A DNA stretch of 64,000 bases from Porphyromonadaceae bacterium W3.11 (GTDB taxonomy: Bacteria; Bacteroidota; Bacteroidia; Bacteroidales; Porphyromonadaceae), in NCBI GenBank assembly GCA_030434245.1, contig JAUISX010000005.1, positions 186,001-250,000 of the forward strand. Direction: 5' to 3'. Below, in pieces: positions 1 through 64,000 of this stretch. Numbering within the stretch: the stretch's first letter is position 1; every line of letters starts with the position of its first letter. The notes below the pieces were generated by a model that searched no databases, was not told the DNA's origin, and saw nothing but the letters and a program-made list of their open reading frames with translations. A program made the position numbers and the translations under genes.

Positions 1-1
1 T

Positions 2-1489
2 GATATGTTTGACGAGTTCCGTAGGACTAGTGACTTCTTACAATTTGAGGTTTTCCAAAAGTATCACACTGAGACAGAGTTAATGCGTTATATCAAGAAG
101 CTTGAGAAAAGAGATATATCTCTTGCTCAGTCTATGATATCTCTTGGTTCATGTACCATGAAGCTTAATGCTGCTGCAGAATTATTTATTCTTAGCAATC
201 CACAATTTGCTTTGATGCACCCTTACGCTCCTGCTGATCAAACAGATGGTTATATCGAGATGCTAGACAATCTTAAGGATTTGTTGACTACTATCACTGG
301 TTTCTCAGGGGCTAGCTTCATGCCTAACTCTGGTGCATCTGGTGAGTATTCAGGCTTAAGAGTAATCATGGAATACTTCAAGAGCAAAGGCGAAGGCCAT
401 CGTAACTTAGTACTTCTCCCTGCGTCAGCACACGGTACCAATCCGGCTTCAGCTTCGCTAGCGGGATATGATATCATGATTGTTAAGTCAGATGACAATG
501 GTAACATTGATGTTGAAGACTTCCGTAAAAAAGCAGTTGAGAATAAAGATCGCTTAGCGGCAACTATGATTACATATCCAAGTACTCATGGTATGTTCGA
601 ACGTGAGATTCGCCAATTGATCGACATAGTACATGAGTGTGGTGGTCAGGTTTATATGGACGGAGCTAATATGAATGCTCAGGTTGGTTACACTAACCCA
701 GGATTCATGGGTGCCGATGTTTGTCACCTGAATCTCCATAAAACCTTCGCGATACCTCACGGTGGTGGCGGCCCTGGAGTAGGTCCTATTTGTGTAGCTA
801 AGCATCTCGTTGAGTTCTTACCTAGCCATTCACTGCACTATGGTCATGACATGATACCAGTAGCTTCAGCTCCTTTTGGTAGTGCGGTAGTGTATGGTAT
901 CACTTATGCATACATCCGTATGCTAGGACTTGAAGGTCTTAAGCGTGCTACTGCCGTAGCTATCATGAATGCTAATTACATTAAATCTCAGGTAGTCAAT
1001 GATTATGGTATTACCTTCACTGATGAAAATGGTTTCATTGGCCATGAGCTGATCCTTGAGTGCCGTGGAATTAAGGAGATGAGTGGTATAGATGAGAATG
1101 ACATCGCTAAGAGATTGATGGACTTCAACTACCATGCCCCAACACTATCATTCCCTGTACACGGAACCTTGATGATTGAGCCTACTGAGAGTGAGTCTCT
1201 AGCTGAGTTGGATCGTTTTATTAGTGTTCTTAAAACTATCCGTGCTGAGATCCAAGAGGTCGTTGATGGCAAAGCTGATCAAGAAGATAATGTTCTTAAG
1301 AATGCTCCTCACCCATTGTATGAGGTCACATCTGATGATTGGAAGCACCCATACTCTCGTGAGAAGGCTGCTTTTGCGTTGGAGTATCTGAAGGATGATA
1401 AGTATTGGACTAATGTTGGTCGTATCGATAATGGGTATGGCGACCGTAATCTTATCCCTACTTACAGTTGCTGTAATATAGATCTTTAA
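2..1489 (+). CDS. gcvP: Glycine dehydrogenase (aminomethyl-transferring), P-protein, 3' part
   Basis: PLP-dependent P-protein of the glycine cleavage system; it decarboxylates glycine and passes the aminomethyl group to the lipoyl H-protein in the cytoplasm. About 494 C-terminal residues are present. The frame stays open to the left edge, so the first Met is internal and the N-terminal half lies outside the window. The PLP lysine is in LNLHKTFAIPHGGGG (about residue 246 of the visible part), followed by the glycine-rich loop. Other family blocks are SLGSCTMKLN and PNSGASGEYSG. The gene ends in a hairpin terminator and converges on pcrA. The whole family is normally one long chain of about 950 residues in Bacteroidetes, which fits this half. 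Confidence 0.97.
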   Translation, partial: DMFDEFRRTSDFLQFEVFQKYHTETELMRYIKKLEKRDISLAQSMISLGSCTMKLNAAAELFILSNPQFALMHPYAPADQTDGYIEMLDNLKDLLTTITGFSGASFMPNSGASGEYSGLRVIMEYFKSKGEGHRNLVLLPASAHGTNPASASLAGYDIMIVKSDDNGNIDVEDFRKKAVENKDRLAATMITYPSTHGMFEREIRQLIDIVHECGGQVYMDGANMNAQVGYTNPGFMGADVCHLNLHKTFAIPHGGGGPGVGPICVAKHLVEFLPSHSLHYGHDMIPVASAPFGSAVVYGITYAYIRMLGLEGLKRATAVAIMNANYIKSQVVNDYGITFTDENGFIGHELILECRGIKEMSGIDENDIAKRLMDFNYHAPTLSFPVHGTLMIEPTESESLAELDRFISVLKTIRAEIQEVVDGKADQEDNVLKNAPHPLYEVTSDDWKHPYSREKAAFALEYLKDDKYWTNVGRIDNGYGDRNLIPTYSCCNIDL

Positions 1490-1530
1490 ATCTCAATAGC
1501 CTTAAGATGGCTACTATAACTATATAAACT

Positions 1531-1574
1531 AAGGGGGTACCTGCTAAGATGTAGGCACCCCCTTAAATTTTTTA
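1531..1574. terminator. Bidirectional rho-independent terminator between gcvP and pcrA
   Basis: The arms AAGGGGGTACCT and AGGCACCCCCTT pair with one mismatch and are followed by a T-rich run. It sits between two convergent genes and can serve both. Confidence 0.8.
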
Positions 1575-1592
1575 GTATCAAAGTGCTGAGAC

Positions 1593-3911
1593 TTACTCCT
1601 TACGAAGGCGGGCAAACTTCAGTATGAGCTGTCGAGTACTCTCGTCATCAAACTTGATCGATGCTTTAGGTCCTGAAACACTATCAGAAAAACCAAGAAT
1701 CTCACCCCTACCAAAGTGGTCGTGATAGACTATATCTCCAACTTTTAAGTCTTCATAAGAGGTGATGTTGGTAGCAGGTGAAGTAGGAGTCGAAACTTTA
1801 GTGACCCCATCAGAGCTAGTACTTTTCTTTCGGATTATTCTGGTAACCCTTCTTTTTGGAGCCTCTCCTTCATCTCTATTGTCCCTCAAATCATCCTGAT
1901 CATAAGCTGATCTTTTTCCCGTAGAAGTGCGACGCTTCTTAATGATCCCAGCAGAGTCATCTATCAATGTTGCATCAAAGTCCTGAAGAAAACGAGTGGG
2001 GGAGGACATTTGAGTTTTGCCATGTAACATCCTCTCGCGAGCAAAACTGAGGGTGCAGAACTTTTTGGCACGTGTGATTGCGACGTAAAGCAAACGACGT
2101 TCCTCCTCGATAGCAGACTCGCTATATGAGCGATCGCTCGGGATTAATCCTTCCTCCAGCCCCACACAGAAGACATATTCATACTCCAGTCCTTTAGAGG
2201 CATGCATGGTCATAAGAGTAATCTTTGGACTACCGTCATCCTCTTGGTCTCTATCAGTATAGAGTGACATCTCTGTCACAAACTCCTCTATAGTGGGCGT
2301 CTGTCCTGTTTCATCGAATTTCGTGTTGATATAATCATTAAGTGTGCTGATGAGCTCCTGAATGTTCTCTAACCTAGCTTGAGACTCTACCGATCCATCA
2401 TTGTACTGCTCGGCAATCTTCGTTATCCTGATCACATTCTTAAGGTACTCATCAGGCTCTTGATCATCCTTGAAAGCCGAAAGTTCATCAATAAGTGTAG
2501 CAAACTCCGTGACGCGAGTGATACCAGCCCCACGGACCACCCCTTTCATCAGTTCAGGATTCTTAGCCACGGACATCAGAGGCAACTGCTGATCATTAGC
2601 GACAAGAGCTAGTCCATTGAAGGTTGTTGCCCCAAACCCACGACTTGGGACATTATAGATACGCCTAAAGGCTTCGTCGTCATTAGGGTTTATAATAAGT
2701 CGGAGATAGGATAAAATATCCTTTACCTCTTTCCTATCAAAGAAAGAGAGCCCCCCAAATATCCGATAACCGATGCCATACATCCCTAAGTTCTGTTCGA
2801 ATAAACGGCTTTGGGCATTCGTTCTATATAAAATTGCTATCTCTTCGGGATTGGCACCATCTTCAATCAGTTTATAAATCTGAGCAGATACCATTTGAGC
2901 CTCCATCGGAGCTATATTCGTACCGAAGAGGAGTAAGTTCTCACCTTCTCCAGCGACAGCTTCAATAGTCTTAGGGATACGGTACCTATTTTTCTCTATC
3001 AAGCTATTTGCTACCTTCACTATGGAGCCAGTGGAGCGATAGTTCTTGGTGAGCTTAAAAAGCTTTACGTCCCCAAAGTTCTGCCCAAAGTTGATGATGT
3101 TGTCAATCACCGCCCCTCTAAAGGAATAAATACTCTGAGCATCATCACCCACCACCGTAACTTCGGCATCTTCAGCTTTGAGCAGCTTGACCACCTTGTC
3201 CTGCACACGGTTCGTATCCTGGTACTCATCAACGAGTATAAACTTAAAACGCTCATGAAATGCAGCCCTCACTGCTTCATCATTTTTGAGCAATCTATAC
3301 ATATTCAGCAAGAGGTCATCAAAGTCCATGGCATTGGCACGCTTGCACCGCTCCTCATACTCCTTGAAGACCTTGTCCATCGCTGGCATATCCTTAGAGG
3401 CGTAAAACATTGCCCCTTCAGGATTGAAAAATAATTCGTCAGCTGATATACCCTCATTCTTTGCTGTCGAGATAAGCGATTGAATCTTATTAGGCTTATA
3501 CTTTTTTTCATCCAACTGGAGGTCTTTCAGTATAATCTTTATCAACGCCCTTGAGTCTGTTGTATCATAGATGGTATAGTTACTATCATAGCCTAGCCTA
3601 TCCGCATACTTTCTTAGCTCTCTAGCAAAGATAGAGTGGAAAGTACCCATTGTGATCCAGGAGGCCATCTTGTCACCCACCAAGTTAGCGATACGCTCTC
3701 TCATCTCTCTGGCTGCCTTGTTGGTAAAGGTCAGAGCCATAATCTGAAATGGAGCTACCCCCTCCGTAATTAAGTAGGCTATCTTTGTGGTCAAGACCCT
3801 CGTCTTACCAGCACCAGCACCAGCCAATATCAGACTATCACTACCTCGATGGAGAACAGCCTGTAGCTGCTCTTCATTTAATCCTTCTAGTAACTCTTCT
3901 TTACTCTTCAT
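1593..3911 (-). CDS. pcrA: ATP-dependent DNA helicase, UvrD/PcrA type (SF1A)
   Basis: 3'-5' SF1A helicase used in nucleotide excision repair and in clearing replication forks. The 772 residues match the PcrA/UvrD length. Visible motifs are the Q-motif LNEEQLQAV (11-19), Walker A GAGAGKT (31-37), motif Ia TFTNKAAREM, the Walker B box VDEYQD (227-232), and the C-terminal block TMHASKGLEYEYVF (motif V). The last 60 residues contain KVGDIVYHDHFGRGEI, the Tudor-like tail typical of PcrA. Its start lies inside the 3' end of uvrA (11-bp overlap), so the two repair genes are translationally linked. Confidence 0.95.
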   Translation of the reverse strand: MKSKEELLEGLNEEQLQAVLHRGSDSLILAGAGAGKTRVLTTKIAYLITEGVAPFQIMALTFTNKAAREMRERIANLVGDKMASWITMGTFHSIFARELRKYADRLGYDSNYTIYDTTDSRALIKIILKDLQLDEKKYKPNKIQSLISTAKNEGISADELFFNPEGAMFYASKDMPAMDKVFKEYEERCKRANAMDFDDLLLNMYRLLKNDEAVRAAFHERFKFILVDEYQDTNRVQDKVVKLLKAEDAEVTVVGDDAQSIYSFRGAVIDNIINFGQNFGDVKLFKLTKNYRSTGSIVKVANSLIEKNRYRIPKTIEAVAGEGENLLLFGTNIAPMEAQMVSAQIYKLIEDGANPEEIAILYRTNAQSRLFEQNLGMYGIGYRIFGGLSFFDRKEVKDILSYLRLIINPNDDEAFRRIYNVPSRGFGATTFNGLALVANDQQLPLMSVAKNPELMKGVVRGAGITRVTEFATLIDELSAFKDDQEPDEYLKNVIRITKIAEQYNDGSVESQARLENIQELISTLNDYINTKFDETGQTPTIEEFVTEMSLYTDRDQEDDGSPKITLMTMHASKGLEYEYVFCVGLEEGLIPSDRSYSESAIEEERRLLYVAITRAKKFCTLSFARERMLHGKTQMSSPTRFLQDFDATLIDDSAGIIKKRRTSTGKRSAYDQDDLRDNRDEGEAPKRRVTRIIRKKSTSSDGVTKVSTPTSPATNITSYEDLKVGDIVYHDHFGRGEILGFSDSVSGPKASIKFDDESTRQLILKFARLRKE

Positions 3912-6765
3912 GATTGCTCATTTCCTCCTTTAGGTATGGGGCCGTGTACCCCTTATTTTGTAGAATCATCTCTTCTGGTGTTCCTTGAAATACTATCTTA
4001 CCACCCTTTTCACCACCCTCTGGACCGATATCTATGATGTGGTCTGCCACCTTGATGACATCTAGGTTGTGCTCTATGATGACCACCGTGTTCCCTTTAT
4101 CCACCAATCGATTCAGGATCTTCATAAGTACTCTAATATCTTCAAAGTGAAGCCCCGTAGTCGGTTCGTCCAAGAAGTATATCGTCTTACCCGTATCCCT
4201 TTTCATCAGCTCTGTAGCTAGCTTGATCCTCTGAGCTTCGCCACCAGACAGCGTGCTACTACTCTGCCCGAGCTTGATATACCCCAGCCCTACATCCTGA
4301 ATAGCCTTAATCTTATTTAGTATTTTTGGCGTGTTCTCAAAGAACTCTACTGCCATATTAACAGTCATATCCAGGACATCCGCAATAGACTTCCCTCTAT
4401 ATCGAACTTCCAAGGTCTCTCTATTATATCGCTTCCCCTTACAGGTTTCGCAGGGGACATATACATCCGGAAGGAAGTTCATCTCTATCTTTTTATATCC
4501 ATTGCCCTTACACGTATCGCAACGACCACCCTTGACATTAAAGGAAAAACGCCCTGGCAGATACCCTCTAATCTTACTTTCTGGCATCTCTACGAAGAGG
4601 TTCCTGATATCCGTGAATACTCCAGTATATGTAGCTGGGTTACTACGTGGAATACGACCAATAGGAGACTGATCCACCTGGACTACCTTATCAATAAACT
4701 CAATGCCCTCAATCGAACCATAGGGCAAGGGCTCCTTTAGGGAGCGATAAAAGTGTTTCGAAAGAGCTGGGTATAGCGTGTCATTAATGTAAGTAGATTT
4801 GCCACTACCCGACACCCCAGTGATACAAATTAATTTACCCAGCGGTAACGACAACGTTTCACCTTTTAGATTATGTCCAGTAGCACCAATCAATTTAAGA
4901 AATTGTCCCTTCCCCTCTCTACGCGTCTCAGGAATCTTGATTTCTCTCTCGCCTCTTAAATATTGTGCTGTGAGGGTCTCAGCATCCAACATCTCTTTAG
5001 GAGAACCAGTAAAGGTGACCTTTCCTCCATTTCGACCAGCACCCGGCCCCATATCAACCACATAATCAGCCTCTAGCATCATCTCCTTATCATGCTCGAC
5101 TACGATTAATGAGTTACCCTGATCTCTGAGGAGCTTAAGCGAATTAATAAGTCGGGTATTATCTCTCTGGTGAAGTCCGATGCTCGGCTCATCAAGGATA
5201 TAGAGCACATTCACCAGTTTGCTACCCAATTGGGTCGCCAATCGTATTCTCTGCATCTCACCACCAGAGAGGCTCCCCGTGGTTCTATTAAGCGACAGAT
5301 AGTCAAGTCCCATGTCTAGCAGAAATTCTAGTCTCGAGACTATCTCCTTAACGATCTCAACCGCAATTACTTTCTTCCTTTCCTCAATGGCATTAGGGAC
5401 ATTCTTGACCCACTTAAGGAGATGAGGCAATGCCATTTCTGACACCTCTGCAATATCTTTATTATCAATCTTAAAGGCCAAAGATGTCTTTTTGAGTCTC
5501 TTCCCTTCGCAAAGAGGGCATACCTTATAGGTATTAAATTGGTTGGCCCATTTTATTACCTTTTTACTTGCCTCCTCATCTTCTATAAGATTGTTCATAT
5601 AAGCAATCAGTCCTTCATACTCAAAGAGGCGTTGTACCTTGCCAGTGCTCTCAAGTTTGATCTTGAGAGTGTAATCTACCCCATTGAGAATATCATCCAT
5701 CAGCTCCTCAGAAAAGCTACTAATAGGCTTATTGATAGATGTATCATGGTGAGCTGTGATAGCTTCTAATTGCTTGAAAATCATATTTGGGCGATACTTT
5801 CCGAGCGGAGCCAAGCCACCTTCCTTGATGCTTAGTTTAGGATCTGGGATAATCTTATCCATGTCTGGAGCTGGGATCATACCTATTCCTTTACACTTCG
5901 GACAGCTACCCTGTGGGGAATTAAATGAAAAGGTGTGCGGAGCTGGTGCCTCTAAGCTTTCTCCAGTCTCATCATCCATTAACTCTTTACTATAATACTT
6001 AGGAGAATCATTATCATCCTCGATGCCCTGTATCATAATTAGCCCTTTCCCTAGTTTCATGGCTTTCCTTAGAGCATCTTTTAATCTAGCAACCTTTTCA
6101 CTATTCTTAGGGTCAATAATGAGTTTGTCCACAAGGACCTCAATCCTATGGCTCTGATATCTAGCGAGAGAGAGACCTGGGCGAAGTTCCATCATATTCC
6201 CATCGACACGGACATAGAGATAGCCCTTCTTCCGCATATTTTCTAGAAGCTCTCTATAATGACCTTTTCTATCCTTCACTATGGGAGCTAAGAGGTGTAC
6301 CTTCTTGCCGGCATATATCTCTAATATACTCTCCACGATTTCTTCATCAGTTTGGCTTGTTAGTGCCCTGCCCGATGAAAGAGAGTAAGCTGAAGCGGTA
6401 CGAGCATACAAGAGCCTTAGGAAGTCATACACCTCCGTAATTGTTCCGACGGTACTACGTGGATTCTTATTTGTAGTCTTTTGTTCTATCGAAATCACGG
6501 GCGATAAACCTGTGATTCTATCTACATCAGGACGTTCTAAATCACCTAGAAACCCCCTTGCATACGACGAGAAGGTTTCCAAATATCGTCTATTGCCTTC
6601 AGCGTATATCGTATCAAACGCCAATGAGGATTTCCCACTGCCACTCAATCCAGTCACTACTGCAAGCGAATATCTAGGGATTTTCACATTGATGTCCTTA
6701 AGATTGTGCTCACGAGCACCCTCAACTTCCAGATAATCCCCTATATGCTCCTTATTTATTTTCAT
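3901..6765 (-). CDS. uvrA: Excinuclease ABC subunit A
   Basis: Damage-recognition ATPase of nucleotide excision repair; it acts as a dimer with UvrB. The 954 residues carry two ABC modules. The first has Walker A GLSGSGKSSLA (about 39-49) and signature LSGGEMQRIRLA; the second has GVSGSGKSTYI and LSGGEAQRIKLA. Zinc-binding cysteine pairs are seen as CPKCKG ... CPLCEG and CDTCKG ... CETCKG. It is the first gene of a two-gene unit with pcrA. About 980 bp without a gene separates its start from the divergent efflux operon. Confidence 0.98.
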   Translation of the reverse strand: MKINKEHIGDYLEVEGAREHNLKDINVKIPRYSLAVVTGLSGSGKSSLAFDTIYAEGNRRYLETFSSYARGFLGDLERPDVDRITGLSPVISIEQKTTNKNPRSTVGTITEVYDFLRLLYARTASAYSLSSGRALTSQTDEEIVESILEIYAGKKVHLLAPIVKDRKGHYRELLENMRKKGYLYVRVDGNMMELRPGLSLARYQSHRIEVLVDKLIIDPKNSEKVARLKDALRKAMKLGKGLIMIQGIEDDNDSPKYYSKELMDDETGESLEAPAPHTFSFNSPQGSCPKCKGIGMIPAPDMDKIIPDPKLSIKEGGLAPLGKYRPNMIFKQLEAITAHHDTSINKPISSFSEELMDDILNGVDYTLKIKLESTGKVQRLFEYEGLIAYMNNLIEDEEASKKVIKWANQFNTYKVCPLCEGKRLKKTSLAFKIDNKDIAEVSEMALPHLLKWVKNVPNAIEERKKVIAVEIVKEIVSRLEFLLDMGLDYLSLNRTTGSLSGGEMQRIRLATQLGSKLVNVLYILDEPSIGLHQRDNTRLINSLKLLRDQGNSLIVVEHDKEMMLEADYVVDMGPGAGRNGGKVTFTGSPKEMLDAETLTAQYLRGEREIKIPETRREGKGQFLKLIGATGHNLKGETLSLPLGKLICITGVSGSGKSTYINDTLYPALSKHFYRSLKEPLPYGSIEGIEFIDKVVQVDQSPIGRIPRSNPATYTGVFTDIRNLFVEMPESKIRGYLPGRFSFNVKGGRCDTCKGNGYKKIEMNFLPDVYVPCETCKGKRYNRETLEVRYRGKSIADVLDMTVNMAVEFFENTPKILNKIKAIQDVGLGYIKLGQSSSTLSGGEAQRIKLATELMKRDTGKTIYFLDEPTTGLHFEDIRVLMKILNRLVDKGNTVVIIEHNLDVIKVADHIIDIGPEGGEKGGKIVFQGTPEEMILQNKGYTAPYLKEEMSNHEE

Positions 6766-7689
6766 CTTCTTAGTATCCTAATATCATCCAAGCCTAACAC
6801 GCAAAGGTAATCAATATTTAGGGACCTATCCAGAAATTTGAACGTCATAATAGGGCCATCAAATCATCGAGGCTATTGAAGGGAGGTTGATGTGCTATTT
6901 AAGACTACGTAGAGTGAAGAAAGGATAGAGGAGATTAAGTTGACGATGGAGGGTATAGGTGGGATGTTTCTAAGCTGCAGTTAACCACTTATGAGATTCC
7001 AAAATGATTCAGAAAAGATACCATTTCGTACAGCTTTTTTTTAGTTATGTCTAGCAGAAATGTTTCCTATAGGAAACATATTTTTTTCCTATGACAAGGA
7101 GAACGGTTTCCTATAGGAACAATTCTAGCATTATAATGATGTCAGTCATTTGTTTTGTTATTAACGTTTAAGTCACTAAAAATCAACTTGGTATTGTGAC
7201 TTGTATTTTACATTCCTGACACTACAAATGCGAGTTATATTGTGGTGTATTGGAATGAGTGCGAGTCGGTGATTACCGCCATAAAAATGTTTGCACCAAT
7301 GTATTATGGTTTACAATAAGGGTGCTTAGTAAGGCTTACAACGCTGTGTATATTGGATTAGATCTATGTGCTTATCTCTATTTAACGCCAAAAAACCAAG
7401 TGCATCGTCATTAGTTTGGATAAATAATTATCTCACATATTTGGTGGTTTAAAAAACTATTCATACATTTGCCGTGTACTAGTAATGTGATACACTGTTA
7501 CTGTTTTGTGATGGTTAATTCTGCAACGGAGTACGAACTGAGTAAATGATAGTCTTTATCCACTATACACTGAGTGAAAAACTATTTTATTTACTGTAAA
7601 AATTACGGGAGTAGGTCAGGTTAGAAAAAAAGATTTGATGATTTTTAGATTTTGGCGGTTGTTTGTTTTGCAATATACTGTAGAATTAT
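6766..7689. other. Long intergenic region between uvrA and the efflux operon
   Basis: No ORF or RNA family is recognised in about 980 bp (to 7748). The structure I can see is a pair of CCTATAGG-centred palindromes at 7061-7120 and a promoter at 7667-7697, both listed separately. The rest is AT-rich and looks like divergent promoter and leader sequence. Confidence 0.5.
7061..7120. repeat. Pair of CCTATAGG-centred palindromes
   Basis: TGTTTCCTATAGGAAACA at 7061-7078 is a perfect 18-bp palindrome. A second near-copy, GTTTCCTATAGGAAC, lies at 7106-7120. A related pair occurs at 55555-55614, so this is a dispersed repeat within the window. Function unknown: a protein-binding site or a degenerate mobile repeat are both possible. 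Confidence 0.6.
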
Positions 7690-7697
7690 TACATTTG
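7667..7697 (+). promoter_or_regulatory. Bacteroidetes-type promoter of the efflux operon
   Basis: TTTG ending at 7670, a 19-bp spacer, then TACATTTG at 7690-7697. This matches the sigma-ABfr consensus (TTTG / TAnnTTTG) and lies about 50 bp upstream of the first gene of the operon. Confidence 0.75.
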
Positions 7698-7748
7698 CAT
7701 CAGGTGCCAAATGTTTGTAACTGAATTAAATGAACTATATATTAAGAA

Positions 7749-8429
7749 ATGAGTAAAGCGATTATTGATATTAAAAATCTGCACAAGACTTATCCAGGAG
7801 CACAACCTCTACATGTATTGAAGGGGGTAAGCATGGAAGTTTTTGAGGGCGAAATGGTCTCTCTAATGGGGGCTAGTGGTTCGGGAAAAAGTACACTCCT
7901 TAATATATTAGGTATTTTGGATACCTACGATGAAGGCAGTTACCATTTGGATGGGCAACTTATTGAGGATTTGTCGGAAGTAGATGCAGCAAACATTAGA
8001 GGTCGTAAGATCGGTTTTGTTTTTCAGTCTTTTAATCTTATTTCCTTTAAGACCGCAGCAGAAAATGTGGCTTTGCCACTGTATTATCAGAAAGTCCCAC
8101 GGAAAGAGCGTATGGCTCTGGCAGAAGAGTACCTAGATAGAGTAGGGCTCTTGGCATGGAAAGATCACCTACCGAACGAAATGTCTGGTGGCCAAAAGCA
8201 AAGAGTATCTATGGCACGAGCTCTCATTACTAAGCCCGCTATATTATTAGCTGATGAGCCTACTGGGGCTCTGGATAGTACTACCACAATAGAGGTGATG
8301 AATCTGCTTAGAGAAATTAATACTGAGGACAGGCTAACCATGCTTATCGTAACTCATGAGCCTGGTGTGGCTGAATCCACAGATAGGATTATCCATATTA
8401 AGGATGGATTAATTACCGATAAGATATGA
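7749..8429 (+). CDS. ABC transporter ATP-binding protein, MacB/LolD type
   Basis: Cytoplasmic ATPase of a MacB-like (type VII ABC) exporter. The 226 residues are a single nucleotide-binding domain with Walker A GASGSGKST (41-49), signature MSGGQKQR and Walker B ILLADEPTGALD. It is separate from its permeases, the usual arrangement in Bacteroidetes, unlike the fused E. coli MacB. The stop overlaps the start of the first permease by 4 bp. The following fusion-protein and TolC genes point to tripartite efflux rather than LolCDE lipoprotein release, although the ATPases are alike. The substrate cannot be inferred. Confidence 0.9.
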   Translation: MSKAIIDIKNLHKTYPGAQPLHVLKGVSMEVFEGEMVSLMGASGSGKSTLLNILGILDTYDEGSYHLDGQLIEDLSEVDAANIRGRKIGFVFQSFNLISFKTAAENVALPLYYQKVPRKERMALAEEYLDRVGLLAWKDHLPNEMSGGQKQRVSMARALITKPAILLADEPTGALDSTTTIEVMNLLREINTEDRLTMLIVTHEPGVAESTDRIIHIKDGLITDKI

Positions 8430-9712
8430 AATCATTTCTACAAGAGCTATCCAATTCGCTCCGAAATAATAAACTGAGGACTGCCCTGACAGGCTTTTCT
8501 ATTGCATGGGGAATCATCATTCTGGTGGTCATGCTAGGTGCTGGTAAGGGGGTTGAAAATGGTATCCGTAGTATGGTATCCTCCACAGGTGCTGATCAGG
8601 TTGTTCTCGGAATTGAATTAAGGCAGACACAGCTGGCGTATGCTGGTTATCAGGAGGGTCGTTCTGTCTTTCTTAATAAGAATCAATTTCAGTATCTAAA
8701 AGAAGCCTTCCAAGACAGGGCAGAAGTGGTTATCCCTACTATAAACTCTTTTTCAGAGGGTGCAACTAATTATGGTTCTTCTTACTTTAGGTTCTCTACT
8801 TTAGCTCTGGAGGAACAGCAATATAATACTTTAGAGATGACCTCGGGTCGGTTATTTACAGCTCAGGAGCATGATGATGCTGCACGAGTAGTAGTAATTT
8901 CAGATGCTGATGTAACTAAACTTTTTGGGAAAAGGCATGACCCTATGGGCGAGCTTCTAAAGTTAAAGGGGTTGAACTTTAAGATTGTAGGGGTTATAAA
9001 ATCTCCAAATCCTTTCTTTGGAATTGCGTATGTTCCGCTGAATACTTACTTGGGTATTTATCCCAATTCCTTGATAAAAATTTCTGACATCAATATTTAT
9101 CCTCGCGATAAGTCTTCTGCAAAAATTAAGGCCCTAGAAGCGGACTTAGATGCTGTATTACGACAACTCTTAAAGGTAAGTCCTAAGGATGAGTGGGCCA
9201 TAAATATAGAAAGTAGCACCGATCAGGCAGATACTATGGATGATATTTTCATGGGACTCCAAATCATGTTATGGATTATGGGGATTGGTAGCCTTAGTAT
9301 AGGGACGATAGGTGTATCGAATATTATGCACGTAACTGTACAGGAGCGAATGCGAGAGATTGGTATTCGCAAGTCTATTGGAGCTAAGCCGATAGATATA
9401 ATGACACTCGTTTTGGGTGAGAGTCTCCTCCTTTCTATCATGTCAGGAATGATAGGGTTATTAGTAGGGGTAGGACTAGTTAATTTACTGGACTATCTAG
9501 CTACGCTTAATCGTTGGGGACAACAGATGATACCGACAGGTACGTCAGGAGAAATGATGACAATGAAGTTATTCGAGAATCCACAGGTCAATTTGGGTGT
9601 CGCTTTTGGTGCATTGATTGTCCTAATTGTTGCAGGTGTAATAGCAGGATATGGTCCTGCCCGCAAAGCTATCAAGATACCTGCAATTGTGGCGATGCGA
9701 GATGTTAAGTAA
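8426..9712 (+). CDS. ABC transporter permease, FtsX/MacB type (first)
   Basis: Inner-membrane subunit of the MacB-like exporter, 428 residues. It has the MacB layout: an N-terminal membrane helix (about 20-40, GFSIAWGIIILVVMLGAG), a large periplasmic MacB_PCD domain, then an FtsX domain with three helices. The cytoplasmic loop between them carries ERMREIGIRKSIGAKP. The ATG overlaps the ATPase stop. It probably pairs with the second permease as a heterodimer. Confidence 0.9.
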   Translation: MKSFLQELSNSLRNNKLRTALTGFSIAWGIIILVVMLGAGKGVENGIRSMVSSTGADQVVLGIELRQTQLAYAGYQEGRSVFLNKNQFQYLKEAFQDRAEVVIPTINSFSEGATNYGSSYFRFSTLALEEQQYNTLEMTSGRLFTAQEHDDAARVVVISDADVTKLFGKRHDPMGELLKLKGLNFKIVGVIKSPNPFFGIAYVPLNTYLGIYPNSLIKISDINIYPRDKSSAKIKALEADLDAVLRQLLKVSPKDEWAINIESSTDQADTMDDIFMGLQIMLWIMGIGSLSIGTIGVSNIMHVTVQERMREIGIRKSIGAKPIDIMTLVLGESLLLSIMSGMIGLLVGVGLVNLLDYLATLNRWGQQMIPTGTSGEMMTMKLFENPQVNLGVAFGALIVLIVAGVIAGYGPARKAIKIPAIVAMRDVK

Positions 9713-9725
9713 AAAGTAAGTTAAG

Positions 9726-11000
9726 ATGTTTTTATTCAATAACGAACAGAGATCTGAGCTGTGGTACACACTCAAGAGTAATAAGAAACGCAGTATCGTC
9801 ACTTCCTTAGGGGTTTTTGCGGGGATGTTTTTCTTCACCGTCCTTATAAGTATAGGCAATGGGATAGGGAACTCCGCCTTTTCATCTCTAGAGGGTGTTT
9901 CTAATAACTCTATTTTCTTTATGCCTGGGCGAACTACCATGCCTTATCAGGGCTATAAGGCTAATCGGCAGATTATTACCACTTATAGGGATTTTCTGAA
10001 TATCAAAAGTCAAAATAAGACTCTAGATACTGTGTCTGGCTTTGCGTTCTTTACAGAAGAATCCCAATCCTGGGGTAGTATGGAAATTAGAGCTAACAGT
10101 AAGAGCCAGAGTTCTGTGGTGGCTGGAGTACCATATGACTACTTTACCGAGATCAACAAGGTCGTGGTAGTTCATGGACGGGCTATGAGTCCTGAAGAAG
10201 TTGATAACAATAATCTTGTCTGCATGGTAGGTATCGAGATGGCAAAGAATTTCTATGATGATCCTGCCGATATTGTAGGTACTTACATAGAAGTCTCAGG
10301 CATCGCTATGAGAGTGGTGGGTGTGGTTACCCCTTTTTCCGATAACTTTAATATGGGATTTAGCATCAAGTACTCTGTACAGATCCCAATGGGGTTAGCT
10401 ATCAAGAATAATTATGATAAGCAGACGTACATCATAGGTATCCCAAGGCAGGGATTTACTACCGAAGAGGCTCGGAAGGATGTGTTTGATATTATCGCAC
10501 GCCGACAAAATATTCACCCTGAGGATTCCAATGTAATCATGGCGATGAGTATGGAGGTCTTCATGAATATATTTGATATGATTGGGACCGGAATCAATCT
10601 CCTGATATGGGTCGTAGGGATGGGAACACTCATTACAGGAGTTATTAGTGTCTCAAATATTCTTTTGGTAACTGTCCGGGAAAGACAGCGTGAGATTGGG
10701 GTTCGAAGGGCTATTGGTGCAAAACCGAGTGACATCAGAGGGCAATTTATGGCTGAGGCACTAGTTATCATAATTATAGCTGGGATGCTCGGTATTATCT
10801 TAGGTCTGATGGTGGCTTTAGGAATAGGGTCATTAGCTGAGGTGACACCACTGGGTAATTATATTACTCGACCTTACCCAACCCCAGGTATCTTATTGCT
10901 TTCGGTAGTGATAATGGTAGTAGCAGGCGTATTAGCAGGACTTCTACCAGTATATAAAGCCTTGCAGATTAAGGCAATTGATGCAATTAGAGATGAGTAA
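9726..11000 (+). CDS. ABC transporter permease, FtsX/MacB type (second)
   Basis: Paralogue of the preceding permease, 424 residues with the same layout: N-terminal helix (SLGVFAGMFFFTVLISIG), periplasmic domain, and C-terminal FtsX domain with the loop RERQREIGVRRAIGAKP. It starts 13 bp after the first permease. Two different permeases with one ATPase suggest a heterodimeric transporter, a common Bacteroidetes arrangement. Confidence 0.9.
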   Translation: MFLFNNEQRSELWYTLKSNKKRSIVTSLGVFAGMFFFTVLISIGNGIGNSAFSSLEGVSNNSIFFMPGRTTMPYQGYKANRQIITTYRDFLNIKSQNKTLDTVSGFAFFTEESQSWGSMEIRANSKSQSSVVAGVPYDYFTEINKVVVVHGRAMSPEEVDNNNLVCMVGIEMAKNFYDDPADIVGTYIEVSGIAMRVVGVVTPFSDNFNMGFSIKYSVQIPMGLAIKNNYDKQTYIIGIPRQGFTTEEARKDVFDIIARRQNIHPEDSNVIMAMSMEVFMNIFDMIGTGINLLIWVVGMGTLITGVISVSNILLVTVRERQREIGVRRAIGAKPSDIRGQFMAEALVIIIIAGMLGIILGLMVALGIGSLAEVTPLGNYITRPYPTPGILLLSVVIMVVAGVLAGLLPVYKALQIKAIDAIRDE

Positions 11001-11036
11001 AAATATTAAGCATATTAATCAGATATTATAATTACA

Positions 11037-12176
11037 ATGGCAAAGCAGAAAAAAGGAAAGAAAATCATGCGCACAATACTATGGGTTGTTGCTGCGCTGG
11101 TAGTGGTAGCCGTTATCGCTACTGTCCTAACAAAAGGGAAAGATAAAGGTAACAGCTACGAAGTGGTCACTCCTACCCAAAATGATTCAATCATCAAGAG
11201 TACCGTACTTACGGGTAGTATAGAGCCTAGAGATGAGATCTTGGTAAAGCCACAGATGAATGGTATTGTATCAGAGTTACATCATCTTCCAGGCGACTTT
11301 GTGCACTCAGGAGACTTAGTGGCTCGTATTCAGATGGTGCCAGATGTTGGAACCGTACAAAATGCTGCTGCAAGGGTAGAGAGTGCTGAAGTGAGACTGA
11401 AGCAGATGAAGGAGATCTATGAGAGAGATAAGCAGCTCTTTGACCAAAATATTCTTCCAAAGGAGCAATACGAGCGTAGCCTTGCAGACTACAAGAGTGC
11501 TGAGATTGAATTCAACTCAGCTGAAGAGACCCTTCAGCTGGTCACAAAGGGATCTAGTGCTCGAACAGAGAAGCAGAATAATACGCTTGTTCGTGCCACA
11601 GTATCAGGAACTATCCTAGAGCAACCAGTTAAAGTGGGGACGAATGTCATCCAAGCTAATAACTTCAATGAAGGTACTACTATAGTCTCTATAGCTGACC
11701 TTACTGACCTTCTATTCATTGGTGAAGTGAATGAAAGTGATGTGAATAAATTGAATGTTGGTGCCCAGGTGATTATCAGAGTAGGTGCTTTGAAGGAGCG
11801 TACATTCCCAGCCGTTGTGGAGTATGTTTCACCAAAAGGTGTAGTCAAGAATGGTACTGTACTATTTGAGGTTAAGGCTGCTCTTACTGGAGATGATCTT
11901 ACGGGTATTAAGGCTGGATTTAGCTCTAACGCTGAAGTGGTATTAGATAGTAAGTATGATGTACTGTCTATTCCCGAAAGTGCAGTTAGTTATCGAGGAA
12001 AGAAGACTTATGTCTTTGTCGCTAATAATGGTGGCAATAAGGAGGCTGACTTTACAGAGCAAGAGGTAGAGTTAGGTATTTCAGACGGTCTTAAGGTAGA
12101 GGTCATAAGCGGACTAAAGGGTAACGAGAAGTTGAGAGGTAATCGCCTGTCGCTTGCGGATAGTACGAAGAAATAA
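11037..12176 (+). CDS. Efflux periplasmic adaptor (membrane fusion protein, MacA/HlyD family)
   Basis: Links the inner-membrane permeases to the TolC-type channel across the periplasm. The 379 residues have an N-terminal membrane anchor (about 11-32, ILWVVAALVVVAVIATVL), a biotinyl-lipoyl-like half (ILVKPQMNGIVSELHHLPGD), a coiled-coil hairpin (about 105-185) and beta-barrel and membrane-proximal domains. It lies in the operon between the second permease and the outer-membrane gene, 2 bp from the latter's possible upstream ATG. Confidence 0.9.
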   Translation: MAKQKKGKKIMRTILWVVAALVVVAVIATVLTKGKDKGNSYEVVTPTQNDSIIKSTVLTGSIEPRDEILVKPQMNGIVSELHHLPGDFVHSGDLVARIQMVPDVGTVQNAAARVESAEVRLKQMKEIYERDKQLFDQNILPKEQYERSLADYKSAEIEFNSAEETLQLVTKGSSARTEKQNNTLVRATVSGTILEQPVKVGTNVIQANNFNEGTTIVSIADLTDLLFIGEVNESDVNKLNVGAQVIIRVGALKERTFPAVVEYVSPKGVVKNGTVLFEVKAALTGDDLTGIKAGFSSNAEVVLDSKYDVLSIPESAVSYRGKKTYVFVANNGGNKEADFTEQEVELGISDGLKVEVISGLKGNEKLRGNRLSLADSTKK

Positions 12177-12196
12177 TAATGGAAAGGAATGACATT

Positions 12197-13576
12197 ATGA
12201 AGAATAATAAATTTTTAACCCTTTTCCTCCTCTTCATTTTCTGTGGCTTTGGTTCGCTTGAAGCACAAGATAAGAGTACTATGGTCTCGGTGCAGGGACG
12301 GGAGTTAAGTCTGTCAGATTGTATTGAACTGGCACAAAAGAATAGCCCACAATTGCTGAGCTTACAACCTCAGGTGGATATGCTTGGCTTGGATTATCAA
12401 GCATCAAAGGAAGCCTTTCTGCCTAGCGTTAATGCTTCTGTCGGAGAGAATGTCTCATTTGGTCGATCACCGAATAAGAATCAAGTGTACCAAGATGTAT
12501 CTAGTGCCAATACGTCCTTTCAGATTGGCGGAGAACTAACCATCTTCAGCGGAGGTGCACGTTGGTACCAATTGCAAAAGACTAAAGCAGCCTTAGCGAA
12601 TTCTGATTATATTGTCTCTGAGACTATGGATAACATTGCTCTACAGGTGGCTTCTAGCTATATTCAGCTACTCTTGGCTCAAGAAATGGCGATGACTGCA
12701 AAGGAGAATCTAACCCTTACTGAGCAGTACTATGAGCAGGTCAAGGAGCAGGTAAGACTTGGAAAAGTAGCTTTTTCGCAGCAAATTGAGATAGAAAGCC
12801 AGATGGGTCGTGACCAATTGGCAGTTGTGGAGACCCAAGCTGACGTTTCTCGTGCCAAAAGATCACTCCTCCTAGACATGGGTGTCACTTCTGAGACAGA
12901 TTTGGAGATTGAGCAAGTGAGTCCTGAAACGGTTGTTGCTAGTCTTAAGAAGGCTACTCCTCATAACATGAATCACGAATGGATCTTACCTCGTACAGCA
13001 TTATTACAGAGAGATCTAGAACTTTCTGTTTATGATGTCAAGATTGCTAAGAGTCGTTATATCCCTTCTCTATCTCTTAATGGAGGTTATTCCAATAGCT
13101 ATTATTATAACTTTGGAGATGGATTTAAAGGGGTAAATCCTGATTTTGGTGATCAATTGAAACACAATGGACGTAGCTATATAGGTGTATCCCTCAATAT
13201 TCCTATATATAATAAAGGACAGGTACGGAACCAGATCAAGCAAGCCAAGCTCCAACAGCTTAGGCTACAAGGACAGCTCATACAGCAGCAGTATAGTGAC
13301 CGACGTAATATAGTCTTAGCGGAGGCAGACCTTCTCAAGGCTGAAGAGCAATATCGTGTATCTAAAGAAAATTTGCAGCTAAGCCAGAAAGCACTAGATA
13401 TTGCAGACCTAGAGTATCGTGCTGGTCGTATTAGTACGTATGAATGGGAGCAGGCACGAAACCGTAAGTTGCAAGCACAGGCATCTTACCTACAGTCTAT
13501 ATATACTAGATTGCTTCGTACCATAAACTTGACTTACTTTAATACCGGTGAGATCCCTGTTGATCTAACCAATTAA
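12197..13576 (+). CDS. TolC family outer membrane efflux protein
   Basis: Outer-membrane exit duct of the tripartite exporter. I choose the ATG at 12197 (459 residues) rather than 12179 because it puts a proper signal peptide at the N-terminus (MKNNKFLTLFLLFIFCGFG, then SLEAQ) and is preceded by GGAAAGGA. The rest shows the two-fold OEP repeat of long coiled helices (QVASSYIQLLLAQEMAM; QYRVSKENLQLSQKALDIADLEYRAGRIS). Last gene of the operon, followed by a terminator. Confidence 0.92.
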   Translation: MKNNKFLTLFLLFIFCGFGSLEAQDKSTMVSVQGRELSLSDCIELAQKNSPQLLSLQPQVDMLGLDYQASKEAFLPSVNASVGENVSFGRSPNKNQVYQDVSSANTSFQIGGELTIFSGGARWYQLQKTKAALANSDYIVSETMDNIALQVASSYIQLLLAQEMAMTAKENLTLTEQYYEQVKEQVRLGKVAFSQQIEIESQMGRDQLAVVETQADVSRAKRSLLLDMGVTSETDLEIEQVSPETVVASLKKATPHNMNHEWILPRTALLQRDLELSVYDVKIAKSRYIPSLSLNGGYSNSYYYNFGDGFKGVNPDFGDQLKHNGRSYIGVSLNIPIYNKGQVRNQIKQAKLQQLRLQGQLIQQQYSDRRNIVLAEADLLKAEEQYRVSKENLQLSQKALDIADLEYRAGRISTYEWEQARNRKLQAQASYLQSIYTRLLRTINLTYFNTGEIPVDLTN

Positions 13577-13609
13577 GGATAGACCTATCATTGTAATTAC
13601 AATACTGTG

Positions 13610-13643
13610 AGCGGATGTGACGGATGTCGCATCCGCTTTTTTT
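13610..13643 (+). terminator. Terminator of the efflux operon
   Basis: Arms AGCGGATG and CATCCGCT around a short loop, followed by seven T residues. Confidence 0.85.
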
Positions 13644-13781
13644 AGGATGGTACATTTAATAACTCTGGGATTGTAGAGTCTGAGACGAATACTAATAACA
13701 ATGGTAGTGAATACGGAGAGACTCTGCCGAAAATGTCATTTTTGGCACTCTTTGTCACTTTGATTGAGGGTGTCATCTGTG

Positions 13782-13798
13782 TTGGCATATCATTTGCC
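13782..13798 (+). promoter_or_regulatory. Putative sigma-54 (-24/-12) promoter of dnaK
   Basis: TTGGCATATCATTTGCC: the GG at 13784-13785 and GC at 13796-13797 are separated by exactly 10 nt, as required for RpoN holoenzyme (TGGCAC-N5-TTGCW). It lies 53 bp before the dnaK ATG. No TAnnTTTG element is evident in this gap. Related TGTCA / TTGGCA motifs repeat just upstream (13733-13780) and might be activator sites. Inferred from sequence only. Confidence 0.45.
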
Positions 13799-13850
13799 AC
13801 TATACACATGTAAGAACGAAAATAATAACAAACAAAATATAATAAAGAAC

Positions 13851-15776
13851 ATGGGAAAAATTATTGGAATAGACTTAGGTACTACCAACTCTTGTGTCGC
13901 TGTACTGGAGAATAACGAACCGGTAGTGATTACAAATGCAGAAGGTAAGCGTACTACACCTAGTGTGGTAGCGTTCGTTGATGGAGGCGAGCGTAGAGTA
14001 GGTGATCCTGCTAAACGTCAGGCAATAACCAATCCACAGCACACAGTCTCTTCTATCAAGAGATTTATGGGCGAGAGATTCTCAAAGATCAAGGATGAGG
14101 CTGACCGCCTTCCATATAAAGTGGTTGAGGGCGAAAATGATACCCCTCGTGTAGATATTGATGGCAGACTTTACACACCTCAAGAGATCTCTGCTATGGT
14201 GCTTCAAAAGATGAAGAAGACCGCAGAAGATTACTTAGGAGCTGATGTGACTGATGCAGTTATTACTGTGCCTGCATACTTTAGTGATGCACAACGTCAG
14301 GCGACTAAGGAGGCTGGTGAGATCGCAGGGCTTAAGGTTCAGCGTATCGTGAACGAGCCTACAGCTGCTGCTTTAGCTTATGGACTAGATAAGAGCGATA
14401 AGGATATGAAGGTGGCTGTCTTTGACCTCGGTGGAGGTACATTTGATATCTCTATCCTGGAGCTAGGTGATGGCGTATTTGAGGTCTTGAGTACTAATGG
14501 TGATACTCACCTTGGTGGTGATGACTTTGATCACGTGATTATTGACTGGCTAGCAGATGAATTTATGAAGGACGAGAATGTCGATCTTCGTAAAGATCCA
14601 ATGGCTCTTCAGAGACTTAAGGAAGCTGCAGAGAAGGCTAAGATCGAGCTATCAAGCAGCACTAATACTGAGATTAACCTTCCATACATTATGCCTGTGG
14701 ATGGTATTCCAAAGCACTTGGTACGTAGCCTTTCAAGATCTAAGTTTGAACAACTTAGTGATAAGTACATCCAAGCATGTAAGGGACCAGTTAACCAAGC
14801 ATTGAAGGATGCAGGCCTATCAGCAAGTGATGTAGATGAAGTTATCCTAGTAGGTGGTTCTACTCGTATCCCTGCTATTCAGGAGATGGTGGCTAAGATG
14901 TTTGGTAAGCAACCTTCTAAGGGTGTCAATCCTGACGAAGTGGTAGCACTTGGTGCTGCTATCCAAGGTGGTGTCCTTAGTGGAGATGTGAAGGATGTCC
15001 TTCTACTGGACGTGACTCCTCTGTCTCTAGGTATTGAGACTATGGGTGGTGTGATGACTAAGCTGATTGAGGCGAATACTACTATCCCAACTAAGAAGTC
15101 ACAGGTATTTACTACTGCAGCTGATAATCAGCCTTCTGTAGAGATTCATGTCCTTCAGGGTGAACGCCCAATGGCTAAGGACAATAAGAGCCTTGGACGA
15201 TTTAACCTAGACGGGATACCACCAGCAGCACGTGGAATACCTCAGATCGAAGTAACTTTCGATATCGATGCTAATGGTATCGTGAACGTAAGTGCTAAGG
15301 ACAAGGGTACTGGTAAGGAACAGAAGATTAGAATCGAAGCTTCTAGCGGTCTTTCTGATGCCGACATCGAGCGTATGAAGGCAGAAGCTGCAGCTAATGC
15401 TGAGGCAGATGCTAAGGAGAAAGAGCGTGTGGATAAGATCAATCAGGCTGATAGTGTTATCTTCCAGACTGAGAAGCAATTGACTGACTTGGGCGATAAG
15501 ATCCCTGCGGACAAGAAGAGTGAACTAGAGGCTGCTCTAGCTAAACTGAAGGAAGCACATAAGGCTCAGGATATTTCTGCTATTGACACAGCAATGGAAG
15601 AGCTTAATAAGATTGCTCAGAAGATGTCAGAGGAGATGTATGCACAGCAAGGTGGTCAACCAGGTGCAGACCCAACAGCAGGAGCAAATGCCAATGCAGG
15701 TGCTAATACTGGAGGTGCTCAATCTGGTAACTCAGATGACAATGTCACTGACGCAGACTTTGAAGAAGTGAAGTAA
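13851..15776 (+). CDS. dnaK: Molecular chaperone DnaK (Hsp70)
   Basis: ATP-dependent chaperone. I place the start at 13851 ([18 protein letters not shown]), which gives 641 residues as usual for the family; the frame is open for 29 more codons upstream but that stretch is not DnaK-like. The ATPase domain shows the phosphate loops and [14 protein letters not shown], the linker is [16 protein letters not shown], then the substrate domain, the helical lid and a Gly/Ala/Asn-rich tail ending DADFEEVK. No grpE or dnaJ is adjacent. A strong terminator follows. Confidence 0.98.
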
Positions 15777-15817
15777 AAATACTTCCGACGCTCGTATGAG
15801 CGTACTATATATACCCT

Positions 15818-15855
15818 GACGGGGAGCAAGGCACGCCTTGCTCCCCGTCTCTTTT
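15818..15855 (+). terminator. Terminator of dnaK
   Basis: Perfect arms GACGGGGAGCAAGGC / GCCTTGCTCCCCGTC with a 2-nt loop region, followed by TCTTTT. Confidence 0.95.
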
Positions 15856-16196
15856 ATATATTAATCTTAACTTTCCTACAAACGGTCATGAAACTCATTG
15901 AGTTATTGTAATACTAGCTGGATAAAAATGTTATTTTTTTTATATATTTGTGGTACTCAAAGGGATTTTGGGTAGATGTGCAAAACCATGACTTGAATCA
16001 AAAAGTATTTGAGGTTAAATACATCAAGTAAACAGAGTCATCTATAAACTCTTTTTTAGCCTTGCTAATACCTATTTCATGTTTAATTCTAATCATATGT
16101 CGAAATAATCTTCAGATCTCAGAGACATTAGGGTATATGTAATGATTGGCTCAATAGGGGAATAGAAGAAGGAATAAAAATAGTAGAAAATGTGAA
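15856..16196. other. Intergenic region before the TPR-PIN unit
   Basis: AT-rich stretch of 341 bp without a gene. TATATTTG at 15943-15950 fits the -7 consensus, but no TTG is placed about 19 bp upstream, so I do not call a promoter. Nothing else is recognised. Confidence 0.4.
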
Positions 16197-16457
16197 ATGA
16201 AATCAAAAATAACAGTACTAATAGTAAACGGTATTTATTTGATAGGAACAGTTATATGGGCCTTTAAAGAGGCATCTGCGGAATCATTTGTCGCTATTCT
16301 TGGAGGATTTGTATCTCTTGCGAGTTTTTTTGTCGGAAACGACAATTCTTTTGTTATTAAAAATAAAAATTGCATTGAGCAAGAAGGAAGTAGTTCAAAT
16401 GCCGTAATAGGTGATGTTAGTGGAAGTAATATTGGTAATACAACAAATGTAAAATAA
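16197..16457 (+). CDS. Small two-helix membrane protein with Ser/Asn/Gly-rich tail
   Basis: No family recognised. The 86 residues show two hydrophobic segments (about 5-22, ITVLIVNGIYLIGTVIWAF, and 30-47, FVAILGGFVSLASFFVG) and a tail with IEQEGSSSNAVIGDVSGSN and IGNTTN. The tail aligns with residues 21-45 of the next protein (pattern IEQxGxxSNxxIGxVxxSxxGxTxN). The stop codon overlaps the next ATG by one base (TAATG), so the two are translationally coupled. I infer a membrane-bound sensor or partner for the TPR-PIN protein. Confidence 0.75.
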   Translation: MKSKITVLIVNGIYLIGTVIWAFKEASAESFVAILGGFVSLASFFVGNDNSFVIKNKNCIEQEGSSSNAVIGDVSGSNIGNTTNVK

Positions 16458-19400
16458 TGAAGCGGTTCAAATGTTTTTCTTGCAAAAATAAAAATCAGGA
16501 ACACAAAGAAATTAGTATAGAACAAGATGGAGATAAATCCAATACTATTATTGGAAATGTTACAGATAGTTTTGTCGGTTGTACATTCAACTACGACAAT
16601 ATAGAGCCACAATGGAAAGAAAGATTTGACACTTACGTAGCTAAACTACAAGAGTTTAAGCCTGAAACAGCGTTATCATTATTGCAAGAACTGGAGAAAA
16701 GTTTTACTGGAAGTAAGCAGCAACCCTCAAATGAATTATGTGCTCAAATATTATATCAAAAAGGAGTATGTAATCGTTTATTGGGGAACAAATATGAAAT
16801 GTGTCAATGTTTCATTTCTGCCTATGCAAAAAACAAGTTGAATGTTCAAATTAAAGAACAAGCAGCTCTAGCATATTTACAAATTGAAGATTTAGATAAG
16901 GCTGATGAACTTGCTAAAGAATTATTATATGACGATGAGTATAATATAGTTGCATGGTATATCATTTTTTTAAGAGCTAAGACATATGATTTTGGTTTTA
17001 TACCAAAATTTGTTCAACAAAAACAATTATTTCAACAGATGTTGTATAATTATTTCATTGAAAAAAATCTGTATGAAAGTATTTTGATAATGAAAGAGCT
17101 CGGAATGCTTCCTGATTTTAAAAGTTACAATCCTCAGGATGTAACAATAAACAACTTTAGTGAAAATATATTTTACATAAATTTATTGTTTGAAGAGTAT
17201 ATTCGTAAGTATCACTTCACTTTTCAGACATTAAACCAAGGGGATATTGACATTCTAAAAAAAATACAGGTACTTCTGAAGAAGATTTTAGCTAAGATTG
17301 AAGGGTCTGAAATAGAAAAGAAATATGGAGCATTATTTTTTTTTGATTCTTATATCAAATGTGTACTTACAAAAGAACAGGCCTATATTTCCAAAATGAG
17401 AAATCAATATCTTCAATTGGAAAGCAAGAACCACATTTTTGCTTTGCTTTGTGCAAATGTATTACAACTCAATGAACAAACAGATTTTGCTCTTGAAATC
17501 TTAAATGATTCTGAATTAAAAGAATCGAATATTCTTTACCTGAGGGCCTTCTGTTATCTAAAGAAAAACGATAAAATCCAATGTGGGATAGCAATACGAG
17601 ACTGGATAAACTCCGTTGAGAAAATTGATAACTATGTAGTTGATAACTATCTTGCTTCAATTTTTACATTAATGGGTATAGGTGAAACAGATGAATTAAA
17701 ACTATCTGATATTATCCAAAACAAGAAGTTTGAAAATCAGGAATTGAAAACTTTAATAGAAACGATTGTTAAATCACTGATTAGTGGAATATTGGATTCT
17801 ACGCAGATATCGACTTTGAGTGAATTAGCATCTACTATTCAACTACCGAATTTATTATTACACATTGCTTATACTTTCTATTATTTTAAAATGTATGAAT
17901 CTGCTGTAGATTTATATAAAAAGATTGTTGATAGCGGAGTAGAGAACCTTCATTTGTTCTTATACATTAAGTCTTTATATGCAGCCAAAAGAAATTCAAA
18001 GGAATTACTTATGTTATTAGAACACTGGAGATTAAATTTTTCATTTCAACCTGATCTCTTGAGAATTGAAGCGGATTTGTGTGTTATTATGCACAACTGG
18101 ATTAGATGCCTGAAAATTTGCAATACATTCTTAAATAAACATGAAAAAGATGAGACTTTTTTATGTCTAAAATTAAGGTGCTTAGATCTTATTAATGAGA
18201 ATTGGTGTGATAGTGAAATCAAATCAATGGCAAAAAGTTTTGAAGACTATCCCTTTTCTATTGATCAAAATATACCAATAGTGGCGAGTATATTGGTTGA
18301 TAGAGGTTGTTTTCTTGAAGGAATGGAGATTTTTTATAAGTATTCTGATAAAAGGACTGTCCGTTCTGCATATCTGTCTGCAACGTGTTTGTATTCGCAA
18401 AAATCACAAACTAAAGAGATTTTTAAAGAATTTGATGAAATTACAGATGGCTGTTTCGTGAAATATGAGTCTAATGGCGAAATCTATTTCTTTGAAATGG
18501 ATAAAAAAAATTCTGACAATTTCTATGGTGAGTTATTAGGGCACAAATTAGGTGATGTTATATCCATTAAAAAAATGTCAAGCAAAGATTATTCAATTCG
18601 CATATTGCGAATAATGGATAAGTATCTTTATTTACATGATAGAATCTTAGAAGAAGCAAAGCAACCTCTTTCGGGATTATCAATGGAAGCGTTCAACTTT
18701 ACTAGCTCTGACCCAGAAGAAATGAAGAAAGATTTAATATCTTTTTTTGGGGAACATGGCGAACAAGAGGAATTACTTAGAGAAACAGCAATAAATAAAT
18801 ACTATAACGAAGAATTATCTTTTACTGAAGTTATAATACAGGCATTTAGGAATGAGTATTTAGGTGGTTATACCAGTTTGATTTATCAGCACAACGGTAT
18901 CTTACTCATTCCTCTTTTATATTATGAATCATTACCTCAGCCTGTTAATACAACTAATTATGTTATCGACTTTTCTTCATTGGCTATTCTTTACCAGATA
19001 GCAAAAGAACACGACATTACATATCCTCACAAATTTCTAATTTCAGTTATTACCATAGATATGATAAAACAGAAATTGAGAATTCTTAAATCAGAACCAA
19101 AATCTGAATTATCAGTTGTCATAACAAACGAAGACATAATAAAATATCAGATTCCAGAAAATGCACATCAAAACAACATTATATATTTAGAAGGCCTTTT
19201 GAAATGGATAGAAAAGAACTGTGAAGCAGTTGTTTCTCCTAAATTTATTGATGTCAAGAGAAATATAGATATAGATGATAACAAAGGGATTGTTTTTGAC
19301 TATATTTTTAATACTTCGTTCGTTTGTGAAGATAAGCAAGCTATATTGTTGACAGATGACTTTTTTTATTTCAAATTCCATCTACCCGATATTAAGTCTT

Positions 19401-19843
19401 CAATGAGTACAGAGAAATATATAAAAAATATTTTAGGAGACGAACATCCAGCATTGTTTGAATTTATTAAAAATAAATATAGAGGATATACATTGACTAC
19501 AAAACAATTATTGGAAGAGTTTTATAAGAAAATAAATTCTAAAGATAATTACTATACCAATTGCATGGAAAATATTAGTATGGTTTCTGCTACGCCATGT
19601 GTAAAATTAGTGGATGCAATTACACAAACACAACTTGATATTAATCAACAAGAAATCGAGATTAAAAATGTATTTATTAATATATTAAAAAATGGTCCTT
19701 TAAGTAATCAGATTATTCAAGGGTTTCAGCAGTTGCTCTACTTAGAATTGAAATACTCACAAGAGAAGTTAGATTTTGTAGACCAATGTTTATATGATGT
19801 TTATCAAATGTTGGGAATCAGTATAAAAGATCTGAAGGATTAA
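16457..19843 (+). CDS. Large TPR / GreAB-C-like / PIN-like protein, probable conflict-system effector
   Basis: 1128 residues. About 18-46 is the Asn/Gly-rich motif shared with the upstream small protein. About 90-660 is all-helical with TPR-like spacing (AALAYLQIEDLDKADELAKELL; ILYLRAFCYLKKNDKIQCG). About 664-722 resembles the C-terminal domain of GreA/GreB (YGELLGHKLGDVISIKK; compare GRALLGKKVGDEVEV in Gre factors). About 833-1000 looks like a PIN nuclease: YVIDFSSLAIL with D838, and ILLTDDFF with D967/D968. A TPR-GreAB-C-PIN architecture has been reported, as I recall, in comparative genomic surveys of prokaryotic conflict systems. The unit is much more AT-rich than its neighbours, suggesting horizontal transfer. 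The domain calls are mine by eye and need a profile search. Confidence 0.7.
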   Translation: MKRFKCFSCKNKNQEHKEISIEQDGDKSNTIIGNVTDSFVGCTFNYDNIEPQWKERFDTYVAKLQEFKPETALSLLQELEKSFTGSKQQPSNELCAQILYQKGVCNRLLGNKYEMCQCFISAYAKNKLNVQIKEQAALAYLQIEDLDKADELAKELLYDDEYNIVAWYIIFLRAKTYDFGFIPKFVQQKQLFQQMLYNYFIEKNLYESILIMKELGMLPDFKSYNPQDVTINNFSENIFYINLLFEEYIRKYHFTFQTLNQGDIDILKKIQVLLKKILAKIEGSEIEKKYGALFFFDSYIKCVLTKEQAYISKMRNQYLQLESKNHIFALLCANVLQLNEQTDFALEILNDSELKESNILYLRAFCYLKKNDKIQCGIAIRDWINSVEKIDNYVVDNYLASIFTLMGIGETDELKLSDIIQNKKFENQELKTLIETIVKSLISGILDSTQISTLSELASTIQLPNLLLHIAYTFYYFKMYESAVDLYKKIVDSGVENLHLFLYIKSLYAAKRNSKELLMLLEHWRLNFSFQPDLLRIEADLCVIMHNWIRCLKICNTFLNKHEKDETFLCLKLRCLDLINENWCDSEIKSMAKSFEDYPFSIDQNIPIVASILVDRGCFLEGMEIFYKYSDKRTVRSAYLSATCLYSQKSQTKEIFKEFDEITDGCFVKYESNGEIYFFEMDKKNSDNFYGELLGHKLGDVISIKKMSSKDYSIRILRIMDKYLYLHDRILEEAKQPLSGLSMEAFNFTSSDPEEMKKDLISFFGEHGEQEELLRETAINKYYNEELSFTEVIIQAFRNEYLGGYTSLIYQHNGILLIPLLYYESLPQPVNTTNYVIDFSSLAILYQIAKEHDITYPHKFLISVITIDMIKQKLRILKSEPKSELSVVITNEDIIKYQIPENAHQNNIIYLEGLLKWIEKNCEAVVSPKFIDVKRNIDIDDNKGIVFDYIFNTSFVCEDKQAILLTDDFFYFKFHLPDIKSSMSTEKYIKNILGDEHPALFEFIKNKYRGYTLTTKQLLEEFYKKINSKDNYYTNCMENISMVSATPCVKLVDAITQTQLDINQQEIEIKNVFINILKNGPLSNQIIQGFQQLLYLELKYSQEKLDFVDQCLYDVYQMLGISIKDLKD

Positions 19844-19895
19844 TGCACTTAAATATCTCTCAAAAAGACACTTATCTTGTTTTTAAATTCATTCG

Positions 19896-20440
19896 GTTAA
19901 AGTCCCCCAAAAGTGTGTACGGCAGAATGCGTCTCCGAGTAGTAAACCTACATATTTTTTCGCTTTGTTTTCCATAAATAGTGAAGATCGACTTACAAAA
20001 AATTAAGGCAAGGCTGTTGTAGCATTGTGGAGACAACGCCTTGCCGTGTCTTTTCGGTAGATATCTTAGTGATGGGAAATAAAGCACATTGTTCTTATTT
20101 ACTTATCATTGTTCTTCCTAAGTCCAAGCGTTAGATCTCCCATTCTTTTCGTCAGGTAGGTTGCATTGATTGCGATACTACCTATCAGGTATAGAGCTGA
20201 TTCCACAGTATGTATCCCACATTTATATCGGCTTCTTTCTTTACCTATCTCTATTGAAACGTTTTATTCAGTCGGTGTAATGAATGTACTTCCGAACGCA
20301 GACGTCATTTTTGAGGTAACTGAAGTATTACCCTATCCGTTGACCATAAGCTATTTTAGTCAGAAGGTATAGTTTTTCTCCATCTGTCCGCAAAGTTATT
20401 CGAGTTTTCCAAGTATCTAAAGGAACGTGGTTTCTTACAT
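19896..20440 (-). mobile_element. Remnant of an IS256-family element (left end plus transposase 3' part)
   Basis: The end sequence CCCCCAAAAGTGTGTACGGC at about 19902 and the following 530 bp align with the left end and transposase 3' portion of the intact element at 30800-31330. Many substitutions have accumulated and the homology stops near 20440. The opposite end is missing. Confidence 0.8.
20099..20440 (-). pseudogene. IS256-family transposase, decayed C-terminal fragment
   Basis: Corresponds to roughly the last 110 residues of the intact 385-residue transposase. The stop region is intact (TTACTTATCATTGTTCTTCC on the plus strand). Frameshifts and substitutions break the frame, and the N-terminal two thirds, with the catalytic Asp residues, is gone. 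Not functional. Confidence 0.8.
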
Positions 20441-21078
20441 AGACTCCACTCACGTTCGTAATAAGATACCGAAGCTGTTAATTGACTTATTTCGATGTTA
20501 TGGGCAAAGGGAGATTAAGTCTCTTTTTTTAAGGATATCTCGATAGACAAGATAATGGTCTCGCAAATTTTTATTGAGAGATTTTGTCTTTAAGTAGTAT
20601 TGCCCAAAAATGATAATAATGTGATGGTTTTTATATTAATGTGTGCCTTTTTGATATGTATGATGTGTAGGTAATGGTAACTTAATTGAGTAAATCTTTT
20701 AGATATGAAATATATTTAGGTATATTTGGGATGACAATATGTTTGTGTTTTTGCGTTTGAAGAAGATTTTTGTCATGTAGATGATTCGAGCAAGAATTCT
20801 AAGTTATATGAATAGTTTTTTTGCTATCAATCTTAGATCACATTTTTGTTATAGCTTGGTGAAATCTTACTGAGGGCTTAAGGTAACCGGCAACTGAGTT
20901 ATTGGAATACTTTAGTGGAGTCTCCGCAGGAGTTGAAGGCATAATTGCTACTTCACTAATAAAGAATAAGAATAAAGGGTGGATAGCCCCATCGTTTTTA
21001 CAATATATTATGCGGTGTAGTCAAACCAGATTACCCGTAGTGATTTACATAAATAGTTTAATTATTAAAATAAATATT

Positions 21079-22218
21079 ATGAGAAAAGCTTTCATTTGTC
21101 CTACAAAATATGTACAAGGTGAAGACGAGATACTAAATCTTGGTTATTTCGTGAAAACATTTGGAACCAATGCATTACTTGTTGCACATAAAGATGATGC
21201 TGCTAGAGTGCAGGATAAACTAGATGCTACAGCAGAGAAGTATGGTGTGAATTTTATCAAGGCGGACTTTGCTGGTGAAGCCTCTAGAGAGGAGATAGAT
21301 AAGTTAAAAAAGATTGCTATTGATAACTCTTGTGACTGTACTATAGGGCTCGGGGGTGGCAAAGCCATTGACACAGCTAAGACTATAGCAGAGGGTGAAG
21401 CGTTAATTATCGTTCCTACTATTGCTGCTACGGATGCTCCTACGTCACACTCAGCTGTGCTGTATACACCAGATGGGCAGTTTGATGACTATGCTTACTT
21501 TAAGCAAAGCCCGAGCGTAGTGTTAATAGATACTACAGTGATTGCAAATGCACCGACCAGATTTTTAGTATCTGGAATGGGAGATGCCCTTTCAACTTAT
21601 TTTGAAGCTAGAGCTAATGTTCAGTCATTTGGTAATGTCAATGCTGGCTTGCCATGTGGTGCTAATAGAGAAACAGGAGAGCTACTTGCTAGGGGGACTA
21701 ATGCTGCAGCTGCACTTGCTGAGCTCTGTTATAAAATTCTATTAGAAGATGGTTATAAGGCAAAGATTGCAAATGATAATAAGGTGGTGACCCCAGCTCT
21801 TGAAAATATCATAGAAGCAAACATACTCCTTTCGGGATTAGGTTTTGAGAGTGGTGGATTAGCTGCAGCTCATGCCATTCACGATGGTTTGACGGTACTC
21901 GAAGATGCACATGGGATGTTTCATGGCGAGAAAGTAGCATTCGGGACTATATGTCAGCTTGTGCTTGAAAATGCCAAACAGGCGGAAATTGATACTGTTG
22001 TAGACTTTTGTTTGTCTGTCGGTCTTCCTGTTTGCCTAGAGGATCTAGGTGTGAAAGATATTGGAGATAGACTGACCAAGGTAGCAGAAAAGGCTTGTAT
22101 TCCTGAGGAAAGTATTCATTTTATGCCCTTCCCTCTTACTGTCAAAGACGTAGAGGCTGCAATAATCACTGCTGATAAGATAGGTAGAGAGGCAAAGAGT
22201 AAAGCGAAGAAAGGGTAA
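21079..22218 (+). CDS. gldA: Glycerol dehydrogenase (iron-containing alcohol dehydrogenase family)
   Basis: NAD-dependent oxidation of glycerol to dihydroxyacetone, or the reverse. I choose ATG 21079 (MRKAFICPTKYVQGEDEI; 379 residues), the usual GldA length. It shows the dinucleotide site GLGGGKAIDTAK (about 93-104), PTIAATDAPTSHSAV, and the metal-binding His residues in AAAHAIHDGL and HGMFHGEKVAFG. The kinase gene begins 11 bp downstream, so the pair forms a glycerol/dihydroxyacetone module feeding glycolysis. Confidence 0.95.
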   Translation: MRKAFICPTKYVQGEDEILNLGYFVKTFGTNALLVAHKDDAARVQDKLDATAEKYGVNFIKADFAGEASREEIDKLKKIAIDNSCDCTIGLGGGKAIDTAKTIAEGEALIIVPTIAATDAPTSHSAVLYTPDGQFDDYAYFKQSPSVVLIDTTVIANAPTRFLVSGMGDALSTYFEARANVQSFGNVNAGLPCGANRETGELLARGTNAAAALAELCYKILLEDGYKAKIANDNKVVTPALENIIEANILLSGLGFESGGLAAAHAIHDGLTVLEDAHGMFHGEKVAFGTICQLVLENAKQAEIDTVVDFCLSVGLPVCLEDLGVKDIGDRLTKVAEKACIPEESIHFMPFPLTVKDVEAAIITADKIGREAKSKAKKG

Positions 22219-22229
22219 GAAACTGGACT

Positions 22230-24041
22230 ATGAAAAAAATCATAAATACACCTGAGTCATTTGTTTATGACATGTGTCATGGAATGGCAAAGGCTCATCC
22301 AGAGTTAGAATTTGTAGAGAAATACAAGGTCGTCATCAAGAGAGAGATAAATCCATCTAAGGTTACATTAGTATCTGGTGGTGGCTCTGGGCACGAGCCA
22401 GCTCATGCTGGATTTGTAGGCAAAGGGATGTTGGACGTCGCCGTGTGTGGTGATGTGTTTGCATCCCCCTCGCAGATCCAAGTCTATAATGCACTAAAGT
22501 TATCTCAGTCAGAGAAGGGCACTTTGATGATAGTGAAAAATTATTCGGGCGACCTGATGAATTTTAATAATGCAGCAGCTCTAGCCAAGGAGGATGGAAT
22601 AAATGTAGAGGCTGTTTACGTGGCTGATGATATTGCAGTTAAGGACAGCTTATATACTGTTGGACGAAGAGGAGTCGCTGGTACTGTCTTTGTACATAAA
22701 ATTGCGGGTGCTAAGGCGGAGCAAGGGGCTTCATTAGATGAAGTGAAGCGAGTGGCTCAAAAAGTAGCTGACAATGTTAGAAGTCTAGGTTTTGCACTAA
22801 CATCAGGTACGGTCCCTGCAGCAGGGACACCCACTTTTGAGTTGGGTGATGATGAGATGGAATTTGGTGTCGGAATTCACGGTGAGCCAGGGCGTACGCG
22901 TGAGAAGATCCAGTCCGCAGATGAATTAGCTGCAAGAATGGTCCCAGATATCATGGAGGATCTAGGCTTAAGGAGAGGTGAGAAAATAGCATTATTGGTC
23001 AATGGCTTCGGAGGAACGCCATTACAAGAGTTGTACTTATTTAATAACTCTGTAACCACTATCTTAGAGGAAAAAGGGGTCCATATTTATAAGACTATGG
23101 TCGGTAACTACATGACCTCTATTGATATGGCAGGGGCATCATTATCATTTTTACGGCTTGATGATGAACTCATAGAGCTATTGGATGAGCCTGTAGTTAC
23201 ACCTGCTTTGACGTGGGGCACTGATATATCTTCACGTGCTAAGGCGTGTGAAGAAGCGATTGATGCCTTGTCAAAAGTCTTAGGCACCGTTCCATCAGAA
23301 ACGAAGGCGAAGAAAAGCGTTACCATAAAGCCAGAGTTGATTGACGGAGAGGAGACGACTTATGAGGTTAAAGGTAAGCCTGTAATTAACGATGTTATCA
23401 ATACTGCTGGAATGGTAACGTTAGTTGACAAGATGGCTGATATCATCATAGCTCACGAGGTAGAGTTTTGCGAAGCCGACCGAAATGGCGATGGTGATTT
23501 TGGTATGAGTATCGCAAAAGGCTTTAGACAGTTGAAAAATGACTGGGCAACCCGGAAGAAGGGCAATATTGGAGAATTCTTAATCAGCTCTTCTGAAATC
23601 ATTATGGAGTACTGCGGAGGTGCTTCTGGCCCACTATGGGGCAGTGCCTTCAGATATGCAGGAAAGGTAGTTAAGACTGCTGAGGAGATAGGCGTAAAAG
23701 AATTAGCAGAGATGATGCATGCAGCTGTAAAGGGAATCCAAGAGACTGGAGAAAGGTCTTTCGGAAGAGGGGCAGTCGTTGGTGACAAAACGCTTATAGA
23801 CGCACTCTACCCTGCTGCAGAAAGCTTGACAAAGTCTGCTGAGCAGGGAATGCAGCTAATTGACGCTATGGAAGTGGCCGCAAAAGCAGCAGTAGAGGGA
23901 GCTGAGAAGACAAAGGAATTTGTAGCTCATCTTGGAAGAGCTGGTACTGTAGGCGAAAGAAGTATCGGCTATCCTGATGCAGGTGCCTATGGGATAGGAG
24001 TTATTTTCACAGAGCTAGCGGCATTTGCTAGAAACTTCTAA
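22230..24041 (+). CDS. dhaK: Dihydroxyacetone kinase, fused DhaK-DhaL
   Basis: Phosphorylates dihydroxyacetone to DHAP. A single 603-residue chain has a DhaK domain (about 1-330) and a DhaL domain (about 390-603), the ATP-dependent form rather than the PTS-linked three-subunit form. DhaK shows SGGGSGHEP (49-57) and the substrate-binding His217 in GIHGEPGRT. DhaL shows the Mg-ATP motif NGDGDFG (419-425) and GRASYLG-like GRAGTVGERSIGYPD near the end. Second gene after gldA, followed by a terminator. Confidence 0.95.
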   Translation: MKKIINTPESFVYDMCHGMAKAHPELEFVEKYKVVIKREINPSKVTLVSGGGSGHEPAHAGFVGKGMLDVAVCGDVFASPSQIQVYNALKLSQSEKGTLMIVKNYSGDLMNFNNAAALAKEDGINVEAVYVADDIAVKDSLYTVGRRGVAGTVFVHKIAGAKAEQGASLDEVKRVAQKVADNVRSLGFALTSGTVPAAGTPTFELGDDEMEFGVGIHGEPGRTREKIQSADELAARMVPDIMEDLGLRRGEKIALLVNGFGGTPLQELYLFNNSVTTILEEKGVHIYKTMVGNYMTSIDMAGASLSFLRLDDELIELLDEPVVTPALTWGTDISSRAKACEEAIDALSKVLGTVPSETKAKKSVTIKPELIDGEETTYEVKGKPVINDVINTAGMVTLVDKMADIIIAHEVEFCEADRNGDGDFGMSIAKGFRQLKNDWATRKKGNIGEFLISSSEIIMEYCGGASGPLWGSAFRYAGKVVKTAEEIGVKELAEMMHAAVKGIQETGERSFGRGAVVGDKTLIDALYPAAESLTKSAEQGMQLIDAMEVAAKAAVEGAEKTKEFVAHLGRAGTVGERSIGYPDAGAYGIGVIFTELAAFARNF

Positions 24042-24421
24042 ACAGCTTTTACGTAACGAGCAACATTAGGTGATGAAAAGTGTTTGTCTACTTCGACAAG
24101 TTATTGCAATGCCTGGAGTCCGTTTGCTTTAATAGCCTATTGAAAATGTTGAACTAATATATAGTTACACCTCTCTATTACATGCAAAAAGTGATAGAGA
24201 GGTGTGTTTTTACATCGTGATATATGGCATCGCAACCAAGTCAGTATCGTATAAAATACAGCTGTAAGTTAGATGAGTGTTATCTTTGAAAACTAACACT
24301 AGGATTGATCGGCAAAAAAGAAACCTACCTACACATGTTTGAGATGTTAAAACATAGGTCAATTGGCAGATCTATTCAGTGAATTTATAATCTGAGATGC
24401 CTCTACTCAATGAGGGAGAGA
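24042..24421. other. Intergenic region between dhaK and the HerA-like gene
   Basis: 380 bp between convergent genes. It holds the terminator at 24167-24211; nothing else is recognised. Confidence 0.6.
24167..24211 (+). terminator. Terminator downstream of gldA-dhaK
   Basis: Arms ACACCTCTCTAT and ATAGAGAGGTGT around a 15-nt loop, followed by GTTTTT. Confidence 0.9.
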
Positions 24422-25966
24422 TTACCTTTTCTTACCGAAGAAGGTGCCAAATATGGTACGGGTGATGGTTCTGCCCAACTGATTGCTAATCTGTCGTTGA
24501 GTGCTTTTTCCGACTTGCTTAATCAAATCTTCAAGCATGCTACCTCCCTCCGCTTTCTTTTCTCGAGCTTCAGCACGTGCCTGTCGTTCCGCTTCCCTTC
24601 TTTGCTTTTCTAGTTCTTTCTCCCTTGCTAAGGCTTCTTTTTGTAGCTCCGCTTGTCGCTGTTCCTCCGCTTTCAGATCTTGTCGCTTCGAGATTATTTC
24701 GTAGGCGGATTCACGGTCTATTAACTTTTCATACACGCCATACACAAGCGATTCTTGGATCACTTGGTTGCGTTCCTCCTCTGTTATCGGACCGATCTGG
24801 CTCTGAGGAGGTAAAATATAAGCACGTTCTACCATTTGCGGGGCTCCCTTTTCGTCTAGAAATGAGACTAATGCTTCTCCAGTCTCTAGCTGCGTGATAA
24901 CCGTTTCGGTATCATATTGGGGGTTGGCTCTGAAGGTCTGAGCGGCCACTTTGACCGCCTTCTGATCCTTAGGAGTATAGGCACGTAGGGCGTGCTGTAC
25001 ACGATTGCCTAGCTGACCCAATATGGAGTCAGGAATGTCGGCAGGATTTTGCGTGCAAAAGTATATTCCTACACCTTTGGAGCGAATGAGACGGACTATC
25101 TGCTCCACTTTATCCAACAGATGCTTAGGCATATCATTGAAAAGTAGATGGGCCTCATCAAAAAAGAAGATCAGTTTGGGCTTATCCATATCACCGACCT
25201 CAGGTAGACTCTCATAGAGGTTAGAGAGCAACCATAGTAGGAACGTAGTGTAAATGCGTGGAGAGTGCATTAACTTATCAGCTGCCAAGATATTCACCAT
25301 CCCTTTGCCATTAATGGTTTGGATGAAATCATCCACTATCAATTCTGGTTCGCCAAAGAAATGTTCCGCATTTTCATTCTCCAATCTCAGTAACGCTCTC
25401 TGTATAGCTCCGATACTTGCTGGTGAAATGTTACCATATTTCGTAGTGTACTCGTTGCGATTATTCCCCACAAACTCTACCATTTTTTGTAAATCCTTGA
25501 GGTCAATTAAGAGCAAGTTATTATCATCTGCAATCTTAAAGATCATGGATAGGATAGCACTTTGGGTATCATTGAGGTTAAGGAGACGCTCGAGAAGCAG
25601 CGGTCCCATCTCGGTAATGGTTGTCCGTACAGGGTGTCCTTGCTCTCCGAATACATCCCAAAATTGAGTGGGAAAAGCCTTAAATTCAAAACCTTTCTTC
25701 GCCAATTGATAACGTTCGACACGCTTCATAACACTTGAATTATTGCCACCTGCCTTGGCTATCCCAGAGAAGTCCCCTTTGATGTCTGCTACGAAAACCG
25801 GAACCCCCATTTCACTAAATGTTTCAGTGAGGTTTTGTAGGGTAACAGTCTTACCCGTCCCTGTAGCCCCCGTAATCAAACCATGGCGATTTGCCATTTG
25901 GGGATTTAATGTGATCTCTTTGTCTTGAGAGATAGCAATATAAGCACGTTTCTGATTATCGAACAT
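24422..25966 (-). CDS. HerA-like ATPase, DUF853 family
   Basis: Predicted hexameric P-loop ATPase of the HerA/FtsK group (related to E. coli YjgR); the physiological role of the family is unsettled. The 514 residues carry Walker [11 protein letters not shown] (33-42), DIKGDFSG after it, and Walker [38 protein letters not shown] is the sensor region. A charged coiled coil (about 425-475, rich in Lys/Glu/Arg/Ala) precedes a short basic C-terminus. Transcribed alone, divergent from the permease. Confidence 0.88.
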
Positions 25967-26394
25967 CGTTTTGATATGTAATTATTGTATGCGGTAAAAC
26001 AAATATATCAATAATATTTCAGTTGTCTGGTCCTATTACTTGACCAAAGCGTTGAGTATGATATATTTCGGAAAAATGTGATTTCTAAGCTTTGTAATTA
26101 TTTATCAGATACAAATATTAATATTTGCCAACGAGACCTTTATTCCTTGCTTTCATGATTATAGTTGAGAAAAAAAGGAAACAAACTGAGATCGTTTTGG
26201 GGGAATAAAGGGGTGGTGTTATTTCTTTTTGAGTTGATCTCTTTTGTGAATTTGATATATAAGGATAGTCTGGAGATGATGTTTTCAGGATTTTGCGATG
26301 CTTTGCTTAATGGGTAGCTTTGTAACTGAATTGATATCTTTTTCTCTGAAGAGATATTATTGAGATAGAAGTGTGAAACTATGTGAAGAAAAAG
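25967..26394. other. Divergent intergenic region, HerA-like ATPase / permease
   Basis: About 420 bp, AT-rich, between divergent genes. I see no ORF, RNA family or clear TTTG/TAnnTTTG promoter. Confidence 0.4.
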
Positions 26395-27687
26395 ATGGAA
26401 GCTAAATCGGACAAACGCTTTAGGTACGAACTGGAAGATAAGTTAGGTGGTGTCCCACTTTTGCTTTATGGCATACAGTGGTTCTTGGTGACGATACCAA
26501 CGTTGATTATTGTAGGTGCTTTAGTCGGTGGTCTACAGTATGGCAATTCGATCGGACAGGTTTTTTATATTCAAAAACTTTTTGCTTTAGTCGGACTTGC
26601 TCTTATTGTCCAGGTATTGTGGGGGCATCGTTTACCTATCGTGATAGGACCAGCTACCGTACTTTTAGTGGGGATTATCGCTACTCAGTCTCAGGGCTTT
26701 GATGCGATTTATAGTTCTATCATTATTGGTGGATTAATTTTATTTATTCTTTCTTTTACACCTCTCATTAAACGCATTAAATCAATCTTTACCCCTAGAA
26801 TTATCGCAGTAATACTTGCTTTGATAGCTATTACACTGACGCCGACGATTCTGAAGATGTGCTTTTCTGGCGATGTTTCTGAGGGGACAAAGTATCTATT
26901 CTTTATTACATTCTTCGTATTTTTACTCATTTCCAATCGTCTATTGAGTGGCATTTGGAAGAGTACTGTCTTGCTGTGGGGGATGATCATAGGGACGCTG
27001 GTATATAGAGCGATCTCATCGGATTGGTCTCTTGGTACACCTATGGGAGACCCTGCCGAAAGAGAGTTTTTTATCTCTTCATTCGTTTTTGATCCAGGAG
27101 TATTGCTCTCCTTTATCTGCTGTTACGTAGCATTATTTATAAATGAGTTAGGTTCTGTGCAAGCAGTAGGGCAGGCCATAGGTGCTGATCGTCAGATGGA
27201 GCGAAATGTCAGAGGCCTTAGAGTGACGGGGCTATCTAATGCTGTGAATGGATGCTTTGGAATCATTGGGCCAGTAGATTTCTCTATTAGTCCAGGCATA
27301 ATTATGACTACAGGTTGTGCTTCTCGGTATGCTCTAATCCCGGCGGGAATAGGATTAATTCTCTGTGCAGTCTTTCCTAATGTAGTTATTTTTCTTACCT
27401 CTATTCCCGAAGCTGTGATGGGAGGTATATTATTTTACCTAATGTGTATGCAACTAGGGTCTTCATTGCAACTTATCGGTAATGGGCACCTAATTAATAA
27501 TTTTGAGGATGCGTTGGTTATAGCCGTTCCTCTGATGCTTGCTCTCTACACTTCCTTTTTGCCTCAAAACATGGTTGATAGTATCCCCGCCTTTATTCAA
27601 CCCATAGTGGCCAATGGTTTTGTGGTAGGAGTTATTAGTGTGATCTTGATGGAACACCTCCTTCATCGCCAACCATTATCAGAGTAG
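26395..27687 (+). CDS. NCS2 family nucleobase permease (uracil/xanthine type)
   Basis: Inner-membrane nucleobase:cation symporter of the NCS2 family. About 430 residues with a dozen or more hydrophobic segments. The signature region GSVQAVGQAIGADRQMERN, then GLSNAVNGCFGIIGPVDFS, matches the conserved motif of TM8-TM10 in this family. I prefer ATG 26395; a GTG at 26383 would add four residues (MKKK). The substrate (uracil, xanthine or another) cannot be decided by eye. Single gene, no terminator found. Confidence 0.85.
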   Translation: MEAKSDKRFRYELEDKLGGVPLLLYGIQWFLVTIPTLIIVGALVGGLQYGNSIGQVFYIQKLFALVGLALIVQVLWGHRLPIVIGPATVLLVGIIATQSQGFDAIYSSIIIGGLILFILSFTPLIKRIKSIFTPRIIAVILALIAITLTPTILKMCFSGDVSEGTKYLFFITFFVFLLISNRLLSGIWKSTVLLWGMIIGTLVYRAISSDWSLGTPMGDPAEREFFISSFVFDPGVLLSFICCYVALFINELGSVQAVGQAIGADRQMERNVRGLRVTGLSNAVNGCFGIIGPVDFSISPGIIMTTGCASRYALIPAGIGLILCAVFPNVVIFLTSIPEAVMGGILFYLMCMQLGSSLQLIGNGHLINNFEDALVIAVPLMLALYTSFLPQNMVDSIPAFIQPIVANGFVVGVISVILMEHLLHRQPLSE

Positions 27688-27867
27688 ATATTCATGAGTC
27701 TCTTTCGTTATGATGTGAGGGTTATGAAGAGTGAAAGTCTTTTTTTTTTGATCTGATATTTAGTGTTGTGATATATATAGAAGAATAAATAAATCTCTAA
27801 AACTAGCAGTCTATTTTAAAAGCATAAAGATAAAATGATTCAGTGTACAAAAATACGAATTAGCTAA

Positions 27868-27898
27868 TTTGGTAAAAAAGAAAAAATATGTATCTTTG
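27868..27898 (+). promoter_or_regulatory. Bacteroidetes-type promoter of the tRNA-Leu pair
   Basis: TTTG at 27868-27871, a 19-bp spacer, and TATCTTTG at 27891-27898. A perfect match to the sigma-ABfr consensus, 66 bp upstream of the first tRNA. Confidence 0.85.
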
Positions 27899-27964
27899 CA
27901 ATCACGAATGAGGGCTATTCCAACCCCTCATTTAATATGTATCGGATGACACCTAGTTTTATCT

Positions 27965-28047
27965 GCCCAAGTGGCGGAATGGTAGACGCGCTAGTTTCAG
28001 GTACTAGTGTTAGAAATGACGTGAAGGTTCGAGTCCTTTCTTGGGCA
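27965..28047 (+). tRNA. tRNA-Leu (CAG)
   Basis: Acceptor arms GCCCAAG / CTTGGGC, anticodon stem CTAGT / ACTAG with loop TTCAGGT (anticodon CAG), a long variable arm and the T arm GGTTCGAGTCC. The CCA is not encoded. Confidence 0.95.
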
Positions 28048-28080
28048 CAAAGACATTCGGTATATATAAGAAGGAATGAT

Positions 28081-28166
28081 GCACAGGTGGCGGAATTGGT
28101 AGACGCGCTACTTTGAGGGGGTAGTACTGGTTTTTCGGTGTGTGAGTTCGAGTCTCATTCTGTGCA
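28081..28166 (+). tRNA. tRNA-Leu (GAG)
   Basis: Acceptor arms GCACAGG / TCTGTGC, anticodon stem CTACT / GGTAG with loop TTGAGGG (anticodon GAG), a long variable arm and the T arm GAGTTCGAGTCTC. Co-transcribed with the tRNA 34 bp upstream. Confidence 0.95.
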
Positions 28167-28175
28167 CAATTATTA

Positions 28176-28217
28176 CGAGTGAGTGTTTGATAAGGGTCAA
28201 ATACTCACTCGTTTTTT
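28176..28217 (+). terminator. Terminator of the tRNA-Leu operon
   Basis: Arms CGAGTGAGT ... ACTCACTCG with an inner TTGA/TCAA pair, followed by six T residues. The remaining 285 bp to the next gene shows nothing further. Confidence 0.9.
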
Positions 28218-28502
28218 CTAATAAGTTATCTTGCCTAAGATCTCGTTTCTTCATACCTGAGAAAACATTCTTTTATATAACGAAGTGAACGCCCTCCTAT
28301 AGGATAAATTTACGATAGTTAGCAGATGCTTTTTTGCAAAAAAAAGTTATTTCCACTAGTTATAGGTAATTAATAGTGATAGCTTTATTACTCTGCGTTT
28401 TTTATGATATCCAAACACCTGTATTAGGTGGTGTCTATATCTACTTTTTTGGGTATGTTTGCTAAGAATAACACAAGTTTAACAATTAAATACAGAAAGT
28501 TC

Positions 28503-30641
28503 ATGTCGAATACATTTAAAACAATGATTCTGGGGAGCTTGGCCGCAGTTACTATGCTTGCAGCAAGTTGCTCTGGAGAGAAAAAAGATCCTATGGACGG
28601 AAACCCATTTAAGGAACCTAGTACATTGGCTTACCATGTGCCAGACTACAGCAAAATCCAAAACGAGCACTATTTACCTGCTTTTAAAGAAGGTATTAAG
28701 GAGAAACGAGCTGAAATTGAGGCTATTGTAAATAATGAAGAAGCTCCTACATTTGAAAATACTATACTTCCTTATGAAGATAGCGGTGCTCTTCTTTCAA
28801 GAGTCTCTAGTGCCTTCTTTACTGTTTCAGGAGCGGATGGAACAGATGAAATAAAGGAGATTGAGAATGAAGTCATACCTCTTTTGACTGCCCTTAGTGA
28901 TGAGATATCATTTAATGATAAGCTCTTTGATCGCATAAAAGTGGTGTATGATAATGAGTTCGAAACTCTTCAGGGTGAGGACAAAAAGCTTCTTGATGAG
29001 ATTTACAAAGGATTTGTTCGTTCTGGTGCAAACCTTGACTCAGATAAGAAAGCAGAGCTGGAAAAGATTAATGCTCGCTTAGCTGTGTTGCAACAACAGT
29101 TTGTGCAGATGAACATTGACGCACGTAATAAGGCTATGGTAGCAGTTGAAGACGTTAACGATCTAGCTGGTCTAAGTGAAGCTGCCATTAATCAGTGTGC
29201 TGCAGATGCTAAAGAAGCAGGTATCGCTGCTCCTTATGCAATTGTTATTAGCAATACTACACAGCAAGGCATCCTTTCTAGTCTAGATAATCGTGCACTT
29301 CGCGAAAAAGTGTATAATGCGTCTATCAATCGCTCAAATGGAACTGGAGAGATTAATACCTATCCTGTCATTTTGGAGATAGCACAATTACGCCATAAGA
29401 AGGCAAACATAATGGGATTCCCTAACTATGCTTCATATTCGCTAAGTAATACTATGGCTCAGACACCAGAGAATGTATGGAGCTTCTTTGAGGATCTGAT
29501 TAAGGCCTACAGACCTGCTGCAGATAAGGAAACAGCTGAAATTGAAGCCTATGCACAAAAGACAGAAGGGTCAGATTTCAAACTTCAGCCATATGATCGC
29601 TTTTATTACTCTGACAAGATGAAGCAAGAGAAGTACAACTTCAGTAGTGAAGATGTGATGCCATATTTGCAGGCTGAAAAAGTGCTTGAAGATGGTGTGT
29701 TCTATGCTGCTGGAAAAGTTTATGGTCTTACTTTCAAGGAACGCTTTGACATACCTACTTATCATCCAGATGTACGCGTTTATGATATCTTTGATAAGGA
29801 TGGCAGCCAGATCTCAATGATCTATATTGACTTGTTCCGTAGGCCTACTAAGGGTGGCGGTGCTTGGATGGGTGAGTTCCATAGCCAAAGTCGTCGTAAC
29901 AATCAATTACCTATTATATACAATGTATGTAACTTTGTAAAGGCTCCAGAAGGTCAGCCAAATCTACTGACTTGGGATGAAGTAACTACTATGTTCCACG
30001 AATTTGGACATGCTCTACACGGACTATTGTCTAATGTTGAATACGAAACCCTTAGCGGAACAAATGTTACACGCGATTTCGTAGAGATGCCATCACAGTT
30101 CAATGAGTATTTTGCATCAGTACCTGAAGTGTTTAATAACTTCGCGGTGCATTACGAAACTGGTGAGCCAATGCCAGAAGATCTAAAATCTAAGATGCTC
30201 GAATCAATTAACTACCATGCAGCATATGCTCTTGGTGAAAACCTTGCATCTTCTTCAGCAGACTTGGCTTTCCATTCACTTGAAAGTGCTGATGACTTGA
30301 CAGCTGATAATATTGCTAACTTTGAGAATGAAGCTCTGTCAAAGCTTAACTTATTGGATCCTCAAATTCCACCACGTTATATGACTTCTTACTTCAATCA
30401 TATTTGGGGTGGTGGTTATGCAGCAGGATACTATAGCTACCTATGGTCAGAGGTTCTCGCTGTAAATGTTGGAGAATACTTTACCGCTCATGGTTCACTC
30501 AATCCTGAAGTAGGTGATTCTTTGCGTGAGAAGATACTAAGCCGTGGTAATACTAAAGATCTAGGAGAGTGCTTCTCAGAATTTACTGGTCTTGAGAAGC
30601 CAAATGCAGCAAGCTTACTCCCAGCAAGAGGTATTAAGTAA
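28503..30641 (+). CDS. dcp: M3 family peptidyl-dipeptidase (Dcp-like) lipoprotein
   Basis: Zinc metallopeptidase that removes C-terminal dipeptides from oligopeptides. I place the start at 28503 (712 residues), because it opens with a lipoprotein signal (MSNTFKTMILGSLAAVTMLA, then ASCSG), so the enzyme is exported and lipid-anchored; the frame is open 25 codons further upstream. The active site is MFHEFGHALHG (HExxH). GENLASSSADLAF and YAAGYYSYLWSE are M3-family blocks. Likely part of the peptide-based nutrition usual in this group. A terminator follows. Confidence 0.92.
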   Translation: MSNTFKTMILGSLAAVTMLAASCSGEKKDPMDGNPFKEPSTLAYHVPDYSKIQNEHYLPAFKEGIKEKRAEIEAIVNNEEAPTFENTILPYEDSGALLSRVSSAFFTVSGADGTDEIKEIENEVIPLLTALSDEISFNDKLFDRIKVVYDNEFETLQGEDKKLLDEIYKGFVRSGANLDSDKKAELEKINARLAVLQQQFVQMNIDARNKAMVAVEDVNDLAGLSEAAINQCAADAKEAGIAAPYAIVISNTTQQGILSSLDNRALREKVYNASINRSNGTGEINTYPVILEIAQLRHKKANIMGFPNYASYSLSNTMAQTPENVWSFFEDLIKAYRPAADKETAEIEAYAQKTEGSDFKLQPYDRFYYSDKMKQEKYNFSSEDVMPYLQAEKVLEDGVFYAAGKVYGLTFKERFDIPTYHPDVRVYDIFDKDGSQISMIYIDLFRRPTKGGGAWMGEFHSQSRRNNQLPIIYNVCNFVKAPEGQPNLLTWDEVTTMFHEFGHALHGLLSNVEYETLSGTNVTRDFVEMPSQFNEYFASVPEVFNNFAVHYETGEPMPEDLKSKMLESINYHAAYALGENLASSSADLAFHSLESADDLTADNIANFENEALSKLNLLDPQIPPRYMTSYFNHIWGGGYAAGYYSYLWSEVLAVNVGEYFTAHGSLNPEVGDSLREKILSRGNTKDLGECFSEFTGLEKPNAASLLPARGIK

Positions 30642-30675
30642 TTGAAAAGGTGTATATTAATTTATATACATAACT

Positions 30676-30722
30676 AAAGTAGAAGCACATCAAAACTTAT
30701 TTTGATGTGCTTCTACTTTTAT
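30676..30722 (+). terminator. Terminator of the M3 peptidase gene
   Basis: Perfect arms AAAGTAGAAGCACATCAAAA / TTTTGATGTGCTTCTACTTT with a 4-nt loop and trailing T residues. Confidence 0.95.
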
Positions 30723-30799
30723 ATCTTTTTTATAACCTAACTTCCATGGTCTTCGCATCGACAATTAAGTAAAGTTCGCCACGATGCTTTCTTTGAATT

Positions 30800-32236
30800 G
30801 GTAGTGTCCCCAAAAGTGTGTACGGCAGAATGCGTCTCTGAAAAGCAAACCTACATATTTTTTCGCTTTGTTTTCCATAAACATTAAAGATAGACCAATA
30901 AAGAATTAAGGCAAGGCTGTCGTAGCACCGCGGAGACACCGCCTTGCCGTATTCTTTTAGGTTGATATCTTTGTGTTGGAAAATAAAGCACATTGTTGTT
31001 ATTTACTTTTCATTGTTCTTCCTAAGTCCAAGAGTTAGATCTCCTATTCTTTTCTTCAGATAGTTTGCATTGATTGCAATACTACCTATCAAGTGTAGAG
31101 CGGATTCTACGCTAGGTAATGCACATTTATATCGAGCCCCTTTCTTTACCTGTCTATTGAAGCGTTCTATCCAGTTAGTACTATGAATGTACTTGCGAAC
31201 ACTGACGTCGTATTTTAGGTATGTGAAGTAATACTCTATCCTCTGACCGTTAGCTATTTTTGTGAGAAAAGGATAGCTCTTACGCCATCTGAACGCAAAG
31301 TTTTTAAAGCTCTCTAGGCCATCTAAAGGTGAGCTTCTTGAGCCGTCTTTACTAAAGACCTCCTGTAGATCACTTGCGATGGCTGACTTATCTCGAGGGC
31401 GTATCTTTCGAGTTATTTCTCGCTGTAGATGCACCGTGCAGAGCTGGACTTCCACTTCTGTAAAGTGCTCACGTGCAACCTCTTCAATGTTATTCAACCC
31501 GTCTGAAATGATTAGTCCTACCACTTCGAGTCCTCGGCTTTTTAGATCCTCAAAAAACTCGCCCCAGATGCCGCTTCCCTCTGTTGGATTATTATAGACA
31601 CCCACGATGTCTCGACGTCCTTCGCTATCTAAACTCATCACTACAAAAAATGCCTCCTTGCTCACACTTTCTCCTCTCCGTACAGGAAGATATGTAGCAT
31701 CGATAACAAGTGCCTCTAAAGTCCTCGGTAGACGTCTTTGACGCCACTCTTCTACTGCTTCTTGGGTCGATAAGGAGAGACGATTGATTTGACTCGTACT
31801 ATAACGTTTACCATACAAACGCTCGAATACTCCAGAGATATCCTCCATCGTATTACCGCAGCTATATAGATAACCTGCTAGTTCTCCCATCTCTTTCTCT
31901 TGATCTTTGAGAACGCCTAAAATCAAGGGCATGAAGCCCTGCTGTCGAGTTCGGGGTACTCGTAATTCTAGCATATTACCACTCGCAAAGATGCGACGGG
32001 GGCGGTATCCATTGCTCACATCGCCACTATCTTCTTTATACAGTTCCCTCTCCCCTTGCATCGCTATTTCGATGATTAACTCCATTAAACGACCAACTCC
32101 ATTTGGCTCTGTCATCACGTTTGATAGAATTTCCTTAAATTGCATTTGTGTAAGTCTCATCTTCTTGTTTATCTTTTGTTTTTAACTTTTCAAAGATAAC
32201 ATTCTTGGGACTTACACACTTTTTGGGGACAGTATC
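30800..32236 (-). mobile_element. IS256-family insertion sequence, intact copy 1 (1437 bp)
   Basis: Flanked by the 8-bp direct repeat TTTGAATT (30792-30799 and 32237-32244). The ends are GGTAGTGTCCCCAAAAGTGT and, reading inward from the right, GATACTGTCCCCAAAAAGTG, imperfect inverted repeats of about 22 bp. Its length equals that of copy 2 minus the latter's 46-bp duplication. It contains one transposase gene and a tail of about 200 bp with a strong hairpin (30910-30948, arms GGCAAGGC / GCCTTGCC). It lies between the M3 peptidase and ppiD genes and breaks neither. Confidence 0.95.
31003..32160 (-). CDS. IS256-family (mutator type) transposase
   Basis: DDE transposase of 385 residues, full length for the family. 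Catalytic residues are D154 (VIDATY), D220 (IISDG) and E332 (NWIERFNRQ). The CTVHLQRE motif (241-248) is typical of IS256 transposases. It differs from copy 2 at one residue, V213 here against E213 there. Probably active. Confidence 0.95.
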   Translation of the reverse strand: MRLTQMQFKEILSNVMTEPNGVGRLMELIIEIAMQGERELYKEDSGDVSNGYRPRRIFASGNMLELRVPRTRQQGFMPLILGVLKDQEKEMGELAGYLYSCGNTMEDISGVFERLYGKRYSTSQINRLSLSTQEAVEEWRQRRLPRTLEALVIDATYLPVRRGESVSKEAFFVVMSLDSEGRRDIVGVYNNPTEGSGIWGEFFEDLKSRGLEVVGLIISDGLNNIEEVAREHFTEVEVQLCTVHLQREITRKIRPRDKSAIASDLQEVFSKDGSRSSPLDGLESFKNFAFRWRKSYPFLTKIANGQRIEYYFTYLKYDVSVRKYIHSTNWIERFNRQVKKGARYKCALPSVESALHLIGSIAINANYLKKRIGDLTLGLRKNNEK

Positions 32237-32505
32237 TTTGAATTGAACTATATGGAATAAAAGATAATGCTTTCTCAAAAAAGTATATGAAACTACCTAT
32301 ATATCCCATGAATTACCAGAATCTTTTCGTTAATTTGAACTGAAAGAAGTATGACTTCAAATGAATAATATTATACTATTAAACTGAAGATGCTATTTCT
32401 AATCGTAGAAAGTTTGATAAATAATCAAAAAATTGCTAACTTCGCTGACTGAAAAGGTATGAAGCATTATTACTTAATAATAAAGTAGTGCATTAAATAT
32501 ATTAT

Positions 32506-34653
32506 ATGGCAACATTAGAAAAAATTAGAAACAGAGCAGGATGTCTTGTCATTGCTATTGGCGGGGCACTAATTGCATTTCTCTTCGGAGACATTATCAA
32601 AGGCGGTTCCTCTATAATGCAAGATAGAGAAATGAATGCCTTTACTGTAAATGGTAAGGCTACAAAGATTCAAGAGTATGAGGACAAGGTCAACCAAGTC
32701 ATGGAGATGTATAAATCTCAGGGAATGGCGACTTTGGATGATTCTCAAACCAATCAAGTTAGAAATCAGGTCTTCCAAGGAATGGTTGCAGAGCAAGTAC
32801 TCTTAAGTGAAGCTGATAAACTTGGTATTACAGTGTCACCAGCTGAAACATTTGACTTGATCCAAGGTGAAAACATCTCTCCTGTGATCAGCCAAAACCC
32901 TATGTTTGCCAATCCCGAATCAGGCTCATTTGATAAATTGGCCTTGCTTAATTTCCTTAAGCAAATTAACTCTAAAGCAGATTATACACCTGAAGAACAA
33001 TCACAAATCAACCAATACAAGAATATGTGGGTTGATATAGAAAAGAATGTTCGGAAGCAAAAACTTAATGACAAGTATGTCAATCTGCTAGCAGGAGCGA
33101 TCCTAGCCAATAAGCTAGAGGTTGAGTATGCCATGAAAGGTGATAATAGTATCGCAGATATTCTTTATGTACAACAGGGCGTTAACTCAGCAACTAATAT
33201 CGAGGTAACCCCAACAGATGCAGATCTGAAAAAATATTATGACGAGCATAAAGATTATTTCAAGACCATAGACAAGTCCGCCATGGTAGATGTGATCTAT
33301 GCCAATATAGTTCCTTCAAAGTCAGATATTGAAAACGCCAAGTCAGATATTGAGACAGCACATAATGATCTTAGCTCAGGTCAAAGTCCAGCTTTAGTCC
33401 TTGATGAATTTTCTGATACTCCTTTCATGGATATGTATCTTCCACTTTCAGAGTTTAATTCGCAAGTATTTTCGGCTGACTTCCTAGCTTTTCTATCTGG
33501 AGCTTCAGTAGGTGAAGTTAGCAAGGTTATGGATGAAGGTGATAAGTTCACTGTAGCTAAGTTGGTTGGTGTCAAAAATACTCCTGAAAGCTTGAAGGTA
33601 AGACACATTGTATTAGCCCCTGCTGGCTCTTTCGAAGGTCAAGTTAATGGGGACAGTTTGCTCACTGCACTCAAGGCAAACCCAAGTAGCTTTGCACAAG
33701 CTGCTACTGCGTACTCTTTGGATAGAAACTCTAGTAGTAAGGGTGGTGAAATTGGTTGGCTGAACGAAGCTATGGCGACTAATTTTATTAGTGCCAAGTT
33801 TAGTGATGCTATTTATTCAGCTAAGATAGGAGAGCCATTTGTATTTACCTCTAAGTATGGTGAACACATTATTCTTGTGGAAGAAGCAAAGGCTCCTATT
33901 GCTAAGTATAATGTTGCAATAGCACAGAGAACAGTGGTTCCTAGCTCAGAGACCCAAGGATTACTTTATAATGAGGTATCTACATTCTTAAATGAGCATA
34001 AGTCTGGAGATATTGCTGCAGAAGCTCTGAATGCTGGATATCAGGTAATGGAGAATGTCAGAGTCATGGCATCACAACCAATGATCTCTCAGAATATAGA
34101 TAATAGCCGGAAGGTAGTTCGTTGGGTAATGAACGCGAAGAAGAATGAGGTTTCTGAAATCAATGAGTGTGGTAGTAAGTACGTCATTGCTCGTGTGAAT
34201 AAACTTATTCCCGCTGGTATCATCCCATTTGAAGATGTCAAAGAGCAGATCACTCCTATTGTCGAAGAGCAGCTAAAAGTGGATGCAATGTTTGATAAAC
34301 TTGTTGCAGCAGGATACAGTAGTCTTAATGATTTTGCAGCAGCTGTCGATCAGCCAATAGATACTCTTAATAGCGTAACCTATAGCTCTTCAAGACTAGC
34401 AAATATTGGTTATGAACCAGCAATTAACGCTGCAGCTAAGAATGCTCCGTTGAACAAAGTAATGCCAGTGAAAGGAGATAGAGCTGTTTATTTAATTAAT
34501 GTTACCAACCGTTCTGAAGGTTCTACTCCAATGAATGAAGAAGAGATGAAAATGATGGTTAATAATGCTAGAAGTGGAGCAATCCGGTCACAAGCAATTA
34601 ATCAAATCATCGTCAAATCAAAAATTGAAGATAATAGATCGAAATTCCAATAA
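32506..34653 (+). CDS. ppiD: Peptidylprolyl isomerase, PpiD/SurA-type periplasmic chaperone
   Basis: Membrane-anchored periplasmic folding factor for outer-membrane proteins. The 715 residues begin with a short cytoplasmic stretch and one membrane helix (about 12-29, CLVIAIGGALIAFLFGDI). A SurA_N-like chaperone region (about 40-250) and a parvulin domain (about 360-465: LKVRHIVLAP, SKGGEIGWLNEAM, FTSKYGEHIILVEE) follow, then a long C-terminal chaperone region. No promoter is obvious in the 260 bp after the IS. Confidence 0.9.
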   Translation: MATLEKIRNRAGCLVIAIGGALIAFLFGDIIKGGSSIMQDREMNAFTVNGKATKIQEYEDKVNQVMEMYKSQGMATLDDSQTNQVRNQVFQGMVAEQVLLSEADKLGITVSPAETFDLIQGENISPVISQNPMFANPESGSFDKLALLNFLKQINSKADYTPEEQSQINQYKNMWVDIEKNVRKQKLNDKYVNLLAGAILANKLEVEYAMKGDNSIADILYVQQGVNSATNIEVTPTDADLKKYYDEHKDYFKTIDKSAMVDVIYANIVPSKSDIENAKSDIETAHNDLSSGQSPALVLDEFSDTPFMDMYLPLSEFNSQVFSADFLAFLSGASVGEVSKVMDEGDKFTVAKLVGVKNTPESLKVRHIVLAPAGSFEGQVNGDSLLTALKANPSSFAQAATAYSLDRNSSSKGGEIGWLNEAMATNFISAKFSDAIYSAKIGEPFVFTSKYGEHIILVEEAKAPIAKYNVAIAQRTVVPSSETQGLLYNEVSTFLNEHKSGDIAAEALNAGYQVMENVRVMASQPMISQNIDNSRKVVRWVMNAKKNEVSEINECGSKYVIARVNKLIPAGIIPFEDVKEQITPIVEEQLKVDAMFDKLVAAGYSSLNDFAAAVDQPIDTLNSVTYSSSRLANIGYEPAINAAAKNAPLNKVMPVKGDRAVYLINVTNRSEGSTPMNEEEMKMMVNNARSGAIRSQAINQIIVKSKIEDNRSKFQ

Positions 34654-34692
34654 ATTCATCTAAAAAGATTACCAATATTCAGAAAGTTTGTG

Positions 34693-34700
34693 TATCTTTG
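34693..34700 (+). promoter_or_regulatory. -7 element of the tRNA-Gly/tRNA-Ser unit
   Basis: TATCTTTG fits TAnnTTTG exactly, 30 bp upstream of tRNA-Gly. The -33 TTTG is not evident at the expected spacing. Confidence 0.6.
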
Positions 34701-34730
34701 CATCACCAAAACAGAAAAGGTAATCTTTAC

Positions 34731-34803
34731 GCGGAAATAGCTCAGTTGGTAGAGCACAACCTTGCCAAGGTTGGGGTCGCGAGTTCGAGTCTCGTTTTCC
34801 GCT
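34731..34803 (+). tRNA. tRNA-Gly (GCC)
   Basis: Acceptor arms GCGGAAA / TTTCCGC, anticodon stem CAACC / GGTTG with loop TTGCCAA (anticodon GCC), T arm GAGTTCGAGTCTC. The D arm GCTCAGTTGGTAGAGC is canonical. Confidence 0.95.
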
Positions 34804-34836
34804 CAAGTCTAATCTCAAATGAGATTGTAAGATTTA

Positions 34837-34921
34837 GGAGAGGTGGCAGAGTGGTCGATCGCGGCGGTCTTGAAAACCGTTGAAGTGAGAGCTTCCGGGG
34901 GTTCGAATCCCTCCCTCTCCG
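34837..34921 (+). tRNA. tRNA-Ser (TGA), integration target
   Basis: Acceptor arms GGAGAGG / CCTCTCC, loop CTTGAAA (anticodon TGA), long variable arm, T arm GGGTTCGAATCCC. Its 3' end is the attL of the NBU2-like element, which restores an intact tRNA gene. The tRNA terminator now lies on the far side of the element, at 44401-44442. Confidence 0.95.
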
Positions 34922-34922
34922 C
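34910..34922 (+). other. attL of the NBU2-like element
   Basis: CCTCCCTCTCCGC overlapping the tRNA-Ser 3' end. With the preceding GGTTCGAAT it forms a 23-nt block that matches attR with four mismatches. It differs at two positions from the NBU2 core I recall (CCTGTCTCTCCGC). Confidence 0.85.
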
Positions 34923-35247
34923 AGCAAACGCTGAAAATCAGCAGATTGCAAAACAAACACCCAGTTTTACACCCAAGAATGTAAAGTCGGTGTTTTTGTT
35001 TTATTTAAGATAATACAACCACTACATAATAAAAGAGTAGCGATATTAAAAGAATCCGATGAGAAAAGACTAATATTTATCTATCCATTCAGTTTGATTT
35101 TTCAGGACTTTACATCGTCCTGAAAGTATTTGTTATTGTATTCCAACGTCAGGAGTGGATTATAATACAAGTTTTTTGTGTGGATAGAATTTCGTTTTGC
35201 TTAATGTACGAAAGTACTTATCTATAAACGCATGAAATATTAGCACA
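34923..35247. other. Left end of the element, non-coding
   Basis: 325 bp without a gene. Near 34950-35003 there is an inverted repeat (AAACAAACACC ... GGTGTTTTTGTTT) and the motif ACACCCAAGAATG, whose close copy ACACCCAAAAATTG lies beside the integrase at the other end (44214-44228). These look like integrase arm-binding sites. Confidence 0.4.
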
Positions 35248-36453
35248 ATGAATCATTGGAAATCAACTTTGGCCGTGATAGGAATAGGCCAACTCATATC
35301 TATTTTAACAAGTACGATTGTTGGCTTCTCCATTATTTTTTGGATTAGCAACGAATTTAAATCCCCGACAGCTTTATCTCTGGCTATTTTAGCTGGATTT
35401 TTACCACAATTTGTATTAGGCTTGTTTGCCGGGGTCTATGTTGACAGATGGAATCGAAAGAAAACGATGTTTTATTCGGACTTGTTCATCGCGTTCTGTA
35501 CCCTATGTCTTTTTATTGTGATAACCAAGGGTTATAAAGACCTTTCTTTTTTTTATCTATTGACTGCTTGTCGTTCAATAGGCAGTACGTTTCATGCACC
35601 TGCTTTACAGGCAAGCATCCCTCTACTGGTTCCCAAGCACCATCTTGTCAGGGTATCAGGTTTGTACCATTCCATTCAATCCTTCAGTGAGGTGATAGCT
35701 CCCGTTGTAGGGGCAAGCCTCGTTGTTTGGCTTCCCATACAGTATATTCTGCTCATAGATGTGATCGGAGCTGTTGCTGCTTGTCTGACCTTACTTTGTG
35801 TCCAGATTCCTTCTCTTCAAAAAACGAAAGTTCTTCCAGATTTCAAAAAAGAACTGACGGAATGTTGGCATACCTTGCGGCGTACAATGGGCATTTTGCC
35901 TTTATTCGTATGCTTTACGCTGGTGACTTTTGTCCTTATGCCTGTTTTTACGTTATTTCCTTTTATGACGCTTCTGCATTTCAACGGAAACATTTTGCAA
36001 ATGGGAGTTGTGGAAATGGGTTGGGGCTCAGGGGCATTGTTGGGCGGTTTAGTACTTGCCTGTAAGGCTTTGAAAAGCAAGCAAACATTAGTGATGCATA
36101 CGGCTTATGTGATATTGGGATTGTATCTGATTAGCGCCAGTTATTTACCATCAAGCGCATTTATAGGTTTTGTTTGCCTAACATTTACAGGAGGCATAGC
36201 CTATTCCATTTACCATGCGCTTTTCATCGCTATTATTCAGCAGAACTTGGCTTCGGACATGCTTGGACGGACTTTTTCTCTCATCTTTAGTTTGAGTACC
36301 TTTCCATCAATGCTGGGTATCGTAGCTTCAGGATATTGGGTGGAAGCATGGGGTATCACATCCGTCTTTATGATCAGCGGATGGGTTATCTTTCTGATTG
36401 GAGTGGGTGCAAATTTTATTTCTTCAATCAAGCAGTTGGATAATTACGCATAG
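35248..36453 (+). CDS. mef(En2): MFS macrolide efflux protein, Mef(En2)-like
   Basis: Major facilitator exporter linked to macrolide efflux, 401 residues with about 12 membrane segments. The loop 2-3 motif reads GLFAGVYVDRWNRKKTM, the Mef-type version of the MFS signature. Length, sequence character and pairing with an Lnu gene on an NBU2-type element agree with Mef(En2) of Bacteroides. Identification is from memory of the family; substrate range is not visible from the sequence. Possibly co-transcribed with the next gene 24 bp downstream. Confidence 0.85.
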   Translation: MNHWKSTLAVIGIGQLISILTSTIVGFSIIFWISNEFKSPTALSLAILAGFLPQFVLGLFAGVYVDRWNRKKTMFYSDLFIAFCTLCLFIVITKGYKDLSFFYLLTACRSIGSTFHAPALQASIPLLVPKHHLVRVSGLYHSIQSFSEVIAPVVGASLVVWLPIQYILLIDVIGAVAACLTLLCVQIPSLQKTKVLPDFKKELTECWHTLRRTMGILPLFVCFTLVTFVLMPVFTLFPFMTLLHFNGNILQMGVVEMGWGSGALLGGLVLACKALKSKQTLVMHTAYVILGLYLISASYLPSSAFIGFVCLTFTGGIAYSIYHALFIAIIQQNLASDMLGRTFSLIFSLSTFPSMLGIVASGYWVEAWGITSVFMISGWVIFLIGVGANFISSIKQLDNYA

Positions 36454-36477
36454 TATTATTTATTAAAGAATTATTAT

Positions 36478-36972
36478 ATGACAAAGAAAGAACACACTAC
36501 GATTACAGAGTTATTTCAAGTTTTGGACTTGTTGGAAAGCCTGGACATGCAGTTTTGGTTGGATGGAGGCTGGGGAGTGGATGTCTTGTACGGACAGCAA
36601 ACCCGCTTGCATAGAGATATTGACATTGATTTTGATGCCAATTATACAGACCAACTCCTTGATCTTTTGCAGGAGAGAGGATATCAAATTGAAACAAATT
36701 GGTTGCCCACCCGTGTGGAACTGTATAGCAAAGAATTAGGCTATATTGATATCCATCCTTTTGTCTTGAATGCGGACGGCACTTCCAAACAAGCCGACTT
36801 GGATGGAGGCTGGTATGAATTTCAACCGGACTATTTTGGAACAGCAGTCTTTGAAGGCAGAAGCATCCCTTGCATTTCTGCAAAAGGGCAACAAGTATTC
36901 CATTCGGGATATGAATTGCGGGATAAGGATATTCATGACTTATCTATTCTTGATGCTATTTCAAAATCATAA
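36478..36972 (+). CDS. lnu(AN2): Lincosamide nucleotidyltransferase, Lnu(AN2)-like
   Basis: Small nucleotidyltransferase (164 residues) that inactivates lincosamides by adenylylation. The fold signature is visible: WLDGGWGVDVLYG (27-39) and HRDIDIDFD (45-53) with the metal-binding Asp pair. NBU2 is known for carrying this gene type (linA-N2) next to mef. A hairpin terminator follows, and the relaxase gene converges from the other side. Confidence 0.88.
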   Translation: MTKKEHTTITELFQVLDLLESLDMQFWLDGGWGVDVLYGQQTRLHRDIDIDFDANYTDQLLDLLQERGYQIETNWLPTRVELYSKELGYIDIHPFVLNADGTSKQADLDGGWYEFQPDYFGTAVFEGRSIPCISAKGQQVFHSGYELRDKDIHDLSILDAISKS

Positions 36973-36973
36973 T

Positions 36974-37006
36974 TAAAAGCTGGAGGATCAATTCCCCCAG
37001 CTTTTT
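36974..37006. terminator. Terminator between lnu and the relaxase gene
   Basis: Arms AAAAGCTGG-GG and CC-CCAGCTTTTT around a 7-nt loop; T residues on the plus strand, A residues on the other side, so it can serve both convergent genes. Confidence 0.8.
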
Positions 37007-37020
37007 CAGCCCTCGTTACA

Positions 37021-38424
37021 TCATAACTTGAATCCTCTACTTTTTCTTGGCTCTTCTGTTTTTCGTAAACCTTGCCGAAGTTTCTCCCATTGTTCTTTGA
37101 ACCATTCGCCAATCGGTTGCCTGTTTATGGTCAGTACCAGTTTACTGTCATTGGTCGGATTCTTTTCCACTTTGAAAATATCATTCCTGATGTCAAACTT
37201 CCGTCTGTGCTCTTCGGAATAAATCCTGCCATTGCACCTGATAGCCTCTTTCTTCGTCAGAAGGCTCTCTATCATTTCTTTGGTGAAGCCGATGGCAGTG
37301 CATAGCTTTTCCATTCTCAACATTTCTTTGAGCATCGGGAACCATTTGAACGCCTTTTCAAGAATAGCATTCAGTCGTGATATTTCCTTGTCTTTGGCTT
37401 CAAGCTCCAGATTGTGTATTCCTTGCAGATTACGTATCTGCTTGCCGTGCTGTTCCTGCATGTGCCGCATTTGGGCTTTCAGGTCATCAATTCCCTTATC
37501 CCGTTTGGCTATTTCCTGATGCAATTCTTCATTGGATAGTTCCAGTTTCTTCATTTTTCCACTGCCGAAAAGAGAACCCACTCCGCTCACTATGACCGTA
37601 GCGGCATCGGTGGCTGCGCCTTTGAGCTTGTCCGTGCGTATCTCCGATTTCACCTGACGGAGTTTCTGTTCGGCAAGGTTTATCTGTTCTTCTTTGTGCC
37701 GCTTTGCTGCATCCATGCGTTGCAGTTCGGCTTTCTGCTTCTCAATGATGAAGTCGTTCCGTTCCAAATGTTTTTTGCCTGTTACAGCCTTTGACTGCCC
37801 ACGCTCCATCAGCAGGATATCAGATGCCAAGTTTTGCATTTCGGTCATATCCTCATCATTGAGTTTGCGGCTCTTGCCTGTATCGTGGTTCATCCAGTCA
37901 AATACGATATGGGCATGGTAATTCGGTTTGAACCACCTTTCGCCTACTTGGAAACTCTCCATGTCCTCCGGTGCGGGCTGACCGTTCAGCCAATGCCCCT
38001 CGTCTTTGTGGAGGAAGATTTGGAGCGGTGTAATGCCCCATCGCCTTTGGCACTCTTCGCCAAACCTACGCACATCCTCCAGCGTGGTGTCCTGTCTGAT
38101 TAGCAATACACCCTCACGGATGGGAGAACATCCCGCCACCTTGATAATCTTGCCATTCTTCCCTTTGCGCTCACGCTCCTTTTCCTGCATGACACGGCCT
38201 GTCTTTTCTTTGACCATGCGTTTGATGTTCTCATAGTGCGTCTGCAATTCGGGACTGCCGAAATCCGGATTTATCCATTGTTCGTTATCAGCCGTAAGTT
38301 CGGACACGATGTAGATTCTGGACTTGCCGATGTTGCGCATATACTCGGCAGTCCTCCGGTTATGAGCCTCGCTTGATGCCACGTTGCAAGGCTTGATATG
38401 TATGCTTGATTTTGTTGCCATCTT
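37021..38424 (-). CDS. Mobilization relaxase, Mob/Pre (MobV-like) family, MobN2-like
   Basis: Nicks at oriT and leads the transferred strand. I choose the Met at 38424 (MATKSSIHIKPCN; 467 residues); an in-frame Met lies 17 codons upstream. Motif I is around SEAHNRR. The metal-binding His cluster is FKPNYHAHIVFDW, about residues 165-177 from this start. The C-terminal half is a long coiled coil (KQKAELQRMDAAKRHKEEQ and onward) as in Mob/Pre proteins. It ends RGFKL. It faces away from the inferred oriT. Confidence 0.85.
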   Translation of the reverse strand, partial: KMATKSSIHIKPCNVASSEAHNRRTAEYMRNIGKSRIYIVSELTADNEQWINPDFGSPELQTHYENIKRMVKEKTGRVMQEKERERKGKNGKIIKVAGCSPIREGVLLIRQDTTLEDVRRFGEECQRRWGITPLQIFLHKDEGHWLNGQPAPEDMESFQVGERWFKPNYHAHIVFDWMNHDTGKSRKLNDEDMTEMQNLASDILLMERGQSKAVTGKKHLERNDFIIEKQKAELQRMDAAKRHKEEQINLAEQKLRQVKSEIRTDKLKGAATDAATVIVSGVGSLFGSGKMKKLELSNEELHQEIAKRDKGIDDLKAQMRHMQEQHGKQIRNLQGIHNLELEAKDKEISRLNAILEKAFKWFPMLKEMLRMEKLCTAIGFTKEMIESLLTKKEAIRCNGRIYSEEHRRKFDIRNDIFKVEKNPTNDSKLVLTINRQPIGEWFKEQWEKLRQGLRKTEEPRKSRGFKL

Positions 38425-38475
38425 TTCAATTTTTGATTCGGTAATTACTAATTTTGTTTGCTGCTTTCCGCTCAT

Positions 38476-38647
38476 AACCGCATGGGGTTCTTAGGGGTGC
38501 AACCCATAAGCGGAGTTTCCAAAGAGAGGGTCACTCTTTGGTCGGGGTTCTCAGGGGTGAAACGCCCTGAGTGGGTCATTAGGGCAAAGCCCTAATCCCC
38601 TCGGGAGAGCCCACAACTACGCAAGCGAAGCGTGTAGTTATAGTGGG
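38476..38647. other. Probable oriT region upstream of the relaxase gene
   Basis: 172 bp of GC-rich non-coding sequence with several hairpins: ACTACGC AAGCGAA GCGTGTAGT near 38617-38638, GGGCAAAGCCC near 38581-38591, and AGGGGTGAAACGCCCT near 38552-38567. Its position next to mob and its structure fit an NBU-type oriT. The nick site is not identified. Confidence 0.45.
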
Positions 38648-39601
38648 CTATAACCGGAAGCCTTTCGGTTTCTTGGATAGCGTGTCATTCTTCTTTCTGA
38701 CGGATTGCATTTGCTCATCAGCCATGCGCTTCTGCAAATACTCGTTCAGGTCTTTGCATCCGCAGTAGATTTGTGAAGCGTCCCGTATATGCCGGGTGCT
38801 GTCGTATTCCTTGCGGATTTGCCGCAAGGCTTCCATTCCTGCACGGTCATTGTCAAAAAAGCAGTGGATGCGCTCATAGCTCCCCAACGGGTAGAGTGCC
38901 TTGGAAACATTGGCGACAGAGTTCAGCACCATGTAATCCTGCCTGTCGAAATCGGGGCATTGCGGACAGCTTTCGAGCCGCAGGGTCAGAAATGAGAGAT
39001 AGTCCATAAATCCCTCAAAAACGTAACAGGTGTCCTTCGGTTCTCCTTGCTGCCGTATGTGGGTGATGTCTTTCGGCGCGATACAGCCCTTGAAATATCG
39101 GTTGCGTATCTCATAGCCGCCCAATATGTTCGGAAACGCAACGGCGAAGTACCGCTTGCCGTTGTGCGTAAACCGTGCCTCCCTGCATTCTCTTTTCGCC
39201 AGTGCCGGATTGATACCCCTTTCCTGCAAATAAGCGAGCAAGGCAGGGGAAGAAAGCGGCACGATTTCCAACTGCTGGAAACTTGGCTCCGTAAAGGACT
39301 GCTTGCGAAAAGAGAAAGAGACGGGGCGCACGTGCGGTGCCTGTTCCTCTATGCGTTTCAGAAGGTACGGCACACTGTCCGTTGCATAGAGGCGCGAAGC
39401 CAGTGCGATGATGTTGCCGCCCTTGCCGAGTGCAAAATCATACCATTGGTTCCGCTCGGTGTTCACCTTGAACGATGCTTCGGTTTCCTCCCTGAACGGC
39501 GATTTGTACCAGAGATTGGTGCCCTGCTGCTTTACCGGGCTATATCCCAAGCTGTGAAGATACTCTTCCAGCCTGATTTGTTTTGCTGTCTGTATATCCA
39601 T
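38648..39601 (-). CDS. Primase-like protein with CHC2-like and Toprim domains
   Basis: Likely makes primers for element replication. The 317 residues have an N-terminal CHC2-like block (WYKSPFREETEASFKV, about 28-43, with the usual Cys/His zinc ligands lost) and GKGGNIIALA. A Toprim domain follows: the EGFMDYLSF block (about 195) carries the catalytic Glu, and FFDNDRAGMEAL (about 249-260) the DxD pair. Related proteins are called Prm in NBU elements. It ends PKGFRL, echoing the RGFKL end of the relaxase. Confidence 0.8.
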   Translation of the reverse strand: MDIQTAKQIRLEEYLHSLGYSPVKQQGTNLWYKSPFREETEASFKVNTERNQWYDFALGKGGNIIALASRLYATDSVPYLLKRIEEQAPHVRPVSFSFRKQSFTEPSFQQLEIVPLSSPALLAYLQERGINPALAKRECREARFTHNGKRYFAVAFPNILGGYEIRNRYFKGCIAPKDITHIRQQGEPKDTCYVFEGFMDYLSFLTLRLESCPQCPDFDRQDYMVLNSVANVSKALYPLGSYERIHCFFDNDRAGMEALRQIRKEYDSTRHIRDASQIYCGCKDLNEYLQKRMADEQMQSVRKKNDTLSKKPKGFRL

Positions 39602-39675
39602 AAATGATTGTCTTTATCGGTTATCGTTTGTTTTTCTTTTCGCCAGTACCTTTTCATATAGGTTACTGGCTGTAT

Positions 39676-39796
39676 AACCACTTCACTTTATTGTCGTATA
39701 TATAGAATACGGCTTAAAGTGAAGCGGTTTGATGCTACCCTGCAACCACTTCGCTTTATCCTAATATATAGACCCCAAGAATAAAGTGAAGTGATT
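39676..39796. repeat. Iteron-like repeats, possible replication origin of the element
   Basis: Four copies of a 15-16 bp motif (TAAAGTGAAGyGrTT and its complement) form two inverted pairs: 39676-39690 with 39715-39729, and 39744-39759 with 39781-39796. The loops contain TATATAGA in both. The array lies in the 207-bp gap between the primase-like gene and the RepA-like ATPase gene, where a replication origin would be expected. Confidence 0.6.
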
Positions 39797-39808
39797 GCGA
39801 TGATTGGG

Positions 39809-40885
39809 CTAATAGTGGAAATCCGGTTCGTACCTGTACTTCCTGCCGTTTTCCTGTACTATCATCCGCTTGCTCTTTAACACTGTGATGAGTTTGACCA
39901 GCTTGTTGTCGCTCAACGGAACGCCTACCAAGGCATACGATTCTTTCAGTGCTTTGCCCAGTTCCTTATACCCGTACTCGTCCTGCAACGAGAATGCGGC
40001 TTCCAGTGCTATCCGGTGCTGCTGCTCGGAAATGTCCTTGTAGGCATCAAACTTCCCGCCTTGGGGTCTGCCGGGTGTTTTGGCTTCTGTCTGGTAGTCC
40101 TCCATCAGTTCGGGCAATGCCCTTTCGTTTATGCGGAAGGCAAACGGCTCGAAGTCCATCGCACGGATGTGCATGGCGGAAACCTTGCTTATGTCCCCGT
40201 TGCTCTTGTCCTTTTCAACGAGCAGCACGGTTTCAGCCTTGTTGTTCAGCTCCGTGCCGATATGTCCCCTTGCGTTCTCATCCCCCTTGTTCTGATGGAG
40301 TATCGTGTGGATATGTATCTGCCTGTCGTCCGTCCATTGCATCAGCTTTGATATGATGCGTGTCGATTCACTGGGGCTGTTGATGTCATATACCATGTCA
40401 CGGATTCCGTCTATTATCACCAGACCAAGGTTCGGCGTATGGTAGATTGCCTGTTCGACAATCCTTATGCGCTGCTCCGGCGTGTATTTCCGCAAGGCAA
40501 GGAACTCAAGGTTTTCGTTGTCCCTGTCATCGGGCAGTCCTGCCATGCGCATGATGCGTTCCATCACATTCAGGCAGTGGTGGGGGCTTTGCTCCGTATC
40601 CACGTAAAGCACTTTCCGCTTGGCTTCGGGAAGTTCAGCCGCATACCTGAGCACCGTTCCGTTCTTCAATGCCGCAGCCACGATAGCCGACACATTGAAT
40701 GTCTTCTTGCTTTTGGCTTTGCCGATGGATGCGCTGAAATTTCCCAACGTGCCGATAACGGAACCTTTCACACTGAGGATTTCAGGGGCTTTTTCGTATT
40801 TTCCCGACAGGCTCAGGCGTGAGGCTTGCCAGAGGATTACCGCCTGTTCGTCCGATATTTCCCGGATGTCTTTCATATAGTCCAT
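39809..40885 (-). CDS. RepA/RecA-like AAA ATPase (replication helicase-like)
   Basis: 358 residues of the RecA-fold RepA/DnaB group found in small mobile elements. The P-loop reads SIGKAKSKKT (about 54-63), lacking the usual Gly before the Lys. YVDTEQS follows, then Walker B LGLVIIDGIRDMV and the sensor HTILHQNKGDENARGHIGTELNNKAE. The C-terminal 80 residues look like a winged-helix DNA-binding part. Its start is 14 bp from the stop of the small DNA-binding gene, so the two form an operon. Confidence 0.75.
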   Translation of the reverse strand: MDYMKDIREISDEQAVILWQASRLSLSGKYEKAPEILSVKGSVIGTLGNFSASIGKAKSKKTFNVSAIVAAALKNGTVLRYAAELPEAKRKVLYVDTEQSPHHCLNVMERIMRMAGLPDDRDNENLEFLALRKYTPEQRIRIVEQAIYHTPNLGLVIIDGIRDMVYDINSPSESTRIISKLMQWTDDRQIHIHTILHQNKGDENARGHIGTELNNKAETVLLVEKDKSNGDISKVSAMHIRAMDFEPFAFRINERALPELMEDYQTEAKTPGRPQGGKFDAYKDISEQQHRIALEAAFSLQDEYGYKELGKALKESYALVGVPLSDNKLVKLITVLKSKRMIVQENGRKYRYEPDFHY

Positions 40886-40899
40886 AGCGATTCCTCCCG

Positions 40900-41208
40900 T
40901 TACTTGCGTCCGCCTGTTTTCTTCCCTGCCAGCTCAAGGGCAAGTTCCGCGTCCACGATAATCTTGCGCCCTATCTGGGTGATGGCCTTGTCTATCTTTC
41001 CGCTTTTCTTTATACGGTTGGCGGTAGGCAGGCTGCACCCGAACAACTTGGCGATACCGAGTATTCCGTACACATACTTCCTGCCTGTGTCCGTTACGGG
41101 CTGCGGCTGCGCTTCCGGCTGACCGGATGCGTGCCTGCTTAACATGATGAACTCTTCGCCTGTCATCTGCCAGACGGGTTTGGATAATAATTCTTGGATA
41201 TTTGTCAT
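40900..41208 (-). CDS. DUF3853-like small DNA-binding protein
   Basis: 102 residues. The middle (GILGIAKLFGCSLPTANRIKKSG, about 48-70) is a MerR/excisionase-like helix-turn-helix, followed by AITQIGRKIIVDAELAL. Matches the DUF3853 type of Bacteroides mobile elements. Could act as excisionase or as regulator of the following replication genes. Confidence 0.75.
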   Translation of the reverse strand: MTNIQELLSKPVWQMTGEEFIMLSRHASGQPEAQPQPVTDTGRKYVYGILGIAKLFGCSLPTANRIKKSGKIDKAITQIGRKIIVDAELALELAGKKTGGRK

Positions 41209-41431
41209 AGTCCAATCTAATTAGTCGTTAAACAATCAGCCCTGCGCACTGGCTGTTATTTCTGTTCTCGAACGATGCAAAATTAGATATGGATACGGGT
41301 GGTAAGGATGGGGATGATATAATCCGAATGCCAATGTATCTTATTGAATATCAGAAAATAAAAATACCACTCAAAAATTAATTTGAGTGGTAAAAGTGGA
41401 ACTTTCGTAAAGAATCAGGATATATCACGGA

Positions 41432-42451
41432 TTATCTGAATATATGTTCCATTTCCTTGGCAAAATTCTGGTTGCTGTCACTGGGGAAATCAGAAACGGG
41501 CTCCTTGTACTTGGACTTGTAGTAGCTGTCATCAATATCCAGCAGTTTCAGTATCCCGGCTTTCCATTTGTCCTTGTCCTGTTTGGAGAGTTTTTCGCTC
41601 ATGAGGAATATCAGATAACATACACGTATCTTCTCTCTCGGTTTAATTCTCAACTTGCAGTTGCAGGGGTGCAAGTTCATATTGGCATAAAAATCCGGTG
41701 CGGAAATTTCATCGAACTGTTCTCCAACACATACCTCATGAATGAGCGAAAGCAATTTCATGCTGAAATACTCTTGTTGTTCATCCGCCGTTTCCTGCTG
41801 ACTGATTGGCTTGCTCGGCTCGTCCTGTCGTTTCCCGTCAGGAATGTATTTCTTCAATATATCCAGAAAAAGGCAACTTTGACGGTACATGTCCTCACAA
41901 CGGTTCTTCATATATTGGAATGCCTCTTTCCTTGCTGCCTTTTGCTGGTCATAGAGTTCATTCAGTTTGGCTCTTTCCTTGTCATATTCAGCCTTGCAGC
42001 GTTCATATTCTTTTTCAGCCTGTTTTTCCTCTTCGGCAGTATGTTCCCTGTAGCCAATGGAATCATACCTGTTGTTGGCTTCATTCAGCGGCTTGCTTAG
42101 GCTCCTTGTTACATCCTGTTGGGCTTCAATTTCAAGGGAATACCTTTCCATGTGTTGATAGCAAGCACGCTCTACGGCACTATCACTTATTGGGTGTGTT
42201 TCATAAGCCTGTATGCTCTTTTCTATTTCGGTTTTCAGGCTGTTGAGTATCAAGGTGTATTGTTCTTTTTGCCTGTCAAGCACCAGTTCAAGGATGGCGG
42301 CTTCAAAAGATTTTGTGTCACTATACTGCTGACAGAAATCCGAAATGAATTTCTGCCTGACAAAAGAGAAAGAATGATTGTCTATGTAATCTCTGTATAT
42401 TCTGTTGAGCTCTCCATATAGGGGAATCATCGTCTGTATCTTTCCTGCCAT
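41432..42451 (-). CDS. Hypothetical protein of the NBU2-like element
   Basis: Family not recognised. The 339 residues are mostly helical and highly charged, with a strong coiled coil at about 145-195 (EEEKQAEKEYERCKAEYDKE). A more globular C-terminal part contains CNCKLRIKPREKIRVC and DIDDSYYKSKYKEP. It lies 11 bp after the HEPN-like gene in the same direction. By position it may match the orf2/orf3 class needed for NBU excision, but that is only inference. Confidence 0.6.
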   Translation of the reverse strand: MAGKIQTMIPLYGELNRIYRDYIDNHSFSFVRQKFISDFCQQYSDTKSFEAAILELVLDRQKEQYTLILNSLKTEIEKSIQAYETHPISDSAVERACYQHMERYSLEIEAQQDVTRSLSKPLNEANNRYDSIGYREHTAEEEKQAEKEYERCKAEYDKERAKLNELYDQQKAARKEAFQYMKNRCEDMYRQSCLFLDILKKYIPDGKRQDEPSKPISQQETADEQQEYFSMKLLSLIHEVCVGEQFDEISAPDFYANMNLHPCNCKLRIKPREKIRVCYLIFLMSEKLSKQDKDKWKAGILKLLDIDDSYYKSKYKEPVSDFPSDSNQNFAKEMEHIFR

Positions 42452-42461
42452 ATGATTTAAT

Positions 42462-42887
42462 TTAATACCCTCTGAACTTATGTAGTTCAGTACTTAATTC
42501 TTCGTTATTTTTAATGAACTCTAACAGAATTTCTTTAGTTATTACATATTGATTGTTTTTCTTATCTTTAGTTGCAAGTTTTTGTTCATCATCCTTATCT
42601 GTTATTTGGAAACTATGTATTATCCTATTTCTTTGAGTTACCAGTTGGTTAAATAAAGTCGCAATCTTAGAACCGGCTTTATTTGTTATTGTATCTGAAA
42701 TAGGCTTCGATAGATTTCCTGATGTTCTGTCCATTAAATCATACCAATTATAATTAGCTCCGTCATCCTCTCTTAGGATATTCTCTATGATAAATGCATT
42801 ATTGGAATTAAAAACACATAATGCACTGCCTAATAACTCCCTATATTCTTTGGATGGCAGGGATTGTCTTGTATAATCTTCGTACAT
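42462..42887 (-). CDS. Small HEPN-like protein
   Basis: 141 residues, all-helical by eye. QRNRIIHSFQ contains R86-N87-R88-I89-I90-H91, the Rx4H signature of HEPN proteins (RNases in toxin-antitoxin, Abi and CRISPR systems). No cognate antitoxin is obvious; the flanking gene at 41432-42451 is the only candidate. It sits 11 bp downstream of the integrase gene. It could also be a non-catalytic HEPN scaffold. Confidence 0.6.
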   Translation of the reverse strand: MYEDYTRQSLPSKEYRELLGSALCVFNSNNAFIIENILREDDGANYNWYDLMDRTSGNLSKPISDTITNKAGSKIATLFNQLVTQRNRIIHSFQITDKDDEQKLATKDKKNNQYVITKEILLEFIKNNEELSTELHKFRGY

Positions 42888-42898
42888 AAGTAATATAT

Positions 42899-44182
42899 TT
42901 AGAGTTGGTTAAACTTGTTCATCGCATTAGCTTTAATATCATCAGCTATGTCAATGTAAGGTTTCATGGCTTTATAATCACTATGTCCCGTCCATTTCAT
43001 GACTACCTGAGCCGGAATTCCGAGAGCCAAGGCATTACAGATGAAAGTCCTTCTTCCGGCGTGAGTACTTAACAGTGCGTATTTGGGTGCCACTTCATCT
43101 ATACGCTCATTTCCTTTATAATATGTTTCCCTTACAGGCTCGTTGATTTCGGCAAGCTCGCCCAACTCTTTTAGATAATCATTCATTTTCTGATTGCTGA
43201 TGACTGGCAATGCCATGTTGTTCTCAAAGTGAATGTCCTTGTATTTTTCAAGTATGGCTTTGCTGTATTTATTTAGTTCAATGTTCAGGCTGTCTGCCGT
43301 TTTGACGGTAGTAACTTCTATGTGGTCGGATTTAACATCACTTCGCTTCAAGTTACGAACATCTGAATACCTTAGACTTGTGAAACAACAGAACAGGAAA
43401 ACATCTCTGACACGTTCCAGATATTGTTTGTCTTTGGGTATCTGATAGTCTTTCAGTCTATTCAATTCGTCCCATGTCAGAAAGATTATCTTCTTTGAGG
43501 TGGTTTTCAATTTCGGCTTGAATGTATCGAATGCAATGTTTTGATTATATCCTTTCTTGAAACTCCATCGCAGGAACCATTTGAGGAATCCCATCTGTTT
43601 ACCGATGGTACTGTTTCTCATGTCTTTCTTGTCACGCAAGAAGTTTACATACTCGTTTAGTCCGAACTCATCGAAATACTCAAAAGTCACATCTTCTTTG
43701 AACTCTTTCAGGTGATTTTTTACGGCTGAAAATTTTTCGTATGTGGATTCTGTCCAGTTGTTCTGATTACCACATTCCTTAACAAACTCATCAAATATCT
43801 CCCAAAAACTTATTTTAGTATCTTCCTGTTGCTCCTCGCTGCCATTTTTCATTCGCAGATTGAATGCTTCTTTCAACTGTTGGGTGGTCGGCATGGTTTC
43901 CTGTACCTCAAATTCTTTGAACACGTTTTGAATTTCGGCATAGTATCTTAGTAAATCCGCATTGATTTCGGATGCGCTTTGCTTCAATTTATTGGTACAT
44001 CCGTTTTTTACACGCTGCTTGTCCGCATCCCACTTGGCTGCATCAATGCGGTAGCCTGTTGTAAACTCGATGCGGTGGCTTGCGTATATAACACGCATAC
44101 GGATGGGTACGTTATCCACGATTGGAACGCCATTCTTTTTGCGGCTTTCAGGTGCAAAAATGATGTTTCGTTTGATGTTCAT
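42899..44182 (-). CDS. Tyrosine recombinase/integrase, IntN2-like
   Basis: Catalyses integration and excision at the tRNA-Ser 3' end. I choose the Met at 44182 (MNIKRNIIFAPESRKK; 427 residues); the frame is open 19 codons further upstream but that part overlaps ACACCC repeats. Catalytic residues are R271 (SLRYSDVRNL), H374 and R377 (STHAGRRTF), H400 (WTGHSDYK) and Y409 (KPYID). A SAM-like core-binding domain spans about 125-220. It abuts attR. Confidence 0.93.
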   Translation of the reverse strand: MNIKRNIIFAPESRKKNGVPIVDNVPIRMRVIYASHRIEFTTGYRIDAAKWDADKQRVKNGCTNKLKQSASEINADLLRYYAEIQNVFKEFEVQETMPTTQQLKEAFNLRMKNGSEEQQEDTKISFWEIFDEFVKECGNQNNWTESTYEKFSAVKNHLKEFKEDVTFEYFDEFGLNEYVNFLRDKKDMRNSTIGKQMGFLKWFLRWSFKKGYNQNIAFDTFKPKLKTTSKKIIFLTWDELNRLKDYQIPKDKQYLERVRDVFLFCCFTSLRYSDVRNLKRSDVKSDHIEVTTVKTADSLNIELNKYSKAILEKYKDIHFENNMALPVISNQKMNDYLKELGELAEINEPVRETYYKGNERIDEVAPKYALLSTHAGRRTFICNALALGIPAQVVMKWTGHSDYKAMKPYIDIADDIKANAMNKFNQL

Positions 44183-44341
44183 GACTGGGTGTATTTGAAA
44201 TTCTGCACCCAAATATACACCCAAAAATTGAAATAGCAAGCGATATCCAATAATATTTAGATTTAATTATGATTGTAATAAGCTGGTTATTAATAGACAT
44301 TTGCGATTATGTGATATTTTGAGATAGCACAGGTTCGAGAG

Positions 44342-44354
44342 CCTCCCTCTCCGC
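44342..44354 (+). other. attR of the NBU2-like element
   Basis: CCTCCCTCTCCGC, identical to attL, preceded by GGTTCGAGAG, a vestige of the tRNA-Ser T arm. The original tRNA terminator follows 47 bp later. Confidence 0.85.
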
Positions 44355-44400
44355 TTAAGGTCTTTCCTTAGGGTAATAAAGTAAAGATCTCTTAAGTATA

Positions 44401-44442
44401 GCGAGAGTCATAACTCAGTAGAGTTGTGACTCTCGCTTTTTT
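44401..44442 (+). terminator. Terminator formerly serving tRNA-Ser
   Basis: Arms GCGAGAGTCA-AACTC / GAGTT-TGACTCTCGC with a 4-nt loop, followed by six T residues. Now separated from its tRNA by the 9.4-kb element. Confidence 0.9.
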
Positions 44443-44487
44443 ATGTTATTTAGAATCTACATGTAAATAGCTATCATTGTTTACAGG

Positions 44488-44510
44488 TGTACACATTTTT
44501 TGGGGCGGAC
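44488..44510. repeat. Solo IS256-family end
   Basis: TGTACACATTTTTTGGGGCG resembles the transposase-side end of the 1437-bp element (TACACACTTTTTGGGGAC). It lies in the same orientation as the end at 45060-45086, so it belongs to a separate, lost copy. Confidence 0.5.
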
Positions 44511-44519
44511 ACGACCCCC

Positions 44520-45010
44520 TCTCTTACCTATTGGAGGGGAATGTAGTATTGATGACATGTACCTCTAAAGTTCTCGGAAGATGACGTTTTTTACGTCACG
44601 CTTCTACTGCTTTTTGTGTCGATGAAAAGAGACGTTTGTTTAGGCTTGTGCTATACCTTTTTTTCTACAACCGCTCAAATACTCCAGAGATATCCGCCAT
44701 TGTGTTACCGCAACTATATATAACCTACTAGTTCTCCCATCTCTTTCTCTTGGTCTTTGAGAACGCCTAAAATCAAGGAAATAAAGCTCTGCTGCCAAGT
44801 CTGGGGAACTCGTAATTGTAGCATATTGTATCTCGCAAAGATGCGAAGGAGGCAGTAACTATTGCTCACATCGTTACTGCCTTTTTTGTAAAGCTCACGC
44901 TCGACCGCTATAGCTATCTCTATGATCTGCTCAATTAATTGAGTCACTTTTTGGGGTTTGCTCATCACGTTTTATAGAATTTCCTTAATTTGCACTTGTG
45001 TAAGTTTTAT
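44520..45010 (-). pseudogene. IS256-family transposase, decayed N-terminal half
   Basis: Aligns with residues 1 to about 165 of the intact transposase. The start codon has become ATA (45008-45010), codon 12 is a stop (ILSNVM became IL, stop, NVM), and further stops and indels follow. A readable piece is LRVPQTWQQSFISLILGVLK. The catalytic part is gone. The matching IS end is at 45060-45086 (TTACACACTTTTGGGGATCA). Confidence 0.85.
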
Positions 45011-45199
45011 GGTCTTGTTTATCTTTTGTGTTTTGACTTTTTAAAGATAACATTCCAGAGACTTACACACTTTTGGGGATCAGTATATGAGAAGAAACGA
45101 TAACTCATCTTTTATTAATGAGCTGGAGGCCGAGCTTTAATATTCTATTTTTATCTATCGTAATAGATGGGAGATAGGGCTTTTTTTTAACAGTTAAAG

Positions 45200-45469
45200 C
45201 AAAGTTTTTTTTTGAAATATTTTTATGAAGGTTGTGTCAATGCCATCAAGATCCAAATCTGGATAACCCTGATAGCGAATTTGCTTTTGATGGTAATGAA
45301 AAAGGGGTTAACGCGATCTTGGAGCTTCTCTGGACTGGCAACTATTGTTAGAATAGCGCTGATGTACTACGTGGACTTCTATAGCCTTTTTAATCACCCA
45401 GAAAAAGACTGGGAAGCATACTTAAATGAAGGCTCTGAAGAGCCAACATTGCTCTCTCTTTTTGATTAG
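45200..45469 (+). pseudogene. IS4-family transposase, C-terminal fragment
   Basis: About 85 residues beginning LKYFYEGCVNAIKIQIWITL and continuing LIANLLLMVMKKGLTRSW, the tail of IS4-type transposases seen in Bacteroidales. There is no ATG for this frame and all catalytic residues are missing. The upstream part was probably lost when the neighbouring IS256-family copy inserted or decayed. Confidence 0.75.
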
Positions 45470-45487
45470 GGGGGATTGGATTTAAAA

Positions 45488-45537
45488 AATGAGAGTCTCA
45501 ACCGCATGAAATATGTGATTGAGAATCTCATTTTTTT
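45488..45537. terminator. Bidirectional terminator between the IS4 remnant and the GmrSD-like gene
   Basis: Arms AATGAGAGTCTCAA and TTGAGAATCTCATT with T runs on both strands. It can end transcription of the GmrSD-like gene on the minus strand. Confidence 0.85.
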
Positions 45538-45601
45538 AGGTTTTATCGGACACCAGTAATTTTAAATTATGTTATGCATAGGTATTTTTACTTCGCATCT
45601 C

Positions 45602-47329
45602 TTATGCTTTCCATATTTCTTTAGCTTTATTCAATAAGAATTTAGCTCTATTTTCTATTGTACTTTCGTTCCATTCATTCAATTCAAGATATGGTGCAAG
45701 TGTTTCAATTCCGCTCGAAAAGCGATTTAATCCCTGTTTGTTTCCGCTTCCTTTTTTCTTGGTTGGCCAATTGGCATCCCTGATCGATGTATTTGATGAT
45801 TGTGTTATTATTGCTAAGTTGCCTAATGTTTTTAATTTGAAATTTCTGTTCTCTTTGGCTTCTTTGGTTGGAACATTGGGCCATTTGTTTTCCCACTTTT
45901 TAGGCATTAAATGCTCCAGACTATACTTATTGATTCCTAAAAGTTGTGTTGACTGTTTATCTCTGTCTCTGATTTTAGATTCAATAAGATATATTATTCC
46001 TGATGCTTGTTTGTTAATAAGCACAGAATTATGAAACCCTTGTTTTAGTTCCGTATCACTTGGTAAATAGTTTACTTTATCATTTCTTGTTTCAAGAAAT
46101 TGAATAAACTGCTCCTTTGATAGGATTTTATTTGAGATAAGTCTGTCGGTGAATAGTTGATTGTAATTTTTTGTTGTTGCCTTAACAACCATTCTTCGCA
46201 TAACATAACTTTCAATAAATGCAAATAATTCATTTTGTTGATTTCTGTCATCTACATTTTTGAGAATGTAAAGTGTATATGGAATTAGAGTAGAAGTCTC
46301 AAGTCCAAAAATTATTGCATTTATTCGTTCGATTCCACTATTATTAGTAAGTTCATTGTATATAATATCATAGTCAAAATTGTTTTTGAACAAAATCGCG
46401 TATTCTCTAATTTCATCAAGGATTTCGGTTTTATTTAGTTGATAATCTCTTATAAAACGTTTATACGATTCAAAGAGGTTTTCAACTTTTGAGAACTCAA
46501 TTTTGTCGTCATTTTTTACTTTTAATTCTGATTCCTGAATTTTAATTTGGAGATATGAATAGAAGAAAAGGTCTATAAATGTTCTTTTTGAACGACCCGT
46601 CGTGATTTCTCTGTCCCAATAAATTTTTGTTTCATCATCTTTTTCAAATATTATTCTCCAATATTTCTCATAATTATCAATTTCGTCGCGGTTGAAGAAA
46701 TAATTTTTGAGCAATTCAGCCGTAGTCAGACGAACTCCAAGAGAGTTTATTGTATCAAATATTTGTTGTTCATCTTCTTCATACCCTAGGTCAATTCCAA
46801 CAAATAAAATATTGTCTAAAATATTGAAGAAGTCTAATGAATAAGATAAGTCTTCTTCAGTTATATTTTCTTTAAAATAATTATATGCAGAGAGAATATT
46901 GTCGTTTTCTGAAATATCTTCAAAAATTTGGAGTGATTCAAGATTTACAACTTTATTAAAGGAATCTTGATCGTTATGGTTGTGAAGCAAAATGATTGAT
47001 TTATCTCTTTGCTTTTTAAAAGTTTCCGTAAAATCAGAGTCGGAATTGTTTTTTAGGCACAATACTTTTAAAAATATGTTTAATGTTGTAAGCCTTTGTT
47101 GACCGTCAATTACAGTCAATATAGAATCTTTGTTTGAAGCAGTTTCTTGTTGTTTAAGAATAACTGAGCCTAAAAAGTATGGTTTTTTGGTTATTGAAAC
47201 CATACGCATATCTTCTAAAAATCGTTGCCATTGCTCTGTATTCCAAACGTAAGCTCTTTGGAAAAATGGAATCTCTAAATTTCGACCTCTATTGAATATA
47301 TCTCTAATTGTTCGTTTACCTGCTTCCAT
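45602..47329 (-). CDS. GmrSD-type DUF262/DUF1524 protein, putative type IV restriction enzyme
   Basis: Single-chain GmrSD homologue; characterised relatives cleave glucosylated or otherwise modified phage DNA. I choose the Met at 47329 (MEAGKRTIRDIFNRG; 575 residues); the frame is open 25 codons further but is low-complexity there. DUF262 (about 5-230) holds FFQRAYVW and the nucleotide-binding DGQQR motif (75-79). DUF1524 (about 430-560) holds SLEHLMPKKW with H473 and TLGNLAIITQSSN, the His-Me/HNH nuclease core. AT-rich gene in an IS-littered zone. Confidence 0.85.
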   Translation of the reverse strand: MEAGKRTIRDIFNRGRNLEIPFFQRAYVWNTEQWQRFLEDMRMVSITKKPYFLGSVILKQQETASNKDSILTVIDGQQRLTTLNIFLKVLCLKNNSDSDFTETFKKQRDKSIILLHNHNDQDSFNKVVNLESLQIFEDISENDNILSAYNYFKENITEEDLSYSLDFFNILDNILFVGIDLGYEEDEQQIFDTINSLGVRLTTAELLKNYFFNRDEIDNYEKYWRIIFEKDDETKIYWDREITTGRSKRTFIDLFFYSYLQIKIQESELKVKNDDKIEFSKVENLFESYKRFIRDYQLNKTEILDEIREYAILFKNNFDYDIIYNELTNNSGIERINAIIFGLETSTLIPYTLYILKNVDDRNQQNELFAFIESYVMRRMVVKATTKNYNQLFTDRLISNKILSKEQFIQFLETRNDKVNYLPSDTELKQGFHNSVLINKQASGIIYLIESKIRDRDKQSTQLLGINKYSLEHLMPKKWENKWPNVPTKEAKENRNFKLKTLGNLAIITQSSNTSIRDANWPTKKKGSGNKQGLNRFSSGIETLAPYLELNEWNESTIENRAKFLLNKAKEIWKA

Positions 47330-48282
47330 ATTTTTATTGTATTTTTTATTGTATCCTTTTATTATAGTCTTGTTTGTCTTTGAATTTATATATGTATATA
47401 TCAACAGGAAATATCCTATTGTGGTATATATTTTAAATTGTTAGCTAATGTACAATTGCAAATATAACTTATTTTTTATTAATTTTCTTGTAATATTAAC
47501 TGTTAATCATTAAAAGTAATATTTTTGTTTGTGCGATATTGCTAAGAATAATTAAGGAGATATAAATTACGAGTTTTCCGTGTTTGCTGAGTGAAAGTAT
47601 AATTAATAGTAATAACTTAAAATGTTAAAAAACTATAAAACCATTTGAGCTGAAAATAGTATTTATTTGCTTTGAATTTTACTTTATTATTTAGTAAAAT
47701 GTATTGAACTATGATGATAGTGGATGATTTTTTTTCGCCATCTACCAACTTAATACTTTGTACAGAGTTCCTCTTCTTTTGTTATTGCTAAATATAACGG
47801 GAGATATTATAGATTTGAAACATTTCGCCATCATTTATTTATTACTTTTGAGGGAGTATTTATGCTGGATACATGTGATACATACGGCTTAATACATTAG
47901 CTTTAAAAAAGTGAGTGTAATGATTTCGTTTGGACGGAGGAGATGTGAAAAAAGCATACACCTTTTTTCTAGCATAATACATTCGAAATAAAATATATTC
48001 TTATGGTGTTCAAGGTTAAAAAAGTTTCGTTGTTGACTTTATTAATTACCATGTGACTCTAATTGCTATTATTAGTATGGACCTTTTTTTATGATAAGAA
48101 TTTTTTTGTGTTTAGAATTGAGATATTTAAAATGATAATTTAGATCCGGATTAAGAAGCCTTAAATGCCATTGTTTTTCAGAGTTTCATCTATGATGGCT
48201 ACTATTTTATTCTGGCCTAAATAAATAATGAAAAAAATATCTAGTTTTATTATGAATATTGTTAGAAAACTATTATCTTTGT
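47330..48282. other. AT-rich gene-free region
   Basis: About 950 bp with no ORF of interest and no recognised RNA family. TATCTTTG at 48274-48281 fits the -7 element of a promoter immediately before the cobalamin riboswitch, but no -33 TTTG is at the normal spacing. The sequence TTCGCCATC occurs twice (47738 and 47824). It may be decayed accessory DNA. Confidence 0.4.
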
Positions 48283-48455
48283 CGCGATGGTGCTGTTATG
48301 GGCATTCGTTCCATAATGGAAAAGGGAAACAGGTGCGATTCCTGTACAGTCCCGCTGCTGTGAGCTCCATGAACTGCTTAGATTTTTAACCACTGTAGAA
48401 TTATTCTATGGGAAGGTTCTAAGTTAGGGAGTAAGTCAGAAAACCTGCCGTCGCG
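48283..48455 (+). promoter_or_regulatory. Cobalamin (B12) riboswitch
   Basis: The conserved core is present: GGGAAACAGGTGCGATTCC, then CAGTCCCGCTGCTGTGA, and GTCAGAAAACCTGCC near the 3' end. The closing stem P1 pairs CGCGATGG (48283-48290) with CCGTCGCG (48448-48455), with one G-U pair. No B12-related gene lies downstream on this strand; the first gene is glutamate dehydrogenase, 430 bp on and beyond a terminator. Confidence 0.93.
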
Positions 48456-48685
48456 TGCATTATGTATCTCTCTCGAGGGTTGGAGAGGTGCCACATTTGG
48501 ACTTAGTCAAGTCGATAAATTCCCTTTCTTTTAATTCGCAATTAAGGGCTAAGTATTCAAGGTGGTGTAATGATATTTCAAAAAGATGTGCGTTTAGCTG
48601 TGAAGCTGTCCGTAGTCGTATGCACTGCACAATTGAGATGCTTAAACAAAGTATCACTGCCATGGTATTTTGTTTTCCCACTCAT
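48456..48685 (+). ncRNA. Riboswitch-controlled transcript without a recognisable gene
   Basis: About 230 nt between the riboswitch and the terminator. A hairpin CTCTC ... GAGAG (48472-48487) lies just after the aptamer. Short open frames start at 48455 and 48570, but neither encodes a recognisable protein; MIFQKDVRLAVKLSVVVCTA from 48570 could be the leftover of a signal peptide. It is either a B12-regulated small RNA or the scar of a deleted receptor gene. Confidence 0.35.
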
Positions 48686-48735
48686 GAGAGTGGACGCCGG
48701 ATACTTGATTTTGCATCCCGTCCACTCTCTTTTTA
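48686..48735 (+). terminator. Terminator of the riboswitch transcript
   Basis: Arms GAGAGTGGACG / CGTCCACTCTC around a 22-nt loop, then five T residues. CCACTC just upstream (48679-48684) could pair with part of the 5' arm as an alternative fold. Confidence 0.85.
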
Positions 48736-48884
48736 TGTCCAATTCTTTAATTCTGTTAAATGTTGCGTTTCTTGATTCTTTTCTGTTGAATAGTTGTTTT
48801 TATTTATTAGTTTTGGATGCGAGTATAATGTACTCATATATGAAAAATAAATAAATAAATTATTCTTTTATCTATAAATTTATT

Positions 48885-50216
48885 ATGAAAACAGATGAAA
48901 TTATAAAAGACTTACAGCAAAAACACCCAGGGGAGTCGGAATATTTAGAAGCCGTAAGAGAGGTCTTGACTTCAATAGAGGATGTTTATAACCAGCATCC
49001 AGAGTTTGAGAGGAATAAAATTATTGAGCGATTGGTGGAGCCAGATCGTATAATTATCTTTAGAGTTCCTTGGGTAGATGATAATGAAGAGGTGCAGGTG
49101 AATATTGGATACAGGGTTCAATTCAATAATGCCATCGGCCCATACAAAGGAGGTATTCGTTTTCAACCCAATGTGAATCTATCTATTATAAAGTTTTTAG
49201 GTTTTGAACAAATTTTCAAAAATGCCTTGACTACACTGCCACTGGGCGGAGCAAAGGGCGGAAGTGACTTTAATCCAAGCGGTAGATCTGATACAGAGAT
49301 TATGCGTTTTTGCCAAGCATACATGTTAGAGCTTTATCGACATTTAGGTCCTAATACGGATGTTCCAGCTGGTGATATGGGCGTTGGTGGACGTGAAGTA
49401 GGCTATATGTATGGCATGTATCGTAAGCTTAGGAATGAAACTACAGGTGCATTTACAGGTAAGGGTCTTTCATATGGAGGTTCTATTTTAAGACCGGAAG
49501 CTACTGGTTATGGTGCTATATACTTTCTGAATCAGTTACTTGAAACTCATGGGCACTCTCTTAAGGGTAAGACTGTAGCAGTCTCTGGTTTTGGTCAAGT
49601 TGCGTGGGGTGCAGTCAAAAAAGCTGTCGAGTTAGGAGCCAAGGTTATTTGTATTTCAGGCCCTGATGGATATGTCTATGATAGTGAGGGGCTCTCTGGG
49701 GAGAAGATAGATTACATGTTGGAGTTACGTAATAGTGGCAAAAATATAGTTAAGCCATACGCAGATAAGTATGGTGTAGAGTACTACGCTGGTAAGAAGC
49801 CATGGGAGCAGAAAGCGGATATTTACCTGCCATGTGCTACCCAGAATGAACTCAATCTTGATGATGCGGAGGCTATCATTTCAAACGGTGCTTTGGCTGT
49901 ATGTGAAGTGTCAAATATGGGCTGTACATTGGATGCTACTACCTATTTTGTTCAAAACAAGTTGCTGTATGGACCATGTAAGGCTGTTAATGCAGGTGGA
50001 GTTGCATGTTCAGGATTGGAAATGTCCCAAAACTCATCTCACTTCGCTTGGACCGCGGAGCAGGTTGATGAAGCGTTACATAGAATTATGAGTAATATTC
50101 ATGAGCAGTGTGTACTTCATGGTCAGGAAGGTGACTACATTAATTATGTAAAGGGTGCAAATATTGCTGGATTTATGAAGGTTGCTGAAGCGATGCTAGA
50201 GCAAGGTATAGTATAA
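48885..50216 (+). CDS. gdhA: Glutamate dehydrogenase (hexameric type)
   Basis: Reversible oxidative deamination of glutamate to 2-oxoglutarate, central to amino-acid fermentation. The 443 residues match the small hexameric class. Substrate lysines are K88 (GPYKGGIRF) and K124 (GGAKGGSDF), followed by PAGDMGVGGREVGY. The nucleotide-binding fold has GFGQVAWGAVKKA. NAD against NADP preference cannot be settled by eye. Next to the transhydrogenase operon, so both contribute to nicotinamide redox balance. Confidence 0.95.
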   Translation: MKTDEIIKDLQQKHPGESEYLEAVREVLTSIEDVYNQHPEFERNKIIERLVEPDRIIIFRVPWVDDNEEVQVNIGYRVQFNNAIGPYKGGIRFQPNVNLSIIKFLGFEQIFKNALTTLPLGGAKGGSDFNPSGRSDTEIMRFCQAYMLELYRHLGPNTDVPAGDMGVGGREVGYMYGMYRKLRNETTGAFTGKGLSYGGSILRPEATGYGAIYFLNQLLETHGHSLKGKTVAVSGFGQVAWGAVKKAVELGAKVICISGPDGYVYDSEGLSGEKIDYMLELRNSGKNIVKPYADKYGVEYYAGKKPWEQKADIYLPCATQNELNLDDAEAIISNGALAVCEVSNMGCTLDATTYFVQNKLLYGPCKAVNAGGVACSGLEMSQNSSHFAWTAEQVDEALHRIMSNIHEQCVLHGQEGDYINYVKGANIAGFMKVAEAMLEQGIV

Positions 50217-50752
50217 CTTAGAACTCTGTTTCTTAAAAGTGTGGGTGTGCCAAATATCTGGTACACCCATATTTTATATGTAGACCTTTGTTTACATAGG
50301 CTTGAAGAGTATTCCACACAGCAGATCTACTGCGTTTCGCATTCGGACTTCCTTTCGTTCTTAAGTATGATACTTTCAATTTCAGCTTCAGAACCCTATG
50401 CCTCTCATCTATCATCCAATTCCATTGCAGATTCTCGAACTATCGGAGAGAATAGACCTTCGTGCAATATTATCTTTTTGTAATAGAACAAGGTCATTTA
50501 TTTGTTAAAAAAATGAATGGTAATCTCCAACTATTGTCTTTGGTTGTTCAAATAGTATGTTATATAACAATTAATCTTGAAATACTCATCTAATATTGAT
50601 AAAAGTAATGTTTTGAGCCGATAATTTATTTTGAAATTGCAAGGGAAATCAATAGATTTGTGATATAAAAATAATAACTCAAAAATTACTATAATACATT
50701 AACCGATCTAAGGCCTTAGAGGACCGAAGGTCACAATTTATTTGATATTAAT
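50217..50752. other. Intergenic region between gdhA and pntAA
   Basis: 536 bp. It starts with the gdhA terminator; the remainder is AT-rich. A GGCCTTAGAGGACCGAAGGTC stretch at about 50711-50731 is locally GC-rich but matches nothing I know. No promoter consensus is clear. Confidence 0.4.
50243..50277 (+). terminator. Terminator of gdhA
   Basis: Arms GGGTGTGCCA / TGGTACACCC with a 6-nt loop and a trailing ATATTTTAT. Confidence 0.8.
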
Positions 50753-51910
50753 ATGATAATAGCTATTCCAAGGGAGATTATGCATGGCGAAAGTCGTGTT
50801 TCGGCTACTCCAGAGACTGTGAAAAAGTTTATTGAAGATGGAGCCACTGTTTTAGTTGAGGCAGGTGCTGGTGAGCCATCATTTCATCATGATGATGACT
50901 ATAAGGAAGCAGGGGCTACACTACTTACAGATACCGCAGACCTTTTTCAGAGAGCGGATGTGATTCTAAAGGTTAAAGAGCCTCTATTTAATGAGAAACT
51001 AGGAAAGCACGAAGTCGAACTGATGCACGAGGGGCAAGTATTGATTACTTTTATCCACCCAGCATCACCAGTAAATCATGAGATGGTCAGGATGCTCGCT
51101 AAGCAAGGTGTCATAGGCCTGACACTTGATGGTGTGCCACGTATCTCACGTGCTCAAAATCTTGATGCCTTGACTTCTATGAGTACATGTGCTGGCTATA
51201 AGGGTATCTTGATGGCTGCTAACGATCTTGCTAGCTTCGTTCCACAAATGTTTACAGCTGTTGGTCAGATCAAGCCAGCTAAGGTTATGGTCATTGGAGT
51301 AGGGGTAGCTGGACTTCAGGCCCTTGCTACAGCTAGACGTCTAGGTGCCATTACGTATGCGGCAGACATTCGTCCTGCCGCTGCAGAACAGGCTACTTCT
51401 CTAGGAGCTAAAGTTGTAGAGACTGGTGTCGCTCCCGAATTAGCTATTGCTGAAGGTGGATATGCTAAGCACTTACCAGCTGATGTGTTGGCAAAAGAGC
51501 GTGAATTGCTTCTCCCAACTATTAAGGAGATGGATATCGTCTTCTGTAGTGCACTAGTGCCAGGAAAGATAGCTCCAACTATCATCACTGAAGAGATGGT
51601 TAAGCAGATGAAGCCTGGATCGGTCATTGTAGATATTTCTATTGACCAAGGTGGTAACTGTGAGATCACACCTCCAGGAGATAAAGAACGTAAGCACGGT
51701 GTGATGATTAATGGTATTAAGAATATACCTGGATTATTACCAAATAGCTCTACATGGATGTTCTCACAGAATATTTATCACCTTGTGAAGTATTTGACTA
51801 AGGATGGTAAGATCCAGTTAGATATGACAGACGAAATATGCCAGAAGATCTTAGTTACTCGTGATCATGAGATCGTTCACGAAGGAACACTTGAAGCAAT
51901 GGCTAAGTAA
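50753..51910 (+). CDS. pntAA: NAD(P) transhydrogenase subunit alpha part 1 (domain I)
   Basis: Soluble NAD(H)-binding domain of the proton-translocating transhydrogenase, which exchanges hydride between NAD(H) and NADP(H) at the inner membrane. The 385 residues begin IAIPREIMHGESRVSATP, as in the AlaDH/PNT family. The RQD loop is present (R133, Q135, D138 in ISRAQNLDAL), and the Rossmann motif is GVGVAG (182-187) followed by AADIRP. The split alpha subunit is of Rhodospirillum type. First gene of the operon. Confidence 0.95.
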   Translation: MIIAIPREIMHGESRVSATPETVKKFIEDGATVLVEAGAGEPSFHHDDDYKEAGATLLTDTADLFQRADVILKVKEPLFNEKLGKHEVELMHEGQVLITFIHPASPVNHEMVRMLAKQGVIGLTLDGVPRISRAQNLDALTSMSTCAGYKGILMAANDLASFVPQMFTAVGQIKPAKVMVIGVGVAGLQALATARRLGAITYAADIRPAAAEQATSLGAKVVETGVAPELAIAEGGYAKHLPADVLAKERELLLPTIKEMDIVFCSALVPGKIAPTIITEEMVKQMKPGSVIVDISIDQGGNCEITPPGDKERKHGVMINGIKNIPGLLPNSSTWMFSQNIYHLVKYLTKDGKIQLDMTDEICQKILVTRDHEIVHEGTLEAMAK

Positions 51911-51929
51911 TACTTAATTTTAATGTGGT

Positions 51930-51974
51930 GTGCCGAGTGTCTAATCATTAGATCTCGGCACGCTACTCTTTTAT
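51930..51974 (+). terminator. Hairpin between pntAA and pntAB
   Basis: Arms GTGCCGAG-TCTAAT / ATTAGA-CTCGGCAC, followed by CTCTTTTATTT. It sits inside an obvious operon, so it may be a partial terminator or an mRNA processing/stability element that sets subunit ratios. Confidence 0.65.
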
Positions 51975-51987
51975 TTGTAAATAAGAT

Positions 51988-52335
51988 ATGACTCATCCAC
52001 TTGTATTAGTATTGATATTTATAGTCTCCTCGATAGTAGGATACTTTGTTATTCGGAAGATTCCGAGCTTGCTTCACACCCCACTAATGTCGGGCATGAA
52101 TGCTCTTTCTGGAATTACAGTGATAGGAGCATTAATTGTGTTGATTGATGCACTTTCACTTCGTAAGATATTTAATGAAAGTATCTTTGGACCTACCCCT
52201 GCTTTAGGTGTCGCAATCATCATTGCAGGCATCGCAATCATTTTTGCTATGGTTAATATAGTAGGAGGATTTGGCGTTACTGAGAGAATGCTGAAAATGT
52301 TTAAGAGCAAAAAGCAGAAAGGAGGAGTTAAGTAA
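51988..52335 (+). CDS. pntAB: NAD(P) transhydrogenase subunit alpha part 2 (membrane part)
   Basis: Short membrane subunit completing the alpha side of domain II. The 115 residues have about four hydrophobic segments. SGMNALSGITVIGALIVL is the conserved PntAB block. The stop overlaps the pntB start by one base (TAATG), implying coupled translation. Confidence 0.93.
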   Translation: MTHPLVLVLIFIVSSIVGYFVIRKIPSLLHTPLMSGMNALSGITVIGALIVLIDALSLRKIFNESIFGPTPALGVAIIIAGIAIIFAMVNIVGGFGVTERMLKMFKSKKQKGGVK

Positions 52336-55300
52336 TGGAGTTATTTATGAATATATTGATTCCTGTACTTGTCGTACTTGGACTGTGGTTAATGAGTCGT
52401 GTTCCTAGTGCTGTTAAAGGAAATCGCCTGAGTATATTGGCGATGTTCTTGGCAGTAGTATTTGCTCTTTGGGCAGCTGATATGGTCTCTATATTGGTAG
52501 CACTATTATTCATTGTAATAGGTGGATTGATAGGTCTAATGCTGGCTAAAAAAGTTACCATGATACAGATGCCACAAACTGTAGGGCTATTAAATGGTCT
52601 TGGTGGAGGTGCATCCGCACTGGTGGGTATCGTTTCATTGATGGGCATAATGAGTCCCGAGGTATTTGCAGAGAGAGTAGCTATTTCACTATTTTCAAGC
52701 CATCATTCAGGAGTTCTTCTGACTTCTTTCGAGGTTGCAACTGCGGTATTAGCTATCATGGTTGGTATGCTAACCCTGACAGGAAGTTTAGTCGCTGCTG
52801 GTAAGCTACATAAAGTTCTTCCTCAAAAGCCAGTAGTGTATAAGAAGCACTCCATGATGATTGGTATCCTTTTGGGTCTATTACTAGCTATCTTTGTATG
52901 GGCGACATGGTTCGTCACTATGAATACCCTCACAGGCGTAATTTTGAGTGCAGTGATTGTCTCCGCTTTATTTGGGTGGCTGTTTGCTATTCGAGTTGGA
53001 GGTGCAGATATGCCTATTACCATTTCTCTACTCAACTCACTTAGTGGTGTAGCTGGTAGTATTGCTGGTATGGCTATTGGTAATATTATGCTGGTAGCAA
53101 TTGGAGGTATAGTGGGTGCTTCAGGCCTATTGCTAACACAGATTATGTGTAAAGCTATGAATCGTAATTTGCTAGATATCCTATTAGGGAAAACTTCTGC
53201 ACCATCTAGCAAGAAGGATAAAGGTACACCTTTATCTCAACCTACTGCACAAAAGGCTGTTGAAGTAAAGCAAAGCTCATTAGCCGACGTTATGAAAGCT
53301 GCAAAGTCTGTGATTATCGTTCCAGGATATGGAATGGCCCTCGCACAGGCACAGCATCAAGTCAAGCAACTTGGAGATGCCTTTGAGAAGAATGGAGCAA
53401 AAGTCCGTTACGCTATTCACCCAGTAGCTGGACGTATGCCAGGTCACATGAATGTCCTGCTCGCCGAAGCCGATGTGGATTATGAGGAGCTGTATGAGAT
53501 GGAGGCAATCAATGATGACTTCAAGGATACCGACTTAGTAGTTGTCATTGGAGCCAATGACGTCCTTAACCCAGCTGCTCGGGATGCCGAAGGTACACCA
53601 ATATATGGTATGCCGGTGCTGAATGTAGATCAAGCTAAGCATGTCGTTATTTGTAACTTCGACCTCAATCCAGGTTATGCAGGTGTGCCTAATCCCCTGT
53701 ATGATAGAGCTAATGGCGTTACTATCAAGCTAGGTGATGCCAAAGAAACGGTGTCAAATCTTATTACTGAATTACAAAGCCATAAGAGCTCTTCTGCTGA
53801 TGTAACCGTCCCTGTTAATAGTCTAGGCAGTACACTAAAGTCAGCTAAGTCAGTGATCATCGTCCCTGGATATGGAATGGCACTTGCACAGGCACAGCAT
53901 CAAGTCAAGCAGCTAGGGGATGCCTTTGAGAAGAATGGAGCAAAGGTCCGTTATGCTATTCATCCTGTAGCTGGACGTATGCCAGGCCATATGAATGTCC
54001 TGCTCGCCGAAGCCGATGTGGATTATGAGGAGCTGTATGAGATGGAGGCAATCAATGATGACTTTAAGGATACCGACTTAGTGGTCGTCATTGGTGCCAA
54101 TGACGTGCTTAACCCAGCTGCGCGTAATGCCGAAGGCACTCCAATATATGGTATGCCTGTGCTGAATGTAGATCAAGCTAAGCATGTCGTTATCTGTAAC
54201 TTTGACCTCAATCCAGGTTATGCCGGTGTGCCTAACCCTCTTTATGAGAAGTCAGAAGGCGTAACTCTTAAGCTAGGAGATGCTAAAGAATCTGTGTCAA
54301 ATCTTATTTCAGAGCTTCAAAATACTGATACTGTTTCAAGCTCTTCTAATAAGACTAATGAGTTATCAGCTACAATGAAGGCTGCTAAGTCAGTAATCAT
54401 TGTGCCAGGATATGGTATGGCATTAGCACAGGCTCAGCATCAAGTCAAACAGCTAGGGGATGCCTTTGAGAAGAATGGAGCAAAGGTCCGTTACGCTATT
54501 CACCCTGTAGCTGGACGTATGCCAGGTCATATGAATGTGCTGCTCGCCGAAGCCGATGTGGATTATGAGGAGCTGTATGAGATGGAGGCAATCAATGATG
54601 ACTTTAAGGATACCGACTTAGTAGTTGTCATTGGTGCCAATGACGTCCTTAACCCAGCTGCCCGCGATGCCGAAGGTACACCAATATATGGTATGCCTGT
54701 GCTAAATGTAGATCAAGCTAAGCATGTCGTTATTTGTAACTTCGACCTCAATCCAGGTTATGCCGGTGTACCTAACCCACTTTATGAGAAGTCAGAAGGT
54801 GTTACTCTTAAGCTAGGAGATGCTAAGGAAAGTGTGGCAGAACTTATTTCTGACCTTCAAAGTACAGCCTCCGATTCTAATAATGGAGGGCAAGAGGCTG
54901 ACCTTGGTACGGTTATTAAGTCAGCTAAGTCAGTGATCATTGTTCCTGGATATGGTATGGCATTAGCACAGGCACAGCATCAAGTTAAGCAACTAGGTGA
55001 TGCCTTAGAAAAGAATGGAGCAAAGGTCCGTTATGCTATTCACCCTGTAGCTGGACGTATGCCAGGCCATATGAATGTCCTGCTAGCCGAGGCCGATGTG
55101 GATTATGAGGAGCTGTATGAGATGGAGGCAATCAATGATGACTTTAAGGCTACCGACTTAGTGGTTGTCATTGGTGCCAATGACGTCCTTAATCCAGCAG
55201 CACGTGATGCCGAAGGCACTCCTATATATGGTATGCCAGTGCTGAATGTGGATCAAGCTAAGTATGTTATTATTTGTAACTATGATCTAAACCCTGGTTA

Positions 55301-55403
55301 TGCTGGTGTGCCTAACCCTCTTTATGAAAGAAGTGAAGGGGTAACATTGCTGCTCGGTGATGCCAAGGAGTCATTAGACAAACTTCTATCAGAAGTAAGA
55401 TGA
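52335..55403 (+). CDS. pntB: NAD(P) transhydrogenase beta subunit with four tandem domain III copies
   Basis: Membrane subunit with the proton channel and NADP(H) domain. The family is normally about 450-480 residues; this one is 1022. Residues 1 to about 290 are the membrane domain, with about nine helices and the conserved LLNGLGGGASALVG and LLNSLSGVAGSIAGMA blocks. Then come four near-identical 159-residue domain III units at about 323-481, 504-662, 684-842 and 864-1022, joined by Ser/Asn-rich linkers of about 21 residues. Each keeps VPGYGMALAQAQ, IHPVAGRMPGHMNVLLAEA, VVIGANDVLNPAA and GYAGVPNPLY. The reading frame is uninterrupted and the copies differ at silent sites, so an assembly error is unlikely. 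A terminator follows. Confidence 0.95.
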   Translation: MELFMNILIPVLVVLGLWLMSRVPSAVKGNRLSILAMFLAVVFALWAADMVSILVALLFIVIGGLIGLMLAKKVTMIQMPQTVGLLNGLGGGASALVGIVSLMGIMSPEVFAERVAISLFSSHHSGVLLTSFEVATAVLAIMVGMLTLTGSLVAAGKLHKVLPQKPVVYKKHSMMIGILLGLLLAIFVWATWFVTMNTLTGVILSAVIVSALFGWLFAIRVGGADMPITISLLNSLSGVAGSIAGMAIGNIMLVAIGGIVGASGLLLTQIMCKAMNRNLLDILLGKTSAPSSKKDKGTPLSQPTAQKAVEVKQSSLADVMKAAKSVIIVPGYGMALAQAQHQVKQLGDAFEKNGAKVRYAIHPVAGRMPGHMNVLLAEADVDYEELYEMEAINDDFKDTDLVVVIGANDVLNPAARDAEGTPIYGMPVLNVDQAKHVVICNFDLNPGYAGVPNPLYDRANGVTIKLGDAKETVSNLITELQSHKSSSADVTVPVNSLGSTLKSAKSVIIVPGYGMALAQAQHQVKQLGDAFEKNGAKVRYAIHPVAGRMPGHMNVLLAEADVDYEELYEMEAINDDFKDTDLVVVIGANDVLNPAARNAEGTPIYGMPVLNVDQAKHVVICNFDLNPGYAGVPNPLYEKSEGVTLKLGDAKESVSNLISELQNTDTVSSSSNKTNELSATMKAAKSVIIVPGYGMALAQAQHQVKQLGDAFEKNGAKVRYAIHPVAGRMPGHMNVLLAEADVDYEELYEMEAINDDFKDTDLVVVIGANDVLNPAARDAEGTPIYGMPVLNVDQAKHVVICNFDLNPGYAGVPNPLYEKSEGVTLKLGDAKESVAELISDLQSTASDSNNGGQEADLGTVIKSAKSVIIVPGYGMALAQAQHQVKQLGDALEKNGAKVRYAIHPVAGRMPGHMNVLLAEADVDYEELYEMEAINDDFKATDLVVVIGANDVLNPAARDAEGTPIYGMPVLNVDQAKYVIICNYDLNPGYAGVPNPLYERSEGVTLLLGDAKESLDKLLSEVR
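53301..53777 (+). repeat. PntB domain III unit 1
   Basis: 159 codons from AKSVIIVPGYGM to LITELQ. It starts 543 nt before the matching point of unit 2. Distinguishing residues: LYDRANGVTIKL near the end. Confidence 0.95.
53844..54320 (+). repeat. PntB domain III unit 2
   Basis: 159 codons, 540 nt before unit 3. Differs from unit 1 mainly at AARNAEG and LYEKSEGVTLKL. The linker before it (SHKSSSADVTVPVNSLGSTL) is unlike the other linkers. Confidence 0.95.
54384..54860 (+). repeat. PntB domain III unit 3
   Basis: 159 codons, 540 nt before unit 4. Nearly the same as unit 2 but with AARDAEG and the ending ESVAELISDLQ. Confidence 0.95.
54924..55400 (+). repeat. PntB domain III unit 4 (C-terminal)
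   Basis: 159 codons up to the stop. The most divergent unit: DALEKN, FKATDLV, AKYVIICNYDLN and LLLGDAKESLDKLLSEVR. It may be the ancestral C-terminus from which the others were duplicated. Confidence 0.95.
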
Positions 55404-55427
55404 TCTGATACACTTATAGATAAGATT

Positions 55428-55474
55428 AAAGAGTGTTCACTAAAATTACCGTTTAGCGAACACTCTTTGTTTTA
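55428..55474 (+). terminator. Terminator of the pnt operon
   Basis: Arms AAAGAGTGTTC-CTAAA / TTTAG-GAACACTCTTT with one internal mismatch and a 7-nt loop, followed by GTTTT. Confidence 0.92.
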
Positions 55475-55944
55475 CTACCTATGAGGGTGCTTAATATTTA
55501 TAACGAAATGAAAGGGCCTTTTCATCTAAGTCCTCATGGAAGCAAGCAAAATGCGTTCTATAGGAAACTTTTCTTCTTCTTATATAAAGAAATAATTTTT
55601 CCTATAGAGAACATTTTTGTTTCATATAACTAAAAAAGGAGGCTTCTCTAAGTCCTCAAAAATATACTTCTGATTACGTTTGATATGATTTTTTTATTCC
55701 TTTATATCAGTGCTTTATGTCCGTTATTTTCGTGAAGACGGAATGTTTTTAGGCTGATACCTCTAACATGCTTACGATTAGTATGGGATCCTTCATATTT
55801 ATCTAATGCTTAATGATATTTTAATTGTTTCTAATGCTTACTCATAGTAAACATCTCTCTCCCTTTAATAAGACGTTTCAAAAGTTGCTTTTGGAGTTTT
55901 ATTTAGCCTTGGTTATTAGACGAGCTATGGTGTGTATCGCTACA
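55475..55944. other. Intergenic region between pntB and the TMEM175 gene
   Basis: 470 bp between convergent genes, without an ORF. It contains the CCTATAGG-type repeat pair at 55555-55614. Nothing else is recognised. Confidence 0.5.
55555..55614. repeat. Second pair of CCTATAGG-type repeats
   Basis: GTTCTATAGGAAAC at 55555-55568 and TTTTTCCTATAGAGAACA at 55597-55614 form an inverted pair 28 nt apart. Similar in core, spacing and AT-rich surroundings to the pair at 7061-7120. Confidence 0.55.
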
Positions 55945-56532
55945 TCAGAGAGAGTCACGTCCGTCCATTTCCTTTTCTAGCTCTTTACTTGGGATCAGCC
56001 ACCAGCATGCCAGTCCGAAGTAGGCAATGATGGAACCCCATACGGATACAAACGCCAAGGGTATAGATATGAAGTAGATAATGATAGACCACTTTTCTTT
56101 CTTTCCGCCGCTATGCAAACTTCGCAACGGGAAATCACTATCGTGACATTTGATTAGAGCCATTTCAAGTAATCTAAATGAAATTGCTGACATAAATAGT
56201 ACAAATCCATATACTGCCACAGGGAGAGCTGAAAGGTGATTTTGTCCCACCCAGCTTGTACTAAAAGGAATAAGTGACAACCAGAATAACAGATGGAGAT
56301 TAGCCCAAAGAATTTTACCATCTATTCGCTCGGTCACTTGCATGATATGATGGTGATTAATCCAGTATATCCCGATGTATATGTAACTCAATAAATAACT
56401 CATAAATACTGGTATGACCGGGTATAAGGCTGACAAAGTAACATCCTCTGGCGTTTTCATAGAAAGCACCATGATGGTTATAATGATGGCCAGTACACCA
56501 TCGCTAAAGGCTTCTAATCTTCCCTTATTCAT
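55945..56532 (-). CDS. TMEM175 family membrane protein (bacterial K+ channel-like)
   Basis: 195 residues with six hydrophobic segments. RLEAFSDGVLAIIITIMVL (5-23) carries the FSDGVLAI selectivity-filter motif of TMEM175 (formerly DUF1211) channels, which conduct potassium in characterised bacteria. IYWINHHHIM is the second family block. Single gene; role in this organism unknown. Confidence 0.88.
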   Translation of the reverse strand: MNKGRLEAFSDGVLAIIITIMVLSMKTPEDVTLSALYPVIPVFMSYLLSYIYIGIYWINHHHIMQVTERIDGKILWANLHLLFWLSLIPFSTSWVGQNHLSALPVAVYGFVLFMSAISFRLLEMALIKCHDSDFPLRSLHSGGKKEKWSIIIYFISIPLAFVSVWGSIIAYFGLACWWLIPSKELEKEMDGRDSL

Positions 56533-56877
56533 ATTTGTAATGTCATTTCTTATTCATTGTATAGTTCATGCTTTTCAGTAAATATAAGAAAAAGCCATGA
56601 AAGTCCTTTTAATTCGATCAGATTAATGAATGTTGCGTATCGGAGATTTTATTCGTCTAACTCCTTTTAGAAATAGCATGCCATTAGTAAGTTTGGAAGA
56701 TATGCTATTTACAATTTGTTGGAGGTTTTGGTTAATATTAATATCAATAACAAATACATTCAATGTGCCATGTGTGAACAGATTATTTTAATGCTCAGAC
56801 AGATAAAAAACACTACAGGAACTATTTAAAGTCCCTATAGTGTTTTTTTGGGGGGTATATAGTGAACTATTAAGATC
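56533..56877. other. Intergenic region with bidirectional terminator
   Basis: 345 bp. AACACTACAGG ... CCCTATAGTGTTTTTTT at about 56809-56850 is a hairpin with T runs on both strands and serves the DUF438 gene. Nothing else is seen. Confidence 0.6.
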
Positions 56878-58404
56878 TTAATTTTTATAGTTATCAATCA
56901 ACCCTTTTATCTTCTTGATGAGTTTATCCAATGGAATGTCCGCACGTTGACTCATCATCTGAATGGTTGCTTTAGGTAGAATAACTTTAGCAATCGGAGT
57001 GTTGAGCATTTTGAACTTTTCGTCAATCTTTGGTAAGTCATGAATCAACTGAGGGTAGCGATTCAGTAGCTCTTTCAGCTTTGTCTTAGCCGTGACATCG
57101 TCACTTATTTCACTTTGAGAATTACTCGTAGAGGGATCTACTTGGTCTTGTTTCTTTTGTTCTTTTTGCTCCTCATCCCATGTTAGTAAGGTCCTCGAGT
57201 CTTCAACTTCTCTGATACGCGTACAGTCCTGCATCATTTCCAGTACTCCTCTGAATGTTCCATGCTCGTCTCTGACTGCTACGTATTTGATATAAATGAA
57301 AATCCCTGGTTTATTGATCCAAAAGTCCGTGCTATCTTTTTCTCCAGTCCTGAACTTTTCAATGATTTCCTCTACTAGGTGGACACTCTTAGGGGGATGA
57401 CAATTTCGGACCTCTCTACCAATGACTCCCTTACTACGTGGAAAAACTCTATGTGGTGTGTCTGTATAAAACTTAACGATCTCATTCTCATCAACGTAGG
57501 AGATATCTACGGGTAAATGGCGAAAGAGAAGGTTGATTTGCTCTAAGGTTAATTGACCTTCTGAGACATTTAATACTTCGTTGGATGTCGTTTTCCCTCC
57601 CAATCCATACTTTTGGAGTAAAGAGGATAGCTCATCTACAAATCCTTCTTTATCTTCCTTATCTGTTTTTGGGGATTGAATATATTCAGGCATATCTATC
57701 ATGAAGAAGCCAATCTCTCTATCTCCAGATTTCATCTCCTCAAATTCATTTTCGGATATGAGTTTTAGAGATGTAGGATATAGGATTAATTCTTCTTTAG
57801 CCATAAGATCACGGAGATCTATAGTCATCTCACGATAAGCGAAACGAAATCCTGATAAGTCATCATTCTGAAGAGCTTGCATCGCTGAATTCATCTCCTC
57901 CTTTATCGCGTCATCGTAGGGCCACATCGTAGTGGTGGGTCTGTCAAAACCTTTCTTTTCTAATATAGAATAGAGTTGATTTTGTTTACGAGAAAAATGG
58001 ACTTTATAGAGCATGATTTTCTCCATTAGTTCCAACCACTGATTTTTAATAAACTCCTGATCCCAAATGCTCTCTCCTGTAGCAAGAAGTATTTCAAGTT
58101 CAATGTTTTCTCTTTTGTATGCATCAATTGGATGACCAAAAGGGAGCTCTATTTGAGTCTCAGGGATGAGTCCATCGAAAATGTCTAGCATTGTTCTGAC
58201 GTTTTCATTTCGGCACTCATCGGGGTTATTTTCCTTAAGAAGTTGTTCTGACGCAGCATATTCTTCAGGCGAGATTTTCCCGACTTCCTCTTTCATTCTT
58301 TTCTTGGCGTCTTCTAAAGAAATATGACCATTGTCAAATTCTTTTTTTATTGCCAGCATTCTAGTTAGTTTGTCAAGATCGACATTCTCAAATATTTTAT
58401 TCAT
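56878..58404 (-). CDS. DUF438 / hemerythrin-like / PAS domain protein
   Basis: 508 residues. DUF438 (about 10-80: LAIKKEFDNGHISLEDAKKR) is followed by a hemerythrin-like helical region (about 95-235) with HPIDAYKREN, KVHFSRKQNQLY and EELILYP. A PAS_10-type domain (about 285-410: VDISYVDENEIVKFYTDTPH) comes next, and the C-terminal 80 residues resemble DUF1858 (RYPQLIHDLPKIDEKFKML). Homologues are thought to sense oxygen, nitric oxide or redox via a di-iron or haem centre. Transcribed alone. Confidence 0.85.
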   Translation of the reverse strand: MNKIFENVDLDKLTRMLAIKKEFDNGHISLEDAKKRMKEEVGKISPEEYAASEQLLKENNPDECRNENVRTMLDIFDGLIPETQIELPFGHPIDAYKRENIELEILLATGESIWDQEFIKNQWLELMEKIMLYKVHFSRKQNQLYSILEKKGFDRPTTTMWPYDDAIKEEMNSAMQALQNDDLSGFRFAYREMTIDLRDLMAKEELILYPTSLKLISENEFEEMKSGDREIGFFMIDMPEYIQSPKTDKEDKEGFVDELSSLLQKYGLGGKTTSNEVLNVSEGQLTLEQINLLFRHLPVDISYVDENEIVKFYTDTPHRVFPRSKGVIGREVRNCHPPKSVHLVEEIIEKFRTGEKDSTDFWINKPGIFIYIKYVAVRDEHGTFRGVLEMMQDCTRIREVEDSRTLLTWDEEQKEQKKQDQVDPSTSNSQSEISDDVTAKTKLKELLNRYPQLIHDLPKIDEKFKMLNTPIAKVILPKATIQMMSQRADIPLDKLIKKIKGLIDNYKN

Positions 58405-58719
58405 AATGATTGCTTTAATAATTAATACTTTATAAATGTACTACAAATAATATGTAATCTAGTACAAGCTAATGGTGTCTTTGTTATCTTTCGGTGTTTT
58501 TTTTGATTTTTTATAGTGTCTCTTTGATTATTAGTGGTTTTAGTTTCGAATTATTAGTTGGATAAGGAATGGGATTGATATTTATCATGATGAAAGCGGT
58601 CACAATATCTTTGTTGCCCAAAAGAATCCAAGACTCACAGTCAGATACTGTCCCCAAAAAGTGTGTAAGTCCCAAGAATGTTATCTTTGAAAAGTTAAAA
58701 ACAAAAGATAAACAAGAAG

Positions 58720-59877
58720 ATGAGACTTACACAAATGCAATTTAAGGAAATTCTATCAAACGTGATGACAGAGCCAAATGGAGTTGGTCGTTTAATGGAG
58801 TTAATCATCGAAATAGCGATGCAAGGGGAGAGGGAACTGTATAAAGAAGATAGTGGCGATGTGAGCAATGGATACCGCCCCCGTCGCATCTTTGCGAGTG
58901 GTAATATGCTAGAATTACGAGTACCCCGAACTCGACAGCAGGGCTTCATGCCCTTGATTTTAGGCGTTCTCAAAGATCAAGAGAAAGAGATGGGAGAACT
59001 AGCAGGTTATCTATATAGCTGCGGTAATACGATGGAGGATATCTCTGGAGTATTCGAGCGTTTGTATGGTAAACGTTATAGTACGAGTCAAATCAATCGT
59101 CTCTCCTTATCGACCCAAGAAGCAGTAGAAGAGTGGCGTCAAAGACGTCTACCGAGGACTTTAGAGGCACTTGTTATCGATGCTACATATCTTCCTGTAC
59201 GGAGAGGAGAAAGTGTGAGCAAGGAGGCATTTTTTGTAGTGATGAGTTTAGATAGCGAAGGACGTCGAGACATCGTGGGTGTCTATAATAATCCAACAGA
59301 GGGAAGCGGCATCTGGGGCGAGTTTTTTGAGGATCTAAAAAGCCGAGGACTCGAAGAGGTAGGACTAATCATTTCAGACGGGTTGAATAACATTGAAGAG
59401 GTTGCACGTGAGCACTTTACAGAAGTGGAAGTCCAGCTCTGCACGGTGCATCTACAGCGAGAAATAACTCGAAAGATACGCCCTCGAGATAAGTCAGCCA
59501 TCGCAAGTGATCTACAGGAGGTCTTTAGTAAAGACGGCTCAAGAAGCTCACCTTTAGATGGCCTAGAGAGCTTTAAAAACTTTGCGTTCAGATGGCGTAA
59601 GAGCTATCCTTTTCTCACAAAAATAGCTAACGGTCAGAGGATAGAGTATTACTTCACATACCTAAAATACGACGTCAGTGTTCGCAAGTACATTCATAGT
59701 ACTAACTGGATAGAACGCTTCAATAGACAGGTAAAGAAAGGGGCTCGATATAAATGTGCATTACCTAGCGTAGAATCCGCTCTACACTTGATAGGTAGTA
59801 TTGCAATCAATGCAAACTATCTGAAGAAAAGAATAGGAGATCTAACTCTTGGACTTAGGAAGAACAATGAAAAGTAA
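58720..59877 (+). CDS. IS256-family (mutator type) transposase, copy 2
   Basis: 385 residues, one difference from copy 1 (E213 for V213). All catalytic residues are present (D154, D220, E332). Probably functional. The 5' leader from the element end to the ATG is 76 bp. Confidence 0.95.
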   Translation: MRLTQMQFKEILSNVMTEPNGVGRLMELIIEIAMQGERELYKEDSGDVSNGYRPRRIFASGNMLELRVPRTRQQGFMPLILGVLKDQEKEMGELAGYLYSCGNTMEDISGVFERLYGKRYSTSQINRLSLSTQEAVEEWRQRRLPRTLEALVIDATYLPVRRGESVSKEAFFVVMSLDSEGRRDIVGVYNNPTEGSGIWGEFFEDLKSRGLEEVGLIISDGLNNIEEVAREHFTEVEVQLCTVHLQREITRKIRPRDKSAIASDLQEVFSKDGSRSSPLDGLESFKNFAFRWRKSYPFLTKIANGQRIEYYFTYLKYDVSVRKYIHSTNWIERFNRQVKKGARYKCALPSVESALHLIGSIAINANYLKKRIGDLTLGLRKNNEK

Positions 59878-60034
59878 ATAACAACAATGTGCTTTATTTT
59901 CCAACACAAAGATATCAACCTAAAAGAATACGGCAAGGCGGTGTCTCCGCGGTGCTACGACAGCCTTGCCTTAATTCTTTATTGGTCTATCTTTAATGTT
60001 TATGGAAAACAAAGCGAAAAAATATGTAGGTTTG

Positions 60035-60126
60035 CTTTTCAGAGACGCATTCTGCCGTACACACTTTTGGGGACACTACCCTTTTCAGAGACGCATTCTG
60101 CCGTACACACTTTTGGGGACACTACC
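60035..60126 (+). repeat. 46-bp perfect tandem duplication of the IS right end
   Basis: Unit from CTTTTCAGAGACGCATTCTG to ACACTACC, present at 60035-60080 and 60081-60126 with no mismatch. Both copies contain the terminal ACACACTTTTGGGGACA motif. The target duplication lies outside the second copy. Confidence 0.97.
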
Positions 60127-60177
60127 CACAGTCACGTTTATCCCAGTGGATAGGAGCTCTTAATTATTCTTTCAATA

Positions 60178-60216
60178 TAAAAAGGAGCAGACCTCAATAG
60201 AAGTCTGCTCCTTTTT
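60178..60216. terminator. Terminator downstream of glyA
   Basis: Perfect arms AAAAAGGAGCAGAC / GTCTGCTCCTTTTT with a 10-nt loop; T runs on both strands. Confidence 0.95.
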
Positions 60217-60236
60217 ATATAGATAGTTTAGGTTGA

Positions 60237-61517
60237 TTACCAAGCGAAAAGAGGGTGCTTGCTCATCATTTCCTTAACTTCCATAGCTACATTCTTATGA
60301 AGAGCTTCATCAGTTGGATTAGAAAGTACACGGTCGATCAACTTAACGATGGCCTTAGCTTCTTCTTCCTTTACACCACGAGTGGTGATAGCAGGAGCAC
60401 CTACACGGATACCACTAGTCTGGAATGCAGAACGGTCATCAAATGGTACCATATTCTTATTAATGGTAATATGTGCCTGACCTAGTACAGTCTCAGCTAC
60501 ACGACCTGTAAGATCTGGGAATTTCTTGCGAAGGTCGATGAGCATCAAGTGGTTGTCAGTACCATCGGATACAACTTTATAACCAAGTTCCATGAATGTT
60601 TGAGCCATAGTGTTAGCATTAGCCTTAACCTGTTTTTGGTAATCCTTGAATGAAGGATCAAGGGCTTCGTGGAATGCTACAGCCTTAGCTGCAATGATGT
60701 GCTCGAGAGGACCACCTTGCAGTCCTGGGAACACAGCAGAATCAAGAAGAGAAGTGAATGTACGTGTTACGCCTTTCTTAGTCTTCTTACCCCATGGATT
60801 TTCGAAGTCCTTACCTACCATGATAATACCGCCACGAGGACCACGAAGAGTCTTGTGGGTAGTAGAAGTGACTACGTGAGCGTACTTAACAGGGTTCTCA
60901 AGCAGTCCTGCTGCGATCAAACCTGCTGGGTGAGCCATATCAATCCAGAGAATAGCACCAACCTTATCTGCAATGTCACGCATACGAGCGTAATCCCATT
61001 CACGAGAATAAGCAGAACCACCACCTACGATTAGCTTGGGTTTGTGCTTAAGTGCATCTCTTTCCATCTGATCATAATCTACTCTACCATCTTCTTTCTT
61101 AAGCTGATAAGCAATAGGATTGTAGAGGATACCTGAACTATTTACAGGAGAACCGTGAGTGAGGTGACCACCGTGGTCAAGGTTCAATCCCATAAATGTA
61201 TCACCAGGCTTAAGTACGGTTAGGTAGATTGGATTATTAGCTTGTGCACCTGAATGAGGTTGTACGTTAGCCCATACACATCCGTAAATTTCCTTTAGTC
61301 GGTCGATAGCTAATTGTTCTGACTGGTCCACAATTTCGCATCCGCCATAGTATCTTTTACCAGGGTAACCTTCAGCATACTTATTGGTCATAACGCTACC
61401 CATAGCAGCAAGTACTTCATCGCTTACAAAGTTCTCAGAAGCGATTAGCTCTAGTCCGTTAATTTGACGTTCCTTTTCTTGAGCAATTAAATCGAAAATC
61501 TTCTCGTCTTTTCTCAT
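60237..61517 (-). CDS. glyA: Serine hydroxymethyltransferase
   Basis: PLP enzyme converting serine and tetrahydrofolate to glycine and methylene-tetrahydrofolate. The 426 residues are full length, with the PLP lysine K222 in [15 protein letters not shown] and [10 protein letters not shown] at the N-terminus. Functionally complementary to gcvP at the other edge of the window, since both exchange glycine and one-carbon units. It has its own terminator; TATTTTTG on the minus strand (61601-61608) may be its -7 element. Confidence 0.97.
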
Positions 61518-61751
61518 TATTATTGAAATATTAAATGGTTATGTATAATCTGTGTATGAGCTTGAAAAGCCATCATCCTACTGGTATCGTAGGCTCCCTA
61601 CAAAAATAACTAATTAAATCATAACAACCATAGATTTCATGGTTATTCTCTATTTTTGGAGTAGGGGGTTTCGAGCCAGTATCATAGGATTGGAGGAGAT
61701 ACTGATTTCCCAGACATCTCCTCCATCTTTTCTAAGCCTCTATAATAATAT

Positions 61752-63245
61752 TTAAGGTAGTTTCCATTCGGCACCGCTTTTGGTGTCCATGATTTCAAAG
61801 CCAATCTTTTTCAGCTCATCACGTATCTTATCAGAGGTTGCCCAGTCTTTGGCTTCCTTAGCTCCTTGGCGGATCTCTAGTAGCAGATCCATTGCTTTTC
61901 CAAAGGCTTCGGTATGAGCACTGGACTCAGAAGCTCCTGAAGGTAGCATCCCGAGGATTTCAAATAGGAAGGTATCAAATAGATCCTTTAGCTCTGTAAT
62001 TTGCTCCGCAGATAATCCTATTTCGCCATTTTTTGCTTGATTGATTTTTCGGGTAGCATCAAATAGTTCTGCAATAACCTTAGGGCTATTAAGGTCCTCA
62101 TTAAGTGCAGCATAGCAAGACGCGAAGTAATCTGGCAATTCTTCGACATTGCTTGACGTTGCGGTTAGTGTATTTAGTGCTGAATAAGCATCCATAAGAC
62201 GATCCAATCCCTTCGCTGATGCCTGTAAGGCTTCATTGCTAAAGTCCACTGTAGAGCGATAGTGTGCTTGTAATATGAAGAAGCGTATCATCATCGGTGT
62301 ATAAGCTTGATCAAGCAACTTATTAGAGCCTTCAAAGAACTCTTCGAGGGTGATGAAATTACCAAGGCTTTTGCCCATCTTTTGGCCATTAATGGTAATC
62401 ATATTATTGTGCATCCAATAATCGACAATCTCCTTACCCTCTGACGCTACAGCTTGTGCTATTTCGCATTCGTGATGTGGAAAAATAAGATCCATACCTC
62501 CTCCATGGATGTCAAATCCATCCCCTAGATATTTTCGTCCCATCGCTGTACACTCGCAGTGCCAGCCTGGGAACCCTTTGCTCCAAGGTGAGTTCCAGCG
62601 CATGATGTGTTCAGGCTTGGCTTTTTTCCATAAAGCAAAGTCTATCGCACTTCTTTTTTCGTCCTGACCATCAAGCTCTCGAGTCTGCTCCAGCATATCA
62701 TCTATATTGCGTCCAGATAAGATGCCGTAGCGATAATCTTTATTGTACTTTTCTACATCGAAGTAAACAGAGCCTTGGGATTCATAGGCGTATCCAGCAT
62801 TAAGGATCTCCTGAACGAGTTCGATCTGCTCAATGATATGACCACTCGCCATCGGTTCAATGGATGGGGGAAGTACGTTTAATAGGTCCATATCTTTGTG
62901 GTACCTTGTGAGATAGTACTGTACCACTTCCATGGGCTCGATCTGCTCTAGCCTTGCTTTTTTTGCAATCTTGTCTTCTCCATCGTCTGCATCATGTTCT
63001 AAATGACCCACATCGGTAATGTTACGAACATAGCGCACCTTATAGTCAAGATGCTTGAGGTAGCGAAAGAGTAGGTCGAATGTAATGGCAGGGCGAGCAT
63101 GCCCCAAGTGTGCATCTCCATAAACAGTGGGACCACATACGTACATCCCAACGAAAGGAGACTGTTTGGGCTTAAATATTTCGTACTTACGAGTGCGAGT
63201 GTTATATATTGATAAGTTATTTCTTAGTTCCTCTTTATTCTTCAT
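61752..63245 (-). CDS. cysS: Cysteinyl-tRNA synthetase
   Basis: Class I aminoacyl-tRNA synthetase, 497 residues. The HIGH-type motif is [10 protein letters not shown] (near 38-47). The KMSKS-type motif is [10 protein letters not shown]. The zinc ligands appear in [19 protein letters not shown] and PHHECEIAQ. Not overlapping with glyA: a 234-bp gap holds two small hairpins (AACCAT ... ATGGTT at 61629-61647 and GGAGGAGAT ... ATCTCCTCC at 61693-61723) without clear T runs. Confidence 0.97.
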
Positions 63246-63336
63246 TATATCAATGTAATCATGGGGTAAATACTTTTACAAATATAAGAATATTATCTCA
63301 GATAGTTTATGCCCTTTGATGAACCCTTATAAGAAA

Positions 63337-63368
63337 AGACTCCCAGTACAATAATGTACCAGGAGTCT
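63337..63368 (-). terminator. Terminator of the rpmI-rplT unit
   Basis: Arms AGACTCC-AGTACA / TGTAC-AGGAGTCT with a 4-nt loop; on the minus strand it is followed by TTTCTTAT. Confidence 0.85.
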
Positions 63369-63416
63369 CATATCATCTTAAGTTACGATGTAACTTTATT
63401 CAGTGTGCTACTACTA

Positions 63417-63764
63417 TCAAGCACGAGCTTGATCTACAATAGCCTTAAATGCTTCAGGATGATTCATAGCAAGGTCTGCAAGGACCTTTCTATTTATTTC
63501 AATTCCCTTAGCCTTAAGTAAGCCCATTAGCTTAGAATAAGAGATCCCTTCTTGGCGTGCAGCAGCATTGATACGCTGTATCCATAGAGCACGGAAGTTA
63601 CGCTTCTTGGTCTTTCTGTCTCTGTAAGCATAGGTAAGTCCCTTTTCCCATGAGTTCTTGGCAACGGTCCACACATTTTTACGTGCACCGAACTGACCAC
63701 GGGTAAGCTTTAGAATCTTTTTTCTCTTCGCTCTTGAAGCGACGTGATTAACTGATCTTGGCAT
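63417..63764 (-). CDS. rplT: 50S ribosomal protein L20
   Basis: 115 residues, the normal length, starting [20 protein letters not shown]. Conserved [20 protein letters not shown] and [18 protein letters not shown]-type blocks are present. Basic and rRNA-binding. Downstream of rpmI with a 143-bp gap, the usual L35-L20 order. Confidence 0.98.
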
Positions 63765-63907
63765 TTTTCTAAAAATCTTTTGGATGTGAGCGGCTGTCTA
63801 TCTTCTATCTTTAGAAAGCTAAACTTAGCACTTTGATGTTGAGCATCCACATCCTGTTATAAAAATCTCAATTTGCTTTAATTCTCAAAAGTTGTCATCC
63901 AACTATA

Positions 63908-64000
63908 TCAACCAATTGCTAGCAACTTCTTTACTGCTCCCTTATTGGCCTTGTCTACAAGTCCGGAGTTAGTTAAGTGGCGTTTCTGCTTTTTAGTCTT
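63908..64000 (-). CDS. rpmI: 50S ribosomal protein L35, 3' part
   Basis: 31 codons are visible, from the right edge to the stop at 63908-63910. The translation KTKKQKRHLTNSGLVDKANK, ending KKLLAIG, is the L35 C-terminus. The start lies beyond the window; infC would be expected upstream. Confidence 0.95.
   Translation of the reverse strand, partial: KTKKQKRHLTNSGLVDKANKGAVKKLLAIG

Follow-up and report, generated by a model that had tools for sequence, protein, structure and literature searches.

In known proton-translocating transhydrogenases, the membrane domain of the beta subunit, PntB, is followed by a single nucleotide-binding domain III (dIII). The PntB encoded in the window, that is, the whole stretch of 64,000 nucleotides analysed here (C5:186001-250000), carries four, which raises the question of whether the additional domains are real and maintained, and what several of them could do on one proton channel. 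The reading we prefer, at a probability of roughly 0.45, is that PntAA, PntAB and PntB form a proton-translocating transhydrogenase in which four equivalent, tethered dIII shuttles serve each channel and raise turnover.

The PntB gene and its locus

An unbroken open reading frame with an ATG start encodes 1022 residues that PF02233 matches in four stretches (1302.3 bits against a cut-off of 31.7) and that NF006974 scores at 960.4 bits, above its curated cut-off of 689. The product is a membrane domain followed by four full dIII units 180-181 residues apart, and the four direct copies start 543, 540 and 540 nt from one another; over 300 nt they are 89-92% identical to the reference copy at the nucleotide level. 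Reading frame, repeat spacing and HMM all agree with the four units, 1022 residues and 540-543-nt period of the preliminary description, except that the units, as delimited with an HMM built for this analysis, measure 169-171 residues and not the 159 given there. Both alpha-subunit genes adjoin the gene, and PntAB ends in a stop codon that shares bases with the PntB start (TAATG). The features are:

50753-51910, forward strand: PntAA, NAD(H)-binding domain I, 385 residues (PF05222 and PF01262; D205 and R207 conserved)
51988-52335, forward strand: PntAB, four-TM subunit, 115 residues (PF12769, E = 5.6e-28)
52335-55403, forward strand: PntB, membrane domain and four dIII, 1022 residues (open reading frame, PF02233, NF006974, AlphaFold2)
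52335-53186, forward strand: PntB membrane domain II, about residues 1-284 (AlphaFold2, ten helices of at least 13 residues; channel residues)
53193-53273, forward strand: linker from domain II to dIII unit 1, residues 287-313 (low pLDDT)
53271-53783, forward strand: dIII unit 1 (HMM)
53655-53663, forward strand: N-F-D replacing KRS in unit 1 (motif reading)
53781-53819, forward strand: linker between units 1 and 2 (low pLDDT)
53814-54326, forward strand: dIII unit 2 (HMM)
54198-54206, forward strand: N-F-D replacing KRS in unit 2 (motif reading)
54324-54350, forward strand: linker between units 2 and 3 (low pLDDT)
54354-54866, forward strand: dIII unit 3 (HMM; AlphaFold2 fold match)
54738-54746, forward strand: N-F-D replacing KRS in unit 3 (motif reading)
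54864-54896, forward strand: linker between units 3 and 4 (low pLDDT)
54894-55400, forward strand: dIII unit 4, the most divergent of the four (HMM, codon comparison)
55278-55286, forward strand: N-Y-D replacing KRS in unit 4 (motif reading)
55428-55468, no strand assigned: 17-bp hairpin, possible terminator, directly 3' of the PntB stop (consensus scan only, listed on the reverse strand)

Across the region, the scan behind the hairpin returned four sites of this kind, where shuffled sequence gave 3.3. PntAA reaches 374 bits with the NCBIfam PntA model, which was built for an undivided alpha subunit, slightly below the cut-off of 383. This is the only PntB locus in the 2.63 Mb genome, and it lies in the interior of contig C5. 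A glutamate dehydrogenase gene lies 536 nt upstream; as a conserved partner it had a tblastn match in only 4 of 141 loci (two genomes), many of the loci being too short to show it.

A replaced motif in every unit

At the position of E. coli K424-R425-S426, the KRS motif of the NADP(H) site, which we take to bind the 2'-phosphate, window units 1-4 read NFD, NFD, NFD and NYD. They are therefore not filed with the KR-type dIII, marked by KRS or KRG at E. coli 424-426, a set that in our comparison holds two misfiled N-type units (L146_u2 and a second inferred from counts of 49 versus 47). The replacement is common to a whole PntB subfamily: the K424 equivalent is N in 158/158 N-type units and the S426 equivalent D in 154/158, figures that are partly circular as one batch of loci, unlike the others, was fetched with a pattern demanding N-[FY]-D. 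As DNA, that pattern had no match in viral contigs. N-x-D domains keep the equivalents of R350 and Y315 and the GYGMA fingerprint, so that the earlier statement that all four copies retain the nucleotide-binding motifs holds for GYGMA and the R350 equivalent and fails for KRS. Judged from the motif, N-x-D would weaken or alter NADP(H) binding and, with the usual NADP-recognising residues replaced in every copy, both speed and choice of cofactor may be unusual.

Selection on all four units

Pairwise comparison of the window units over 149 aligned codons gave dS of 0.32-0.70, dN of 0.006-0.045 and dN/dS of 0.018-0.082, and all four are thus under purifying selection. An assembly or sequencing artefact, with practically no remaining probability, is rejected: although repeats break many assemblies of relatives and leave several genes in pieces at contig edges, each pair of window copies differs by 27-47 synonymous changes, which mis-assembly of one copy would not be expected to produce, the gene sits inside its contig, and whole-chromosome contigs also carry tandem dIII (four units in genome G002, two each in Treponema putidum NZ_CP009228 and Petrimonas AP018040). 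Purifying selection acting on each of the units, together with recurrence in relatives, bears out the earlier view of a selected architecture rather than an error.

Conservation was gauged on 67 columns, each conserved to at least 95% among 50 single-unit N-type dIII. Tandem N-type proteins keep, on average, 98.4% of these in their first units (n = 37), 98.8% in middle units (n = 35) and 98.9% in last units (n = 37), compared with 99.2% in the single-unit domains themselves. Internal units are thus, as a rule, not decaying; the exception to this conservation is the first unit of one protein (L223, 78%).

Spread and evolution of tandem dIII

Tandem dIII of two to four units occurs throughout Porphyromonadaceae and beyond it in other Bacteroidales, clostridia, Treponema, Riflebacteria, Anaerolineaceae and Desulfovibrio. 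Recurrence in several phyla rules out that it is unique to the window genome. The preliminary description knew of no described example, and among the papers listed by searches on the protein, its mechanism and sirtuins, judged by titles and abstract openings, neither tandem dIII nor N-x-D is described; the uniqueness that the description implied was mistaken. With five centres left out, PF02233 surveys found tandem dIII in 7/337 genomes with a PNTB match over the cut-off, a count from which broken assemblies can hide further cases. Among proteins typed by motif, 6/25 of the N-type and 1/100 of the KR-type were tandem (Fisher p 2e-4), the loci being those returned or fetched rather than a random draw, and related rows being counted separately. 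The KR-type case, from genome G1799 in the phylum of Desulfovibrio MES5, has KRS in both of its two units, so tandem dIII arose outside the N-x-D clade too and strict confinement to the subfamily is ruled out; on these motif assignments, it is enriched in the N-x-D subfamily and not confined to it. Nor is it required there, as 50 of 88 N-type proteins have one dIII (three of these are cut by the locus end, and the frame of L074 is split, with three further units following it).

On the membrane-domain tree we counted 14 changes between single and tandem dIII, at least seven of them forced by starred branches, and 11 once five doubtful single rows were left out (L074, with the split frame, and L120, L125, L129 and L145, at a locus end). 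Judged from this tree, tandem dIII is gained or lost repeatedly. The units of one protein group together in 26/31 proteins, and the eight intact genes of the window's genus have two to four units, never fewer than two.

Such lability is what near-neutral repeat dynamics would give, with recombination adding and removing copies and the extra units tolerated and interchangeable, of little or no benefit. The spread of unit number within one genus, the 11-14 changes on the tree and the grouping by protein, as expected from repeated amplification or homogenisation, all fit this explanation. Yet at least two units persist in all eight genes of the genus, purifying selection on each window unit is strong, internal units retain the conserved columns, and additional domains of 180 residues have been kept in a small genome. 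We regard near-neutral dynamics as rather unlikely, though the strongest competitor to the reading of several working shuttles.

Predicted structure and choice of cofactor

The AlphaFold2 model of unit 3 matches transhydrogenase dIII (Foldseek E 9.7e-22) and superposes on the R. rubrum domain with VIA Z 25.1 and 1.9 Å over 167 residues; the NAD-binding Sir2 group follows as the second-closest fold family (Z 12.4-13.6). Low confidence in the full-length model is limited to the four linkers and a membrane loop (residues 122-127). Across the protein set, linkers between units (n = 70) are 8-28 residues long and rich in A, S, T, E and P; they are variable and probably flexible, in keeping with the differing linkers first remarked on in the window protein.

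Window PntB keeps the equivalents of E. coli D213, N222, S139 and R265, found respectively in 87/87, 84/87, 87/87 and 86/87 N-type membrane domains, and the H91 position is N in 83/87 N-type and 44/47 KR-type rows. N-type and KR-type mostly agree at the tested positions, and altered channel residues were not found as an explanation. A changed proton/hydride stoichiometry, which had been proposed, is unsupported, given a single membrane domain with the usual channel residues on which the dIII would dock in turn. In domain I, the NAD(H)-site residues D205 and R207 are conserved in 28/28 aligned N-type sequences, in an alignment that took in 28/47 N-type sources and 31/46 KR-type loci, the remainder having failed a filter that demanded the glycine-rich loop and the R..D..S pattern; the conservation of these two motifs is in part a product of that filter. 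A switch of domain I to NADP is unsupported in this filtered set. N-type domain I sequences share 61-87% identity in full-length matches within the subfamily and only 36-39%, the window's included, with ten KR-type sequences (nine from the same order).

Human sirtuins have an N-x-[DE] close to the adenosine ribose. In SIRT2, Asn286 is listed among the contacts of an ADP-ribose analogue (PMC3923677). The N-x-D domains could work mainly with NAD(H) or another dinucleotide; they would be tethered carriers in a proton-coupled hydride shuttle whose partner differs, an explanation we consider slightly less probable still than near-neutral dynamics. The near-invariant N and D, which place an acidic residue in the presumed 2'-phosphate motif, the retained R350, Y315 and GYGMA, the Sir2 group as next-nearest fold and the distinct domain I all speak for a changed cofactor. 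The Sir2 fold match comes without residue pairs. On the other side, local hhalign against 20 Porphyromonadaceae sirtuins covers query residues 57-112 only, short of the motif, and the sirtuins inspected have I-D-P-K rather than I-N-x-[DE] at the probable position. Domain I, moreover, keeps its NAD(H)-site residues, and a transhydrogenase with NAD on both sides would, were its proton coupling intact, do nothing but leak protons.

A proposed role: several shuttles on one channel

In known enzymes, dIII loads and releases nucleotide while face-down on the membrane domain, then detaches, trapping the nucleotide, and turns up towards domain I, where hydride is transferred, as outlined in PMC9529548. 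With four tethered dIII, one would be docked on the channel while other loaded units wait for or visit domain I, so that the loading, release or swivel of any one domain would constrain turnover less. We infer that all four units work in turn and that more units mean higher turnover; it is also plausible that the local concentration rises, or that docking and exchange proceed in parallel. The benefit would be largest in the N-x-D subfamily, whose nucleotide binding is expected to be weaker or different without KRS, and recombination between repeats would be the source of the changing unit number and keep it labile.

Working shuttles are supported by the selection on each unit, the conservation of internal units, the flexible-looking linkers, the retained channel, coupling and domain I NAD(H)-site residues and the repeated gain or loss of tandem dIII. 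Against a benefit stands the single dIII of those 50 N-type proteins, and frequent change in unit number also fits near-neutral amplification. If loss of KRS created the need for tandem dIII, the KRS-type protein of G1799 would be left unexplained.

The extra domains could instead hold occluded NADP(H) near the membrane, buffering the pool rather than speeding the cycle. A detached dIII does occlude its nucleotide (PMC9529548), and there would be four units per chain and eight per dimer; enzyme numbers are, however, probably too small relative to the cellular pool, and loss of KRS should weaken rather than tighten binding, which makes such a reservoir improbable.

Comparison with known systems

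The three-subunit transhydrogenases of Rhodospirillum rubrum and Thermus thermophilus, E. coli PntAB and mitochondrial NNT share with the window protein the domain order, channel residues, domain I NAD(H)-site residues, dIII fold, GYGMA and the R350/Y315 equivalents, but have one dIII with KRS where the tandem group has two to four per chain with N-x-D. Single-dIII N-x-D PntB (Prevotella-like, Paludibacteraceae, clostridial and spirochaete) have the motif of the window protein but one domain, and lie on the same side of a membrane-domain tree branch (SH-aLRT 100), the spirochaetes being typed by motif only. Conversely, the G1799 protein has tandem dIII and a flexible-looking linker but two units and an intact KRS, its position outside the subfamily being assigned by motif. 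Tandem lipoyl domains of dehydrogenase E2 and tandem acyl carrier proteins of PUFA synthases likewise put repeated, flexibly linked carriers on one catalytic core. They would work alike but are unrelated proteins, and dIII carries a dinucleotide bound non-covalently and also gates a proton channel.

Implications

We tentatively suggest, with less conviction than the shuttle reading itself, that a second, undescribed class of proton-coupled transhydrogenase is widespread among anaerobe lineages, with N-x-D dIII and different dinucleotide recognition, repeatedly made multi-carrier by tandem duplication of dIII to give several tethered hydride shuttles per channel. A central question for these enzymes is the swivelling of dIII between the membrane domain and domain I: how it takes place, and whether in strict alternation across the dimer (PMC5026163, PMC9529548). 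Natural enzymes with one, two, three or four similar dIII on one channel permit a direct test: if turnover climbs with unit number, shuttle loading or the swivel is limiting. The N-x-D subfamily also calls into question the NADP(H) use assumed for annotated NAD(P) transhydrogenases of Porphyromonas, Prevotella, Treponema and rumen clostridia, and whether its carriers use NADP(H) bears on redox models of these anaerobes.

A PntB with four domain III units

The preliminary description placed four tandem copies of the mobile NADP(H)-binding domain III (dIII) in one open PntB frame, and this is borne out: the 1022-residue protein is encoded by a single uninterrupted frame (52335-55403, + strand), a repeat search recovers four copies spaced by 543, 540 and 540 nt, Pfam PNTB covers the protein in four stretches, and a custom-built HMM places four units, all full-length:

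53271-53783, + strand, dIII unit 1
53814-54326, + strand, dIII unit 2
54354-54866, + strand, dIII unit 3
54894-55400, + strand, dIII unit 4

PntAA and PntAB lie upstream; the stop codon of PntAB and the start codon of PntB overlap. The genome (2.63 Mb, nine contigs) carries a single PntB, which sits within a contig and not at its end. Pairwise dS between the units is 0.32-0.70 and dN/dS 0.018-0.082 (149 codons), so that silent sites have diverged while the protein has been kept nearly constant.

Inter-unit linkers are 8-28 residues long and rich in A, S, T, E and P (n = 70). In the full-length AlphaFold2 model of the window PntB (pLDDT 79, pTM 0.45), the low-confidence parts are the four linkers and one membrane loop (residues 122-127). 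The closest fold to the model of unit 3 (pLDDT 85.5) is transhydrogenase dIII (Z 25.1, 1.9 Å, 167 residues), with sirtuins ranking next (Z up to 13.6).

N-x-D in place of the KRS motif

The nucleotide-binding motifs had been described as kept in all units, which overlooked the loss of the KRS motif (K424-R425-S426 in E. coli PntB, which presumably hold the 2'-phosphate): its position reads N-[FY]-D in 4/4 window units. Across the subfamily with this replacement (N-type), the K424 equivalent is N in 158 of 158 units and the S426 equivalent D in 154; in the same alignment the K424 equivalent stays K in rows with KRS or KRG (KR-type), a set with two misfiled rows. N-x-D also turned up in surveys that made no use of the motif, with the variants N-L-D, N-R-D, N-M-D, N-K-D and N-W-D, and N-M-N and N-S-S once each. 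One three-unit PntB of the N-type clade (L275, genome G1064) has N-S-S in every unit.

One paper (PMC9529548) assigns K424-R425-S426 to the NADPH site as its 'KRS motif' and places R350 and Y315 at the diphosphate; the equivalents of the latter two are invariant across 29 units (alignment A2). Residues at the tested channel positions agree between N-type and KR-type proteins. Full-length matches of the NAD(H)-binding domain I in N-type operons share 61-87% identity with that of the window, across phyla, compared to 36-39% for KR-type domain I (ten loci). In N-type domain I, the NAD(H)-site residues D205 and R207 are conserved in 28/28 aligned sequences, obtained from 28 of 47 sources. N-x-D dIII may or may not still prefer NADP(H); with coupling intact, a transhydrogenase working between NAD and NAD would do no more than leak protons, which favours NADP(H) held via other contacts, or another dinucleotide.

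Distribution of tandem dIII

Within the genus, 11 of 12 genomes (W3.11 included) have PntB matches, G007 having none; the eight intact genes carry four units in four genomes, three in two and two in two, and three genes are fragmented, mostly at contig ends. Matches occur in 31/38 genomes of the family sample, and since one of the seven Porphyromonadaceae genomes with no PntB match (G007, G013, G022, G024, G028, G032 and G034) is a single-contig assembly (G028), the operon seems to have been lost at times. The order sample has matches in 103 of 393 genomes. Eight reach at least 58% identity with the query. Seven of them carry 2-4 tandem units (W3.11, G035, G012, G151, G333, G342 and G240), and in G005 PntB is divided among contigs. 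The other 95 match at ≤45% identity, and no second dIII is seen in any of the matches listed for them.

Counts from the remaining surveys, each drawn around a centre genome, were as follows.

Tandem dIII in survey samples (sample; genomes; above cut-off; tandem)
Phylum; 296; 137; W3.11 only
Class, around an Oscillospiraceae genome; 391; 16; 2 including centre
Around Mobiluncus; 246; 88; 0
Around Treponema putidum; 247; 81; 5 including centre
Around Desulfovibrio MES5; 247; 20; 3 including centre

Pooled with the five centres excluded, 7 of 337 above-cut-off genomes are tandem, and tandem dIII is thus uncommon among transhydrogenases overall.

We also scanned a collection of named genomes for the DNA pattern N-[FY]-D..PGYAGV.NP, which gave at least 120 stretches at no fewer than 80 loci. 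Among the matches listed, four units occur in Desulfovibrio sp. MES5, Candidatus Riflebacteria and Anaerococcus, three in Clostridiaceae and Anaerolineaceae (the latter from the whole gene), two in Treponema putidum, Petrimonas and two Parabacteroides genomes, and, in Haloplasmataceae, two in one genome and at least four in another, where the gene is cut; many Prevotella-like and clostridial genomes have a single dIII. The tandem share of motif-typed survey proteins, not a random draw, is 6/25 for N-type versus 1/100 for KR-type. Outside the N-type group, a two-dIII PntB (L363, G1799) has KRS in both units, so N-x-D is not required for tandem dIII. At a distance from its main PntB, genome G1787 has a 203-residue frame (L365) with a partial dIII match of ~117 residues, possibly a stray remnant.

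Evolution of the units

In a membrane-domain tree of 97 rows built by a quick method, the N-type rows all fall to the same side of one branch, whose SH-aLRT is 100. The tree requires 14 changes between tandem and single states, at least seven of these forced by starred branches, or 11 once five doubtful single rows are excluded (L074, with a split frame, and L120, L125, L129 and L145, at locus ends). In a quick tree of the units, these group by protein in 26 of 31 tandem proteins. Four of the five exceptions (the window protein, L053, L054, L144 and L232) have more than two units, and there the units before the last still cluster. This pattern is consistent with an older last unit and repeated rounds of amplification or homogenisation among the units that precede it.

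Of the 67 columns that single N-type units conserve, tandem units keep 98.4-98.9%, compared to 99.2% in the single units themselves. The first unit of one two-unit PntB (L223, G433) is degenerate, with 78% of columns kept, 57% identity to its neighbour, and N-L-D followed by PGRAGV; the same genome holds a KRG-type PntB (L230).

Other features of the window

16457-19840, + strand, 1128-residue protein with a PF20698 match (PIN domain, TPR-GreAB-C-PIN system)
31003-32160, - strand, Mutator-family transposase (PF00872), copy 1
45605-47404, - strand, GmrSD-type restriction endonuclease (PF03235 and PF07510)
48885-50216, + strand, glutamate dehydrogenase, 536 nt upstream of PntAA on the same strand
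55948-56532, - strand, TMEM175-like potassium channel, directly downstream of PntB on the opposite strand
56881-58404, - strand, possible sensor of redox state or oxygen, a single protein with hemerythrin-like, PAS and DUF1858 domains
58720-59877, + strand, Mutator-family transposase (PF00872), copy 2

The two transposase copies lie in elements that share 99.93% identity across 1438 nt; beside the second copy, a 46-nt stretch is duplicated in tandem (60035-60127). Glutamate dehydrogenase scores above the NCBIfam cut-offs of a GDH subfamily model and one NADP-specific model, and below that of another NADP-specific model.

Interpretation

Titles and abstract openings in the literature searched on transhydrogenase or its mechanism gave no account of tandem dIII or the N-x-D motif. 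One study reports up-regulation of the transhydrogenase genes PGN_1120, PGN_1122 and pntB in Porphyromonas gingivalis biofilm (PMC5378342). Near-neutral amplification of dIII units is a serious rival to the reading that follows. We read the window PntB, from its sequence, as a genuine transhydrogenase that probably translocates protons and carries several dIII units as tethered shuttles. Extra shuttles per channel would help if turnover were limited by the swivel or by how fast nucleotide is loaded or released; loss of KRS may weaken binding and so make such a limitation likelier.
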